From positions 1 through 51,643 of the forward strand of contig JAGAOS010000024.1 of the NCBI GenBank assembly GCA_017623575.1: a stretch of DNA of 51,643 nucleotides, read 5' to 3'. Both the position numbers and the translations under genes were made by a program. Each line of letters begins with the position of its first letter. Position 1 is the stretch's first letter. Under the pieces are notes generated by a model. That model saw only the letters and a list, made by a program, of their open reading frames with translations. It made no database searches and was not told where the DNA came from. Source of the stretch: Clostridia bacterium. GTDB lineage: Bacteria > Bacillota > Clostridia > Oscillospirales > Acutalibacteraceae. Of this stretch, positions 1-51,643 are shown piece after piece.

Positions 1-1848
1 AAAGACTTCAACAGTTAAATCTTCCCACTGTTTTGCACGAAGATATTGGTCTGTTGATTTTCTGTATGCTTCTGCTTGGTCGAAATTAACCTTAAAACTG
101 AAGTACAGATTAGTCCTCCCCATATTTGATAGCAGCCTGTGTTGCGGCAAACGAAGTGAGGAGATTGTGGCATTACTCTTTTTACGACCATTTATACCTA
201 ACGAGGTTGGCGAATTATCGGGACTAAATCTGAGATACCAGTCAAAACCGTCTTCTCTCACAACGACTTTTGTAACAAAAGCCTTTATGACATCTTCCGA
301 TATGTTCTCAACGGCATCTGGATTTACCGACTGTTCCAAATAGAACTTTAAGATTTTGATTTTCTCATCGTGAGAAACATCTGTTGGTTTCTTCTCTTGA
401 GGTTTTAAATCTATGAGTTCTTTTTGGAGTTTTCCAATCTGCGTCTCGATTTCCTCTTTCTTGGTCTGAAAGGTCTCGCGAGTAATTTCGCCGTCTGCTC
501 TCATCTCAATAAGATTATTTAAACGCTTATTTAATTTTTCAATCTCGGTTTCTTTTTGCTTGATTAGCCGAGTATTATTTTTGGTATCTTGTTTATCATC
601 GATATGTTTATCCAACATCGATTGTGCGAGTGCTAAGATTTCAACAGTATTATGCAGATACTCTTTAAAGATATGTTTAACCATCATCTGTAATTTCCAA
701 CCTGCTATCATTGGAGTTCTACACACACCCTCAGTAGATAATCCTTTGTTAGTTCTGGTTGCAATCGTACCCGTCCTTATGGAACTATAACACTGATATC
801 CGTACTGCGTAGCACACTCAGTCTTATGCCATATTTTACGGTTGAACTTATGACCACATTCGCAAACAAGTAATTCTGTCCAAACATCGCAACCTCTCTT
901 TTCTCCGAGAGGTTTTCTTCTGCCTGATACATCGGTAGGTAGTTCTCTGCGTCGCTTGGCAATCATCTTTTGAACCTTATCAAATTCTTCTTCGGTGATA
1001 ATCGGTTCGTGTCTGCCACGCACCTTGGTATATTCCATATCACCAAAATTACGAATTCGTTTCTGCTCAAGATAATCAGATACAAACTCTTTATGGTAAG
1101 TAATAATACCACAGTAAAATGAATTCTGTAATATCTTTGAGATATTGCTTTCGTGCCAATTTGATTTGCCGGTTGCAGTAAGTCTTCCTTCCTGTTCTAA
1201 ACGAAATTTAATAGCACGAATACCAACGCCGTCAAGATACCAGTCGAATATCATTCTTACGGTTTGTGCTTGGTCGGGGTTGATAACAAAATCAACTTGC
1301 TTCTTGCCGTTGATGATTTGTTCTACACGGTCATACCCAAGTATATTACCGTTACCGTAGTAAACACCGTTATCCATTGATGTTTGTTGACCACTCTTAA
1401 CGCGAACGGAAGTCTTACGGCTTTCGTCTTGTGCTAAGGTAGCCATAATGGTCAATCTTAATTCACCATCACCATCAAATGTACGGATATTATCGTTGAT
1501 AAAGTAAACCTCTACGCCTTTAGATTTAAGCTCTCGTGTATATTGCAGGGTATCAACTGTATTTCTGGCAAAACGAGAGACCTCTCTTGTCAAAATCAAA
1601 TCAAATTCGCCGTAATCAGCGTCTTCAATCATTTGCATAAATTGAGGTCTCTTCTTTGCGGATGTTCCAGTTATACCCTCATCAACATACATTCTTATAA
1701 CTTCCCACTCTGGATGTTGAGCAAGGATTGGTTTGTACCAATCTTTCTGGTTTTCCAAAGCGGAAAGTTGAGCTTCGTGCTCTGTAGAAACTCTTGCGTA
1801 AATTACAACCCTACGCATTTCTGGACTCTCAATTAGACCTTGATACAT
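1..1848 (-). CDS. Large serine recombinase / phage integrase (C-terminal end cut by window edge)
   Basis: Reading leftward from ATG at 1848 gives 616 uninterrupted codons to the window edge. The start has an AGGAGGA ribosome site 5 bases upstream. The resolvase domain begins RRVVIYARVSTE, with the catalytic Ser in ARVS, and continues with the VDEGITGTS and LTREVSRFARN motifs. A recombinase domain follows, then a zinc-ribbon region (LLVCECGHKFNRK), then a coiled-coil with KQKETEIEKLNKRLNNL. This is the usual layout of phage large serine integrases, which recombine attP with attB. The last visible residues (QWEDLTVEVF) resemble the end of a second integrase tail at 11907-12049, so only a few codons are probably missing. 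The attachment core lies within this gene at 129-141. Confidence 0.93.
   Translation of the reverse strand, partial: MYQGLIESPEMRRVVIYARVSTEHEAQLSALENQKDWYKPILAQHPEWEVIRMYVDEGITGTSAKKRPQFMQMIEDADYGEFDLILTREVSRFARNTVDTLQYTRELKSKGVEVYFINDNIRTFDGDGELRLTIMATLAQDESRKTSVRVKSGQQTSMDNGVYYGNGNILGYDRVEQIINGKKQVDFVINPDQAQTVRMIFDWYLDGVGIRAIKFRLEQEGRLTATGKSNWHESNISKILQNSFYCGIITYHKEFVSDYLEQKRIRNFGDMEYTKVRGRHEPIITEEEFDKVQKMIAKRRRELPTDVSGRRKPLGEKRGCDVWTELLVCECGHKFNRKIWHKTECATQYGYQCYSSIRTGTIATRTNKGLSTEGVCRTPMIAGWKLQMMVKHIFKEYLHNTVEILALAQSMLDKHIDDKQDTKNNTRLIKQKETEIEKLNKRLNNLIEMRADGEITRETFQTKKEEIETQIGKLQKELIDLKPQEKKPTDVSHDEKIKILKFYLEQSVNPDAVENISEDVIKAFVTKVVVREDGFDWYLRFSPDNSPTSLGINGRKKSNATISSLRLPQHRLLSNMGRTNLYFSFKVNFDQAEAYRKSTDQYLRAKQWEDLTVEVF
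129..141. other. Left copy of attachment core (within integrase gene)
   Basis: This is one copy of the 13-bp direct repeat shared with 12050-12062. On the integrase coding strand it reads CACAGGCTGCTAT. It sits in a 48- to 50-bp imperfect dyad: left arm TCCTCACTTCGTTTG, and an inverted right arm beyond the core ending GGGGAGGA. That is the size and symmetry expected of a serine-integrase attP. The crossover dinucleotide cannot be fixed from sequence alone. Confidence 0.65.
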
Positions 1849-1882
1849 TCATATCCTCCTATTCTGTTTGGGTATGTATATA

Positions 1883-2053
1883 TCATTGAGTGCGACATCT
1901 GAAATCAGATATATCGACGCATCTCTTATAATCATTGAGAATATTTATAAAAATGTGTTGGTCAATGAGTCCTTGTTTATAGAGGTTTTCAATTAGTTTA
2001 AGCGCAGCATAAATCTTATTTGAGTGAGCAGAAGTGAGTTCTTTATTCTGCAT
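1883..2053 (-). CDS. Small SHOCT-like protein upstream of integrase
   Basis: This 56-codon frame starts at ATG 2053 behind AAGGA and ends 34 bases before the integrase start, so the two are probably co-transcribed. The core LIENLYKQGLIDQHIFINILNDYKR follows the pattern of the SHOCT short helical domain, which is often found beside recombinases or fused to larger proteins. Its role is unknown; a DNA-binding or recombination-directionality function would be a guess. There are no membrane segments or cysteine motifs. Confidence that it is translated comes from the ribosome site and the tight spacing. Confidence 0.6.
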   Translation of the reverse strand: MQNKELTSAHSNKIYAALKLIENLYKQGLIDQHIFINILNDYKRCVDISDFRCRTQ

Positions 2054-2069
2054 ACTCAATCCTTATTTG

Positions 2070-2555
2070 TTACATAGAAGCGTCAAATAAAGAGAGTTGT
2101 TCGTACTCGGGCGTGGTTTCTTTACTCACACCTGTACTTCCGAAACCACCTTCGCCACGGTCGGTTTCGTCAAGCTCATCGACTTCATTGAAGTCAACGG
2201 CTAAGAACGGAGTAATTACAATCTGTGCAAGACGGTCTCCAATATGGATTGTCTGACACTCTTGAGAGTCATTATGTAGGGCTACCTTAATTTCACCGCG
2301 ATAATCGGGGTCGATAACACCTACACAGTTCGCAGGTCGTAAACCGCGCTTAGAGGCAAGACCGCTTCGTGCGTAAACCAAACCTGCATAACCATCGGGA
2401 ATTTCCATACATACACCAGTACCAATCAGTCTGGTTTCACCAACGGGAATACGAACCGATGTTTCATTGGAATATAAATCGAAACCTGCGGCACGGTCAG
2501 AACCGCGTGTGGGGATAGTAGCATTACTATCTGTTTTCTTAATGTTAATTACCAT
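2070..2555 (-). CDS. dut: dUTP diphosphatase
   Basis: Trimeric-type dUTPase, 161 aa, hydrolysing dUTP to dUMP and PPi, which keeps uracil out of replicating phage DNA and supplies dUMP. The motifs appear in order: AAGFDLYS, ARSGLASKRGL, NCVGVIDPDYRGEIKVAL, GDRLAQIVI and the C-terminal Phe-rich motif V RGEGGFGSTG, which closes the active site. I chose ATG 2555 (MVINIKKTDSN) because AAGGATAC lies just upstream. The frame extends 22 codons further but overlaps the PTH2 gene without a better ribosome site. It is part of a closely packed leftward early operon. Confidence 0.95.
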   Translation of the reverse strand: MVINIKKTDSNATIPTRGSDRAAGFDLYSNETSVRIPVGETRLIGTGVCMEIPDGYAGLVYARSGLASKRGLRPANCVGVIDPDYRGEIKVALHNDSQECQTIHIGDRLAQIVITPFLAVDFNEVDELDETDRGEGGFGSTGVSKETTPEYEQLSLFDASM

Positions 2556-2571
2556 TATGTATCCTTTCGTT

Positions 2572-3000
2572 CTACTTATAAAGTTGATACTTCTTACTGA
2601 TTGTGTGAGCAGTATCGTCATCTAAGGGCTTAAACCATATCCCCGTTAGTGTTGTGCCGTCCTCTTCTTCGGGTTCGAGTTCGGTAAAACAGCGGTCGTA
2701 GATTAAGCCATAGTCTTCGTTTTGAACCAAACCCAAGTCATCAGCCATTGTTTTGGCTTTTAGGAGATGGTTCTTATTTCGTGCTTCGCATATTGTTTTA
2801 ACAAAAGAGCCGTTTACATATCCTTCATAGATTTCTTTAGGGATGATAACTTCACAGTCGTAACCTTTAAAGTCATCGTACACCTTAAGCCCAGCACGGA
2901 GTCCTCTTGTCCAATATGCTTCTGCACAATGTCCGACCTGTGCGGCGAGTTTCCCCGCCGACATATTCAGGTCTTTACGCATAATAAATAATCGTCTCAT
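2572..3000 (-). CDS. Peptidyl-tRNA hydrolase, PTH2 family
   Basis: A 142-aa protein beginning MRRLFIMRKDLNMSAGKLAAQVGHCAEAY, the PTH2 signature (basic strand, then GKLAAQxxHA). PTH2 enzymes release peptides from peptidyl-tRNA and are typical of archaea and eukaryotes, but relatives occur in bacteria and phages. The C-terminal part is longer and more acidic than in cellular PTH2 (ELEPEEEDGTTLTGIWFKPLDDD). The frame starts directly after the stop of the 30-codon membrane peptide (TAA then ATG), and its stop lies 16 bases before the dut start, so translation is probably coupled. The bacterial Pth1-type housekeeping enzyme is not in this window. Confidence 0.85.
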   Translation of the reverse strand: MRRLFIMRKDLNMSAGKLAAQVGHCAEAYWTRGLRAGLKVYDDFKGYDCEVIIPKEIYEGYVNGSFVKTICEARNKNHLLKAKTMADDLGLVQNEDYGLIYDRCFTELEPEEEDGTTLTGIWFKPLDDDTAHTISKKYQLYK

Positions 3001-3093
3001 TTAAAACCTCGGTCTCATATTATTGTTATTATAGAAAAACATCATCGACATTAAGATAAGAAATAAGCCGAATATGTATATATTGATGTCCAT
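3001..3093 (-). CDS. Putative 30-aa single-pass membrane peptide
   Basis: The frame MDINIYIFGLFLILMSMMFF, followed by an Asn-rich basic tail, is one hydrophobic segment of about 18 residues with a positive C-terminus. The start at 3093 has GGAG 10 bases upstream, overlapping the end of the preceding gene. The stop abuts the PTH2 ATG, filling the space between the two genes exactly. I do not recognise a family. The packed context and ribosome site suggest it is translated. Confidence 0.5.
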   Translation of the reverse strand: MDINIYIFGLFLILMSMMFFYNNNNMRPRF

Positions 3094-3094
3094 T

Positions 3095-3280
3095 TTAATC
3101 GGGCTCCTTTATATAAAGCCCACAATGACACATTCCGCTTTCTTGCTCGCGGAAATCCTTACACATACATTTTGTGTCTGGATTTTTAATAAGATTACAC
3201 GGGCAATACCCGTTATTATCTTTTAATCTCTTACGGATTTCATTTACCGTCTCTGTGTCTGGATTAAGTCTTATCGCCAT
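3095..3280 (-). CDS. Ferredoxin-thioredoxin reductase catalytic-chain-like mini protein
   Basis: A 61-aa protein with six cysteines in the order CPC, CMC, CHC: GYCPC then nine residues, CMCKDFREQ, then GMCHCGLY. This matches the ferredoxin:thioredoxin reductase catalytic chain, in which four Cys hold a 4Fe-4S cluster and two form the redox disulfide, although the first gap is shorter (9 against 16 residues). I chose ATG 3280 (MAIRLNPDTETV) because AAGGAG lies 7 bases upstream; an in-frame ATG at 3325 has no comparable site. A thioredoxin-reducing or thiol-redox role alongside the neighbouring NrdG-like Fe-S protein is an inference. Confidence 0.75.
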   Translation of the reverse strand: MAIRLNPDTETVNEIRKRLKDNNGYCPCNLIKNPDTKCMCKDFREQESGMCHCGLYIKEPD

Positions 3281-3443
3281 CAGCCGTCTCCTTATCTCTG
3301 TAAGCTCTGCCGTCTCTAAAGCCAATGCTATACGCTTCGCTTAAATTATCAGATTTTGCGCCAACTCTACACAGACCTACTGTAAACATAGAGATGAGAT
3401 TTGATAACGGAATAATCCAAAGTAAATGCCAAGCACTAATCAT
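3264..3443 (-). CDS. Small phage membrane protein of unknown function
   Basis: A 59-aa frame starting MISAWHLLWIIPLSNLISMFTVGLC, one membrane segment, followed by a charged tail (YSIGFRDGRAYRDKE). The ATG at 3443 overlaps the stop of the P-loop gene by eight bases and has GAAAGGA upstream. Its 3' end overlaps the start of the FTR-like gene by 17 bases. Small MISAWHLLWIIP-type proteins are common in phages of gut Firmicutes, but I know no function for them. Confidence 0.65.
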   Translation of the reverse strand: MISAWHLLWIIPLSNLISMFTVGLCRVGAKSDNLSEAYSIGFRDGRAYRDKETADGDKT

Positions 3444-3975
3444 TGTCGTTTTCCTTTCCGAGAACTCCTAAGATTTCTCTGACTGCGGTATCATATCCGT
3501 CTACATCGCCCGTGATAGTACCATATTCGATACTTCTATCGTGTAACATAGCTCGAATATTATCTTTTAATTCACAAGCACCTTGCTCGTCCTGATGTCT
3601 GCCTGTGGGGTTATACGGTTTTGTGCGAAGAATTAAAAAGTTGATATTGTTATATGAATTGAATACATCCATTACGGTCTTATTGAAGTTCTCCGTGAGA
3701 TTGCTGTTCTCATTGTAGATAATACTTAGCGGTAATGGGGAGTCGGTGACAATAACATCAACCTTATCTTCACATCTGGATATCTTAAAGAACTGTTTAC
3801 CGAAGATATACGCTTGATTTTTAAACACGGCTGTATTTTCTTCCCACACTTTATCTTTTGCATACTCTGTTACCAGTTCTGCGTTAACGCCGTGCATCTT
3901 AAGTTGTGAGAATATGTATGCGGCGCCCGTACTTTTACCAGCACCGGGCTCGCCGAACAAATTGACCAAAATCAT
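3436..3975 (-). CDS. Phage P-loop ATP-binding protein (kinase-like AAA family)
   Basis: A 179-aa protein with the Walker A motif GEPGAGKST at residues 8-16 and a Walker B-like strand VDVIVTDSP near residue 77. The overall fold resembles small nucleotide or metabolite kinases and AAA_28-type ATPases. The substrate cannot be told from sequence. The gene ends inside the start of the small membrane protein and begins 12 bases after the NrdG-like gene, so it is mid-operon in the early region. It is not a terminase: too short and lacking the nuclease motifs. Confidence 0.75.
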   Translation of the reverse strand: MILVNLFGEPGAGKSTGAAYIFSQLKMHGVNAELVTEYAKDKVWEENTAVFKNQAYIFGKQFFKISRCEDKVDVIVTDSPLPLSIIYNENSNLTENFNKTVMDVFNSYNNINFLILRTKPYNPTGRHQDEQGACELKDNIRAMLHDRSIEYGTITGDVDGYDTAVREILGVLGKENDND

Positions 3976-3986
3976 AATATCACTCC

Positions 3987-4484
3987 TTACGAAATCTTAA
4001 CAGCAAACTGATTATCGCTTGCAAGCTTTACGCCAAGAACCTCGTCATAGTGAGGAGTTTGATTAGGTATGTATCTACCGAACTTTACGATAATGTTGTC
4101 GTATTGTTTCAGTAGGTTAATTTCTGTTTCGATTTCCTCTGGATTATATCCAGTATAGATAACGATTGTATCGTTACAGTCGTACCAACTTCTTACGGCA
4201 GATACAAACGAAATCACTTCGTGGAAATCATCAAACGGTTCAAGACCGCCACAGACAATAGCCTGTGTGACTGGGTTACTCAGGTACTTCCTCATAATCA
4301 CATCAATTCCGATGTCTTTCTCGGGGAGTGAGGCAAGATGACTGTTTTGGCACATCTTCTTGCCACACTCTTTTTCGCATTTGAAAGAACAGTTCGGAAA
4401 GGCAATGTATAACGAGGGTGTTTTGTAATCCTGAAACCACTCGGTTTTTACTGCCTTACCACAGGATGTTCTGGATAAATACAA
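3987..4484 (-). CDS. NrdG-like 4Fe-4S (radical-SAM-type) protein, 5' end uncertain
   Basis: The recognisable protein begins near YLSRTSCGKAVKTEWFQDYK and continues TPSLYIAFPNCSFKCEKECGKKMCQN, a cluster-binding loop of CxxxCxxxC plus a further Cys. It then has VCGGLEPFDD and IVIYTGYNPEE, as in anaerobic ribonucleotide reductase activases. The canonical radical-SAM spacing is CxxxCxxC, so the loop is a variant. I placed the start at TTG 4484, where family-like sequence begins, but it has no ribosome site. The open frame runs on to 4595 only by reading antisense through the variable repeat. I infer the natural start was lost at a deletion junction near 4485. No nrdD partner is present. Confidence 0.7.
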   Translation of the reverse strand: MYLSRTSCGKAVKTEWFQDYKTPSLYIAFPNCSFKCEKECGKKMCQNSHLASLPEKDIGIDVIMRKYLSNPVTQAIVCGGLEPFDDFHEVISFVSAVRSWYDCNDTIVIYTGYNPEEIETEINLLKQYDNIIVKFGRYIPNQTPHYDEVLGVKLASDNQFAVKIS

Positions 4485-4662
4485 GATTACACCGTCCGAG
4501 GTCGCTGCTATTGGTGGTGGATGGGTAGTTGCACAATACTGGTGGTTGCGTTCGCCTAATATTAGCAACACTACTTCCTTCTGGTATGTCCACAACTTTG
4601 GTTACGTCAACGTCAACTTCGCCAACAACTCGCTTGGCGTCTGCCCCTGCTTCTCTATCTAA
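4435..4662 (+). pseudogene. Headless 3' fragment of the DGR target protein (C-type-lectin VR end)
   Basis: The + frame from 4435 to the TAA at 4660-4662 ends AQYWWLRSPNISNTT, then the variable segment, then NNSLGVCPCFSI. YWWLRSP followed by a variable Asn-rich stretch and GVCP is typical of the C-terminal half of DGR-diversified lectin-fold proteins. A TGA at 4432 and the lack of any ATG/GTG/TTG before the repeat mean there is no translatable start. Upstream sequence becomes the antisense of the NrdG-like gene. So this is the last 45 or so codons of a target gene whose body has been deleted. A promoterless fusion peptide is possible but unsupported. Confidence 0.7.
4544..4649 (+). repeat. DGR variable repeat (VR)
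   Basis: This 106-bp segment aligns without gaps to the template repeat at 5615-5720. I count 13 mismatches, every one at a position that is A in the template (34 template adenines in all). They change eight AAC/AAT codons, giving Ser, Tyr, His, Phe, Tyr, Val, Phe and Leu. Adenine-only substitution is the hallmark of DGR mutagenic homing. The invariant 3' part TCTGCCCCTG would serve as the initiation-of-homing end. Confidence 0.95.
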
Positions 4663-4683
4663 AAATGGGCATATACACAAAGT

Positions 4684-4711
4684 CCTGCTCGGTGCGTAAG
4701 CATCGGGCAGG
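4684..4711 (+). promoter_or_regulatory. Hairpin downstream of VR (DGR target-recognition hairpin)
   Basis: CCTGCTCGGTGC, a GTAA loop, then GCATCGGGCAGG form a 12-bp stem with two G-T wobbles, 34 bases past the VR end. In the Bordetella phage DGR a GC-rich hairpin just downstream of VR is needed for efficient homing, and position and shape agree here. A transcription terminator is less likely because no T-run follows. Confidence 0.65.
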
Positions 4712-4771
4712 CGGTCAAAAAATTATCTGGGCGGCTTGCCCGCCTTATGTGAAACAAAGGAGCGATTTGTA

Positions 4772-5566
4772 ATGGCTGTGTTAAGAAGTCAACGCAAAAT
4801 ATCCGATACAGAGTTTGAAAATACATTTATGCGATTGTACTGTTTTAGTCGCGAACGAACATCTCCTGTGTCGAAGCGAAGAAAGCGATGGCTATGTACC
4901 AACATTGATTTAACTATGAATAAAATCTACCGAAATATAATGGAGATAAACGAATGTTATTTTAGGGATAAAGTAGCCAAGCAGAAGTATATCAATCAGT
5001 TATCGGACAGCTCCGTTGAAATGTTGTTTTCTTTAGAGAAACCCTTAATGGTGCTATGGAATATACAGCGTTATGAAACCAAAACAATGGCTCATTGGGT
5101 TACTCAAATCAATAAAGAAATATCATTACTTAATTTAATTCACGATACAGAAAGAGATGATAAGGTTATGATTATAGATTGGCGTACTATTCACTCTATG
5201 AAATTCTTAAGTAATATGTCGGCTCTCCATAGATACACTCACGGTAAGGTTACGAACGCGTCCGTTCGTTATGATGAAACCGAGGGTGCATTACTTATAG
5301 ACCTTATAGATGATGCGTTTTATTCTCTATTAAAGGCAAATCAGAAAATTCCGACTACTAAGGAAGAGTATATTGTACGCAGTAAGTATATCTCTAAATC
5401 TATCTCTTGTTTAAGACAACTAAACCGAAGAATGTTAGCTTACTTCAATTTGATGCAATATAGCGAACGCGTTATGCGTGAATGGTCTAATATGCTAATT
5501 GAGGAACTTGATTTATTATACGGTTTACAAAAGTCTGATAAGAGTCGTTTCAAAAATCTTCAATAA
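4772..5566 (+). CDS. Avd-like DGR accessory protein with duplicated helical-bundle domain
   Basis: A 264-aa, largely helical, basic protein lying between VR and TR, where DGRs carry avd. Avd is a four-helix-bundle partner of the reverse transcriptase that binds the template RNA. The segment SSVEMLFSLEKPLMVLWNIQRYETKTMAHWVTQINKEISLL (first half) aligns gaplessly with a C-terminal segment containing LNRRMLAYFNLMQYSERVMREWSNMLIEELDLL. About 10 of 44 residues are identical, including Asn, Tyr, Met, Trp and Glu. The protein is therefore probably two fused bundles and twice normal Avd length. ATG 4772 (MAVLRSQRK) follows AAAGGAG; a 12-codon extension to 4736 has no such site. Confidence 0.75.
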   Translation: MAVLRSQRKISDTEFENTFMRLYCFSRERTSPVSKRRKRWLCTNIDLTMNKIYRNIMEINECYFRDKVAKQKYINQLSDSSVEMLFSLEKPLMVLWNIQRYETKTMAHWVTQINKEISLLNLIHDTERDDKVMIIDWRTIHSMKFLSNMSALHRYTHGKVTNASVRYDETEGALLIDLIDDAFYSLLKANQKIPTTKEEYIVRSKYISKSISCLRQLNRRMLAYFNLMQYSERVMREWSNMLIEELDLLYGLQKSDKSRFKNLQ

Positions 5567-6034
5567 ACGACCTTATATATATGGGTTATGTTCTATCATC
5601 CGCCCGGCTATTCGGGTTGCGTTCGCCTAATATTAGCAACACTACTAACTTCTGGAATGTCAACAACAATGGTAACGTCAACAACAACAACGCCAACAAC
5701 TCGAATGGCGTCTGCCCCTGATTTTCATACATCAAGTAACCACTTCGTGAGGGCGAAAATTGAAATCATAACAAGATTTATGTATGAGAAGGAGAACATA
5801 CCCCTCTGTGTGTAAGCACAGTAAATAATACACATCTTTGCTTAAAAAGATATATGCTATGACAGCATCCTGTTTAATCTCGCGAGATATAGTAATTACG
5901 CCTCGATTTGTAGGCGCTTCTAAACAATATGACTGTTTATTGTTTGGATGTCACAAGATTATTTGCGGCGACAACCAACAGTTAATAATACCGCCGTGCA
6001 GGGTAATATCAAAATCTGAAAAGGAGTTGAGGTT
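5567..6034 (+). ncRNA. Template-repeat RNA region between avd-like gene and reverse transcriptase
   Basis: This 468-base stretch has no convincing gene. It holds the template repeat (5615-5720), a 6-bp GTAA-loop hairpin at 5806-5821 (CTGTGT/GCACAG) and about 210 further bases before the RT start. In DGRs the TR plus the spacer to rt is transcribed as the RNA the enzyme copies, and the spacer is needed for priming. The extent of the functional RNA is inferred, not seen. Confidence 0.6.
5615..5720 (+). repeat. DGR template repeat (TR)
   Basis: This is the unmutated donor of the VR at 4544-4649. In the VR frame it reads LRSPNISNTTNFWNVNNNGNVNNNNANNSNGVCP, so nearly all variable codons are AAC or AAT, placing adenines at codon positions 1 and 2. 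It lies 315 bases upstream of the reverse transcriptase on the same strand. Homology begins at GGTTGCG and ends at CCCCTG. Confidence 0.95.
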
Positions 6035-7327
6035 ATGACAAAGTATCAAAGAGCAAAAGCTCGTATCGCTCGCGACAGAGCACTTAAAGCGGAGAAACGC
6101 TCTGAAAAGTTTAAATACAACGATAACTTCAACAGCGTTATCTCTACACAACACTTCGTTGAGGCACTCGGTAAGTGTCGTAAGGGTGTGAGTTGGAAAG
6201 GTAGCGTACAGAAATATACGCAGAACGCTATTGTAGAAATCAGTAGAACCGTTAACTCTCTGGAGAACGGCGTGCTACCTGAATTATCAAGCGTTAATCG
6301 TATTGTTTTATATGAAAGAGGTAAGCGCAGAGAGATTGTGCCTATCACAATCCGAGACCGTATGACTCAGCGTGTTTTATGTGACTACGCTCTTGTACCC
6401 GTATTGCAGAACTCATTGATTTATGACAATGGCGCGAGTATGAAAGATAAGGGCGTGGATTTCGCACGGAAAAGATTAGTTGGTCATTTACAAAAGGCTG
6501 TAAAAGAATATGGCTCTGAATTCTATATCTTAACATTTGATTTTAAGAGTTTCTTTGACAGTATCCCACATCAAACTTGCCTCGATGTACTTAATCAAAA
6601 CTTTACCGATAGATACATTAAGGGTTTAACTATGGCTATCATCAAATCCTATGAGAAGTCTGTGATTAACAGAACTTACACTGGAGAAGAAAGGGAGAAG
6701 ATGTTAGAGCGATTGGATAAGAACCTGTCGCACGGCATTTGTCTCGGTAGCCAAATCTCGCAAATAATGGCTCTGGTTGTTCCTAACAAATTAGACCATT
6801 ATGTGAAAGACCAAAGAAAGTTTAAGCATTATATCAGATATATGGATGATGGTATGGTTATTTCTGATAGTAAAGAAGCCTTACATCAACTGTATGCCGA
6901 AATGAAGCAAATCGCAGATGAGCTTGGATTAACATTTAATGATAAGAAAACGAGGATTATAAAATCAACTCGTGGCTTTGTGTTTATGAAAGTTCGATAT
7001 AGGATTGCTCCCACCGGCAAAATCATCAAATCTCTAACTAAGGCTGGAATTGTGCGTATGAGACGCAAACTCAAAAAGTTCCGTAGGTTAGTAGATAGAG
7101 GCGATATGACTCTGGATGATGTTTATAATTCGATGCAGTCGTGGCTCGCTCATACAAAAGTTGCGATGTCATATCACGCGAAAAGGAATATGTTAAAACT
7201 CTACAATGATTTATTTGATGGTTATAAATTAACCAAGAAATACGAACATATCAAGGGAGGTAAGAACGGTGAATTATTACAAACTGATAAGTGGCACGAA
7301 TTTCGTTGGAATTGCTACTCAGCATAA
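6035..7327 (+). CDS. DGR reverse transcriptase
   Basis: A 430-aa reverse transcriptase that copies TR RNA with adenine-directed errors into VR. Visible RT blocks are RDRMTQRVLCDYAL (motif 1/2), FDFKSFFDSIPH (catalytic Asp of motif A), GICLGSQISQIMAL, YIRYMDDGMVIS (motif C YMDD) and LGLTFNDKKTRII (motif D). The GxxxSQ form of motif 4 (here LGSQISQ) separates DGR enzymes from group II intron RTs, which usually carry QG. There is no maturase or endonuclease domain. ATG 6035 follows AAAAGGAG. The 3' end overlaps the next gene by 59 bases, so expression is probably coupled. Confidence 0.95.
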   Translation: MTKYQRAKARIARDRALKAEKRSEKFKYNDNFNSVISTQHFVEALGKCRKGVSWKGSVQKYTQNAIVEISRTVNSLENGVLPELSSVNRIVLYERGKRREIVPITIRDRMTQRVLCDYALVPVLQNSLIYDNGASMKDKGVDFARKRLVGHLQKAVKEYGSEFYILTFDFKSFFDSIPHQTCLDVLNQNFTDRYIKGLTMAIIKSYEKSVINRTYTGEEREKMLERLDKNLSHGICLGSQISQIMALVVPNKLDHYVKDQRKFKHYIRYMDDGMVISDSKEALHQLYAEMKQIADELGLTFNDKKTRIIKSTRGFVFMKVRYRIAPTGKIIKSLTKAGIVRMRRKLKKFRRLVDRGDMTLDDVYNSMQSWLAHTKVAMSYHAKRNMLKLYNDLFDGYKLTKKYEHIKGGKNGELLQTDKWHEFRWNCYSA

Positions 7328-8027
7328 TTTCCGTGAGTTCCAGCACAGGCACAGTATTATTCTGGCTTGTGATGAAGAGCGTGCTCAGTATGTTCAATGC
7401 GGTGATTTATTCTATCGCGCAGATTGGATGGTTCCTGTTACCACCGATAAAGTCTCCTACGAAACAGTTGAGTTAGTCAGAATTGAAAAAGACGAGTATG
7501 ACATATTACTTGCCGCTGTTGAAAAGGGAGAAGAAATCGAAATTGAACAGGAGCAAAATGAACCTGTCGAAGAAACTCCCGTAGTTGACCCCATCGAAGA
7601 AGTAACTCTCGATTATCTTAAAGAGGCAAAAATTAACGAGATGAGCTATGTTTGTAATCAGACAATTACAAATGGTTTTGATGTGGTGTTAAGTGATGGT
7701 AATACATATCACTTCTCTCTAACAACTCAAGACCAACTTAATCTTATTACTTTATCCTCTATGGTTGCAAGTGGCGAGACACAAATTCCGTATCACGCCG
7801 ATGATGAGTTATGCAGATTTTACTCTGCCGAAGATATCAATACTATCATCACCGTTGCAACACAATTTAAAACATATCAGGTTTCTTACTTTAATGCTTT
7901 GAAAATGTATATCAATAGCTTAAAGAGAAAGAAAACTGTAGCCGCCGTTCAGTACGGTATGGCTATTCCCGAGGAACATCAATCCGAGGTACTTAAGACA
8001 ATACTCGCTGTGAATGGTGGTGAGTAA
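7269..8027 (+). CDS. DUF4376-like phage protein
   Basis: A 252-aa protein starting at GTG 7269 behind GGGAGG, inside the end of the RT gene. The N-terminal third contains YVQCGDLFYRADWMVPVTT, then an acidic linker of about 30 residues rich in Glu and Pro. The C-terminal part (LDYLKEAKINEMSYVCNQTITNGFDVVLSDGNTYHFSLTTQDQLNL) follows the DUF4376 pattern of phage tail-associated proteins. The precise role is unknown; it may relate to the tail fibre or its assembly, since such genes usually flank tail modules. Here no tail genes remain. Confidence 0.6.
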   Translation: MNYYKLISGTNFVGIATQHNFREFQHRHSIILACDEERAQYVQCGDLFYRADWMVPVTTDKVSYETVELVRIEKDEYDILLAAVEKGEEIEIEQEQNEPVEETPVVDPIEEVTLDYLKEAKINEMSYVCNQTITNGFDVVLSDGNTYHFSLTTQDQLNLITLSSMVASGETQIPYHADDELCRFYSAEDINTIITVATQFKTYQVSYFNALKMYINSLKRKKTVAAVQYGMAIPEEHQSEVLKTILAVNGGE

Positions 8028-8466
8028 TGTGAAAAAGGTTCTGAAGCCCGCTATATTATTTAGCGTTGGTGGAACGGTGTATTTACTTATTGAAGTTCTA
8101 TGGAGAGCACTGAGAGGTAGTACGCCTACACATTGGACTATGTTTATTCTCGGCGGTCTGTGTTTCCTTGCTATCGGGGCAATTAACGAATATCTTTCGT
8201 GGGATACTCCGTTTATTATACAGACCTTTATAGGCACCGCTATTGTGTTGGTGCTTGAATTCATATTTGGGTGCATACTTAACCTATGGCTCGGTCTCGG
8301 TGTTTGGGATTACTCAGATGCACCATTCAATCTATTTGGACAGATATGCCTACCGTTTGCTGTTGCTTGGTTATTTTTGGTTGGCATAGCTATTATTCTT
8401 GACGACTATTTACGCTACTGGCTTTTCAAAGAAGATAAGCCACATTATAAATGGTCTCTAAACTAA
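8014..8466 (+). CDS. CmpB-like multi-pass membrane protein
   Basis: A 150-aa protein with four hydrophobic segments. The stretch GCILNLWLGLGVWDYSDAPFNLFGQICLPFAVAWLFL matches the conserved part of the family named putative ABC-transporter type IV (CmpB-like). Members occur in clostridial genomes and in their phages; transport has not been shown to my knowledge. The start is uncertain: ATG 8014 overlaps the previous stop, and an in-frame GTG at 8029 lies closer to a GGTGGTGAG purine stretch. It sits just before the lysis genes. Confidence 0.65.
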   Translation: MVVSNVKKVLKPAILFSVGGTVYLLIEVLWRALRGSTPTHWTMFILGGLCFLAIGAINEYLSWDTPFIIQTFIGTAIVLVLEFIFGCILNLWLGLGVWDYSDAPFNLFGQICLPFAVAWLFLVGIAIILDDYLRYWLFKEDKPHYKWSLN

Positions 8467-8524
8467 ATAAGGCATACAAATTGGAGTCTTGAAATATAGG
8501 CTCCTTTTTGTATATAAAACTGGT

Positions 8525-8555
8525 CTTTTATGTCACGCGACATAAAGGGCTTTTT
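8525..8555 (+). terminator. Hairpin with T-run before the endolysin gene
   Basis: TTTATGTC, loop ACGC, GACATAAA forms an 8-bp perfect stem extended by a G-T and a C-G pair, with TTTTT at 8551-8555. A second weaker hairpin (GGAG/CTCC) lies at about 8481-8503. This probably attenuates transcription into the lysis genes. It lies 19 bases before the endolysin start. Confidence 0.55.
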
Positions 8556-8573
8556 GTATTTAAGGAGGTATAT

Positions 8574-10517
8574 ATGAAGTATACGGCATCCAACAAACCT
8601 TTAGTTTGTATGCAAACTAACAGCACCTGTTATAAGGGTACAAACAAAATGACAGTTAAGGGCGTGTTGTGGCATAGCACCGGTGCGAATAATCCTACAC
8701 TCAAACGCTATGTGCAACCAAGTGATACGCCAGATAAAAGAGATACTGTTACGCTCGCTCAGATTGGTAAGAACGCTTATAAGAACGACTGGAACCATAT
8801 CGAGCGTCAGGCTGGCTTGAACTGTTGGATTGGTAAACTTGCCGACGGTACTGTCACCACAATCCAGACTATGCCTTGGGATTATCGCCCGTGGGGTTGT
8901 GGTAGTGGTTCTAAGGGTTCCTGCAACTCTGGCTGGATACAGTTTGAGATTTGCGAGGACGGTTTAACCGATAAAACATACTTCAATGCAGTATATAAAG
9001 AGGCGTGCGAAATCACAGCGTACCTCTGCAAAATGTTTAATATTGACCCTAACGGTACTGTTAATGTAAATGGTGTCAAGGTTCCAACAATTCTTTGTCA
9101 CCAAGACAGTTACAAACTTGGAATGGGTAGCAATCATAGCGATGTTAACCATTGGTTCCCGAAACACGGCAAATCTATGGCTACAGCAAGAAAGGATGTT
9201 GCTGCGTTACTCGCGGCAGATAAGTCTGCTACATCTACTCCTGTTTCTACCACAGGGAAGACCTATTCCGTTGTAACTAAGATTAACAAATACGCTACTG
9301 CTTCTGATGCACAAAGCAAAAAGAACAGTAAGGGTACTTATGAGGCTGGAACATATTATATCTATTCCAAATATCCGAACGGATATAACGGTATGTATAA
9401 CATTTCCACCGATAAGACAGGAGCAAGCGCAGGTAGTTGGATTAACCCTGCGGAGAATGTAGTTCCGAAGCCCGCAACTCCGACCACAGATACAACTCAA
9501 AAGCTGTATCGAGTGCGTAAGTCCAAGGATGACGCAAAATCCCAAGTTGGCGCATATAGCGTTCTCGACAACGCCAAAGATGCGTGTAACAAGGCTGGAG
9601 CTGGATATAAGGTTTTTGACTGGAACTACAAGGTTGTATATGAATACACGGCACCTGTCGAAACCAAACCTGAAACCAAACCTACTCAGCCGACACAACC
9701 CACTCCTGAGGTTGAGAAGCCCAAGGAGGAAGTAAAGGTTGTGGCAGTATATGATTTAGACTTCCCAGAGAAAAACTTAATCGTAGATAAAAGTATTTCT
9801 CGCACAGAGACTGACTGTGTAAAGGCAATCAAAAAGATTGTTTCTAACAATAGTGGTTTTGATGTTGAAATTGCAAAAGCATTTTGGAAGCTCGCTCCCA
9901 AATACAATATCGACCCTGTGATGGCTATTTCGCAGTCTATTCTTGAGACAGGCTGGTTTAAATATGCGGGTTCTGCGGTTACACCAGAACAACATAATTA
10001 CTGTGGTCTCGGCGTTACAAGTAACGGTGTTGAGGGTGGTAAGTTTAATACTATCGAAGATGGTGTAACGGCACAGTTACAACATTTATTTGCTTATGGC
10101 TCTAAGGACGCTTTAAATGAAACGATAGTTGACCCGCGTTTTAAATATGTTACCAGAGGTATTGCACCTTACTGGCAACAGTTAGCAGGTAGATGGGCTT
10201 GCCCGGGCTATGACACAAAAACATACGATACTCCCGCCAAGGCTATGGCTGCTAATAATACTTACGGTCAGAAAATCCGTGCGATTTACAATCAGATTGT
10301 AGGTATGGCTGTGACAGATGCGGATATTGAAAAATATTTTCCGACAGAGTTACCTCAGGAAACACCCGATAAGGAACCTGTTGTTACACCGCCCACAGAT
10401 ATTGTTGATACACCAGAAAAGACACAAGACACAAGTAAGATTGTGAACATCATTATTGAAGTGATTAAGAAATTACTTGAGTCTTTGATTGAAATTTTCC
10501 GCAAAGGAACAAAATAA
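8574..10517 (+). CDS. Two-domain endolysin: N-acetylmuramoyl-L-alanine amidase plus glucosaminidase
   Basis: A 647-aa peptidoglycan hydrolase. The N-terminal Amidase_2 (PGRP-like) domain has the zinc ligands in VLWHSTGANN and later in LCHQDSYKLGMGSNHSDVNHWF. An SH3-like stretch (KINKYATASDAQSKKNSKGTYEAGTYYIYSK) and a SPOR-like stretch (LYRVRKSKDDAKSQVGAYSVL) follow, then a Pro/Thr/Lys linker. A glucosaminidase (LytG/FlgJ type) domain contains MAISQSILETGWF with the catalytic Glu, and NYCGLGVT. The C-terminus ends in a hydrophobic/amphipathic helix (NIIIEVIKKLLESLIEIF). ATG 8574 (MKYTASNK) follows AAGGAGG. It is unusually large for an endolysin and could also aid entry. Confidence 0.9.
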   Translation: MKYTASNKPLVCMQTNSTCYKGTNKMTVKGVLWHSTGANNPTLKRYVQPSDTPDKRDTVTLAQIGKNAYKNDWNHIERQAGLNCWIGKLADGTVTTIQTMPWDYRPWGCGSGSKGSCNSGWIQFEICEDGLTDKTYFNAVYKEACEITAYLCKMFNIDPNGTVNVNGVKVPTILCHQDSYKLGMGSNHSDVNHWFPKHGKSMATARKDVAALLAADKSATSTPVSTTGKTYSVVTKINKYATASDAQSKKNSKGTYEAGTYYIYSKYPNGYNGMYNISTDKTGASAGSWINPAENVVPKPATPTTDTTQKLYRVRKSKDDAKSQVGAYSVLDNAKDACNKAGAGYKVFDWNYKVVYEYTAPVETKPETKPTQPTQPTPEVEKPKEEVKVVAVYDLDFPEKNLIVDKSISRTETDCVKAIKKIVSNNSGFDVEIAKAFWKLAPKYNIDPVMAISQSILETGWFKYAGSAVTPEQHNYCGLGVTSNGVEGGKFNTIEDGVTAQLQHLFAYGSKDALNETIVDPRFKYVTRGIAPYWQQLAGRWACPGYDTKTYDTPAKAMAANNTYGQKIRAIYNQIVGMAVTDADIEKYFPTELPQETPDKEPVVTPPTDIVDTPEKTQDTSKIVNIIIEVIKKLLESLIEIFRKGTK

Positions 10518-10529
10518 GGAGGTAGGTTT

Positions 10530-10895
10530 ATGAAGTTAATTACTGATTTTATTTCTGCTTATGGTGTTGAGATTATGATGGCAATTATTACTTTTGTCGC
10601 TACATATCTCGGTGCTTACTTGAAGAAGGTTATCACCAAGTGGCTTGATAACAAAACAAAGCAGGATATCGCAAAAACTTGCGTGAAGGCTGTCGAGCAA
10701 ATCTATAAGGATTTACACGGCGAAGAGAAGTTACAGGAAGCGCTAAAAGCTGCATCCGAGATGTTACAGTCTGAAAATATCGCTGTTACTGACATCGAAC
10801 TCAGGATGCTTATTGAGGCTGCCGTAGCCGAATTCAATGATGCCTTCAACAAGACTACAACTACTGAAACTGCCGACGCTCCCGCAGAGGCATAA
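10530..10895 (+). CDS. Phage holin, LLH family
   Basis: A 121-aa protein with one N-terminal membrane segment (IMMAIITFVATYLGAYL), then a basic turn (KKVITKWLDNKTKQDI) and an amphipathic helical domain with VEQIYKDLHGEEKLQEAL, the pattern of LLH-type holins. It would form the membrane lesion that releases or activates the endolysin. ATG 10530 follows AAGGAGGTAGG, 12 bases after the endolysin stop. The C-terminal tail is Thr/Ala-rich. Confidence 0.88.
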   Translation: MKLITDFISAYGVEIMMAIITFVATYLGAYLKKVITKWLDNKTKQDIAKTCVKAVEQIYKDLHGEEKLQEALKAASEMLQSENIAVTDIELRMLIEAAVAEFNDAFNKTTTTETADAPAEA

Positions 10896-10907
10896 TTAGA
10901 AGTTGCA

Positions 10908-10933
10908 AGGGTGCTACTTAGCGGTGGCACCCT
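10908..10933 (+). terminator. Hairpin between holin and last prophage gene
   Basis: AGGGTGC and GCACCCT form a 7-bp stem with a 12-base loop. The following sequence lacks a clear T-run, so it may be a weak terminator or an mRNA-stability element rather than a full stop. Confidence 0.4.
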
Positions 10934-10956
10934 ATTATTGATTGGAGGTGATATGA

Positions 10957-11529
10957 TTGAAAGGACTTGACGAATTTTTAAATATTTTCGGTGATATCAC
11001 CGTACTACAAGTAGTTGAGCTTATTCTTGCAATCGTGTTCTTATGGGGCATTTATAAGCAAGTGAAGAAGCACTTTGATAGCAAGGCAAAGGAAGCGTTA
11101 GAAAAAGCTGAAATTGAAAAACAACGCGATGCCGATATTAAAGAAGCACTTGATGCCGTACATAAGTATCCTCAGTATCGTCAACAGAGTATTGATATTC
11201 AGCACAAACTTGAAAGCCAAATTCAAGAACTGAAAGATTTACACAAAGATACCGTTACACAACTCAATACTGTGAGCGAAACCGTACATCGTATGGAAGA
11301 AACAGAAACTCGCAGAGAGCGTAATAAGATGAGAGACACTTTGTTGCAAAGTCATCGCTACTACACCAATCCGAACACGAACCCCTCTGGTTCTTGGACA
11401 CGAGTAGAGTCAGAAACATTCTGGGAACTTTATTCGGAATACGAAGCCGCAGGCGGCAACGGATATATGCACACGGATGTCGTGCCCGCAATGAAGTTGC
11501 TTAAGGTTATTGATATCGGTGAAGAATAA
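10957..11529 (+). CDS. Membrane-anchored coiled-coil phage protein
   Basis: A 190-aa protein starting at TTG 10957, eight bases after GGAGG. An N-terminal membrane segment (VLQVVELILAIVFLWGIYKQV) is followed by a long charged coiled-coil (residues about 35-125) and a C-terminal globular end (RVESETFWELYSEYEAAGGNGYMHTDVVPAMKLLKVI). Proteins of this shape commonly accompany holins in Firmicutes phages, but the role is not established; a spanin-like or holin-regulating function is speculation. A strong terminator follows nine bases downstream. Confidence 0.7.
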   Translation: MKGLDEFLNIFGDITVLQVVELILAIVFLWGIYKQVKKHFDSKAKEALEKAEIEKQRDADIKEALDAVHKYPQYRQQSIDIQHKLESQIQELKDLHKDTVTQLNTVSETVHRMEETETRRERNKMRDTLLQSHRYYTNPNTNPSGSWTRVESETFWELYSEYEAAGGNGYMHTDVVPAMKLLKVIDIGEE

Positions 11530-11537
11530 AAATTAAG

Positions 11538-11575
11538 ATGGAGATTGACCTTTATTGGTTGGTCTCCATTTTTTT
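11538..11575 (+). terminator. Rho-independent terminator of the lysis genes
   Basis: ATGGAGATTGACC and GGTTGGTCTCCAT pair around a short loop, followed by seven T residues. It closes the rightward prophage transcript. Confidence 0.9.
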
Positions 11576-11856
11576 GCGCGACGACCTTTTAAACCTACGC
11601 CACGCCCACACAGTTCGTTTCTGACGCGAGTTTCGGGCTTAGGCAGGTAAGTTGTAGGCTAATCAGAAAACCTCTAAAAACAGCCTTAAAACGCGTTCTA
11701 CGGGGTGTTATTATTTGCACATTTTCTAATGTTTTAAAGTGCAATTCTTGCACATTTACAAGGGCTCCAAAGTGCAAAAATGGCACTTTGAATAATGTTT
11801 ATAATTATAGACAAAAAGTCGGTTTTTGTTCATAATTATTGACATTATCATTAGGG
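11576..11856. other. Non-coding prophage right end with GTGCAA/TTGCAC motifs
   Basis: About 280 bases without a gene. It contains a perfect 8-bp inverted repeat (CAAAGTGC/GCACTTTG, 11768-11790) and several further TTGCACATTT or AAAGTGCAA copies in both orientations between about 11720 and 11790. These could be operator or recombination-accessory sites. No promoter or ORF in it convinces me. Confidence 0.5.
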
Positions 11857-11896
11857 TAAAAAGAAAGGGCTACAAGACCGAAGTCTCATAGCCCTT
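11857..11896 (-). terminator. Terminator after integrase tail, now after ppdK
   Basis: AAGGGCTA/TAGCCCTT form an 8-bp stem with an inner AGAC-CGAA-GTCT hairpin. On the minus strand it is followed by CTTTTT. It lies just past the stop of the orphan integrase tail, so in the excised phage it would end the integrase transcript. In the integrated state it would end the ppdK transcript. Confidence 0.75.
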
Positions 11897-11906
11897 AACT
11901 GTGTGA

Positions 11907-12049
11907 TTAAATGAATACCGAAATATTCAGGTCTAACCAATTATAAATTCTGTGCCTTGTAGAGTATGCGTAGAGATAAGTCTTGGCTTGACTTAAATCT
12001 ATTGAGAACTCTTGTGCTTTGACGAAATTACTTTTTCCTACTTTCGTTA
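11907..12049 (-). pseudogene. Orphan integrase C-terminal tail adjoining ppdK
   Basis: Reading leftward from the core, one frame gives LTKVGKSNF..., then FSIDLSQAKTYLYAYSTRHRIYNWLDLNISVFI and a TAA at 11907-11909. This aligns gaplessly with the last visible residues of the integrase at 1-128 (FKVNFDQAEAYRKSTDQYLRAKQWEDLTVEVF). The two share F, QA, Y, R, W, DL, V and F at matching positions. There is no start codon of its own. I infer it is the C-terminal coding end that the integrase gene has in the circular phage, separated from the gene by integration. The first seven codons' worth of DNA also encodes the end of PpdK in another frame. Confidence 0.7.
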
Positions 12050-14664
12050 ATAGCAGCCTGTGCAGCAGCGAGGCGAGCAATCGGAACACGGAAGGGAGAG
12101 CAAGATACATAGTCGAGGCCGATCTTGTGGCAGAACTCAACAGATACGGGGTCGCCGCCGTGCTCACCGCAGATACCGCAGTGGATTGCAGGACGGGTAG
12201 CCTTACCCTTTTCAACTGCCATTTCCATAAGCTGGCCTACACCGTTCTGGTCAAGCTTAGCAAAGGGATCGTTCTCATAAATCTTGCTGTCATAGTAAGC
12301 AGTAAGGAACTTACCGGCATCGTCACGGCTGAAGCCGAAGGTCATCTGGGTAAGATCGTTGGTACCGAAGCAGAAGAACTCAGCCTCTTTAGCGATCTCG
12401 TCAGCAGTAAGACAAGCTCTGGGGATTTCCATCATAGTACCAACCTCGTACTTGAGCTCTACGCCTGCGGCAGCGATCTCAGCATCAGCAGTAGCTACAA
12501 CAACATCCTTAACGAACTTCATTTCTTTTACTTCACCGGTAAGAGGAATCATAATTTCGGGAACCATATCCCAGTCGGGATGAGCCTTCTTAACAGTGAT
12601 AGCTGCACGGATAACAGCGGTGGTCTGCATCTTTGCAATTTCAGGATAGGTAACTGCAAGACGGCAACCACGGTGACCCATCATGGGGTTGAACTCGTGG
12701 AGACCTGTGATGATATTCTTAATATCCTCAACGGTTTTGCCCTGAGCCTTAGCCAAAGCGGCGATGTCAGCCTCTTCGGTAGGAACGAACTCATGGAGAG
12801 GAGGATCAAGGAAACGGATACAAACAGGATTGCCCTCGAGTGCTTCGTAAAGCTTCTCAAAGTCGCCCTGCTGGTAGGGAAGAATCTTAGCAAGAGCTGC
12901 TTCGCGACCCTCTACGGTGTCAGAGCAGATCATCTCACGGAAAGCAGCGATTCTGTCTGCCTCGAAGAACATGTGCTCGGTACGGCAAAGACCGATACCC
13001 TCAGCACCAAGCTCGCGAGCTTTTTTAGCGTCTGTAGGAGTATCTGCATTGGTACGAACCTTAAGAGTTCTGTACTTGTCTGCCCAATCCATAATTCTGC
13101 CGAACTCACCTGCGATTTCAGCATCAACGGTGGGGATGATGCCGTCGTAGATGTTACCGGTAGAACCGTCAATAGAGATATAGTCACCCTCATTGTAGGT
13201 TTTGCCTGCAAGAGTGAACTTTTTATTTGCTTCATCCATAATGATTTCGCCGCAACCGGAAACGCAGCAGGTACCCATACCACGAGCAACAACGGCTGCG
13301 TGAGAGGTCATACCGCCACGAACGGTGAGGATACCCTGAGAAGCCTTCATACCGGTGATGTCTTCGGGAGAGGTCTCAAGACGAACGAGGATAACCTTTT
13401 CGCCGCGGTTGTTCCAAGCCTCTGCATCTTCAGCGGTGAATACAACCTTACCGCAAGCAGCACCTGGGGAAGCACCAAGGCCCTTACCAGCAGGGGTAGC
13501 AGCCTTAAGAGCTTTTACGTCAAACTGGGGATGGAGAAGTGTATCAAGGTTACGGGGGTCGATCATAGCAACAGCCTGTTTCTCATCGATCATACCCTCG
13601 TCAACGAGGTCACAAGCGATTTTAAGAGCAGCCTTAGCGGTTCTCTTACCGTTACGGGTCTGGAGCATATAAAGCTTACCGTGCTCAACGGTGAACTCCA
13701 TATCCTGCATATCACGGTAGTGATCTTCCAAAGTTGCGCAAACTTCGTTAAACTGTTTGAATGCTTCGGGGAATTTGTCAGCCATTTCAGCAATAGGCAT
13801 AGGAGTACGAACACCGGCAACAACATCTTCGCCCTGTGCGTTGGTAAGGAACTCACCCATAAGACCTTTTTCACCGGTAGCGGGGTCACGGGTAAAGGCA
13901 ACACCGGTACCGCAATCGTCACCCATATTACCGAAAGCCATCATCTGAACGTTAACAGCGGTACCCCAAGAATAAGGAATATCGTTGTCACGACGGTAAA
14001 CGTTTGCACGGGGGTTGTCCCAAGAACGGAAAACAGCCTCAACAGCGCCCATTAACTGCTCCTTAGGATCAGAGGGGAAGTCTTTACCGATTTTGTTTTT
14101 GTACTCAGCCTTGAACTGCTCAGCAAGGATTTTAAGATCATCAGCGGTAAGCTCAACATCCTGAGTAACGCCTTTTTCTTCCTTCATTTTGTCGATAAGC
14201 TCTTCAAAATACTTCTTACCAACTTCCATAACAACATCAGAGTACATCTGAATGAAACGACGATAGCAGTCATAAGCCCAACGAGCATTGCCGGACTGTG
14301 CAGCCATGGTTTCAACAACTTCCTCGTTAAGACCGAGGTTAAGGATGGTATCCATCATACCGGGCATAGATGCACGAGCACCTGAACGAACTGAAACGAG
14401 AAGGGGATTTTCCTTATCACCGAATTTTTTGCCGGTGATTTCTTCCATTTTATCAATGTATTCCATAATTTCGGCCTGAATATCATCGTTGATTTTTCTG
14501 CCGTCCTCATAGTACTGAGTACAAGCCTCAGTGGTTACGGTAAAGCCCTGGGGAACAGGAAGACCGATTTTGGTCATTTCTGCAAGGTTGGCACCTTTAC
14601 CGCCGAGAAGCTCACGCATAGAAGCGTCGCCCTCTTTGAAAAGATAAACAAACTTTTTGCTCAT
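12028..14664 (-). CDS. ppdK: Pyruvate, phosphate dikinase
   Basis: An 878-aa enzyme interconverting pyruvate + ATP + Pi and PEP + AMP + PPi, used in clostridial glycolysis and gluconeogenesis. The ATP-grasp N-terminus starts KKFVYLFKEGDASMRELLGGKGANLAEM. The central swivelling domain has the phospho-His motif GGMTSHAAVVARGMGTCCVSG, and the C-terminal PEP/pyruvate barrel includes GLCRTEHMFF and HCGICGEHGGDP with the catalytic Cys. ATG 14664 follows AGGAGG. The last seven codons (INESRKK) lie beyond the phage core and are therefore phage-supplied. The gene appears to stay intact and functional after integration. Confidence 0.98.
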   Translation of the reverse strand: MSKKFVYLFKEGDASMRELLGGKGANLAEMTKIGLPVPQGFTVTTEACTQYYEDGRKINDDIQAEIMEYIDKMEEITGKKFGDKENPLLVSVRSGARASMPGMMDTILNLGLNEEVVETMAAQSGNARWAYDCYRRFIQMYSDVVMEVGKKYFEELIDKMKEEKGVTQDVELTADDLKILAEQFKAEYKNKIGKDFPSDPKEQLMGAVEAVFRSWDNPRANVYRRDNDIPYSWGTAVNVQMMAFGNMGDDCGTGVAFTRDPATGEKGLMGEFLTNAQGEDVVAGVRTPMPIAEMADKFPEAFKQFNEVCATLEDHYRDMQDMEFTVEHGKLYMLQTRNGKRTAKAALKIACDLVDEGMIDEKQAVAMIDPRNLDTLLHPQFDVKALKAATPAGKGLGASPGAACGKVVFTAEDAEAWNNRGEKVILVRLETSPEDITGMKASQGILTVRGGMTSHAAVVARGMGTCCVSGCGEIIMDEANKKFTLAGKTYNEGDYISIDGSTGNIYDGIIPTVDAEIAGEFGRIMDWADKYRTLKVRTNADTPTDAKKARELGAEGIGLCRTEHMFFEADRIAAFREMICSDTVEGREAALAKILPYQQGDFEKLYEALEGNPVCIRFLDPPLHEFVPTEEADIAALAKAQGKTVEDIKNIITGLHEFNPMMGHRGCRLAVTYPEIAKMQTTAVIRAAITVKKAHPDWDMVPEIMIPLTGEVKEMKFVKDVVVATADAEIAAAGVELKYEVGTMMEIPRACLTADEIAKEAEFFCFGTNDLTQMTFGFSRDDAGKFLTAYYDSKIYENDPFAKLDQNGVGQLMEMAVEKGKATRPAIHCGICGEHGGDPVSVEFCHKIGLDYVSCSPFRVPIARLAAAQAAINESRKK
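12050..12062. other. Right copy of attachment core (3' end of ppdK)
   Basis: This copy is identical to 129-141. In the ppdK frame it covers the codons for AQAAI. Phage-side DNA just beyond it (TAACGAAAGTAGGA on the minus strand) is an imperfect inverse of the integrase-side arm TCCTCACTTCGTTT. Joining the phage-side arm here to the integrase-side arm regenerates a dyad of about 48 bp around the core, as expected for attP. Confidence 0.7.
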
Positions 14665-14733
14665 TAGAATTACCTCCTAATTAATTTACATCCATAAATA
14701 GATATAGTTATACCATTTTTTCGGTAGCAATTT

Positions 14734-14739
14734 ATTATA
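14734..14739 (-). promoter_or_regulatory. Probable ppdK promoter, extended -10
   Basis: TGTTATAAT on the minus strand gives a TG-extended -10 about 70 bases before the ppdK start. The -35 region is only AT-rich (TTTTAA), so the extended element would carry recognition. Confidence 0.5.
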
Positions 14740-14801
14740 ACACTTTTTCAAACATTTTAAAAGACTTTTTTTGTATTTTTTTATTTTTGGGGGATTGAAC
14801 A

Positions 14802-14834
14802 TAAAAAACGCGAATAAACCTAAAGTTTATTCGC
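14802..14834 (-). terminator. Terminator of the gatCAB operon
   Basis: GCGAATAAAC and GTTTATTCGC form a 10-bp stem with a 5-base loop, followed on the minus strand by TTTTTT. It lies about 30 bases past the gatB stop. Confidence 0.9.
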
Positions 14835-14865
14835 ATTTTGTATAACTTTTGTATGATTATTTTTG

Positions 14866-16281
14866 TTATTTCATTAGTTTTTCTTCTAAAATCTTTTTAA
14901 TAATTGCGGGATTGGCAGATTTGCCAAGGGTACGGCAGGTTTGACCCATAAGAAAACCAAATACCTTTGTACTTCCGCCCTTAAACTCCTCAACTGCTTT
15001 TGGGTTGGCGGCTAAAATCTTATCAACTGCCGTCTCCACCTCAGATGAATCATTGCTCATTATCATACCGTTTTCCGCGGCAATATCCATAGGCTTTTTA
15101 AGGGTTTCAAGCATCTGCTTTAAAATATCCTTTGCCGCCCCGCGGGATACCGTACCATCATCTGCCATTTTACAAAGCTCGGCAAAGTCGGCAGGTAAAA
15201 CAGCAAGCTCTTCGGCTGAAAGCCCCGAATCGTTCATACGGCGGAGAAGCTCTACAATTATCATTGTTGCCACCGATTTTGGATTGTTATAGCCTTTAAG
15301 TGCCTCATCGTAAAAATCAGCAAGAGCCTTATCGGCAATAAGCAGGGTTGCATCGGCATCGGCAAGCCCCTGATTTGAATATCTGACCTTGCGGCTCTCG
15401 GGCATTTCGGGCAGGGTTGCGGCAATGGCGCTTATCTCCTCATCGGTTATAAACATAGGGGGAATATCCGGCTCGGGGAAGTAGCGGTAATCGTGAGCCT
15501 CCTCCTTGGAGCGGAGCGCAGTGGTGACCCCCGTAGCATCGTCCCAATGAAGAGTCTGCTGAATTACCCTTTCACCCTTTTCTAAAAGGGCTTTCTGGCG
15601 GGAATATTCATATTCAATGGCTCTGCCTATGGAGCGCAAAGAATTAAGATTTTTAATTTCGGTACGGGTACCGAAAACCTCACTGCCCTCAGGCATAATG
15701 GAGATATTAACATCGCACCTGAGTGAACCCTGCTCCATTCTTGCATCACACACACCCGCATATTTAAGGGCAAGCGCAACGGCGGCAGTGAACTCCTTTG
15801 CCTCCTCAGCCGAGCGTATATCAGGCTCGGTAACAATCTCAATAAGGGGGACTCCGCAACGGTTATAATCAGCAAGGGATATTTTTTTAACATCATCGTG
15901 AATAAGCTTGCCTGCATCCTCCTCAATATGAATACGGTTTATACGGATTTTTTTGGTGCTGATATTCACATATCCGTCAGAGCAAATGGGACTGAAAAAC
16001 TGTGTTATCTGGTATGCCTTGGGCAGGTCGGGGTAAAAGTAATTTTTGCGATCAAAGGCGCTAAAATTGTTGATTTTACAGTTTAAGGCAAGACCCGCCT
16101 TTACTGCAAGCTCGGCGGCACCGCGGTTAAAAAGCGGAAGGGAACCGGGCGCCCCTGAGCAACGGGGACAAACACGGGTATTTTCTTCTCCGCCGAATTC
16201 TGCAGAGCAGGAGCAAAATACCTTGGAGCGGGTAAGAAGCTCGGCGTGTATTTCAAGTCCTATAACGGTCTGATAGTTCAT
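14866..16281 (-). CDS. gatB: Asp-tRNA(Asn)/Glu-tRNA(Gln) amidotransferase subunit B
   Basis: A 471-aa kinase/tRNA-binding subunit of GatCAB, which phosphorylates mischarged Glu-tRNA(Gln) or Asp-tRNA(Asn) and receives ammonia from GatA. The start YQTVIGLEIHAELLTRSKVFCSC carries the His-Glu-His catalytic region and two of the zinc cysteines; VCPRCSGAPGSLP supplies the second Cys pair. RKNYFYPDLPKAYQITQ and the C-terminal YqeY/tail helical domain are all present at normal length. Its ATG overlaps the gatA stop by four bases, so translation is coupled. Confidence 0.98.
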   Translation of the reverse strand: MNYQTVIGLEIHAELLTRSKVFCSCSAEFGGEENTRVCPRCSGAPGSLPLFNRGAAELAVKAGLALNCKINNFSAFDRKNYFYPDLPKAYQITQFFSPICSDGYVNISTKKIRINRIHIEEDAGKLIHDDVKKISLADYNRCGVPLIEIVTEPDIRSAEEAKEFTAAVALALKYAGVCDARMEQGSLRCDVNISIMPEGSEVFGTRTEIKNLNSLRSIGRAIEYEYSRQKALLEKGERVIQQTLHWDDATGVTTALRSKEEAHDYRYFPEPDIPPMFITDEEISAIAATLPEMPESRKVRYSNQGLADADATLLIADKALADFYDEALKGYNNPKSVATMIIVELLRRMNDSGLSAEELAVLPADFAELCKMADDGTVSRGAAKDILKQMLETLKKPMDIAAENGMIMSNDSSEVETAVDKILAANPKAVEEFKGGSTKVFGFLMGQTCRTLGKSANPAIIKKILEEKLMK

Positions 16282-17735
16282 AACACAGCCTCCCTTCTTT
16301 CAAACACCGCTTCAAAGGCGGACGCCGCACCTATAATGGTTGCCTCACTAAATGCCTTGCCCATAAGACTCATACCAATGGGCAGTCCGTTTTTATCATA
16401 TCCGCAGGTGGTGGAAACGGCGGGCAGGCCCGCAATATTTGCCATAACTGTGCATATATCGGCAGAGTACATTTGGGTGGGATTTTTTTCAACACTTCCC
16501 TTTTTATATGCGGTGGTAGGCGCGGTTGGGGTGAGAATAAAATCGCAGGATTTAAAAATTTCATCCAGCTCTGTTTTCAGCCTTTGGCGAATTTTAACCG
16601 CCTTGCTGTAATAAGCCTCATAATATCCGCTGGATAAAGCATAATTACCAAGCATTATGCGGCGTTTAACCTCTTTACCAAAGCCTTCGCGGCGGGAATT
16701 TTTAATAACATCCTCATAGGTTTTGCCATTTTTACTGCGATGACCGTATTTAATTCCGTCATAACGCGAAAGGTTGCTTGCCGCCTCGGCAGAGGATATA
16801 AGGTAGTATGCCGCGACAGCATATTTTAAATCGGGCAGGGAAACCTCTTTAATTTCGGCTCCCATATTTTTATAAACCTCCGCCGCAGAAAAGACTGCTG
16901 ATTTAACAGAAGAATCAATCTGGTCGCCAAAAAATTCCTTTGGCAGACCTATTGTGAGCTTTTTTACCCCCCTGTTAAGGGCAGAAAGACAGTTTTTAAA
17001 GGGAAGTGCAGAGCAGGTGGAATCAAATTCATCCTTGCCGGCAATGGCGCCCAACAAAATTCCGCAATCATCGGCGGTTTTTGCCATTGTGCCTATCTGG
17101 TCAAAGGAAGAAGCAAAAGCAATAAGTCCGTAACGGGAAACGGCTCCGTAGGTAGGCTTTAAGCCTGTAATACCGCAAAATGCCGCAGGCTGACGAACCG
17201 AGCCACCTGTATCTGAGCCCAAGGCGGCGGCACACATATTTAAAGCGACTGCCGCTGCCGAGCCACCTGACGAGCCACCGGGAACTCGGGTTAAATCATA
17301 AGGGTTGGATACCGCCCCAAAATAAGATGTTCCCGACGAAGAACCCATTGCAAATTCATCCATATTTGTTTTACCTATAATAACAGCGCCCTGTTTTTTA
17401 AGTCGGGCAACGGCTGTGGCATCATAAATTGGGCAAAAATCCTCCAGCATTTTTGAGGCGCAGGTGGTTTTAATCCCCTTTGTACAGATATTATCCTTAA
17501 TGCCTAAGGGTATTCCTGTAAGCGGCTTTGATTTACCACTTGCAATAAGCTCATCTGCCTTTTTTGCCGATTCTAAAGCCTGTTCTTCGGTAAGGGTTAT
17601 AAAAGCGGCTGTCTGCCCGTTCATAGCCCTTGCCTGCTCTAAGTAGGCGGTTGTAAGCTCAACGGAAGAAAACTCTTTGTTTTTAAGACCCATACCAAGC
17701 TCTGACAGGGTGGATTTTTTTATAAGCTCTTTCAT
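16278..17735 (-). CDS. gatA: Asp-tRNA(Asn)/Glu-tRNA(Gln) amidotransferase subunit A
   Basis: A 485-aa amidase-signature enzyme that releases ammonia from glutamine for GatB. The catalytic Lys is in IPLGIKDNICTKG. The cis-Ser and nucleophilic Ser are in the Gly/Ser-rich run PGGSSGGSAAAVA...GSDTGGSVRQPAAFCG. I chose ATG 17735 (MKELIKKSTLSEL), which has AGAGG upstream and overlaps the end of gatC. The open frame continues 18 codons further into gatC, but without family sequence there. Confidence 0.97.
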   Translation of the reverse strand: MKELIKKSTLSELGMGLKNKEFSSVELTTAYLEQARAMNGQTAAFITLTEEQALESAKKADELIASGKSKPLTGIPLGIKDNICTKGIKTTCASKMLEDFCPIYDATAVARLKKQGAVIIGKTNMDEFAMGSSSGTSYFGAVSNPYDLTRVPGGSSGGSAAAVALNMCAAALGSDTGGSVRQPAAFCGITGLKPTYGAVSRYGLIAFASSFDQIGTMAKTADDCGILLGAIAGKDEFDSTCSALPFKNCLSALNRGVKKLTIGLPKEFFGDQIDSSVKSAVFSAAEVYKNMGAEIKEVSLPDLKYAVAAYYLISSAEAASNLSRYDGIKYGHRSKNGKTYEDVIKNSRREGFGKEVKRRIMLGNYALSSGYYEAYYSKAVKIRQRLKTELDEIFKSCDFILTPTAPTTAYKKGSVEKNPTQMYSADICTVMANIAGLPAVSTTCGYDKNGLPIGMSLMGKAFSEATIIGAASAFEAVFERREAVL

Positions 17736-17739
17736 ACCT

Positions 17740-18018
17740 CTACACCACCTTTGGAACTGTAAATGCCTTGCCTGTTTTTTGGGCGGCATTTTTTAAAATA
17801 TCCTTACGGGGCATTGATTTTTTAGGGATATCCTGCCGTATATCATCCATATTAACGGTGGGATTTACCGCGGAATTTTCGGTTATTTCAAAATCAGAAA
17901 CGGTGTCCATAAGGGCAATGATTTCATCCATTTCCTTTGTGATTTTTTGTAGTTCCGTTTGGCTGAAGCTTATTTTAGAAAGCTCGGCTAAATGGGTTGC
18001 GAGTTTTATATCAAACAA
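17740..18018 (-). CDS. gatC: Asp-tRNA(Asn)/Glu-tRNA(Gln) amidotransferase subunit C
   Basis: A 92-aa subunit that wraps around GatA and stabilises the complex. It begins FDIKLATHLAELSKISFSQTEL, matching the usual GatC start (HLAxLARLxLsexE), and ends PRKDILKNAAQKTGKAFTVPKVV. The start is a TTG at 18018 with GGAGG eight bases upstream. It is the first gene of a gatC-gatA-gatB operon with its own promoter. Confidence 0.95.
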   Translation of the reverse strand: MFDIKLATHLAELSKISFSQTELQKITKEMDEIIALMDTVSDFEITENSAVNPTVNMDDIRQDIPKKSMPRKDILKNAAQKTGKAFTVPKVV

Positions 18019-18070
18019 AATTATTCCTCCGTTTTTATATCCTTATATATTGTTGATTATATTATACACA

Positions 18071-18099
18071 ATTATACCATATTTGTAAAATGGTGGCAA
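18071..18099 (-). promoter_or_regulatory. gatCAB promoter
   Basis: On the minus strand TTGCCA and TATAAT are separated by 17 bases, ending about 50 bases before the gatC start. It is back-to-back with the nadE promoter. Confidence 0.8.
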
Positions 18100-18150
18100 T
18101 ATGTTATTTATGGTTTACGGCTTGAGTTTTTAAATTTTTTAACACTCTTC

Positions 18151-18179
18151 TTGACAAGGTGAAAGGTTTGTAATATTAT
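18151..18179 (+). promoter_or_regulatory. nadE promoter
   Basis: TTGACA and TATTAT are separated by 17 bases, ending 34 bases before the nadE ATG. Confidence 0.8.
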
Positions 18180-18213
18180 CATATTATAAAACATAATATC
18201 GGAGGTAAAAATT

Positions 18214-18948
18214 ATGTTTGATGCAAAAAAGATTAAAGACCAGTGCGTGGAATGGATAAGAGATTTTTTTAAAAACAACGGTCCCGATTGCAATGCAGTT
18301 TTGGGAATTTCGGGCGGTAAGGACAGCTCTATTGCCGCCGCGCTTTGTGTAGAGGCGCTTGGCAAGGAACGGGTTATTGGTGTGCTTATGCCACAGGGCG
18401 AGCAACACGATATTGATATGGCGCATCTGCTTGTAAACCATCTTGGAATTAAGCATTATGTTGTAAATATTAAAGAGGCGGTGGACGGAATAATTAAAAA
18501 TTTGCCTGCCGATTTAGCCGTAACGCCACAATCACTGCAAAATCTGCCCCCCAGAATAAGAATGTCTACCCTTTATGCCGTTTCGCAGAGCGTTAACGGA
18601 AGGGTTTGCAACACCTGTAACCTTTCGGAGGATTGGGTTGGATATTCCACCCGCTATGGCGATTCGGTTGGCGATTTTTCTCCCCTTTCCAACCTTACGG
18701 TTACCGAAGTAAAAGAAATCGGGCATCTTCTTGGCCTGCCGTCAGAGTTGGTAGAAAAAACTCCGATTGACGGACTTTGCGGCAAAACAGATGAAGAAAA
18801 TTTAGGCTTTACCTATGCCGAGCTGGATGTTTACATCCGTACAGGTGAAATTGCCGACAAAGCAAAAAAAGAGCTTATAGATAAAAAGCATAAGGCCAAC
18901 CTTTTTAAATTACAGCTTATGCCCTGCTTTAAGCCCGAATTTTTATAA
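18214..18948 (+). CDS. nadE: NAD synthetase (ammonia-dependent type)
   Basis: A 244-aa N-type ATP pyrophosphatase making NAD from deamido-NAD, ATP and ammonia. The PP-loop is LGISGGKDSSIAAAL, followed by VLMPQGEQHDIDMA, NTCNLSEDWVGYSTRYGDSVGDFSPLSNLT and the binding loop PIDGLCGKTDEENLGFTY. There is no glutaminase domain, so free ammonia is the expected donor. ATG 18214 follows GGAGG. It is monocistronic and convergent with the giant surface-protein gene. Confidence 0.96.
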   Translation: MFDAKKIKDQCVEWIRDFFKNNGPDCNAVLGISGGKDSSIAAALCVEALGKERVIGVLMPQGEQHDIDMAHLLVNHLGIKHYVVNIKEAVDGIIKNLPADLAVTPQSLQNLPPRIRMSTLYAVSQSVNGRVCNTCNLSEDWVGYSTRYGDSVGDFSPLSNLTVTEVKEIGHLLGLPSELVEKTPIDGLCGKTDEENLGFTYAELDVYIRTGEIADKAKKELIDKKHKANLFKLQLMPCFKPEFL

Positions 18949-18976
18949 GCCCGCATAAATAGCACAAACCTTTTTC

Positions 18977-18995
18977 GGGCGATTAATAATCGCCC
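18977..18995. repeat. Short perfect palindrome GGGCGATTA-A-TAATCGCCC
   Basis: A 9-bp inverted repeat around a single base, followed by CCTACGG. Palindromes of this GGGCGATT...AATCGCCCCTACG form are widespread between genes in gut Firmicutes. It may be a degenerate mobile palindrome or a weak nadE terminator. Confidence 0.5.
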
Positions 18996-19058
18996 CTACG
19001 GTAAAATTATAAATCTGTGCAATAAACAATAATTTTATCTAATTAAATTTATAAACAT

Positions 19059-19109
19059 AAAAATCTGCAATAAAGTTGCGAAAAAAGCATCTTTACTGCA
19101 GATTTTTTT
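19059..19109. terminator. Bidirectional terminator, repeat family copy 1
   Basis: AAAATCTGCA-TAAAG and CTTTA-TGCAGATTTTTTT form a long stem with A- and T-runs on its two sides, so it can act in both directions between the convergent nadE and surface-protein genes. The outer stem AAAATCTGCA/TGCAGATTTT recurs at 48009-48059. Confidence 0.85.
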
Positions 19110-19177
19110 ATATTACATTAAGTTTTTGGGGCTTTTAAGAAATTTATTTTTTAAAATCCCTGTTTTTTACATTTTGC

Positions 19178-22100
19178 TTAGTTTGCTTTTCTTTTTCTGC
19201 CAAAAAGCATTGTTCCTGCGAAAATTCCGCCGCTTATAAATGCCAGAGCAAGAAGCAAAGCAAAATTGCTGTTGTCGCCTGTTTCAGGATTATCCGAAAC
19301 AAAAGGCTCATCGGGAGTGTTTGGAACAGGAGGATTTTCGGGTACAACAGGAGGCTCAACATTCGTGGGTGTTACAACCTCATTTGTTGTATAGGTGTTG
19401 CGACCCTCTAAAACGGTTGCGGTATTGGCTATATCAACACCCTCCACATCGCCCACCGTAACCTTAAAGCTTACGGTTATGCTTTCGCCTGCGCCGACTG
19501 TAAGATTCCAGGTAAGCTTTCCGTCTGCATAAACGCCGCCATTATCGGCAGAGTCTTCTACATAGGTAGTGTACTCGGGGATAGCATCGGTAATGGTTAC
19601 GGTTGCTTCCTCACTGTAGTTGTTTTTGTAGGTGATTTCGTAAATAAGGGTATCGCCTGCGGAAATTTTCTGTCCGTCAATAGAAACGGTGGGAACCTCT
19701 GCGTTGAATACATTTTTATTCACTTCATCCTCAGTGGTGGTATTAACGGTTTTGTTGGTTTCGTAGGTATTTCTGCCTTCCTTTATTTCGGCGGTGTTGG
19801 TAATTTCAACCGCTCCAATATCAGAATCAACAGTTACCTTAAAGGTTACGGTTACGGTTTCACCTGCGGGAACGGTAAGGTTCCAGGTGAGTTTTCCGTC
19901 AGCATAGGTGCCGTTATTATCAGCAGAGCCTTCCACATAGGTGGTATATTCGGGGATAGTATCTGTAATAACAACAGTAGTCTCCTCATCAGAGGTGTTT
20001 TTGTAATCTACGCTGTAAACCAGAACATCACCTGAGTAAACCTTTTCGCCGTCAATATTAACGGTTGTATCAGCTTCAAAGAATACCTGCTTTTCAACCT
20101 CATCTAAAACGGTGTGGTTTTTAACCTCATTGGTTTTGTAGATGTTTCTGCCCTCAACTGCGGTTGCAGAGTTGGGAATTTCCACTGCGCCGATGTTGGA
20201 ATTTACGGTAACCTTAAAGGTAACAGACTCGGTTTCCCCTGCGGGAACGGTAATGTTCCAGGTAATTTTACCGTCATTATAAACACCGTTATTATCGGCT
20301 GAACCGTCCTGATAGGTTGTGTAAGCGGGTATGGTATCGGTAATGGTTACGGTTGCATCAGCCTTGGCATCAGTATTTTTGTAGTTGATTTTGTAAATAA
20401 GGGTATCGCCCTCATATACCTTTTTACCATCAATATTAATGTTAAGATTTTCGGGAGAAAGAACAAGTTTATTAACCTCATCCTGAGTGGTGTAGTTGGT
20501 TACAGTTTTTGTTGTGTACTCATTTTTGCCCTCTAAAATCTTTGCAGTATTGGTAATTTCTGAGGTAGCTATGTTTGAATCCGCCTTAACCTTGAAGGTC
20601 ACCTTAGCAGTTTCGCCTGCGCCGACTGTAAGATTCCAGATTATTTTGCCGTTGTCATAAACGCCGCCATTATCAGCAGAATTTGCAACATACTCGGTGT
20701 GCTGAGGAATACTGTCGGTAATGGTTACGGTTGCTTCCTTGGTATCGGTATTTTTGTAGGAAATTTCATAAACCAGAGTATCGCCGGCGTATACCTTTTT
20801 GTCGTCTATATTAACCGTGGCGTTTTCAAGGTATACCTTTTTATCTACCTCATCCAAAACGGTATGATTTGTAACTACATTGGTTTCATAGGTATTGTTA
20901 CCAACCTTTACCTCTGCCTTATTGGGAATGGTTACGGCGCCGATGTTATCATCAACAGTTACCATAAAGGCTACTGTTACGGTGGTCCAGGGCTGAACAT
21001 CGGTAAGATTCCAGGTAAGCTTTCCGCCTGAATAAGCGCCGCCGTTATCGGCAGAATTTGCAACATAGGTAGTATTTGCGGGAATAGAATCGGTAATTGT
21101 TACATCTACAGTATTATAAGATGTATTGGTGTAGGTGATTTCGTAAATAAGGGTATCACCACTATAAACCTTTTCGCCGTCAATGCTTAAATCAACATCA
21201 TCGGGAGCGAATACATCCTTAGAAACGGGATCCTTGTAGGTGTGATTATTAACTGTGTTGGTGGTGTAGGTGTTGGTGCCGTCACGAACTATAGCGGTAT
21301 TTGCTACAATAGCGTTATCGTCATCAACCTTAACGCTAAACTGAACCATTACAGAACCCGCTTTAGGAACTGTTAGTATCCAATCAATATTTCTGCCTGC
21401 ATACTTACCGTTATGGGATGCTGAGCCTTCTACATAGCTGGTGTGTGCGGGAATGGTATCACTGATTTCTACAGTAGCTTCTTTGCCTGTGTAATTATAA
21501 TAATAAATATAGTAGGTAAGAATCTCGCCTGCCGAAACAAGCTCGCCATCAATCTTGGCAACAGCATTTTGCTGTTTGGCAACCTCTTTTTCGGTTGCTT
21601 CATCAAAGGTGGCATTGGTAAAGGTAACCTCTGCCGCAGCCGATGTAGCAGAGCTTGAGGAAGTGCTTGCATCTAAATCGGTAACAACTACTGTAAGCTG
21701 ACCTGCACCGTTATCACGAACCTGTACGCGGAAGGTATGCTGAGTAGTATCATAAACAACCTTTTCTATGGGGTTATAGGTGGCATCCTCAGCAATAACA
21801 TAGAAGTGGGTGCCGGGGGCGGTGTAGGTGATTTCGCCAAAGGCAAATTTGCCGTTTGCATCATTTTGCTTTGTATCCAAAACCTTGGTATCAGCCGCAG
21901 TTATATCCAGATGATGCTCAGTTTCATAAATCTTAAAGGAGAATAAATCTGCCGCAATATTAGCGCCCTTATAAACCTTATTACCGCTGAATTTAACGGT
22001 TGCGGGAGCCGCCTTGTAGCTGTTTTCAAACTTAATATCAGCATTTTTAACATCTGCCGAAGCGGTTAAGGTGCCGTCACCGTTATCGGTTACGGTAACG

Positions 22101-25100
22101 GTAATTACATACTCTTTTAAATCATATGTAACACCGTTTGCAGAGTTTTTGCCGTTTGCATCAGTGCCTGCGGGAAGAACCTCTTTTACAGTGTAAATGT
22201 GCTCTCCTGCGGCGGTGTAATTAATTGTGTTGAAGGTAAATGTGCCGTCAATCTTATTCTTTACAGTTTGGATAAGATTGTTGCCCTCATAAAGCTCAAA
22301 AGCAAACTCGCCGTTACCCATTGCGCGACCTGTTAAAGCCTTTAATCCGCTTATTGTGTATTCAGTGGGGGCTACATTATAGTAGTTATTGAAGGTAACA
22401 ACCTTTGTTGTAGCATCCTCAAAATAGTAATTAACTTCCAGTTTTCCGGTTTCAGGATTATCATCCACCTCAACCACTAGGTCGAATATTCTTTGGTCAT
22501 AGGTTATGCCGTTAAGGGTGTATTTATCGGTAGCCGCATCATAATTGGCGCCTGTGGGAATAACCTCTTTAATATCAAACTCATATTTGCCTGCCCTGCT
22601 GAAGTTGAGAACATTATTTTTAGTAAGAAGGGCATTTGCATCTACCGCTTTAAAGGCGATATTGCCATTTGCATCATTAGTGCCTCTGAGAATGGCATTG
22701 GCTTTACCGTTTTCATAAACCTCAAAGGTAAAGTCGTCTGCATTAAGAGCTTTGCCCTCTAAATTCTTTTTAACAAGAGTATCAACCGAAATGGTAATAT
22801 CGTCAGGGTTATAGGTGTTGGTGAAGTAAAGCTTACCCTTGTTGTTATCGGTAACGGTGGGAGCGGTTTCAGCCTTTGCGGCATCGTTATGGGGGGCAAT
22901 TTCCATAACTGCAACCAGCTTAACGCCTGCGCCGGGGTCGGTATCGCTAACCGTTACTGTAACAAGATATTCTGCCTTTGAATAGGTCCAACCGGGCTTG
23001 CCTTCATCCACCTCAGATACAACATAGTAATGCGTACCAATCTTATCTTTGGTATAAGCACCGCTCATACGGGCTTCGCCTGCGGCATCGGAAGAAATTA
23101 TGTTGGTAACAAGAGGAGTTTTGGGATTACCGTTAGCATCGGTTTCAATGGACTGGAACTTAAAGCCTGCCGCAGAGATTTCATCATCACCCGAAAGGTT
23201 GTTAAGAACCTTTTCAATATCCATACTGATAGGAGCGGTTTCATAGGTGTTATTGAAATCTACTGTGTAATCAAGGGCAGAGTCGTCAACGGTATTTTTA
23301 ATTTCATTGCCGCGAAGGTCGGTAACGGTGGCAACAAGCTGACCGTCATTATCTGTAACCACAACATCAAAGGTGTAAATGGTGCGGTCGTAAGAAATGT
23401 TGGTAACGCTGCCTATAACCTCAATTACCTGATATGCATAGGTGCCTGTGTTCTTAAAGACTTCATTTTTAAGAACATCAGCAATGGTGATTGACTTTTT
23501 ACCGTATTCCTGTGCAGAGTATGAAATGGAATCGGTTGCAATATCATTCCATTTTTGATTTACATCATCATACTTTTGAACCTTGAAGCTAAAGGTGCCG
23601 CCCGAGAGCTTATCCTTAACTTCCTCGCTTGCAAAGTTTTTATTTACCAGAACATCCAAATCAACTGTGGTTGAACGGGGCTCATAGGTATTGATTACAA
23701 CTGCGGTTGCGTTTGCATCTGCAGGAATAATAACCGTTGCCTTATCGGTAGTTTCGGTAGCCTGCTCGCCTGAATGGTTACGGGCGCGATATTCAACACC
23801 TGTAAATATTTCCTTCTGAGCATTGGTAAGATTTTCGATGATTTCTACCTTAACATTTTCGGGAAGATTTAAAATCTCCAATGTCTGTCTGGGGGAAATT
23901 CTAACCGTTGCAAGACCGTTGGCATCAAAGGTGATGGTCTTTAGTATATTTTTGCTATCGGTAACATCAAAGGTTTTGTTTGCAAGTGCAGAGCCGCCGT
24001 TTATATTAAAAGCAAAGACCTCGCTCATAATCTTTTCAGGTATGGCATGGTCGCTTTCCAGCTCCTTGGTGATATAAAGATTACCGTATTTATGAGGTCT
24101 GTTTGTAACCGTTACACTAACAAACTGAGCGACCGTTCCGTTAATAACCTGACTAAGGGTGGGAATGGTAACATGCTGCTCGGCGCTAACCATAGAATAT
24201 TCCGCACCATTTGGAATACTTTCGCCTACGGTAACGGTTGTGCCTGCGGGAATTCCGCTTACATAAAGCGTCTCGCCCGCCTTTACATTAACGGTAAGAA
24301 CATTATTCACATAGCTTGAAGTAGCGGATGTAACATCATTACCGTTTAAATCCTTAACTACGGGGTTGGCAATCGTGCCTGCAGGAACGGTAACGGTTAA
24401 GGCATAGGTGTCGTCAGCATTACCGATTGCCTCTGTAACGGATTTTGTAAGAGCAATACCTGTAGCAACAGGAACGGTGAGCTTACCGTTGTTACCAAGC
24501 CATACAACAACATCATTATCGTGATGGTTTTTTGCCATACCCTCGGTATATTCGGGAGCATAACGAATAGGATTGGTTTCGGTAAGATTTTGACTCTTAG
24601 CAAAGGTCATATTGTGGAAGCGGCTTGTACGGTGTGAACCAACACCAAGCACAGCATAGATTTCGGCAGAAGGATTCTGCTTTAAATAATCTTCAATTTG
24701 CTTACCTGTCATAGTGTAGCCGATGTCATCCAGAGTATAACCCTTGGCATCATCATAATTTACATATTTTTCGGTTTTTGCATCATAAAACGCAACCGAT
24801 TCTTTAAGGTATTTCCAATCAGTATAAACCAAATATGTAACCTTTTCGGCGGCATTTGCGGCATCCGAAGCAGAAGCTGTGGGGCGATAGTAGGTTACAT
24901 ATGTATAAACAAGGTCATCATCTGCAGTGGAAAGATACTCACCATAGGTCATCCAATCAAGGTCATATTTATCATCATCCCAGACAATTCCGTACTCCTG
25001 ATTTTCGGGGATGGTTACTTCTTGATTGTTATTTTCCTTATCCTTAATTTTGGTGAAGATCCCCTGATTTGCCTGATGATAATAATAACGGTTTTTAGCC

Positions 25101-26995
25101 GAAGGCTTGAAACCAACATGAGCCTTGCGGGGTAAGGGATTTCCTTCATCATCAAACTCATCGGCGGCAACCCCAAACTGATTGCTATAGAAGGTGATTT
25201 CGCCCTTTGCGTCATCAATATATTCATAGCCGCTATCAATTTTGGTAATATCTACATCACCGTTGGGAAGAAGAATATCCGAATCCATACCTACTGTATA
25301 GAATACGCGAAGGGGATTATAAGAAAACTCGTTAATGGTGGCATTGGTTTCATCACCAACGGTTTTAGATACAACCTGCTCTAAAACAATGGGAAGAATT
25401 TCCTGATTAATTTTGATTTCAAGCTTTTGGGTACCGTCTTTATTTTCAGTAACGGCAATTTTTATATCTTCGCTTGTATCATAATTTTCATTGGTGGTGG
25501 GATTAATGCCTGTAGCCTTAGCTACTGCATAGGTGCCGTCAGCGTTTTTAATAACATTGTAGGAGAAACCAAAAAGTGTTACCGCCTGAATGTTTTTAAC
25601 CTCCATATATTTACCTATGTGGTCAACGTAAATAAGGGGGGTATTCTGAACACCTGTAGCGCCCTCAACCGTTACGGTAGAGGTGATAGGGTTAAACACG
25701 CCTGAGGAAAGCTCCTTATAAATAACTTCAAAGGTGTCCTCTAGTTCTGCGCTATTAACATCATAATATTTATCAACATAATTAATATTATTTTCAATAT
25801 CGGCATCGGTCACCTTAGAGCCTGCGGGATAGTTATGGTCAAAACGGAAGCTATGGTTGCCCATATAGTTTTCGGTTCTGGTCACAGTGTTACCCCTAAG
25901 CCAGGTGTTTCTGTAAAGATTATATGCGCCTCTGATATCGGCGTTGCTGTTAGAACCGTTAAAGCCGTTTTGGGTGGCACCGGGATTTATAACGGCATTA
26001 GCGGCTGCGTCATTACCAAGATCTACGCCTATACCATAAATTGTGGGAGCCTTACCGTAAACATCCTCCACACTTGCCCTTCTGTAGGCGGCATTTAAAA
26101 GCGTTGCAAGAGCTATACTTTGTGCTACACTGCCATTGAAGATTGAACGTGGAGTCTGATTTGCAATGTTATAAAAGCTTTGCTGAGCGGCAGTATTTGC
26201 CGAACCGTCTGTAAGAACAATGGCTACGGGAGCGCGACCCGTGGTATCAGACGCACCCTCCAGCATACGCATACCTGCATCAAAGCCGGACTGAAGGTTT
26301 GTTCCCCTCTGATATCCCTTGGTATTGTTATGTAAAAGTCTGCCAGAGTTATCAAAGGCTCTTATGGTTCCGCCTTTGTCGCCTGAATTGTATTCATCAA
26401 AATAATATTTATTGTTAAGAACACTTAATTCTATACCGTTTTCATATCTACCAAAGGGTAATATTTCAATATCATCATAGTTGTATGCAACAATGCCTAT
26501 TCTAATATTGGGAACCTTTAAAAGATTTTCAAGAAGCTTATTGGATGCTTTAATAAGCTTTTCTAAACGGGTTGTTCCTGCTGATACATCATCCATAGAG
26601 GTGGAGTCATCCAGTATAAGAACAACATCCATAGGACCTGTGGAGCTGTTGGTGGTGGTTGTGGTCATTGAAGAACCCAAAGCCGAGAAGATTGTCTGAA
26701 AGCTTTCATCCCCCTCCAAAGCAACCTTAAAGGATGAGGTCGCTTCTCCACGGGTATTGAGCAGTGCGGTCTGACCATCGGTATAAACCGATTTATCTAC
26801 CCAGACTCTGCCTGCATAACGGTTTCCGTCTATATCAGTACCCATTATACTTTCAAAGGTGTGGGCTGTACCCGGATCGGCAACGATTTCCGCCGATTCT
26901 GCGGCGGCAGGCATTGCCATAAGGGGAAGACTGCTTAAAATTACTGTAATTGCAAGAAACAGCCCAAGTGCCTTTTTAAAATATTTTTTAATCAT
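19178..26995 (-). CDS. Giant sortase-anchored vWA / pilin-like surface protein
   Basis: A 2605-aa cell-wall protein. Residues 1-33 form a signal peptide (KKALGLFLAITVILSSLPLMAMPAAA). A von Willebrand factor A domain starts near residue 120, with the metal site D129-x-S131-x-S133 (LILDDSTSM). The middle third holds about five pilin isopeptide-linkage (Spy0128-type) domains, each with an FxFxxxE-like strand and a YxVxEV end. Six DUF11-type repeats follow, about residues 1800-2544. The C-terminus is a Pro-rich wall spacer, the sorting signal NPETGD, a membrane segment and RKRK. It resembles adhesive pilus-tip or adhesin proteins; the ligand is unknown. ATG overlaps the upstream small gene by eight bases behind AGGAGG. 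Confidence 0.93.
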   Translation of the reverse strand: MIKKYFKKALGLFLAITVILSSLPLMAMPAAAESAEIVADPGTAHTFESIMGTDIDGNRYAGRVWVDKSVYTDGQTALLNTRGEATSSFKVALEGDESFQTIFSALGSSMTTTTTNSSTGPMDVVLILDDSTSMDDVSAGTTRLEKLIKASNKLLENLLKVPNIRIGIVAYNYDDIEILPFGRYENGIELSVLNNKYYFDEYNSGDKGGTIRAFDNSGRLLHNNTKGYQRGTNLQSGFDAGMRMLEGASDTTGRAPVAIVLTDGSANTAAQQSFYNIANQTPRSIFNGSVAQSIALATLLNAAYRRASVEDVYGKAPTIYGIGVDLGNDAAANAVINPGATQNGFNGSNSNADIRGAYNLYRNTWLRGNTVTRTENYMGNHSFRFDHNYPAGSKVTDADIENNINYVDKYYDVNSAELEDTFEVIYKELSSGVFNPITSTVTVEGATGVQNTPLIYVDHIGKYMEVKNIQAVTLFGFSYNVIKNADGTYAVAKATGINPTTNENYDTSEDIKIAVTENKDGTQKLEIKINQEILPIVLEQVVSKTVGDETNATINEFSYNPLRVFYTVGMDSDILLPNGDVDITKIDSGYEYIDDAKGEITFYSNQFGVAADEFDDEGNPLPRKAHVGFKPSAKNRYYYHQANQGIFTKIKDKENNNQEVTIPENQEYGIVWDDDKYDLDWMTYGEYLSTADDDLVYTYVTYYRPTASASDAANAAEKVTYLVYTDWKYLKESVAFYDAKTEKYVNYDDAKGYTLDDIGYTMTGKQIEDYLKQNPSAEIYAVLGVGSHRTSRFHNMTFAKSQNLTETNPIRYAPEYTEGMAKNHHDNDVVVWLGNNGKLTVPVATGIALTKSVTEAIGNADDTYALTVTVPAGTIANPVVKDLNGNDVTSATSSYVNNVLTVNVKAGETLYVSGIPAGTTVTVGESIPNGAEYSMVSAEQHVTIPTLSQVINGTVAQFVSVTVTNRPHKYGNLYITKELESDHAIPEKIMSEVFAFNINGGSALANKTFDVTDSKNILKTITFDANGLATVRISPRQTLEILNLPENVKVEIIENLTNAQKEIFTGVEYRARNHSGEQATETTDKATVIIPADANATAVVINTYEPRSTTVDLDVLVNKNFASEEVKDKLSGGTFSFKVQKYDDVNQKWNDIATDSISYSAQEYGKKSITIADVLKNEVFKNTGTYAYQVIEVIGSVTNISYDRTIYTFDVVVTDNDGQLVATVTDLRGNEIKNTVDDSALDYTVDFNNTYETAPISMDIEKVLNNLSGDDEISAAGFKFQSIETDANGNPKTPLVTNIISSDAAGEARMSGAYTKDKIGTHYYVVSEVDEGKPGWTYSKAEYLVTVTVSDTDPGAGVKLVAVMEIAPHNDAAKAETAPTVTDNNKGKLYFTNTYNPDDITISVDTLVKKNLEGKALNADDFTFEVYENGKANAILRGTNDANGNIAFKAVDANALLTKNNVLNFSRAGKYEFDIKEVIPTGANYDAATDKYTLNGITYDQRIFDLVVEVDDNPETGKLEVNYYFEDATTKVVTFNNYYNVAPTEYTISGLKALTGRAMGNGEFAFELYEGNNLIQTVKNKIDGTFTFNTINYTAAGEHIYTVKEVLPAGTDANGKNSANGVTYDLKEYVITVTVTDNGDGTLTASADVKNADIKFENSYKAAPATVKFSGNKVYKGANIAADLFSFKIYETEHHLDITAADTKVLDTKQNDANGKFAFGEITYTAPGTHFYVIAEDATYNPIEKVVYDTTQHTFRVQVRDNGAGQLTVVVTDLDASTSSSSATSAAAEVTFTNATFDEATEKEVAKQQNAVAKIDGELVSAGEILTYYIYYYNYTGKEATVEISDTIPAHTSYVEGSASHNGKYAGRNIDWILTVPKAGSVMVQFSVKVDDDNAIVANTAIVRDGTNTYTTNTVNNHTYKDPVSKDVFAPDDVDLSIDGEKVYSGDTLIYEITYTNTSYNTVDVTITDSIPANTTYVANSADNGGAYSGGKLTWNLTDVQPWTTVTVAFMVTVDDNIGAVTIPNKAEVKVGNNTYETNVVTNHTVLDEVDKKVYLENATVNIDDKKVYAGDTLVYEISYKNTDTKEATVTITDSIPQHTEYVANSADNGGVYDNGKIIWNLTVGAGETAKVTFKVKADSNIATSEITNTAKILEGKNEYTTKTVTNYTTQDEVNKLVLSPENLNINIDGKKVYEGDTLIYKINYKNTDAKADATVTITDTIPAYTTYQDGSADNNGVYNDGKITWNITVPAGETESVTFKVTVNSNIGAVEIPNSATAVEGRNIYKTNEVKNHTVLDEVEKQVFFEADTTVNIDGEKVYSGDVLVYSVDYKNTSDEETTVVITDTIPEYTTYVEGSADNNGTYADGKLTWNLTVPAGETVTVTFKVTVDSDIGAVEITNTAEIKEGRNTYETNKTVNTTTEDEVNKNVFNAEVPTVSIDGQKISAGDTLIYEITYKNNYSEEATVTITDAIPEYTTYVEDSADNGGVYADGKLTWNLTVGAGESITVSFKVTVGDVEGVDIANTATVLEGRNTYTTNEVVTPTNVEPPVVPENPPVPNTPDEPFVSDNPETGDNSNFALLLALAFISGGIFAGTMLFGRKRKAN
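19366..21600 (-). repeat. Six tandem DUF11-type repeats (about 122 codons each) in the surface protein
   Basis: Each unit has the form: VNIDGKKVYSGDTLIYEI, a YKNT turn, TVTITDTIPxYTTYVxGSADN, GVYxDGKLTWNLTVPAGET, VTFKVTVDS and a NTYETNxVxNHT junction. The last five units are closely similar at the protein level, the first more divergent. Similar units invite recombination and copy-number change. Confidence 0.88.
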
Positions 26996-27320
26996 TAGTA
27001 TTGCCTCCTAACTTTTGGTTCAAATCACAAACACATATACCCAATAAATCATCGCCGTGATGATAGTGAATACAGTTAATACATTCTTCGGAATTACTTT
27101 TGCCCTCAAAAAACTCACAAACATCCTGCATCTGAGTGACAAAAGGTCGCCCCTCATCGGTATACATTGGAGTTTTTAAAAAATCGGGATATATTGGAAT
27201 TACTTCATTAAATTCGCTGTTACGATCATTTTCATCATAATAACCGTATCTGAGTTCAAAGATTTTACCGAAAATATTTATGACCTTATAAAGGTCGCCT
27301 TCTTTTAAAACGGTATTCAT
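26988..27320 (-). CDS. Small Cys-rich protein coupled to the surface-protein gene
   Basis: A 110-aa soluble protein, no signal peptide, starting at ATG 27320 behind AAAGGAGA. The N-terminus (EGDLYKVINIFGKIFELRYGYYDENDR) is globular. The C-terminal half carries CEFF..., CINCIHYHHGDD and ICVCD, a Cys/His cluster that could bind zinc or an Fe-S cluster. I do not recognise the family. Its stop overlaps the giant protein's start (ATGATTAA), so the two are one translational unit, suggesting a regulatory or assembly role for it. A -10 (TATAAT, 27364-27369) lies upstream, with no good -35. Confidence 0.8.
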   Translation of the reverse strand: MNTVLKEGDLYKVINIFGKIFELRYGYYDENDRNSEFNEVIPIYPDFLKTPMYTDEGRPFVTQMQDVCEFFEGKSNSEECINCIHYHHGDDLLGICVCDLNQKLGGNTND

Positions 27321-27381
27321 AGAACATCTCCTTTCAATGGTATGGCAATTAAAAATTATTTGCATTATATAGCAAAATTTT

Positions 27382-27426
27382 AAAATCCGCCACACTGTCT
27401 TTACAATAACAGTGTAACGGATTTTT
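27382..27426. terminator. Hairpin terminator between regulator and surface-protein operon
   Basis: AAAATCCG-ACACTGT and ACAGTGT-CGGATTTT form a long interrupted stem. T-rich sequence on both sides allows action in either direction. It would end the leftward regulator transcript. Confidence 0.7.
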
Positions 27427-27516
27427 AAAATTTTTTCTATCACCTTTAAAAACTTTTGAAGGATAAAAAAATTTATCCCAAAACCACAAAAACAGATATG
27501 TAATATAATCGCAAAG

Positions 27517-28743
27517 CTACAAAATAGTTATAAGCTCATCACGGGAATTTACACCGCTTTTTTGAAATACCATTCTAATGGTTTGCTTAACCGCCGCCAA
27601 AGAAATGTGAAGCGAAGCGGCAATTTCTGTATTGCTCATACCAAAGGCAGCAAGCTTTGCAACCTCACGCTCACGGAAGGTAAGATTTGTGGATATTTTT
27701 TTGTTGCGTATGGTACCGCTTAGCGCTGACCAGCCTGCCGAAAAGCGTTTATAAAGCGATTCATAGACTTCCCAAAGCTCAGGAGCAATAACCCGAAATC
27801 TATCATCCAAAAGGGTGTCTAAATATTTTCTATGCTCCACCAAAATACCTAAAAGTCGGTCGGGCAGTGCAAGATTAATAGCTTTATCTATGTGGTAGAT
27901 TGCACGCTCGTCCTCGCCTATATTATGGTAAACAATGGCGCACATAATACGCAGATAAATCTCACACACAATAATTTTGCTAGCCATAGCATCCGAAATC
28001 ATAGGTTCAATGGTATTGGGCAAAAGCTTTAAAAGGGTGAGCCCCTCTACACCACTCATTTCAAACTGCTTTGTTGCTATTGCAAGACCTGCCACATAAA
28101 GATAATTAATATAAAATACCTTTGCGGCTGGTAGTGCATCAGGGTGAATATTCTCAAAAATACCCATTTTAAACCATTCAGGAAAATTTGAAATATCATA
28201 TACCGAGCTATCTAACGCCGCCAGCGAAAGATTTATAATATCAATATCATTTTCGGTTACTATAGGCGCCTCACAAATATGCTTTCTCGCCTTTTCCCAA
28301 AGGGTTATATCGCCGCGCCACATAGCGCAAAGTCCTAAAAGCATACCGCCCGAAAGCACTGCATAAAAGCCCGAATGAGTATTTAAAATGATATTCGCAT
28401 TTGCGTAAACCTTATCAATTTCGCCACGGGAATAGGCAATTTCCGATTCAAAAAGCAACCTGGCCTCCGGATGGTTTTTAAGGTTATCTGCACACATCTC
28501 TGCTGTACCGGGAAGGGTATATAGGTTGGTCATATCTAAAAATGGGGTCTTTTTTATTAAGGGTTGTTCGGTTGCTTCAACCAATATTTTTTTTCGTAGG
28601 TCGGTAGGCTGAACGGCATTTTCAGGTATCATCCAGCTTGAGCCAAAGCGCTCGGCACCTGCTATTCTTCCGCTTTTGCAATATTCCTGCACCCGCCTTA
28701 CGGTTATACCCCATTTTTCGGCTGCCTGTTTAGCAGTTAGCAT
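27517..28743 (-). CDS. Transcriptional regulator with N-terminal excisionase-like and C-terminal LuxR HTH
   Basis: A 408-aa cytoplasmic protein. The N-terminus MLTAKQAAEKWGITVRRVQEYCKSGRIAGAERFGSSWMIPENA is a MerR/excisionase-type helix-turn-helix. The middle of about 300 residues is an all-helical, TPR-like region. The C-terminus LTFREREVAKLAAFGMSNTEIAASLHISLAAVKQTIRMVFQKSGVNSRDEL is a typical LuxR/GerE DNA-binding domain. No receiver phosphorylation site is visible. ATG 28743 has GGGAGGT upstream; a 27-codon extension lacks one. It may control the adjacent surface-protein operon, which is an inference from position. Confidence 0.88.
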   Translation of the reverse strand: MLTAKQAAEKWGITVRRVQEYCKSGRIAGAERFGSSWMIPENAVQPTDLRKKILVEATEQPLIKKTPFLDMTNLYTLPGTAEMCADNLKNHPEARLLFESEIAYSRGEIDKVYANANIILNTHSGFYAVLSGGMLLGLCAMWRGDITLWEKARKHICEAPIVTENDIDIINLSLAALDSSVYDISNFPEWFKMGIFENIHPDALPAAKVFYINYLYVAGLAIATKQFEMSGVEGLTLLKLLPNTIEPMISDAMASKIIVCEIYLRIMCAIVYHNIGEDERAIYHIDKAINLALPDRLLGILVEHRKYLDTLLDDRFRVIAPELWEVYESLYKRFSAGWSALSGTIRNKKISTNLTFREREVAKLAAFGMSNTEIAASLHISLAAVKQTIRMVFQKSGVNSRDELITIL

Positions 28744-28819
28744 ATCCTGACCTCCCTTAAAAGTGTATTCTTCGCTTTTGCGAATAATATAATCTTCGTC
28801 AACGCGAAGGTTATACAAG

Positions 28820-28845
28820 TGCAACCTTCGTTAAAACGAAGGTTG
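28820..28845. repeat. Perfect 10-bp inverted repeat GCAACCTTCG/CGAAGGTTGC
   Basis: It lies between aspS and the regulator gene, about 80 bases before the regulator start, with further CTTCG/CGAAGGTT half-sites at about 28792-28810. No T-run follows, so an operator or an RNA-stability hairpin is as likely as a terminator. Confidence 0.6.
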
Positions 28846-28860
28846 CCTGAAAATTTATAA

Positions 28861-30654
28861 TTATTCTTCTTCGATTTTTGCAACCTCAATGCTTAAATCA
28901 ACAAGCTGCTGCTCATCAACATTACCGGGTGCGCCGCTCATAAGCTCGCTTGCATTGGCAACCTTGGGGAAGGCAATAACATCGCGGATGGAATCGCTGC
29001 CGCACATAAGCATAACAAGTCGATCCAAACCAATACCAAAGCCGCCATGAGGGGGTGCGCCGTAGCGGTAAGCATCTACAAGGAAGCCGAATTTTTCGTT
29101 AGCCTCTTCATCTGAAAGACCTAAAGCCGCAAACATCTTCTTTTGAAGCTCGGGATCATTTATGCGAATGGAGCCTGAAGAAAGCTCTACGCCGTTAAGC
29201 ACAAGGTCATATGCCTTGGCAAATACCTTTGCGGGATCGGTATCAAGATACTGCAGACACTCATCAAGGGGGGAAGTGAACGGATGATGCATAGCATCCC
29301 AATTGCCTGTTTCCTCATTATATTCAAAGAATGGGAATTCGGTAATCCAAAGGAATTCGTAACCCTCGGGTATAATATCCAGCTTTTCTGCAACCTGCAA
29401 ACGGAGTGCGCCAAGAACTCCCAGTACGGTGGACTTTTTATCTGCAACAAAAAGTGCAACATCGCCCTTTTCAACGCCCATACGCTCCATTAATGCGGCA
29501 AACTCATCATCGGTTAAGAATTTGCGGAAGCCGCAGGTGGGTTCATCGGCATCCTCTGCCCAACGAATAAAGGCAAGACCCTTAGCGCCAATACCCTTAG
29601 CCGCCTCGGTTAATTTATCTATTTCCTTACGGGTAAGAACAGAAGCGCCGCCCTTTGCGGTAATACCGCGAACCGAGCCGCCGTTTTTAACGGTATCTGC
29701 AAAAACAGAGAAACCACAGTTTTCTACAACATCGGCAAGGTCGATAAGCTTCATATCAAAACGAACATCAGGCTTGTCAGAACCGTAATTTTCCATAGCC
29801 TCGGTGTAGGTCATACGGCGGATAGGGGTAGGAATATCTACACCCAAAACATTTTTAAAAAGGTAGTTAATGTAACGCTCGCCTAAATCAAGAATATCGT
29901 CCATTTCTACAAAGGACATTTCTAAATCCACCTGAGTAAATTCAGGCTGACGGTCGGCACGCAAATCCTCATCGCGGTAGCAACGGGCAATCTGCATATA
30001 GCGGTCATAACCCGAAAGCATAAGCAGCTGCTTATACATCTGAGGTGACTGAGGTAAAGCGTAAAAGCTACCCTTGTGTATACGGGAGGGAACAAGATAA
30101 TCTCTGGCTCCCTCGGGTGTGGATTTTATAAGGGTGGGGGTTTCAATCTCTAAAAAGCCCTCACTGTCAAAAAAGTCGCGGGTAACCTTAGTAACCTTAT
30201 GACGCATCATAAGATTATTTTGCAGGGTGGGGCGACGAAGGTCAAGATAACGATATTTAAGGCGAAGCTCCTCCTTAACAGAGGTATCATCCAGAATTTC
30301 AAAGGGGGTGGTTTCGGCAGAGCCTAAAACCTTGAGCTCCTTAACCTCAATTTCAATTTCACCTGTAGGAATATCGGGATTAATCGAAGAACGCTTTCTG
30401 ATAACACCCTTTGCCATTAAAACATACTCGCTTCTTACGGCAAATGCTTTGGCAAAAATCTCGCGGTCGGTAGTGTCATCAAAGGCAAGCTGAACTATGC
30501 CTGTACGGTCACGAAGGTCAATAAAAATAAGCTGACCTAAATCGCGCTGACGGGCAGTCCAACCGCAAACAACTACCTCCTCGCCTACCCTTTGGGCGGT
30601 GAGAGTACCGCAATAATCGGTACGCTTGAGTCCTTGCATAGTATCAAGTTTCAT
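28861..30654 (-). CDS. aspS: Aspartyl-tRNA synthetase
   Basis: A 597-aa class IIb synthetase of bacterial length. It has the anticodon-binding OB-fold (VVVCGWTARQRDLGQLIFIDLRDRTGIVQ), then class II motif 1 (FLEIETPTLIKSTPEGARDYLVP), the motif 2 region (CYRDEDLRADRQPEFTQVDLEMSF), the GAD insertion and motif 3 (GGFGIGLDRLVMLMCG). Because gatCAB is present, it could be non-discriminating and also make Asp-tRNA(Asn), but I cannot tell from sequence alone. It is the last gene of a leftward run after mgsA. Confidence 0.97.
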   Translation of the reverse strand: MKLDTMQGLKRTDYCGTLTAQRVGEEVVVCGWTARQRDLGQLIFIDLRDRTGIVQLAFDDTTDREIFAKAFAVRSEYVLMAKGVIRKRSSINPDIPTGEIEIEVKELKVLGSAETTPFEILDDTSVKEELRLKYRYLDLRRPTLQNNLMMRHKVTKVTRDFFDSEGFLEIETPTLIKSTPEGARDYLVPSRIHKGSFYALPQSPQMYKQLLMLSGYDRYMQIARCYRDEDLRADRQPEFTQVDLEMSFVEMDDILDLGERYINYLFKNVLGVDIPTPIRRMTYTEAMENYGSDKPDVRFDMKLIDLADVVENCGFSVFADTVKNGGSVRGITAKGGASVLTRKEIDKLTEAAKGIGAKGLAFIRWAEDADEPTCGFRKFLTDDEFAALMERMGVEKGDVALFVADKKSTVLGVLGALRLQVAEKLDIIPEGYEFLWITEFPFFEYNEETGNWDAMHHPFTSPLDECLQYLDTDPAKVFAKAYDLVLNGVELSSGSIRINDPELQKKMFAALGLSDEEANEKFGFLVDAYRYGAPPHGGFGIGLDRLVMLMCGSDSIRDVIAFPKVANASELMSGAPGNVDEQQLVDLSIEVAKIEEE

Positions 30655-30729
30655 AATTCAAAATACCTCTTTCAACGGGATAATTGGGCAGAGCCAAAAA
30701 GCACTACCCAATTGAAAATAAATATTTAA

Positions 30730-31131
30730 TTAGTTAGGGCGAACAATATCTCGCCAATCCAAATCACCGCGTTCCAAACCGTGAATAAGTACCTCTGCGG
30801 TGGCAATATTTGTTGCAACGGGGATATTGTGGACATCACAAAGATTAAGCAAAACCTGTTCATCGGGTTCATTAGGCTTTGTTGTCATCGGATCACGGAA
30901 AAGAAGAACAAGGTCGATCTCATCACAACTGATACGGGAAGCTATTTGCTGGAAGCCACCCTGCCTGCCGCTTAAAAACTTAACAATCTCCAAGCCTGTA
31001 GCCTCGGCAACCAATTTACCGGTTGTGCCGGTTGAAAACAGGTGGTGACGACTAAGCACGCCGCAGTAAGCTATACAAAACTGCACCATAAGTTCCTTTT
31101 TTGCATCATGTGCGATTATCGCAATGTTCAT
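30730..31131 (-). CDS. mgsA: Methylglyoxal synthase-like protein (active-site Asp not conserved)
   Basis: A 133-aa MGS-fold protein, MNIAIIAHDAKKELM at the start, with the phosphate-binding STGTTGKLV and IPVATNIATAEVLI motifs. Methylglyoxal synthase converts dihydroxyacetone phosphate to methylglyoxal. The E. coli enzyme has GGDQQ, whose Asp71 is the catalytic base; here it reads GGFQQ, while the second Asp (LLFRDP) is kept. Activity is therefore doubtful. The minD-mgsA neighbourhood is recurrent in clostridia. ATG 31131 follows AAGGAGA. Confidence 0.8.
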   Translation of the reverse strand: MNIAIIAHDAKKELMVQFCIAYCGVLSRHHLFSTGTTGKLVAEATGLEIVKFLSGRQGGFQQIASRISCDEIDLVLLFRDPMTTKPNEPDEQVLLNLCDVHNIPVATNIATAEVLIHGLERGDLDWRDIVRPN

Positions 31132-31185
31132 TCTAACATCTCCTTTTCCCTGCAAGGCTTTTTACCTTGCAAATTACTGTTTATA

Positions 31186-31926
31186 TTATATTTTCTTGTA
31201 AGACACTAGTGGAATATCATACCCCATAATGCGCTTAGCAATTCGTTGGAAGGCCTTAGCGGCGCGGCTTTTTTTCTTTAAAGCCTGCCCCGAACAGCAG
31301 GACATATAAATATCCATACTTTGGGGTACAACACCAATAAGGCGAATGCCGCTTTCATCAATAACCTCATCAATATTAGCGGTTATTCCGCGGCGCATAT
31401 TTTCAAAAGATACGCGGTTAAGCACAAGCCTTACCGACATAAAATCAAGATCATCCAAATCGGCGCCCATAATGGCGGCATCCCTGAGTGATACGGCATC
31501 TGCATTGCATACAACCAATGCCTCACAGTATCGGGGCAGAGCCGAATAAAGCTCGTCCACTGCACCGGCCGGAAAATCCAATATAACAAAATCATATATT
31601 AAACAGGCCTCTGCCACAAAATCGCCTAAACCTTCAGGATTGATTTTACCCTTTAAGGGCGCGGCGATAAAATGCAGTCCACTACCAACCGAGGGAACCG
31701 TAATTGCAGCCTCACTAATAGTTTTATGCCCATTTAACACATCATTTAAATCAAACAATAAAACATTTGAAACACCAAGCATTATGTCAAGGCAACGCAT
31801 ACCTGCATCCATATCAACCACAAGTACCTTGTTTGACATATTGCTGAGAGCGGCGGCAAGATGCACCGAAACACTTGATTTGCCCGCACCGCCCTTACCG
31901 GAGGTGACGGCTATCAACCTACCCAT
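31186..31926 (-). CDS. MinD/ParA-family ATPase
   Basis: A 246-aa deviant Walker ATPase: VTSGKGGAGKSSVSVHLAAAL with the signature Lys, VLVVDMDAGMRCLDIMLG, and LDFPAGAVDEL. The order and spacing match MinD, which places the division septum. It stops at IAKRIMGYDIPLVSYKKI and lacks the C-terminal amphipathic membrane helix of typical MinD. No minC or minE is adjacent. It could be a MinD-like protein of another positioning system. It has its own promoter and lies 54 bases upstream of mgsA. Confidence 0.85.
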   Translation of the reverse strand: MGRLIAVTSGKGGAGKSSVSVHLAAALSNMSNKVLVVDMDAGMRCLDIMLGVSNVLLFDLNDVLNGHKTISEAAITVPSVGSGLHFIAAPLKGKINPEGLGDFVAEACLIYDFVILDFPAGAVDELYSALPRYCEALVVCNADAVSLRDAAIMGADLDDLDFMSVRLVLNRVSFENMRRGITANIDEVIDESGIRLIGVVPQSMDIYMSCCSGQALKKKSRAAKAFQRIAKRIMGYDIPLVSYKKI

Positions 31927-31956
31927 AAGTCACTTCCTTAAACACTATTTAGTAGT

Positions 31957-31985
31957 ATTTTACCACACTAAAGCGCTTTTGTAAA
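31957..31985 (-). promoter_or_regulatory. Promoter of the minD-like/mgsA/aspS run
   Basis: TTTACA and TAAAAT with a 17-base spacer on the minus strand, about 30 bases upstream of the minD-like ATG, inside the gap after the YbaK gene. Confidence 0.7.
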
Positions 31986-32014
31986 CACTTATATTTGCAG
32001 ATTTTTCAATTTTT

Positions 32015-32485
32015 TTACAAAATCGGCTTGCATACATCTACCCATTTTTGGCAAAGTGAGTATTCAAAAAGCTCTGAAAGGGTCAGTGGAATAGCACTGT
32101 TACTGCTTCCTGCGGCGGGGTATACAAGCTCAAAGCGCTTTAAGGATTCATCCATAAAAACCTTAACGCCATCCTTTACGGCAAAGGGACAAACACCGCC
32201 TGCGGCGTGACCTACTGCCGCCTCTACATCGGCAAACTGCACCATTTTTGCCTTTGTGCCGAACTCTGCTTTGAATTTTGCATTATCTATTTTAACATCG
32301 CCCGCGGCAACAACTAAAATTGCACTATCCCCCATTATAAAAGCCATACTTTTGGCAATCTGACAGGGCTCACAGCCAAGGGCTTTTGCGGCAAGCTCTA
32401 CCGTAGCGCTGGAAACGGAAAATTCCATTATTTTTTCATCAGCACCAAAGCCTTTTAAATATTCCCTTACTTTTTCTATAGACAT
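32015..32485 (-). CDS. YbaK/EbsC-family aminoacyl-tRNA deacylase
   Basis: A 156-aa YbaK/ProX-type editing-domain protein that would hydrolyse mischarged aminoacyl-tRNA (Cys-tRNA(Pro) or Ala-tRNA(Pro) in characterised members). Motifs visible are CEPCQIAKSMAFIMGDSAILVVAAGDVKID with the catalytic Lys, and GHAAGGVCPFAVKDGVKVFMDESL. The exact substrate is unknown. It lies 29 bases downstream of rsmA in the same direction. Confidence 0.9.
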   Translation of the reverse strand: MSIEKVREYLKGFGADEKIMEFSVSSATVELAAKALGCEPCQIAKSMAFIMGDSAILVVAAGDVKIDNAKFKAEFGTKAKMVQFADVEAAVGHAAGGVCPFAVKDGVKVFMDESLKRFELVYPAAGSSNSAIPLTLSELFEYSLCQKWVDVCKPIL

Positions 32486-32514
32486 TTTCTGTTATTCCTT
32501 TATTAAAAATAGTT

Positions 32515-33375
32515 TTATTGGTTTATAAGCTCATCCGCCAAGGCGGCAAACTGCTCCAGACTAAGCTGTTCGGCACGCACCGTTAAGGGTATGCTCAGTT
32601 TTTCTAAAGCTTCTGTCAATGCCTGCTTTGAAACCACACCTGCCGCCGAAACCGAATTAACAAGGGTTTTACGGCGATGCTCAAAAGCGCCCCTTATAAG
32701 ACGAAAAAGCATTTTTTCATCCCTTACCTCTGCGGCGGGGGTCTGCCTTACGGCAAATTGAATAACCGCGCTATCCACATTGGGCGATGGGGTAAAGCTT
32801 CCGCGGGGAACACCGAACAAAAGCTCCCTTTCGGCATAAAATGCCGCCGCCAAAGTAACGGCGCCAACGGCACGACCGGGAATTTCCGCAGTAAGCCGCT
32901 CTGCCGCCTCCTTTTGCACCATAACTGTAATGCTTTCTACGGGGAGTCGGCTTTCAAGCAGGGACATTATTATAGGCGAGGTTATATAATACGGCAGATT
33001 TGCGCATATGGTAACCCGCTTACAATGGGAAAATTCATCCTCTATAAGCTTTTTTAAATCCAGCTTTAAAACATCCGAAAAAATAACCGATGCGTTGGGG
33101 TAATCCTCTAAGGTTTTAGCAAGTATGGGGCGAAGTCTTTCATCCAGCTCCACCGCAATAACCTTTTTGGCAATCTCAGCAAGCTCAACAGTTAAAACAC
33201 CAATACCGGGGCCGATTTCAATAACTCCCGTATCGGCATCTGCCGCCGCCTCTGCCATAGCAGGGCAAACCGAAGGATCGGTTAAAAAGTTTTGCCCCAA
33301 GGATTTTTTAAAGGTAAAGCCCGCCTCGGATAACAATTTTTCAATTGTTCGTTTGTTTGAAAGATCGTATTTCAT
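32515..33375 (-). CDS. rsmA: 16S rRNA (adenine1518-N6/adenine1519-N6)-dimethyltransferase
   Basis: A 286-aa KsgA methyltransferase dimethylating two adjacent adenines in 16S helix 45 during 30S maturation. The SAM motif VIEIGPGIGVLTVELAE follows KKSLGQNFLTDPSV. The target-adenine motif NLPYYITSPII and the C-terminal helical domain (RLIRGAFEHRRKTLVNSV) are intact. It begins four bases after the stop of the P-type ATPase gene, so it is expressed with it. Confidence 0.97.
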   Translation of the reverse strand: MKYDLSNKRTIEKLLSEAGFTFKKSLGQNFLTDPSVCPAMAEAAADADTGVIEIGPGIGVLTVELAEIAKKVIAVELDERLRPILAKTLEDYPNASVIFSDVLKLDLKKLIEDEFSHCKRVTICANLPYYITSPIIMSLLESRLPVESITVMVQKEAAERLTAEIPGRAVGAVTLAAAFYAERELLFGVPRGSFTPSPNVDSAVIQFAVRQTPAAEVRDEKMLFRLIRGAFEHRRKTLVNSVSAAGVVSKQALTEALEKLSIPLTVRAEQLSLEQFAALADELINQ

Positions 33376-33379
33376 TTTG

Positions 33380-35989
33380 TTATCCTCGTTTTACCTTTAT
33401 ATCCCTTACTAACTTTATAATCTCGGTAACGGCTAAGGGGATTATTGAAAGTAAAATTATTTCAAGCACCATTGTAGAAGTAAGCTTTTCTAAAGAAAAT
33501 ACGGCGTGTAATGGGCCTGAAATCAACAAAAGCGTAAGAATTGCCACACATAAAGCAACAAGCATACCCTTGTTTGTGTGGAAGCCTATTTTAAACAAAG
33601 AGCTTTCACTTCTAAGTCCAAAGGCAAGAGAAACCTCAGAAAGCACCAAAACGGCAAAAAGCATTGCAGAGCCGCCTATTGCATATGCAATAACGCCAAG
33701 CGCCGCCAGAATACCACCCTGCCAAAGAATGGATATTCCATAAATACCGCTGAAAAAATGCTCCTTTCTTGGGCGGGGGGGATGATTCATAACATCCTTA
33801 CCTGCCCTTTCATAAGAAAGTCCCAATATTACGGCAAAGCCAACCACAAGATTAAGCCACATAATGGGCAGTGAGGTAAGGGCGGGATAGCCGAAAATTA
33901 TAATCTCCAAAAGCATTAAAAGCAACTCACCCAAGGCACAGCTAAGCACCTGAGCGGCAACGCGCTTGATGTTGGCATAAATTCCGCGGGACTCCTTAAT
34001 TGCCCCCACAACAGATATGTAGCTATCCTCTGTAAGAATAACATCAGCGGCACCCTTTGCAATATCGGTACCGGTTACACCCATTGCACAGCCAACATCT
34101 GCAGCCTTTAAAATAGCGGCATCCTCCACACTATCACCCGTTACGGCAACAGTTTCGCCAAGCTCCTTATAAACCGAAAGTATGCGAAGCTTGTCCTCAG
34201 CCGATATTCTGGAATAAACCGATATTTTGTTTATTTCAGCGCGAAGGGTTTCGTCATCCATTTCACGAAGCTCATCACCCGTAATGGCTCTTTCACCCTC
34301 TTTAAGTATTCCCATTCCCTTTGCTATTGCCTCGGCGGCAGTTATGTGGTCGCCGGTTATCATAACTGTGCGGATTGCCGCGCCCTCACTCTCACGAAGG
34401 GCGGCTGTGGTTTCGCGGCTGATGGTATCTGTCATACCAAAAACACCCATTAGGGTAAGGTCACATTCCATATTTTCAGGGTTGGGGTTTGAGGGTACCT
34501 CGTCTAAAGGCTTCATAGCAACGGCAATTGCCCTGAGTCCGCGTTTACCCATTTCTATAGCGGCCTCAGCGGCGCCGCTCAGATTTCCGCCTGTACAGCA
34601 ACGGGTTAAAATATCAGGGGAGCCCTTTACAATTGCAAAGGGGCGATTATTTATCATATTAATTGTTGTCATAAGCTTGCGGGCTGAATCAAAGGGCACC
34701 TCTGCCATACGAGGATAGATATTTTCAATCTCCTCCTTTGAAAGGGCGCAATATTCCATACAAGCCGAAACTATACTTACCTCGGTTGGGTCGCCCACAG
34801 GACGGAGCTTACCTCCTGCCGCTATTTCAACTGTAGAATTTCCGCAAAGGGCGGCGGTGCGAATAAGGGTCACCGCATTTTCTCCGGGGGCATCTGTATT
34901 TAAATCAATAAGATTTGCACCGTCAAAAATCATAGTCATTTTCATACGGTTTTTAGTAAGGGTTCCTGTTTTGTCAGATATAATAAGTGAAACTCTGCCA
35001 AGCTCCTCCACCGCGGCGGAATTTTGAATTATTGCCTTGCGCATAAGCATACGGTGAGCGCCAAAGCCCAAAATAATATTTACAGCCTGAGCCGCCTCCT
35101 CGGGAATTGCCGCTACCGCCAACGCAGTTACGGTAAGCAAAAGCTCAAGCACCATAACGGCAAAATTCTCGGTAGCGCGACCGCCTATAACACCTATTAA
35201 AAAGATAACTAAACAGGTAATAAGTATGCCAATCCGCGCTACCTTGCCTATTTCTACAAGGCGGCGCTTTGTAGGAAGCTCGGTACCCTCGGTCACCTCA
35301 ATAATTGCTTCCTGCCTTGCAAGCTCGGTATTCATACCCGTATCGGTTACCAGCATTTTTGCTGAGCCAAAAAGCACCGAGCAACCCGCGTAAACCATAT
35401 TTTTACGCATAACGATTTCAGCAATATCCTCAGGCACATAATCAGCCTGTTTTTCATTAGGGGCAGAATCTCCGCAAACCGCAGATTCATCACAGGTAAG
35501 AGAATAGCTTTCTAAAAGGCGACCGTCGGCAGGAATATAATCCCCCTGCTCCAGCAGTACAATATCACCCGGAACCAAAAAGGATGCCGGAACCTCTGAA
35601 ACCTCACCGTCACGCAGAACCTTTGCAGAGGCGGCAATGTTACCCTTTAGCTTTTGCAGCTCCTCATCCGCCTTTATTCCAATTAAAACATCGGCGGTAG
35701 CGTTAAGCACCAGCAGGGCAAACACAATTAACGGAACATACCATCCGCTTTCATTTGCAATAATATCAATAACCAAAACCGCGCCCGAAATTATCATAAG
35801 CAAAACATCAAGGGCAGGGGTAAGGTGCTTAAATATCTTTTTTACAACATTTTTATCATTGTTTTGTATACGGGTGTTTTCACCGTATTCAGCAATTCTT
35901 CCCGCAATCTCAGCGGCAGAAAGACCGGTTTTATCATTAACACCCAACTCTTTTTTTACATCTTCAATATTTGAACTGTGCCAGATCAT
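33380..35989 (-). CDS. Divergent P2-type cation-transporting ATPase
   Basis: An 869-aa P-type ATPase with the cation ATPase N-domain start (EDVKKELGVNDKTGLSAAEI), paired membrane helices, phosphorylation site SDKTGTLTKNRM, nucleotide-binding KGSPDILTRC and about ten membrane segments, closest in layout to Ca2+ or other P2 pumps. Several normally strict motifs are changed: the actuator TGES is CGDS, M4 PEGL is PEEA, and TGDGVNDA is TGDSVEDA. Ion specificity cannot be assigned and pumping may be altered. ATG 35989 (MIWHSSN) follows GGAGG; a 48-codon extension has no ribosome site. Confidence 0.9.
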   Translation of the reverse strand: MIWHSSNIEDVKKELGVNDKTGLSAAEIAGRIAEYGENTRIQNNDKNVVKKIFKHLTPALDVLLMIISGAVLVIDIIANESGWYVPLIVFALLVLNATADVLIGIKADEELQKLKGNIAASAKVLRDGEVSEVPASFLVPGDIVLLEQGDYIPADGRLLESYSLTCDESAVCGDSAPNEKQADYVPEDIAEIVMRKNMVYAGCSVLFGSAKMLVTDTGMNTELARQEAIIEVTEGTELPTKRRLVEIGKVARIGILITCLVIFLIGVIGGRATENFAVMVLELLLTVTALAVAAIPEEAAQAVNIILGFGAHRMLMRKAIIQNSAAVEELGRVSLIISDKTGTLTKNRMKMTMIFDGANLIDLNTDAPGENAVTLIRTAALCGNSTVEIAAGGKLRPVGDPTEVSIVSACMEYCALSKEEIENIYPRMAEVPFDSARKLMTTINMINNRPFAIVKGSPDILTRCCTGGNLSGAAEAAIEMGKRGLRAIAVAMKPLDEVPSNPNPENMECDLTLMGVFGMTDTISRETTAALRESEGAAIRTVMITGDHITAAEAIAKGMGILKEGERAITGDELREMDDETLRAEINKISVYSRISAEDKLRILSVYKELGETVAVTGDSVEDAAILKAADVGCAMGVTGTDIAKGAADVILTEDSYISVVGAIKESRGIYANIKRVAAQVLSCALGELLLMLLEIIIFGYPALTSLPIMWLNLVVGFAVILGLSYERAGKDVMNHPPRPRKEHFFSGIYGISILWQGGILAALGVIAYAIGGSAMLFAVLVLSEVSLAFGLRSESSLFKIGFHTNKGMLVALCVAILTLLLISGPLHAVFSLEKLTSTMVLEIILLSIIPLAVTEIIKLVRDIKVKRG

Positions 35990-36029
35990 ATAACAGCCTC
36001 CGGTAAGTAATTTTCCAACATACAGATTT

Positions 36030-36058
36030 ATTATACTATAAAACTTTAAATTTTGCAA
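36030..36058 (-). promoter_or_regulatory. Promoter of the P-type ATPase/rsmA operon
   Basis: TTGCAA and TATAAT with a 17-base spacer on the minus strand, 41 bases upstream of the ATPase start. Confidence 0.8.
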
Positions 36059-36116
36059 CGAAAAGAATAAGTAAAATGTAAAAGAATAACAATTTATTAA
36101 CTTATAAATAAAAATA

Positions 36117-36145
36117 TTGACTATTTGGCGCAAAGCGGTTAAAAT
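36117..36145 (+). promoter_or_regulatory. Promoter of the DUF1292 gene
   Basis: TTGACT and TAAAAT with a 17-base spacer, 54 bases before the ATG at 36199, divergent from the ATPase promoter. Confidence 0.75.
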
Positions 36146-36198
36146 AGTTGTAGCAGATTTTTGTGCTGCAAAAATATTTTGAAAATGAGGTGCACCCG

Positions 36199-36501
36199 AT
36201 GGAAGAGAAAAATTTCGGGAATGATATAATTACCCTTACAGATGATGACGGCAAAAATTATGAGTTTGAGATAATTGATGCCATTGAAACTGATGACGGT
36301 CGCTACCTTGCAATGATTCCCTACTTTTCCGACCCCAAGGCAAGGCTTGATGATAGCGGCGAGCTTGTAATAGTTAAGGTGTTTGAGGATGAAAACGGCG
36401 AGGAGTATTTTGAGGATATTCCCGATGATGATGAATATGAAACCGTTGCAGATTTATTTATAAATCGCCTGCAGGATGCCTTTGAAATTAACGAAGAATA
36501 A
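36199..36501 (+). CDS. DUF1292 domain protein
   Basis: A 100-aa, very acidic protein. It begins with the typical NDIITLTDDDGKNYEFEIIDAIETDDGRYLAMIPYF and continues VIVKVFEDENGEEYFEDIPDDDEYETVADLFINRL. DUF1292 (YrzB-like) proteins are common in Firmicutes and their function is not known. I chose ATG 36199 with GAGGTG upstream; a 12-codon in-frame extension is possible but lacks a ribosome site. Confidence 0.9.
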   Translation: MEEKNFGNDIITLTDDDGKNYEFEIIDAIETDDGRYLAMIPYFSDPKARLDDSGELVIVKVFEDENGEEYFEDIPDDDEYETVADLFINRLQDAFEINEE

Positions 36502-36560
36502 ATATAGCTATTAATTTATTTAAAGGGAATACCGCAAACCCAAAACCGCCTTATACCCAC

Positions 36561-36836
36561 AATTAATGTAGACGCACAACTAGATTTCTCTGCATCACAA
36601 AAACTTATTTGTAATAAAGCCGGACTGTTTAGTCCTTCCCTGTTCGCGGACTGTGGTTAATTATAACCCTACAACCATATTTATAGGGGACCTTTCTCCT
36701 GCGGCGGGCTTGCAGACCTCCCGGCATTGTCTTTGAGCAGTGTTGGACGAAGGGAGCGCAAAACCGTGGGGCGGCCACCCACCTGCTTATTTTTTGCAGG
36801 TTATCAATTGCCACTTACGGCAGGGCAGGATTTTTT
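36561..36836 (+). ncRNA. Structured non-coding RNA candidate, class not assigned
   Basis: About 270 bases without a believable gene but dense in stems. Visible hairpins are GGACT-GTTT-AGTCC, GGTTA-ATTA-TAACC, CCCTA/TAGGG, CTCCC/GGGAG inside TTGC/GCAA, GTGGG/CCCAC, and ACCTGC/GCAGGT. A closing stem TCCTGC (36697-36702) / GCAGGA (36825-36830) runs straight into TTTTTT, giving the strand and 3' end. The branched shape does not fit rod-like 6S RNA, and I see no SRP, tmRNA or RNase P signature. The widespread clostridial raiA-motif RNA is one candidate. The 5' end is a guess. Confidence 0.6.
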
Positions 36837-36845
36837 AAAAACAAA

Positions 36846-36887
36846 AAAAGGAATTGCTTTGAGTTAAACCTCAGAACAATTCCTTTT
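36846..36887. terminator. Bidirectional terminator
   Basis: AAAAGGAATTG and CAATTCCTTTT form an 11-bp stem with an inner TTGAG/CTCAG extension, flanked by A-rich and T-rich runs. It separates the ncRNA candidate from the leftward small membrane gene. Confidence 0.88.
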
Positions 36888-36907
36888 ATTTTTGCATAAA
36901 ATTTTAA

Positions 36908-37078
36908 TTATTCAGCGTCATTAAAGGTAACATCGGGGTCGGGCTCGCACTCGCACTCGATATAGTCCATATCCTTTTTAGTGTTAAGATAACGATTAAC
37001 AAAAACTGCTACGCCTGCTGCCATAGCAACAATTGCAACAGCGCCTGTGATTATCCACATAATGGTTCTGAATTTCAT
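36908..37078 (-). CDS. Small membrane protein with acidic Cys tail
   Basis: A 56-aa frame starting at ATG 37078 behind AAGGAGGA. MKFRTIMWIITGAVAIVAMAAGVAVFVNRY is a single membrane segment. The tail DMDYIECECEPDPDVTFNDAE is acidic with a CEC pair. It lies between the bidirectional terminator and the Cthe_2159-like gene. The family is not recognised. Coding is supported by the ribosome site, intact frame and terminator just after the stop. Confidence 0.75.
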   Translation of the reverse strand: MKFRTIMWIITGAVAIVAMAAGVAVFVNRYLNTKKDMDYIECECEPDPDVTFNDAE

Positions 37079-37147
37079 TGGAAATATCCTCCTTAAAAAT
37101 GATTAATTATATTATAACCCATATTATCAATAATGTCAAACAAATTA

Positions 37148-39007
37148 TTACGGAGCAAAGCCGTAAGGTCGACCCATACCGCCATGATGACCGCCCATAT
37201 TACCGTGAGGTCCACCCATACCGCCAACTTCACCGTTTGATGTAACGGTGCTTGATACCGTAAGCTCGGCAACCTTTGTTCCCGCTGTGTATTTACCGCC
37301 TGTAAATATTCTGCCGCTTTCCGTTCCTGTGTGACTTCCGCCAACATAGCACAAATAGCTCTCACCCTTTTTAATTTTGGGGGATGAATAGCAAATCCAG
37401 GAATACCCCTTTGCCGCGCGATAGGTTATAAGCTCGGTGCCGTCGGAAGACTGAATATTAAATAAGCTTCCCCCTTCCTCTGAAAAAGAGGTGTAAACAA
37501 GGGTGTTTTGTGTGGAATTTTGTGAGGGAGTCTGCGCCATATCTGAGGAGCCTACCGCAATAAGGCTACCACCCGTAACCAGACATTCACCGTCAAAATC
37601 CAGAACACCGTTGCCGCCCCTTGTGGGACCATCTACTATAACTGTACCGCCTGAAATTTCAATATTTCCGTTAGCATCCAGCCCGTCACCCTCAGCATTA
37701 ACCTGAAGCAAACCTGCCGAAACGGTTAGCTTTCCACCCGAGGAGGACATAAAATGATCCATACCCGGTCGACCCATTTCGCCCGAACCGTCACCGCCCG
37801 AAACATTTACGCCGTCATCACTTGCTACAACCTTAACCGAACCGCCCGAAAGCGCTACATTTGTTGCCTCCAAGCCCTCATAGCATTTGCTTACAGAAAC
37901 AATGCCGCCCAAAATATTTATATCTCCATCGGCGTGGATTCCGTCGTCACCCGATTTTAAAGAAAGCTCCCCACCCGAAATATTTATATTTCCGTTGGAG
38001 TGCAAAGCATCATCAAGTGAATCTGATGAAATACTTCCGCCGCTTATATTTACCGCACTGCCGCCCTTAAGACCCTTTGCGCTCGTTTCGGCTGTGGGGG
38101 TTCCCTCACTTCCGTCACCGCTTTGAATGGCATAACTGCCCGATTCCACCGCAAGGGTGGTTTCGGCTTGAATACCATCCTCTTTAGCCACAATGCTACC
38201 CTTTGAATTTTTTAGTGTAACCACACCCAAGGATGCGTTCGCCGTTTCATTGGCGCGCAATCCGTCACCTGCGGCTGTTACATTAAACTCAGCCCCATTT
38301 AAATTAAGGCGTTCCTTACCTGTTATGCCGTGACCGACCGATTCCACCGAAAGCTTTATTTTTTCAATATCAAGGGTGGATTTTCCTGTAAGTCCGTTTT
38401 TATAATTACCCACAACTACAAGCTCTCCGCCGCCATTAACAGTAATATTATCATCACTGTAAACGCAGGCATCTGGTGTACTGTTTGAAGGTGATGAGTA
38501 GGAGTCTGAAAAGCTGTATTCACCCGCATCCATTAACAGGTTGACGCTTCCGTTATAGGCGGTAAGGGTAACCTCGCCTGCCTTTTTTACATAAAAGGCA
38601 CTGCTGTAGCCGCAAGAAATATGAGCGCCGTTTAAAATTACAGTCACCTTGCCGCTACCCGCATTTACAACAATTCTGCCGTTATTCAGCCTGCCGCTAA
38701 CGGCATAACTGCCGCCCTTTGTAATTACAATATCCTTGCCATCTAATTTTGCACCGCTGCCGCTTATATTGGCGGTATCCCCATTCAGGGTAATGGTGGT
38801 GCCTGCCCCACTCACCTTGTTTTTGGCAGAAGCTTTGGTTTTTTCAAGCTCCGACTGAGGCTGAATGGTGGGGATATCAGATAAAAATTCGGTGCTTTCT
38901 TCAGAAGTGACCGGAGTTTTTTCGCCCTCTGATCTTTCGGAGCATCCGGAAAGGCTTAGTAAAACAATTAAAAGAAGACTTAGAATTTTAACTGAATATT
39001 TAAACAT
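37148..39007 (-). CDS. Cthe_2159-like carbohydrate-binding lipoprotein
   Basis: A 619-aa secreted lipoprotein: signal peptide with lipobox LLSLSGCS (Cys near residue 22), a Ser/Glu linker, then a long right-handed beta-helix built of short turns such as GGSYAVSGRLNNGRIVVNAGSGKVTVILNGAHISC and DDGIHADGDINILGGIVSVSKCYEGLEA. This matches the carbohydrate-binding family whose founder Cthe_2159 binds polygalacturonic acid and calcium. The C-terminus is Gly/Met/His-rich (GGMGGPHGNMGGHHGGMGRP), a possible metal-binding tail. It is transcribed with the DUF4956 and VTC genes. Confidence 0.88.
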   Translation of the reverse strand: MFKYSVKILSLLLIVLLSLSGCSERSEGEKTPVTSEESTEFLSDIPTIQPQSELEKTKASAKNKVSGAGTTITLNGDTANISGSGAKLDGKDIVITKGGSYAVSGRLNNGRIVVNAGSGKVTVILNGAHISCGYSSAFYVKKAGEVTLTAYNGSVNLLMDAGEYSFSDSYSSPSNSTPDACVYSDDNITVNGGGELVVVGNYKNGLTGKSTLDIEKIKLSVESVGHGITGKERLNLNGAEFNVTAAGDGLRANETANASLGVVTLKNSKGSIVAKEDGIQAETTLAVESGSYAIQSGDGSEGTPTAETSAKGLKGGSAVNISGGSISSDSLDDALHSNGNINISGGELSLKSGDDGIHADGDINILGGIVSVSKCYEGLEATNVALSGGSVKVVASDDGVNVSGGDGSGEMGRPGMDHFMSSSGGKLTVSAGLLQVNAEGDGLDANGNIEISGGTVIVDGPTRGGNGVLDFDGECLVTGGSLIAVGSSDMAQTPSQNSTQNTLVYTSFSEEGGSLFNIQSSDGTELITYRAAKGYSWICYSSPKIKKGESYLCYVGGSHTGTESGRIFTGGKYTAGTKVAELTVSSTVTSNGEVGGMGGPHGNMGGHHGGMGRPYGFAP

Positions 39008-39020
39008 TCAAAAACTTCCT

Positions 39021-39686
39021 TTACAACTCTTCTTTGCCGTAGGCGGGCAGACTGCAAACAATATCCAGATTGCCGTTTCTGCAACGGATTAAATCTAAAA
39101 ACTCCTTGGTTTTATTAACATCGCGAAGTCTTACGCGGTATATAACCTGAAAAAGACTTCCCATATTTGTTGTGCGAACACGAACAAGCTCAAAAAAACT
39201 TGTGTATTCCTCAAAAAGGTCATCAAAAAGACCTGTGTAATCAATATTTTCGGGGATGGTTATTTTAAGCTCCCGTTCACAGCTTCTTACCGCGCCAAAG
39301 CCAATAAGAGTGTAAATAAGGGTAAATACCACAATTATTGCGGTGAAAATTGCGGCTACCCAAATGTAGCCCATACCCGTTGCAAGACCAACCGCCATAC
39401 TTAAAAACACACTGCCTATTTCACGGGCATTACCCGGTACAGAACGGAATCTTACAAGGTTAAATGCGCCCGCAACTGCCACACCAACACCAATGTTGCC
39501 GTTTACCATCATAATAATCATTTGCACAATGGCAGGCAATAGAGCAAGTGTAACAACAAAGCTTTTGGAATACTGACTACGGAACATATAGCTAAGGGCA
39601 ATAACGGTACCCAAGAATAAGGATGCCGCAGTACAAATTAAAAATGAGGATTCGGCAATGCCGTTTTCAATTAAACTTTCAAACAT
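39021..39686 (-). CDS. DUF4956 membrane protein
   Basis: A 221-aa protein with four membrane segments in its first 130 residues (FLICTAASLFLGTVIALSYMF; VTLALLPAIVQMIIMMV; ATGMGYIWVAAIFTAIIVVFTLIY) and the conserved loop AGAFNLVRFRSVPGNAREIGSVFLSMAVGLATG. A cytoplasmic C-terminal domain follows. DUF4956 proteins pair with VTC-domain and CotH-like proteins. ATG 39686 has GGAGG eight bases upstream and starts just past the VTC stop. Confidence 0.92.
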   Translation of the reverse strand: MFESLIENGIAESSFLICTAASLFLGTVIALSYMFRSQYSKSFVVTLALLPAIVQMIIMMVNGNIGVGVAVAGAFNLVRFRSVPGNAREIGSVFLSMAVGLATGMGYIWVAAIFTAIIVVFTLIYTLIGFGAVRSCERELKITIPENIDYTGLFDDLFEEYTSFFELVRVRTTNMGSLFQVIYRVRLRDVNKTKEFLDLIRCRNGNLDIVCSLPAYGKEEL

Positions 39687-39687
39687 T

Positions 39688-40401
39688 TTATTTACCTCCA
39701 AAACAGGATATTTCTTTAATAAAACTTAAAAATGCTTTTCCGTATTTAGAATAGGATATTGGAAAAATATTAAGCTCGCTTAATATATGAGCCAGCCATA
39801 CGGGCACCGCGCCCGGAATTTTAATTTCAAGCAGACGGGCATCATCCACCAAAAGTGGCTCACCATAGGCACCAAGGGTTAAATCAAGCCCATCTCTGCG
39901 CCACATAACATCCTTATCCACCGTTATTCTAAGCTCGGGATTTTCGGTAGCAAAAAAGGCTTTTCTTGTATAAAACACCGCCGTTGAGGGGCGTAAACCT
40001 TTATAGCTTTTTAAAAACCAATCAAGCTCATTTTTAATCTGACCTGAAATATTTATCTGACCCGTTTTAAGATAATTCACTGCTTGGCTGTAGGTGGTAT
40101 CAAGCCGCCGCTTATAAACAACCTTTTGGAATTTTTTCTTTATTTCAATAAAGGCTACCGAATCGCTTTGCGGCACTCCGTAGCACCTTACCCTGAGCTT
40201 TTCCTTATAACGGGGTTTATCCAAAGAGCGGCGGATTAAAATGTAATCGGGTGTATCATAATAAAGATTGCATATTACCGTTTCGCCGTATTTATCGGGA
40301 ATAATACGGTCGCCTATTCTTTGAAGCAGAGCGTCTGCCTGCTGTTTTGTAATTAAAAACTTTTTTTCATACCTTTTAAAGGTATATACAAACTTTGCCA
40401 A
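39688..40401 (-). CDS. VTC-domain polyphosphate polymerase-like protein
   Basis: A 237-aa VTC domain: RYEKKFLITKQQADALLQRI, ICNLYYDTPDY, EKLRVRCYG, FIEIKKKFQKVVYKRR, ELRITVDKDVMWRR and RLLEIKIPGAVP. These are the basic and acidic residues lining the CYTH/VTC tunnel that binds ATP and polyphosphate. In bacteria the true product is uncertain; fused to DUF4956 and CotH contexts it may modify surface proteins or glycans instead. The start is TTG 40401 with AAGGGGGTGG upstream. It is coupled to DUF4956. Confidence 0.92.
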   Translation of the reverse strand: MAKFVYTFKRYEKKFLITKQQADALLQRIGDRIIPDKYGETVICNLYYDTPDYILIRRSLDKPRYKEKLRVRCYGVPQSDSVAFIEIKKKFQKVVYKRRLDTTYSQAVNYLKTGQINISGQIKNELDWFLKSYKGLRPSTAVFYTRKAFFATENPELRITVDKDVMWRRDGLDLTLGAYGEPLLVDDARLLEIKIPGAVPVWLAHILSELNIFPISYSKYGKAFLSFIKEISCFGGK

Positions 40402-40489
40402 CCGTCCACCCCCTTTTTTTAGTGTTCATTCAAAGTTTACTCTTTGATTTTTGTAAAATTAAAAACTAAATGTAAACAACCTTTGCAAA

Positions 40490-40535
40490 TTTTTAAAGAC
40501 CGCCGCTTGTTATTTTTTATCTGCGGCGGCCTTTT
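40490..40535 (-). terminator. Terminator after the CotH gene
   Basis: CCGCCGC and GCGGCGG form a GC-rich 7-bp stem with a 16-base loop, followed on the minus strand by a short T-rich stretch; on the plus strand CCTTTTG follows. It may only partly separate CotH from the VTC gene. Confidence 0.7.
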
Positions 40536-40552
40536 GTAACAATTACGGTTTG

Positions 40553-42535
40553 TTACCAACCCATAATTTTTTTGTTCATATAATCTATTCTTTTTTTGGT
40601 GAAATCATTCAAATATCTGATTTGGTCGGCGAAGCTATCCATCTGTTCGGTGGTGCGGGCATAGGTATGCTCGGCGTGTTGAGTAATGCTCCACAGCTCG
40701 TAGTTGATTTTTTGTGATTTATTAATAAGGTTAGAGGTTTTATTAATAAACTCGGGCACCTCGTTGATTTTAACTTTAGACCTTGTCCATACCCTTTTTA
40801 CGGTTTCTTTAAACTCAGGCATTGCAAGTAAATCGGCAAACCAACGGGCTTTATCCAAATAGGTTCTTTCTATATGCTTTTCGTTGGCATATTTACCATT
40901 GCCAAAGCCTAAGTCAAAGTCCCATACAGGTCCCATTTTAAGCTTACCACCCGCATCCTTATACATATAACAGGAGCAGTGAAGCTGAGAGTCGGTATTC
41001 ATTGCAAGCTCCTCAACAATATACCATTTTGCCATAGCCTCCATATCCAGATACTTGGATGCCTCGGAGTATTTCTGGGATTTAATAGCGGCCTCGGTTT
41101 TATCCATATAATCGTATATGTATTCAAGATACTGAAGTCGCTTGTTTTTATTAAGCGCCATTAGCTTGGTATCAGAGGGTTTATTTATATTAAATATAAT
41201 GCCGTTATAATGGTTGGACTCAAAGAACATATCACCGCTTATGGGGTCAAGAGTGATGTTTTCATTAAGCTTCTGCCATTTAGATGGACGGTCGGCATCC
41301 TGACCGTTTGTCCAGACACCAAATTCACCCTCTGCCTTGTTATGACCGTTTGTTTCAATAATATAGCCAACCTTATCGGGCGCAAGATTTTCTTTGAACT
41401 TTGTAATATCAACCCTGTTTTTGCTTACTTCAACCTTTTCAATAAGCTGATAGTTACCTGCATATGTGCCGTTTACCCACAAATCCACAAAACGAACATC
41501 CATTACCGCCTCAGACCCAACCGCGTGGGCAAGCTGCATTGCAACGGCATTTCGTATAAGGGAACGGTCGGCATAGTTTGCCGCAAGCACCCATTCGGTA
41601 TGGGCGGGCAGACCTAACATTTCCTGCTTCTTTTCAAACTTCAGGGTGTAGCTTTTTTTGGCATAATAGTACCAGCTTGTCCAGCCTCTGCCCTTAATGG
41701 TGGCATTTGCCATTATATATTTGTTTTTTGCAAAGGCATAACTGCCGTTAGATGCAGAGCCACCTCCTGCAAAAACGCTGCATTTTGCATACTCGGTTTT
41801 ACTGCTTATATCATTATAATCGGCAGTAGTTATGGACATTGAGGGTATACCTGTATTAAGGGTCATAACATAAACTGTATATTTTGTTTTTTTACTGCCC
41901 GAAACCACAGTAAGCTCCACAGGAACGGTAAAGTTAAATGCGCTTTCACCGCTTTTAACCTCAGTTTTGCCGTAAAGAACCTTATCTCCGTTAAAGGTAA
42001 ATTCAGGTCTTAAAGCGTCAATTTGAGTTCCCGCAGGCAAAAGCACGGTAATGTTTCTGCCTGTTATATTACACTCCACCGAAAACGGCAGGGTGGAATT
42101 AAGCCTTTGCATAAAAACAAACTCGCTTATAGGTTCGTTGGAGTTTGCGCCTCGTTTGGCAATAATAGGAATACCTGCCTCTACATCATTTGGTGAAATA
42201 TTGGGCCACTTGTAATTGGTGGAGTTTTTGGATTTATCAGAGCTTGAACTCCAGCCCGATGGCTTATTTAAAACCGATTTTGGCGGCGCCACAGACGGAG
42301 CCTTGCTTGTGTTTTTGGATGTACTGCTCTTTTCAGATGCAAAAGAATCCTCGCCCTCCATAAAATCCTCCTCAGTCCATACTGTGCTGGAAAAGCTTTC
42401 TGAGGATACCTCACTGCTTGAGGATTCAACAGTTTCTACAACCTGAGGCCTTGTAGCAATAACAATGGTTAAGACTAAGGAAATAACCACAGCGGATGCC
42501 AAGGCACCAAGCAGAATTTTTCGTTGCGCTTTCAT
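40553..42535 (-). CDS. CotH kinase-family protein, membrane anchored
   Basis: A 660-aa protein. Residues 6-27 are a membrane anchor (ILLGALASAVVISLVLTIVIA), followed by a long Ser-rich linker, a cadherin-like beta-domain (LPFSVECNITGRNITVLLPAGTQID), then the CotH catalytic region with AANYADRSLIRNAVAMQLA, YAGNYQLIEKVEVSKNRVDI and WDFDLGFGN. CotH proteins are atypical kinases that phosphorylate secreted proteins, and in clostridia occur on cellulosome and surface systems. Its neighbours VTC, DUF4956 and Cthe_2159-like protein form the recurrent cluster. Confidence 0.92.
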   Translation of the reverse strand: MKAQRKILLGALASAVVISLVLTIVIATRPQVVETVESSSSEVSSESFSSTVWTEEDFMEGEDSFASEKSSTSKNTSKAPSVAPPKSVLNKPSGWSSSSDKSKNSTNYKWPNISPNDVEAGIPIIAKRGANSNEPISEFVFMQRLNSTLPFSVECNITGRNITVLLPAGTQIDALRPEFTFNGDKVLYGKTEVKSGESAFNFTVPVELTVVSGSKKTKYTVYVMTLNTGIPSMSITTADYNDISSKTEYAKCSVFAGGGSASNGSYAFAKNKYIMANATIKGRGWTSWYYYAKKSYTLKFEKKQEMLGLPAHTEWVLAANYADRSLIRNAVAMQLAHAVGSEAVMDVRFVDLWVNGTYAGNYQLIEKVEVSKNRVDITKFKENLAPDKVGYIIETNGHNKAEGEFGVWTNGQDADRPSKWQKLNENITLDPISGDMFFESNHYNGIIFNINKPSDTKLMALNKNKRLQYLEYIYDYMDKTEAAIKSQKYSEASKYLDMEAMAKWYIVEELAMNTDSQLHCSCYMYKDAGGKLKMGPVWDFDLGFGNGKYANEKHIERTYLDKARWFADLLAMPEFKETVKRVWTRSKVKINEVPEFINKTSNLINKSQKINYELWSITQHAEHTYARTTEQMDSFADQIRYLNDFTKKRIDYMNKKIMGW

Positions 42536-42566
42536 TAATTTCTCCCCTTATTTATTATATATTTTG

Positions 42567-42595
42567 ATTTTACCATATACAAAGGCTTTTGTCTA
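42567..42595 (-). promoter_or_regulatory. CotH promoter
   Basis: TAGACA and TAAAAT with a 17-base spacer on the minus strand, about 30 bases upstream of the CotH ATG. Confidence 0.65.
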
Positions 42596-42677
42596 TAAAA
42601 TTTTTTTATACTGCAATATTACTTAAAGTCAGGCAAGCTAAAACCCGATAGATTCAACTCTTGTCATACCATAGCGC

Positions 42678-42708
42678 AAAAAAGCCTCCCCGTAAAAGGG
42701 TAAGGCTT
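42678..42708 (-). terminator. Terminator of the lipoprotein gene
   Basis: AAGCCT-ACCC and GGG-AGGCTT form the stem, followed on the minus strand by TTTTTT. It lies 44 bases past the lipoprotein stop. Confidence 0.85.
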
Positions 42709-42751
42709 ATAAACAACAATTTATTATTCACTATATGCGTGCAAAATAAGA

Positions 42752-43657
42752 TTAATATGTAGTAGGCTTTTCTCGATTGTAACGCACCGAAATATCAATG
42801 GAATAGTTGTATTTAACAGGTCCCGGAAGATTATGTTGACTTAGGGAATAGCAGGTAAAGCTTGCGAATACCTTAAGTGGATTTGTTGGGTGATCATCGT
42901 TAAAATACACATATATTTTTGGGGGACTTTGTGAACCCTTTGAAAAAACTCTTAAATAATTATCGGGGATATCTGAAACCTTTTCAAAGCTTTTATTATC
43001 AAGAACATTTTTAAAGGTGATTTTGGATGCTTTACAGCCTGCAAATTCTTCAAGAATTTTTAAATCCCGAAAAAAGGCTGCTTGAACCTTTGATGTATAA
43101 AGGTAATCTGTGTATTGGCACATATTCACTTCGGAAATATATTCTTCACCGTCTTTTACGCTGGTAAAAACATCAGTATAAAAGGGTTGTGGCTTTAAAA
43201 AATCCTTTGGGATAATAAAATAGCTTTCATCTAAGGTGTACACATGGAAGGTGTCAGATGAATCGGGGGTGTGGACAGTATTTTTCTTTAAAAAGTCCTC
43301 CACCTTTGTTTGTATGGCGGTATAGCTTAAAGCCGGCTTTTCAGAAGGGGCGGGAGTGCTGCTTGATGCTTCCGATTCTGTGCTTGTTACAGGCTTTTTG
43401 GAGCTTGTGGTGGTAGTGTTTGACGAATTTGGTTTTTTAGAAGTGGTAGTATTTGAGGAACTTGTGTTTTTTGATGTAGTAGTTTGTAGCTTGGAGGATG
43501 TAGAGCTTTCTTTTTCCGAAACGCTTGAAGAAACAGAGGATTCAGATACATCAGAAGCGGCGTTGATGGCAGTATCCTCCGAAGCGCATCCCGCAAGGCT
43601 TATTAAAATCGCAATAAAAACAGAAAATAATGCGATTTTTAAAATTGTATTTTTCAT
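42752..43657 (-). CDS. Lipoprotein with Ser/Thr-rich linker, unknown function
   Basis: A 301-aa lipoprotein: signal peptide with lipobox SLAGCA, then about 80 residues of Ser/Thr/Lys linker (TTTSKNTSSSNTTTSKKPNSSNTTTTSS) and a C-terminal globular domain of about 190 residues with FHVYTLDESYFIIPKDFLKPQPFYTDVFTSVKDGEEY. I recognise no family. It has its own promoter and terminator and lies just upstream of CotH, so it could be a CotH substrate because of the Ser-rich linker; that is speculation. Confidence 0.85.
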   Translation of the reverse strand: MKNTILKIALFSVFIAILISLAGCASEDTAINAASDVSESSVSSSVSEKESSTSSKLQTTTSKNTSSSNTTTSKKPNSSNTTTTSSKKPVTSTESEASSSTPAPSEKPALSYTAIQTKVEDFLKKNTVHTPDSSDTFHVYTLDESYFIIPKDFLKPQPFYTDVFTSVKDGEEYISEVNMCQYTDYLYTSKVQAAFFRDLKILEEFAGCKASKITFKNVLDNKSFEKVSDIPDNYLRVFSKGSQSPPKIYVYFNDDHPTNPLKVFASFTCYSLSQHNLPGPVKYNYSIDISVRYNREKPTTY

Positions 43658-43688
43658 TATAAACCCCTCTTTTAATTATTGTATATTC

Positions 43689-43717
43689 ATTATATCATAT
43701 TAAAATAGATATATCAA
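43689..43717 (-). promoter_or_regulatory. Promoter of the lipoprotein gene
   Basis: TTGATA and TATAAT with a 17-base spacer on the minus strand, about 30 bases upstream of the start. Confidence 0.8.
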
Positions 43718-43864
43718 TAAAATTCCATTTTCTTTTAAATCTTTAAATAATAATTTATCTGCCGACTGTTTTTGCATACCCTTTTTTGCGCCTTTACACA
43801 TTTAAAACACCAAAAAAACATATACTATTAAAAAACGGGCATTGCCCGAAAGGCAGGTATTTTT

Positions 43865-45694
43865 ATGTGTGGAATTGCAGGAGAAATAAACTTTAAAAAC
43901 GGCATTTACAAACAGGATTATCACTTTAAAATGTTGGATAGTATGTCCGGACGCGGTCCCGATGACAGCGGTATTTTTCAGGATAAAAACGCTATACTTT
44001 TACATCGTCGCCTTGCCGTTATTGACCCCGAAAACGGCAAACAGCCTATGACGGCTGTATTTAACGGCGCTACCTACACAATCTGCTACAACGGCGAGCT
44101 TTACAACACCGCAGAGCTTAAAAATCGCCTTAAAGCAATGGGCGTTACCTTTGAAACCAACACCGATACCGAGGTTGTTTTAAAGTCCTATATTGTGTGG
44201 GGTGCTAAGGCGGTAAAGGATTTCAACGGAATATATGCCTTTGCGGTATTTTGCCCCACAAAAAACGAGCTTTTTATTGCAAGGGATAAAATGGGTGTAA
44301 AGCCATTTTTCTATGCCGAGCGGGGTGATTCATTTATTTTTGCCAGCGAGCTTAAAACACTGCTTTGTCACCCCGATATAAAGCCCGAAATAGACAGCCG
44401 CGGAATTAGTGAGCTTTTATTCATAGGTCCCGGCAGAACTCCGGGTTGCGGAGTCTTTAAGGATATTTATGAGCTGAAACCGGGATTTTGCGGTTTTTTT
44501 ACTCCGACAGGGCTTAAAGTTGAGCGGTATTTTAGCCTTAATGACACACCAAACAATGACTCCACCGAGGAAATTATAAAAAAGGTTCGATTTCTTGTTA
44601 CCGATGCTATAGAAAAACAGCTTGTAAGCGATGTACCCATAGGCACATTTTTATCGGGCGGTCTGGATTCCAGTATAATAAGCTCGGTGGCGGCGCGGCA
44701 TATGGCAAAAAAGGGTGAAAAGCTTAAAACCTTTTCGGTAACCTACAAGGATAATGACAAACACTTTAAAAGCAGTAGGTTCCAGCCCAACAGTGATGAT
44801 GAATTTATAAAAATTATGGTGGATTATCTGGGAAGTGAGCATACAAGCGTTACGGTAGATACAGAGGATGTGGTAAACGCCCTTTATTCGGCGGTTGATG
44901 CCAGAGATTTACCCGGTATGGCAGATGTAGATTCCTCACTTTTGCTTTTTTGTAGTGAGATAAAAAAGCAGGTCACGGTTGCGCTTTCGGGGGAATGTGC
45001 CGACGAAATTTTTGGTGGCTATCCTTGGTACAGGGATGAAAAGATCCGCTCACGATACGGCTTTCCCTGGGCGCAATCCACCGAATACCGCCAAAGCTTT
45101 TTACGCGATGATTTTAAAAAATATATATCGGGCGCAGACTATGTTAATGAACGGTATGAGGCAACCGTAAAAGAAGCCTCTAAAAGAGAGGGTATATCCT
45201 CCCTTGAAGGGCGTATGCGTGAGATGGTTTACCTTAACACAAACTGGTTTATGCAAACCCTGTTAGACAGAAAGGACCGAATGAGTATGTTCAGCGGTCT
45301 TGAGGTTCGCGTGCCCTTTTGCGATTACCGAATAGCCGAATACCTCTATACCGTACCTTGGGAGGTTAAGGATTTAAAGGGCAGAGAAAAGGGTCTGCTT
45401 CGTACCGCTATGGAGGGCTACCTGCCCGAAAGTATTCTGTGGCGAAAGAAAAGCCCCTACCCCAAAACCCACAATCCCGCTTATTTTGAGGCGGTTAAAA
45501 ATATTCTTACGGATATTTTAACAAATAAATCCGCTCCCCTTTTTGAGCTTTGTGATTACAAGGCGGTGGAGCAGCTGTTATACACCGAAAGAAGCGAGCC
45601 TTGGTACGGTCAGCTTATGACAACACCCCAAACGGTAGCGTATATGATAATGCTTAATTACTGGCTTAAAAAATTTAAGGTAAAAATAGTTTGA
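43865..45694 (+). CDS. asnB: Asparagine synthase (glutamine-hydrolysing)
   Basis: A 609-aa two-domain enzyme. The N-terminal glutaminase begins MCGIAGEI with the catalytic Cys2, and has LAVIDPENGKQPM and YNGELYNTAELKNRL. The synthetase domain has the PP-loop FLSGGLDSSIIS, GECADEIFGGYPWY and a C-terminal end of normal length, so it should make Asn from Asp, Gln and ATP. A CGGGCA/TGCCCG hairpin lies in the 5' leader just before the AGG-type ribosome site, possibly regulatory. Confidence 0.96.
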   Translation: MCGIAGEINFKNGIYKQDYHFKMLDSMSGRGPDDSGIFQDKNAILLHRRLAVIDPENGKQPMTAVFNGATYTICYNGELYNTAELKNRLKAMGVTFETNTDTEVVLKSYIVWGAKAVKDFNGIYAFAVFCPTKNELFIARDKMGVKPFFYAERGDSFIFASELKTLLCHPDIKPEIDSRGISELLFIGPGRTPGCGVFKDIYELKPGFCGFFTPTGLKVERYFSLNDTPNNDSTEEIIKKVRFLVTDAIEKQLVSDVPIGTFLSGGLDSSIISSVAARHMAKKGEKLKTFSVTYKDNDKHFKSSRFQPNSDDEFIKIMVDYLGSEHTSVTVDTEDVVNALYSAVDARDLPGMADVDSSLLLFCSEIKKQVTVALSGECADEIFGGYPWYRDEKIRSRYGFPWAQSTEYRQSFLRDDFKKYISGADYVNERYEATVKEASKREGISSLEGRMREMVYLNTNWFMQTLLDRKDRMSMFSGLEVRVPFCDYRIAEYLYTVPWEVKDLKGREKGLLRTAMEGYLPESILWRKKSPYPKTHNPAYFEAVKNILTDILTNKSAPLFELCDYKAVEQLLYTERSEPWYGQLMTTPQTVAYMIMLNYWLKKFKVKIV

Positions 45695-45719
45695 TTTACG
45701 CCCCATTATGTTGTATAAT
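45691..45719 (+). promoter_or_regulatory. Promoter of the MBL-fold/pgeF/rpiB genes
   Basis: TTGATT and TATAAT with a 17-base spacer; the -35 overlaps the asnB stop codon. It lies 30 bases before the next ATG. Confidence 0.75.
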
Positions 45720-45748
45720 ATATTAAAACTATTATACAGAGGTGCAAA

Positions 45749-46678
45749 ATGGCAAGGAAAAAATTAGGCGGTTCAATATTAAAATCAATTATAGTGTTTG
45801 CACTTGTGTTTATTGTCTGCAGGGTAATACCAACCCTTGTTGAAGAAAAACCCAACACCCCTGCTGTAAATGATAATCTTCTTGTTGCAGAATTTTTGGA
45901 TGTTGACCAGGCCGATTGCGAGCTGATTTATCTGCCTGACGGAAAAACACTTCTTATTGATGCGGGAAATCGTGGTGACGGTGATAAAATTGTTGATTAT
46001 TTAAAGGATAAAAGCATTCAAAAAATTGATTATTTAATTGCAACACATCCCCACGCCGACCACATAGGCGGAATGAGTGAGGTTATAGATAATTTTGAAA
46101 TAGGCAGGCTTTTTGCCCCAAGGGTGCCGAACAATCAGGCTCCCACCAGTAAAACCTATGAGGATTTTTTAACCTCGGTTCAAAAAAAGGGGCTTAAAAT
46201 ATCTGCCGCCAAATCAGGCACCACCCTTTTTGAGGGCGAGGATTATAAGGCAGAATGCTTTGCGCCCAACAGCAGTGAGTATGAAGAGCTTAACAATTAT
46301 TCGGTTACGGTAAAGCTGACCTACGGTATACACTCATTTTTGTTTACAGGCGATGCAGAGTCTTTAAGCGAGGAAGAAATGCTTAAAGCGGGATATAATT
46401 TAGACAGCGATGTTTTAAAGGTCGGACATCACGGCAGCAGCTCATCCTCATCCAAAAGATTTTTAAAGGCCGTATCTCCAAAATATGCTGTTATATCCTG
46501 CGGCACCGATAACTCTTACAATCACCCCCATAAGGAAACGGTGAACGCACTTAATAAGCTAAGCGGACTTGAAAAAACCTTCCGCACCGATGTAGATAAA
46601 ACAATTATTTTCACCGCCGACGGCAAAACCGAGGACGGAATAAAAATAACAACCAATAATCCAACAGTTGTAGAATAA
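45749..46678 (+). CDS. Secreted ComEC-type metallo-beta-lactamase-fold hydrolase
   Basis: A 309-aa protein with an N-terminal membrane anchor (ILKSIIVFALVFIVCRVIPTLV) and an MBL domain: AEFLDVDQADCELIYLPDGKTLLIDAG, the metal motif ATHPHADHIGG, FLFTGDAE and VLKVGHHGSSSSSSKRFL. This is the family of the soluble domain of ComEC/Rec2, which includes extracellular nucleases and other hydrolases. There is no competence channel domain, so it is a stand-alone surface enzyme of unknown substrate. It is the first gene of a three-gene transcript with pgeF and rpiB. Confidence 0.92.
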   Translation: MARKKLGGSILKSIIVFALVFIVCRVIPTLVEEKPNTPAVNDNLLVAEFLDVDQADCELIYLPDGKTLLIDAGNRGDGDKIVDYLKDKSIQKIDYLIATHPHADHIGGMSEVIDNFEIGRLFAPRVPNNQAPTSKTYEDFLTSVQKKGLKISAAKSGTTLFEGEDYKAECFAPNSSEYEELNNYSVTVKLTYGIHSFLFTGDAESLSEEEMLKAGYNLDSDVLKVGHHGSSSSSSKRFLKAVSPKYAVISCGTDNSYNHPHKETVNALNKLSGLEKTFRTDVDKTIIFTADGKTEDGIKITTNNPTVVE

Positions 46679-46692
46679 ACGAGGTTCCCCTT

Positions 46693-47517
46693 ATGAAAAC
46701 AAAAAGCTTAAAGCTTGTTGGCAGTGCCGACAGCCTTTTATATGTCACCTTTCCCAATCTTAATAACAAAAAATGCATTACTGCATTCACCACCAGAATG
46801 GGTGGCGTAAGCCGAGGTAAATATGCTTCAATGAATATGAGCTTCTCTAACGGTGATAGCTCTAAAAGCGTTAGAAAAAATTATGATATTCTTTTTTCTG
46901 CCTTGGGTCTTGACCCCGAAAGGGCGGTACTTAGCCAACAAACCCACACCGACAATATACGCATTGTAGGTGAAAAGGATATTGGCAAGGGCATAGTCAT
47001 ACACCGCGATTACAAAAATGTAGACGGTCTTATTACCAACCTTAAAGGAGTCCCCCTTGTAACCCAGTTTGCCGATTGCGTTCCACTGCTTTTCTACGAC
47101 CCCGAAAACGAGGTTATTGCCGCATCCCACGCAGGATGGCGCGGTACCGTACAGGAAATCGGCCGCAAAACTGTAGAAAAAATGGCAGAAGTTTTTGGCT
47201 CTAACCCTAAAAAAATAATGGTTGCTATTGGTCCATCCATAGGGCAATGCTGTTATGAGGTTGACGCACCCGTTTTTGAAAATTTTTCACTGCTTTCATA
47301 CATCAAACCCGAAAGCATTTTTGAATGTAAAGCCAACGGAAAATATATGCTGGATTTATGGACAGCAAATCGCCTGATTTTAGAGCACGCAGGCATAAAG
47401 CCAAAAAACATTTGCGTAACCGATTTATGCACCTGCTGTAACAGTCAGTTTTTCCATTCCCACAGGGCAAGCGGTGGAAATCGCGGAAACCTTGCTGCGA
47501 TAATAGCGTTAAAATAA
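46693..47517 (+). CDS. pgeF: Peptidoglycan editing factor PgeF (YfiH, laccase-domain purine nucleosidase family)
   Basis: A 274-aa protein with the family motifs TTRMGGVSRGKYASMNMSF, LSQQTHTDNI, FADCVPLLFYDP, ASHAGWRGT and GPSIGQCCYEVD, containing the zinc-binding His/Cys residues. E. coli PgeF prevents misincorporation of non-Ala residues in muropeptides; related FAMIN-type proteins act on purine nucleosides. Length is normal. It begins 15 bases after the MBL gene behind GAGG. Confidence 0.94.
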   Translation: MKTKSLKLVGSADSLLYVTFPNLNNKKCITAFTTRMGGVSRGKYASMNMSFSNGDSSKSVRKNYDILFSALGLDPERAVLSQQTHTDNIRIVGEKDIGKGIVIHRDYKNVDGLITNLKGVPLVTQFADCVPLLFYDPENEVIAASHAGWRGTVQEIGRKTVEKMAEVFGSNPKKIMVAIGPSIGQCCYEVDAPVFENFSLLSYIKPESIFECKANGKYMLDLWTANRLILEHAGIKPKNICVTDLCTCCNSQFFHSHRASGGNRGNLAAIIALK

Positions 47518-47530
47518 AGGAGTAATAAAA

Positions 47531-47974
47531 ATGAAAATTGCAATAGGAAATGACCATGTGGCGGTTGAACTTAAAAACCACATTACAAAATATGTAGAGG
47601 CAAAGGGCTACACTGTAGTAAACTTTGGCACCGATTCCTCTGAATCCTGCGACTACCCCATTTACGGTGAAAAGGTGGCAAGAGCCGTTGCAAGCGGTGA
47701 ATGTGACCTTGGTATACTTATTTGCGGCACAGGTATTGGCATTTCGCTTGCCGCAAACAAGGTAAAGGGTATTCGCGCGGCAGTTTGCTCTGAACCCTAT
47801 TCGGCAAGACTTACCCGCCAGCACAACAACGCAAACATAATTGCCTTTGGTGCGCGCGTTGTAGGTCAGGCAATGGCAGAAATGATAGTTGATGAGTTTT
47901 TAAATGCCGAGTATGAGGGCGGCAGACATCAGCGCAGAGTAGACTTAATAACCGCCATTGAACAGGGAGAATAA
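47531..47974 (+). CDS. rpiB: Ribose-5-phosphate isomerase B
   Basis: A 147-aa RpiB/LacAB-fold isomerase interconverting ribulose 5-phosphate and ribose 5-phosphate. Motifs are MKIAIGNDHVAVELK, the LICGTGIGISLAANK loop with the catalytic Cys, VCSEPYSARLTRQHNNANIIAFGARVVG and a basic GGRHQRRV end. ATG 47531 follows AAAGGAG, 13 bases after pgeF. Confidence 0.96.
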   Translation: MKIAIGNDHVAVELKNHITKYVEAKGYTVVNFGTDSSESCDYPIYGEKVARAVASGECDLGILICGTGIGISLAANKVKGIRAAVCSEPYSARLTRQHNNANIIAFGARVVGQAMAEMIVDEFLNAEYEGGRHQRRVDLITAIEQGE

Positions 47975-48008
47975 AGCGCATATTTAAAAAACTTTTAAAA
48001 AGCAAATT

Positions 48009-48059
48009 AAAAAATCTGCAATAAAAGTGTGAAATTTACACTTTCGTTGCAGATTTTTA
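48009..48059. terminator. Bidirectional terminator, repeat family copy 2
   Basis: AAAATCTGCAA/TTGCAGATTTTT outer stem with an inner AAAGTGT/ACACTTT stem. It lies between convergent rpiB and the pectate-lyase-fold gene. The outer stem matches the one at 19059-19109. Confidence 0.88.
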
Positions 48060-48075
48060 TGTTTATTTATTTTAA

Positions 48076-50124
48076 TTATCCAATATACTTTGGAATAACA
48101 TATGAAAGCATTGCCCGTTTTGGCAGAGCTTCATCTCTTAGTATTTTTACCTCGCCGCATTTTTCATCCCTTACGGCAATGGGAAAAAGCTGGTTAGGGT
48201 TGGTTATCATTGTGGAAAGCACGGCAAAGCAGTGGGAATCCTTATTTTCAACAAGGGGGATTTCGCTTTTTGTACCAATACAGCAAATACCGCCTAAAAC
48301 GGTGGTTTTACCGCCGTTTACAGTTTTAAATGCCGTTCCCTCTTCTTCGGTTTTAAAGCCTAAAACTACAAGCTCGCCGCCGTTATTGATTATTTCTGTC
48401 TTGGAGCGCTCAGGGTTTATCTGCCTTGCATAAACCTTTTGGTTATTAAAGGTAAAGCAGGGTATATGCCGCGCCGAAATAAAGGCATCCTCACCCTTTA
48501 ACCCCGTTGTGCGACCGCCCGCTCCGGGAACGCCGCCCACAGTACAGGCGCAGTTTTCAATAAATACCGTTCCGCCACCCTTGTGGTTCTGGTACATAGC
48601 CGCCCCCTGAGTGTGAAGCATACGCATTGCAAGGGTGCGGGTGCTGTTGTTATCTACAAGGGTCATAAGTCCGTGAAATCGTTCCCACGCAAAAAGATTG
48701 CATATTAAAAGTGGATTTGTTCCCTCATCCACCGTAAAGGCTCCTACCCCTTCGGTTCTGGCAAGCTCGCTTCCGGGTAGCAGGTCACAAAACATAAAGT
48801 CCACTACCTTAACACTGTTTGGAATATGAATTGGCTTGGTTATTAAATATCTGCCCGCATCAAAATAAATTCCCTCTGCGCCACTGTTAAGCGCCGACTG
48901 AATAGCGGCGGTGTCATCGGTAATTCCGTCACCCTTAGCGCCAAACTCCGTTACAGATTTAAATTTTGTGTAATCGGTTTCAAATTCGGGCATATCGGGC
49001 ATATCTGCCGAATCAAAAAACTGCGGCTCAGGAACATTTTCATAAAGAGAATACTCCCCATGGGTAGAAAATTCATAAGGCATTTCACTACAGGGAATAC
49101 GCTGACCAAAATAGGTGCGAAGTCCTACTCCGTAGCCGTTACATTTTACATTTCTTATGTAACCAAAGCCGTATTCCACATTTACGGCGGCATAGTCCTC
49201 TCCACCCCCGGTAAGAAGGCTGTCTACCAAAATAAGCTGAGCCGTAAAGCCAACCGTAAAAACGGCATTAACGGTGTTTTCACTTATTAAATCGCGCATT
49301 GAAAGTACTGCGCCCATATGGTAAACACCCGCTATGCGCTGATTTTTTATATGTATATGCTCAAAGGCAACTGCGTGCTGTTGAGCAGTAACGCGGATTG
49401 CATAATCAAAGCCTTCAATATAAATATCACGCATAAATGCGCACGAAACCTTTTCATCCACAATTTCAAAGCCTGCATAGCCGCGCTTTTCATCATCGGA
49501 TGAAATTATATTAACATCAGTTACGGCGCCCGTATTATTAGCAAAAAAGCGAACACCCACCGCGCCCGAATTATTTTTGCCAATATCCACCGTAAGATTT
49601 TTAAGCACATTTGTCATAGCGACGCCTGATTTTTCACCCTTAATAAAGCTTATTACGGGCTTGCGCGCGCCAAATTCAAAGCCCTTGGCGCTATCCTTAA
49701 GCTTAATGATTGTGTCATTGCGGTCCTCACCCACTATTCTTATGGTGGCGTTCATCTCCAGCCAGCGGATGCTGAAAAGAATATTATAAAGGCTTTCGCT
49801 TGTGTATGAAATGGTATCGCTTACAAGATATGTTCCCTTGGGCAAATATATAATATACCCCTTAGGCAGAATTTCCGGAAAGGGGATATTGAGCTTTCCG
49901 TTGACCTTACGAACCTCAAAGCTAAGCAATGCGTTATCATCGGGCTGAGCAGATAGCTCATTTAAGGTGTGATTAAAGGCTTTTTGGTATTCACCCGTTA
50001 CAAAATCAATTGCCCCTATAAGCGCCTTGGTACAATCGGTTTTACCATCAGGAACGGCATTAAAGGGCGGCTTTGTTACATCAATAACTGCAGTAGCAGA
50101 CTCAGGATATATTATGTGCGGCAT
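48076..50124 (-). CDS. Pectate-lyase-fold (GH55/Pectate_lyase_3-like) beta-helix protein
   Basis: A 682-aa protein, apparently cytoplasmic since no signal peptide is seen. Two halves each begin with the family signature: FNAVPDGKTDCTKALIGAID near residue 20, and VTEFGAKGDGITDDTAAIQSALNSGAEGIYFDAGRYLITKPI near residue 400. Parallel beta-helix turns with repeated Asn/Gly follow each. The fold is shared by polysaccharide lyases and hydrolases; catalytic residues and substrate are not identifiable by eye. ATG 50124 follows AGGAAGTG; a 14-codon extension is possible. Confidence 0.82.
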   Translation of the reverse strand: MPHIIYPESATAVIDVTKPPFNAVPDGKTDCTKALIGAIDFVTGEYQKAFNHTLNELSAQPDDNALLSFEVRKVNGKLNIPFPEILPKGYIIYLPKGTYLVSDTISYTSESLYNILFSIRWLEMNATIRIVGEDRNDTIIKLKDSAKGFEFGARKPVISFIKGEKSGVAMTNVLKNLTVDIGKNNSGAVGVRFFANNTGAVTDVNIISSDDEKRGYAGFEIVDEKVSCAFMRDIYIEGFDYAIRVTAQQHAVAFEHIHIKNQRIAGVYHMGAVLSMRDLISENTVNAVFTVGFTAQLILVDSLLTGGGEDYAAVNVEYGFGYIRNVKCNGYGVGLRTYFGQRIPCSEMPYEFSTHGEYSLYENVPEPQFFDSADMPDMPEFETDYTKFKSVTEFGAKGDGITDDTAAIQSALNSGAEGIYFDAGRYLITKPIHIPNSVKVVDFMFCDLLPGSELARTEGVGAFTVDEGTNPLLICNLFAWERFHGLMTLVDNNSTRTLAMRMLHTQGAAMYQNHKGGGTVFIENCACTVGGVPGAGGRTTGLKGEDAFISARHIPCFTFNNQKVYARQINPERSKTEIINNGGELVVLGFKTEEEGTAFKTVNGGKTTVLGGICCIGTKSEIPLVENKDSHCFAVLSTMITNPNQLFPIAVRDEKCGEVKILRDEALPKRAMLSYVIPKYIG

Positions 50125-50156
50125 AGTGTCACTTCCTACAAATATGTTACCATTAC

Positions 50157-50185
50157 ATAATAGCATTAATAAGTCTTTCTTTCAA
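50157..50185 (-). promoter_or_regulatory. Promoter of the beta-helix gene
   Basis: TTGAAA and TATTAT with a 17-base spacer on the minus strand, about 33 bases upstream of the start. Confidence 0.7.
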
Positions 50186-50232
50186 CGATAATTTAATTAA
50201 TTCAAGTGGTGAATATTTAAAAAAGACACTAT

Positions 50233-50266
50233 AAAAAAACAAAAATCCCATAATAAAGGGATTTTT
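50233..50266 (-). terminator. Terminator of the bile-salt-hydrolase-like gene
   Basis: AAAAATCCC/GGGATTTTT stem, followed on the minus strand by GTTTTTTTA. It lies about 40 bases past the stop. Confidence 0.9.
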
Positions 50267-50307
50267 AGCAGTTTGATTTTTAAAAAACAGGTTTAAAAAT
50301 CACATAT

Positions 50308-51282
50308 TCAGTTTTGTAGGTGTATTCTTTCATCCTTCTGCAAATCAAAGGTAATAAGACACTCAGAGCAAAGCTTTTCCTTTTGCATATTAACTGCGGT
50401 TATACTGCGGTTGCCGTATGTGGTGTAATAATAAATACCCTTGTTTGTGTTTATACAGCAGGAATAAAGGGTGTATTCAAGCCTGCCATCCTTGGTGGCA
50501 GAAACCCCTTTTTGCTGCTCGGTTGACCCCAATATATGAAAAAACTGCCCCACCGATGCCAATTCGTTTTCACAACGGGGTGAATTCAGCTTTGTAAATG
50601 CCGCCCTTACAAATCGGGAGGGTGATGATGGGTCGCCCGGAAGCCCCATTGCACCCATACCAAGGCTGTAAGGCTTTGGTTTTATTAGCGGTGAAAAGCT
50701 TTTTTCGGGATATTTTGCCGAAAGGGATGAATAATTCTGCAACAACAGCATCTGGGTTTCAAAGGGGGGATTATTTGTAAGCACCCCTATGGGATTTTCA
50801 TAAATCTTAACACCCTCTGCCAAAGGCTCCACCACAATAGATTGATGTTTATCACTTATCAACCAATGCAGTGGGGAATTTAAAAGCTCACTTGAAAAAT
50901 CCACATCCACTAAATTAAGCTTTTTAAGCTCCTCTGCCGCCTGCTTAACAGAGGAAAATTTACTTAAAACCCAAGGAATAAGTTCAAAGGGCGCCAGATT
51001 GATTTTGCCCTTTTTAAAGCCGGAATAGCAGGCATTTTCAGGAAAATTCAATGCCGCTATGCCAAGTCCCGCCTCATTTACCCCATCATAGTAAAGTGGA
51101 AAATTATCACTTAATGTTGCCATACCTATAAAGGAGTAATGATTTTTTATTTCACCCTCCATACGAAATTCAAAGGGGAATTTTTGGGGAGTAACGATTA
51201 TTTTTTCGTTATAGCTATAATAAAGATCTAAATTTCTGCCAAAATAGTGGTCCACAGAATTAAAGCTTATTGCAGTACACAT
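50308..51282 (-). CDS. Choloylglycine hydrolase (bile-salt hydrolase) family enzyme
   Basis: A 324-aa Ntn hydrolase. MCTAISF exposes the nucleophile Cys2 after Met removal. HYFGRNLDL supplies the conserved Arg and Asp, GLGIAALNFPENACY the oxyanion Asn region, GVLTNNPPF the second Asn and SSPSRFVRAAF the distal Arg. These match bile-salt hydrolases more closely than penicillin V acylases, so hydrolysis of conjugated bile acids is likely; substrate preference cannot be read off. No signal peptide, as usual. ATG 51282 follows AAGGTGAT. Monocistronic. Confidence 0.92.
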   Translation of the reverse strand: MCTAISFNSVDHYFGRNLDLYYSYNEKIIVTPQKFPFEFRMEGEIKNHYSFIGMATLSDNFPLYYDGVNEAGLGIAALNFPENACYSGFKKGKINLAPFELIPWVLSKFSSVKQAAEELKKLNLVDVDFSSELLNSPLHWLISDKHQSIVVEPLAEGVKIYENPIGVLTNNPPFETQMLLLQNYSSLSAKYPEKSFSPLIKPKPYSLGMGAMGLPGDPSSPSRFVRAAFTKLNSPRCENELASVGQFFHILGSTEQQKGVSATKDGRLEYTLYSCCINTNKGIYYYTTYGNRSITAVNMQKEKLCSECLITFDLQKDERIHLQN

Positions 51283-51381
51283 AATATCACCTTATATATT
51301 ATGCCACAAAAAGGATTTTTATTTGTAAATATATAGGGTTGGTAAATTGTGGGTTATCGTGCAGATTTGCGGTTTATAAGG

Positions 51382-51518
51382 CCGTCCCCGGACGGGGAAG
51401 GTGGATTTTGTGCGGCGAATAGCCGTGCAAAAGACGGAAGGGGAGAAAAAACTTCGCAAATTGCTTTATTAAGGGCTTTCTGCTGTGAATAATCTCCCCT
51501 TCCACCGCCGTTCGGCGG
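51382..51518. repeat. Palindrome-rich non-coding patch next to an IS
   Basis: It contains CCGTCC-cc-GGACGG (51382-51395), an 11-bp inverted repeat GGAAGGGGAGA (51436-51446) / TCTCCCCTTCC (51493-51503), and CCGCCG-tt-CGGCGG (51505-51518). No gene is convincing here. It looks like a small mobile or degenerate palindromic repeat sitting between the hydrolase gene and the IS end. Confidence 0.55.
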
Positions 51519-51534
51519 TCGGCAGATTGTCAAG

Positions 51535-51643
51535 TCAAGTGCAACACTTTTTAGAAATAAACTCCAACGGCGAAATGTAATCAAGACATTTGCGTGGGCG
51601 ATTGTTAATTAAAGATAAAACTGATGAGAGCTGTTCTTCGGTG
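51535..51643 (-). CDS. IS30-family transposase, C-terminal end only
   Basis: The frame entering from the right edge reads TEEQLSSVLSLINNRPRKCLDYISPLEFISKKCCT and stops at 51535. The NNRPRKCLDYxSPxEF ending is the typical C-terminus of IS30-type transposases. The rest of the element lies beyond the window; its terminal repeat would lie in about 51515-51535. Confidence 0.8.
   Translation of the reverse strand, partial: TEEQLSSVLSLINNRPRKCLDYISPLEFISKKCCT

Follow-up and report, generated by a model that had tools for sequence, protein, structure and literature searches.

A putative attachment site inside the reading frame of a large serine integrase, where integration at ppdK very probably severs a conserved C-terminal tail

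For the canonical large serine integrases (phiC31, Bxb1, A118, SPbeta) the phage attachment site (attP) lies beside the integrase gene (int) and not inside it. In the mycobacteriophages BPs and Brujita, known for integration-dependent immunity, the attachment site is located in a regulatory gene and integration alters the end of the encoded protein, the interrupted gene being that of the repressor and not of the integrase. The integrase of the Myxococcus phage Mx8 is a tyrosine recombinase. An attP within the int coding sequence has been described for Mx8 (and Mx9), where integration creates a new int 3' end, and the altered Mx8 enzyme is reported as active with a changed specificity (excerpts of PMC6070905). 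The archaeal suicidal integrases (SSV1, pTN3, pT26-2) carry their own attachment site in the integrase gene, which is broken upon integration; these are tyrosine integrases whose split pieces are reported to be inactive, and in the excerpted review such recombinases are called exclusive to archaea (PMC8371274). A central question for serine integrases is what keeps them from running in reverse.

The window analyzed here, 51.6 kb in length, is the entire contig C51 of a 70%-complete metagenome-assembled genome, and its left end falls inside an int gene. The 13-mer ATAGCAGCCTGTG (hereafter the core) occurs in it exactly twice, on the plus strand, at 129 and at 12050. The first copy (129..141, a minus-strand feature like the genes around it) starts at codon 570 and is in frame with the int open reading frame (ORF; 1848..1, minus strand, 616 codons, open at the contig edge), and the second (12050..12062, minus strand) sits in the last codons of ppdK, the gene for pyruvate phosphate dikinase (12028..14664, minus strand). 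The latter is the target gene and obtains its last codons from the element, empty ends being present in G002 and G007. The minus-strand ORF that follows the ppdK copy of the core ends in RIYNWLDLNISVFI and a stop codon. The first-pass annotation had claimed the exact repeat, with one copy in the int frame and one in ppdK, as well as a different tail encoded past the ppdK copy, and both observations were confirmed. Its gapless alignment of the left tail (tailL) with the right tail (tailR), with F, QA, Y, R, W, DL, V and F in common, was likewise reproduced by eye. The overall similarity of the two is low (normalized BLOSUM62 score 0.18), and both were recognized as integrase tails because of the family motif and not because of their mutual alignment. 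Chance was considered as the origin of the core repeat and ruled out, as about 0.0015 occurrences are expected in the window versus the two found; it is also contradicted by the matches of relatives, which break at the core.

Up to the core the integrase is a large serine recombinase (codons 1-569; 142..1848, minus strand), with the Resolvase (PF00239, 2.4e-31) and Recombinase (PF07508, 6.6e-27) domains and the catalytic-domain motif YARVS present as YARVST at residue 17. A zinc ribbon was matched neither in P0001 nor in L038 at an E-value of 0.001 and only weakly, below the cut-off, in L226, and CxC...C residues are visible by eye. Solved structures found by sequence cover only residues 1-305 of the query integrase. 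Searching Rfam gave no match at gathering scores.

The closest relative of the element is L038 (G158) from IMG/VR, a circularly closed record of about 121 kb whose ends share 120 identical bases. Its integrase, 96% identical to that of the window over the body, reads through the core into a tail that is identical in 51 of 51 residues to tailR (11907..12049, minus strand), the native integrase C-terminus that has been severed together with its stop codon; the L039 integrase has the same end. The DNA flanking the single L038 site matches the ends of the window element (95.1% over 2459 bases and 95.3% over 6149 bases), both matches stopping at the core, so that this phage form is a 95% relative of the window element and not the same strain. 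Given the undivided gene in L038 and these flank matches, the window holds attL (int-core-tailL) and attR (ppdK-core-tailR). Because the L038 integrase runs through the core into tailR, attP is located within int, whose last ~50 residues are cut off upon integration. An attP within int had been claimed previously, and the circular phage with an undivided gene and the lysogens with a divided one bear this out, as does the alignment of related integrases across the core, in which the L038 sequence past the core matches tailR. L038 was the only phage record found closed, an exact end overlap being present in none of five others tested. We consider this anatomy of a virus of gut bacteria, with attP inside the int frame and a conserved tail cut off by integration at ppdK, as very probable from the sequence comparisons.

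The integrated element of the window (142..12049) is a 12-kb counterpart of the 121-kb phage G158. At window positions 4458/4459 the alignment passes directly from position 62417 of G158 to 74524, and about 109 kb are missing, including the structural and replication genes read in G158. The junction is clean, with no clear microhomology seen, and the window element, without these ~109 kb, may be defective. It contains a diversity-generating retroelement (DGR; 4544-4655, 4736-5566, 5615-5726 and 6035-7327) with a reverse transcriptase, an Avd-like gene and a repeat pair that is 87% alike, and in G158 the repeat matching this DGR ends a 2555-residue protein. Elsewhere in the window, 19178-26995 codes for a repetitive surface protein of 2605 residues whose C-terminus resembles an anchor.

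In the intact attP of L038 the int-side arm (window 139..162, minus strand) and the tailR arm (window 12036..12059, minus strand, now behind ppdK) form a dyad with 14 of 23 pairs (shuffle p 0.008), and in four of four intact attPs the dyad is centered on core positions 3-4. The corresponding p-values were 0.001 for L040 and 0.038 for L200, and L199 was not significant (0.18). It had been proposed that either tail makes a dyad with the int-side arm; this stood for tailR, and for tailL no dyad was found in an ungapped comparison (10 of 23 pairs, p 0.69), which leaves a dyad formed equally by both tails unsupported. The hybrid attachment sites tested had no dyad either. From the dyad center the crossover dinucleotide is predicted as CA at 138-139, between codons 570 and 571. 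Past the core, the attP arm specifies the beginning of the integrase tail in one frame and, in a second, the replacement end of ppdK (INESRKK, INESRK and others, each followed by a stop codon), so this stretch of DNA codes doubly, for the enzyme tail and for the new end of the host gene. The empty ppdK ends of G002 and G007, which belong to the same genus, read QAAIKESK and QAAISDQK before the stop codon, and neither an integrase nor a tail was seen in the stretch read downstream of them.

A close relative of the integrase (E <= 1e-100) was found in 23 of the 398 genomes of the window's family, the window's own included, and outside the window 18 of 24 matches end at query residues 558-569, at or just before the core. 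The integrase ORFs were classified by core and tail motif, 51 source identifiers resulting in 46 rows (none from L099, L209, L220, L223, L225 or L230): 24 had the core without the tail motif (23 distinct), 10 had core and tail, six had the tail without the core and six had neither. By eye, and outside this table, L225 has the core without the tail, L099, L220 and L223 the tail without the core, and L230 both. The ten tabulated ORFs with core and tail are those of the phage contigs L038/L039, L040/L041/L002, L199/L204 and L200/L202, representing four phage lineages, plus that of the window; L002 was treated as a misbinned phage contig (genome titled Alistipes), and the ppdK of that genome (L133) was set aside. 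Against the simple rule, the second integrase of G370 (L230, G370_2), which lies on a bacterial contig, carries both the core and an in-frame tail, and tail loss in lysogens is therefore not universal. The integrases of L003-L009, L012, L013 and L042 continue past the core with a ppdK-like end (QAAI or QAAL before a stop codon), followed in a closely read subset (L003, L004, L005, L013) by a terminator-like hairpin, both features being read by eye. Next to some of the 24 ORFs with the core alone (e.g., G226, G370, G227) the tail of another element follows in a different frame.

On the other side of the elements, 25 ppdK ends were parsed from genomes chosen for their integrase, 22 of them with at least 300 nt downstream, and besides the window's own an orphan tail follows ppdK in 10 of these 22 (eight flagged by script; L237 and L247 accepted by a wider motif). 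Four genomes (G150, G156, G226, G227) carry ppdK with a tail and the severed integrase on one contig, 22-33 kb apart. No ppdK was detected in five viral records (the same query matched 11 of 18 records overall) or in a second set of seven, three of which were also in the first. Of the other genomes of the genus, seven in number, five (L266, L268-L271; G004, G005, G001, G003, G006) have a ppdK match that stops early, at residue 161-681 of 878, which could result if contigs break close to an occupied site.

Elements with different content share this integrase and ppdK site, namely a phage with portal and terminase (G150, L187-L188), a type I restriction-modification island (G227, L254) and an element with AbiH (G226, L260). 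One gene of the G150 phage (L188, 2608-5502) matches the RNA-dependent RNA polymerase family PF05183 (1.8e-18). In L101 (G037) and L224 (G206) the same ppdK site is used in opposite orientation, int reading into ppdK antisense. Two serine integrases adjoin each other in L009, L010, L011 and L012; in L009 and L012 one of them is tailed or without an attachment site inside, and the other is severed and has the core.

Counted from the core, orphan tail and integrase share a codon phase in 11 of 11 elements (one phase in nine of them, the other in two). Five of these pairs are on one contig (window, G150, G156, G226, G227), and the other six were paired by genome and combine an integrase on one contig with a ppdK tail on another; for G227 and G370 the first of two integrases was used, and L101 and L224 were excluded. 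Similarity of the bodies predicts similarity of the tails (Mantel r 0.86, p 5e-5, n 11), and still does so when each close pair is represented by a single member (r 0.76, p 1e-4, n 9). Together with the comparison of L038 to the lysogens, this phase concordance and co-variation uphold the earlier proposal that integration exchanges the integrase tail. In nine of 10 tail pairs pN was lower than pS (e.g., 16 synonymous to one non-synonymous change for G150/G156), the exception being L040/L002, whose sole difference is non-synonymous. The possibility that the tails are random ORFs was rejected by the mostly synonymous change, the phase match and the co-variation with the body. That the tail is selected although it is cut from the gene in the prophage points to its use in the circular state. 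In L010 and L011, which have no attachment site inside int, the tail comes soon after the body and the core-bearing stretch of L038 is absent, which suggests that attP lies in a linker inserted between body and tail. Purifying selection on the tails, together with their recurrence in these relatives without an internal site, argues against a neutral overlap, in which attP would lie in int only since a compact int-attP module travels well and the loss of the tail would have no effect. We regard such an overlap as unlikely, even if the core-bearing linker tolerates many unrelated endings of 3-41 residues and compactness has been suggested for the archaeal case (excerpts of PMC8371274).

The left tail (1..128, minus strand) is a foreign integrase tail that int reads in frame, and in another frame it also encodes a ppdK-like end (QAAIKYGED, then a stop codon). 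Among the orphan tails, those of G025 (0.40), G239 (0.31) and G319 (0.32) come closest to it, and the integrases of these three share 45-47% identity with that of L038. The tail that G370_2 carries in frame compares to tailL at 0.42, and the G370_2 body at 0.30 to the G025 class and at 0.49-0.56 to the other classes; judged by these values G370_2 would be either a second chimera or a lineage natively bearing this tail. The left tail looks like the right-hand end of a different element that targets ppdK and, belonging to another tail class, indirectly supports that a second element or a scar probably lies beyond the left contig edge. Beyond the integrase there are further tails or second cores in G226, G156, G227 and G370, and in G227 only host-like ORFs come next (by eye), which suggests a scar. 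A degenerate 26-base pattern for the source of tailL matched nothing in IMG/VR, and the first 141 bases of the window are shared with no other contig of its own genome.

Exactly 141 bp separate the start of the contig from the boundary of core and body, and 141 is a common largest assembly k-mer, so that this start fits a branch of the assembly graph at that point. That the graph probably branched at the core would agree with tailL being a chimera created at the repeated core during metagenome assembly. We nevertheless consider such an artefact very improbable, since a repeat of 13 bp is too short for a false join at such a k-mer, a branch there would mean that tailL plus core has two real contexts, and the severed layout recurs in 10 other ppdK loci independently of tailL.

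In the mechanism that we propose, an attP of ~48 bp would lie in the linker between the recombinase body and the conserved C-terminal tail, inside the int frame. Strand exchange at CA would, upon integration at the end of ppdK, join body and core to whatever followed ppdK, giving a tail-less or wrong-tailed enzyme, and would leave the core and the orphan tail behind ppdK at the other end of the element, where ppdK would gain its replacement end from the same attP arm, read in a second frame. Upon excision, body and tail would be reunited. As the site beside int in the window has another tail in frame, the lysogen would encode a chimeric integrase. The full-length enzyme from the circular form would carry out integration, and the form made in the lysogen would either excise together with a directionality factor or be quiescent. 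At the level of sequence, the location of attP, the severing, the phase match and the selection on the tail can be taken as established. That the tail is an integration-specific switch, with excision performed by the other form, is a real possibility that we put somewhat short of probable. More tentatively still, and with some doubt, recombination itself may switch the enzyme: the tailed form, encoded by the circle only, would integrate, and the tail-less form, encoded by the prophage only, would be set for excision without re-integration, the rearrangement thus serving as a memory of direction, and stacking of elements at ppdK would swap tails and generate chimeras, as in the window and perhaps in G370.

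The conserved tail would also be expected if its loss inactivates the enzyme, the prophage then leaving only with a complete integrase from a related element. Related elements stacked at the ppdK site (G226, G156, G227, G370) would make such helpers available, and the archaeal tyrosine integrases offer a precedent (excerpts of PMC8371274); however, the catalytic and DNA-binding domains are intact in the lysogen and the altered Mx8 enzyme stayed active (excerpts of PMC6070905), and we hold this suicidal reading to be rather improbable. The two natural forms of the enzyme differ only by a tail that recombination removes, and the role of the C-terminus is therefore directly testable. In the integrase family studied, enzymes mined from integrated copies come without their native end, and the survey of Durrant et al., as excerpted, takes integrants as its starting point (PMC10083194).

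An attP inside int is thus already known from Mx8 and the archaeal suicidal integrases, and the serine-integrase version apparently is not: among the matches listed from the open-licence PMC literature there was no serine integrase with attP inside int, and a case elsewhere is possible. With BPs and Brujita the present locus shares that integration changes the end of a protein, which is the repressor there and the integrase here. With phiC31, Bxb1, A118 and SPbeta it shares the serine recombinase domains and an attP dyad around a central dinucleotide, but in those systems the int gene is unchanged by integration. Like the archaeal suicidal integrases, the integrase described here has the attachment site inside its gene; those are tyrosine integrases, whereas serine recombinase domains are found here and only the last ~50 residues are lost. 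As in Mx8, attP lies in int and integration provides a new 3' end, and the difference from Mx8 is that the enzyme here belongs to the large serine integrases and has a conserved tail.
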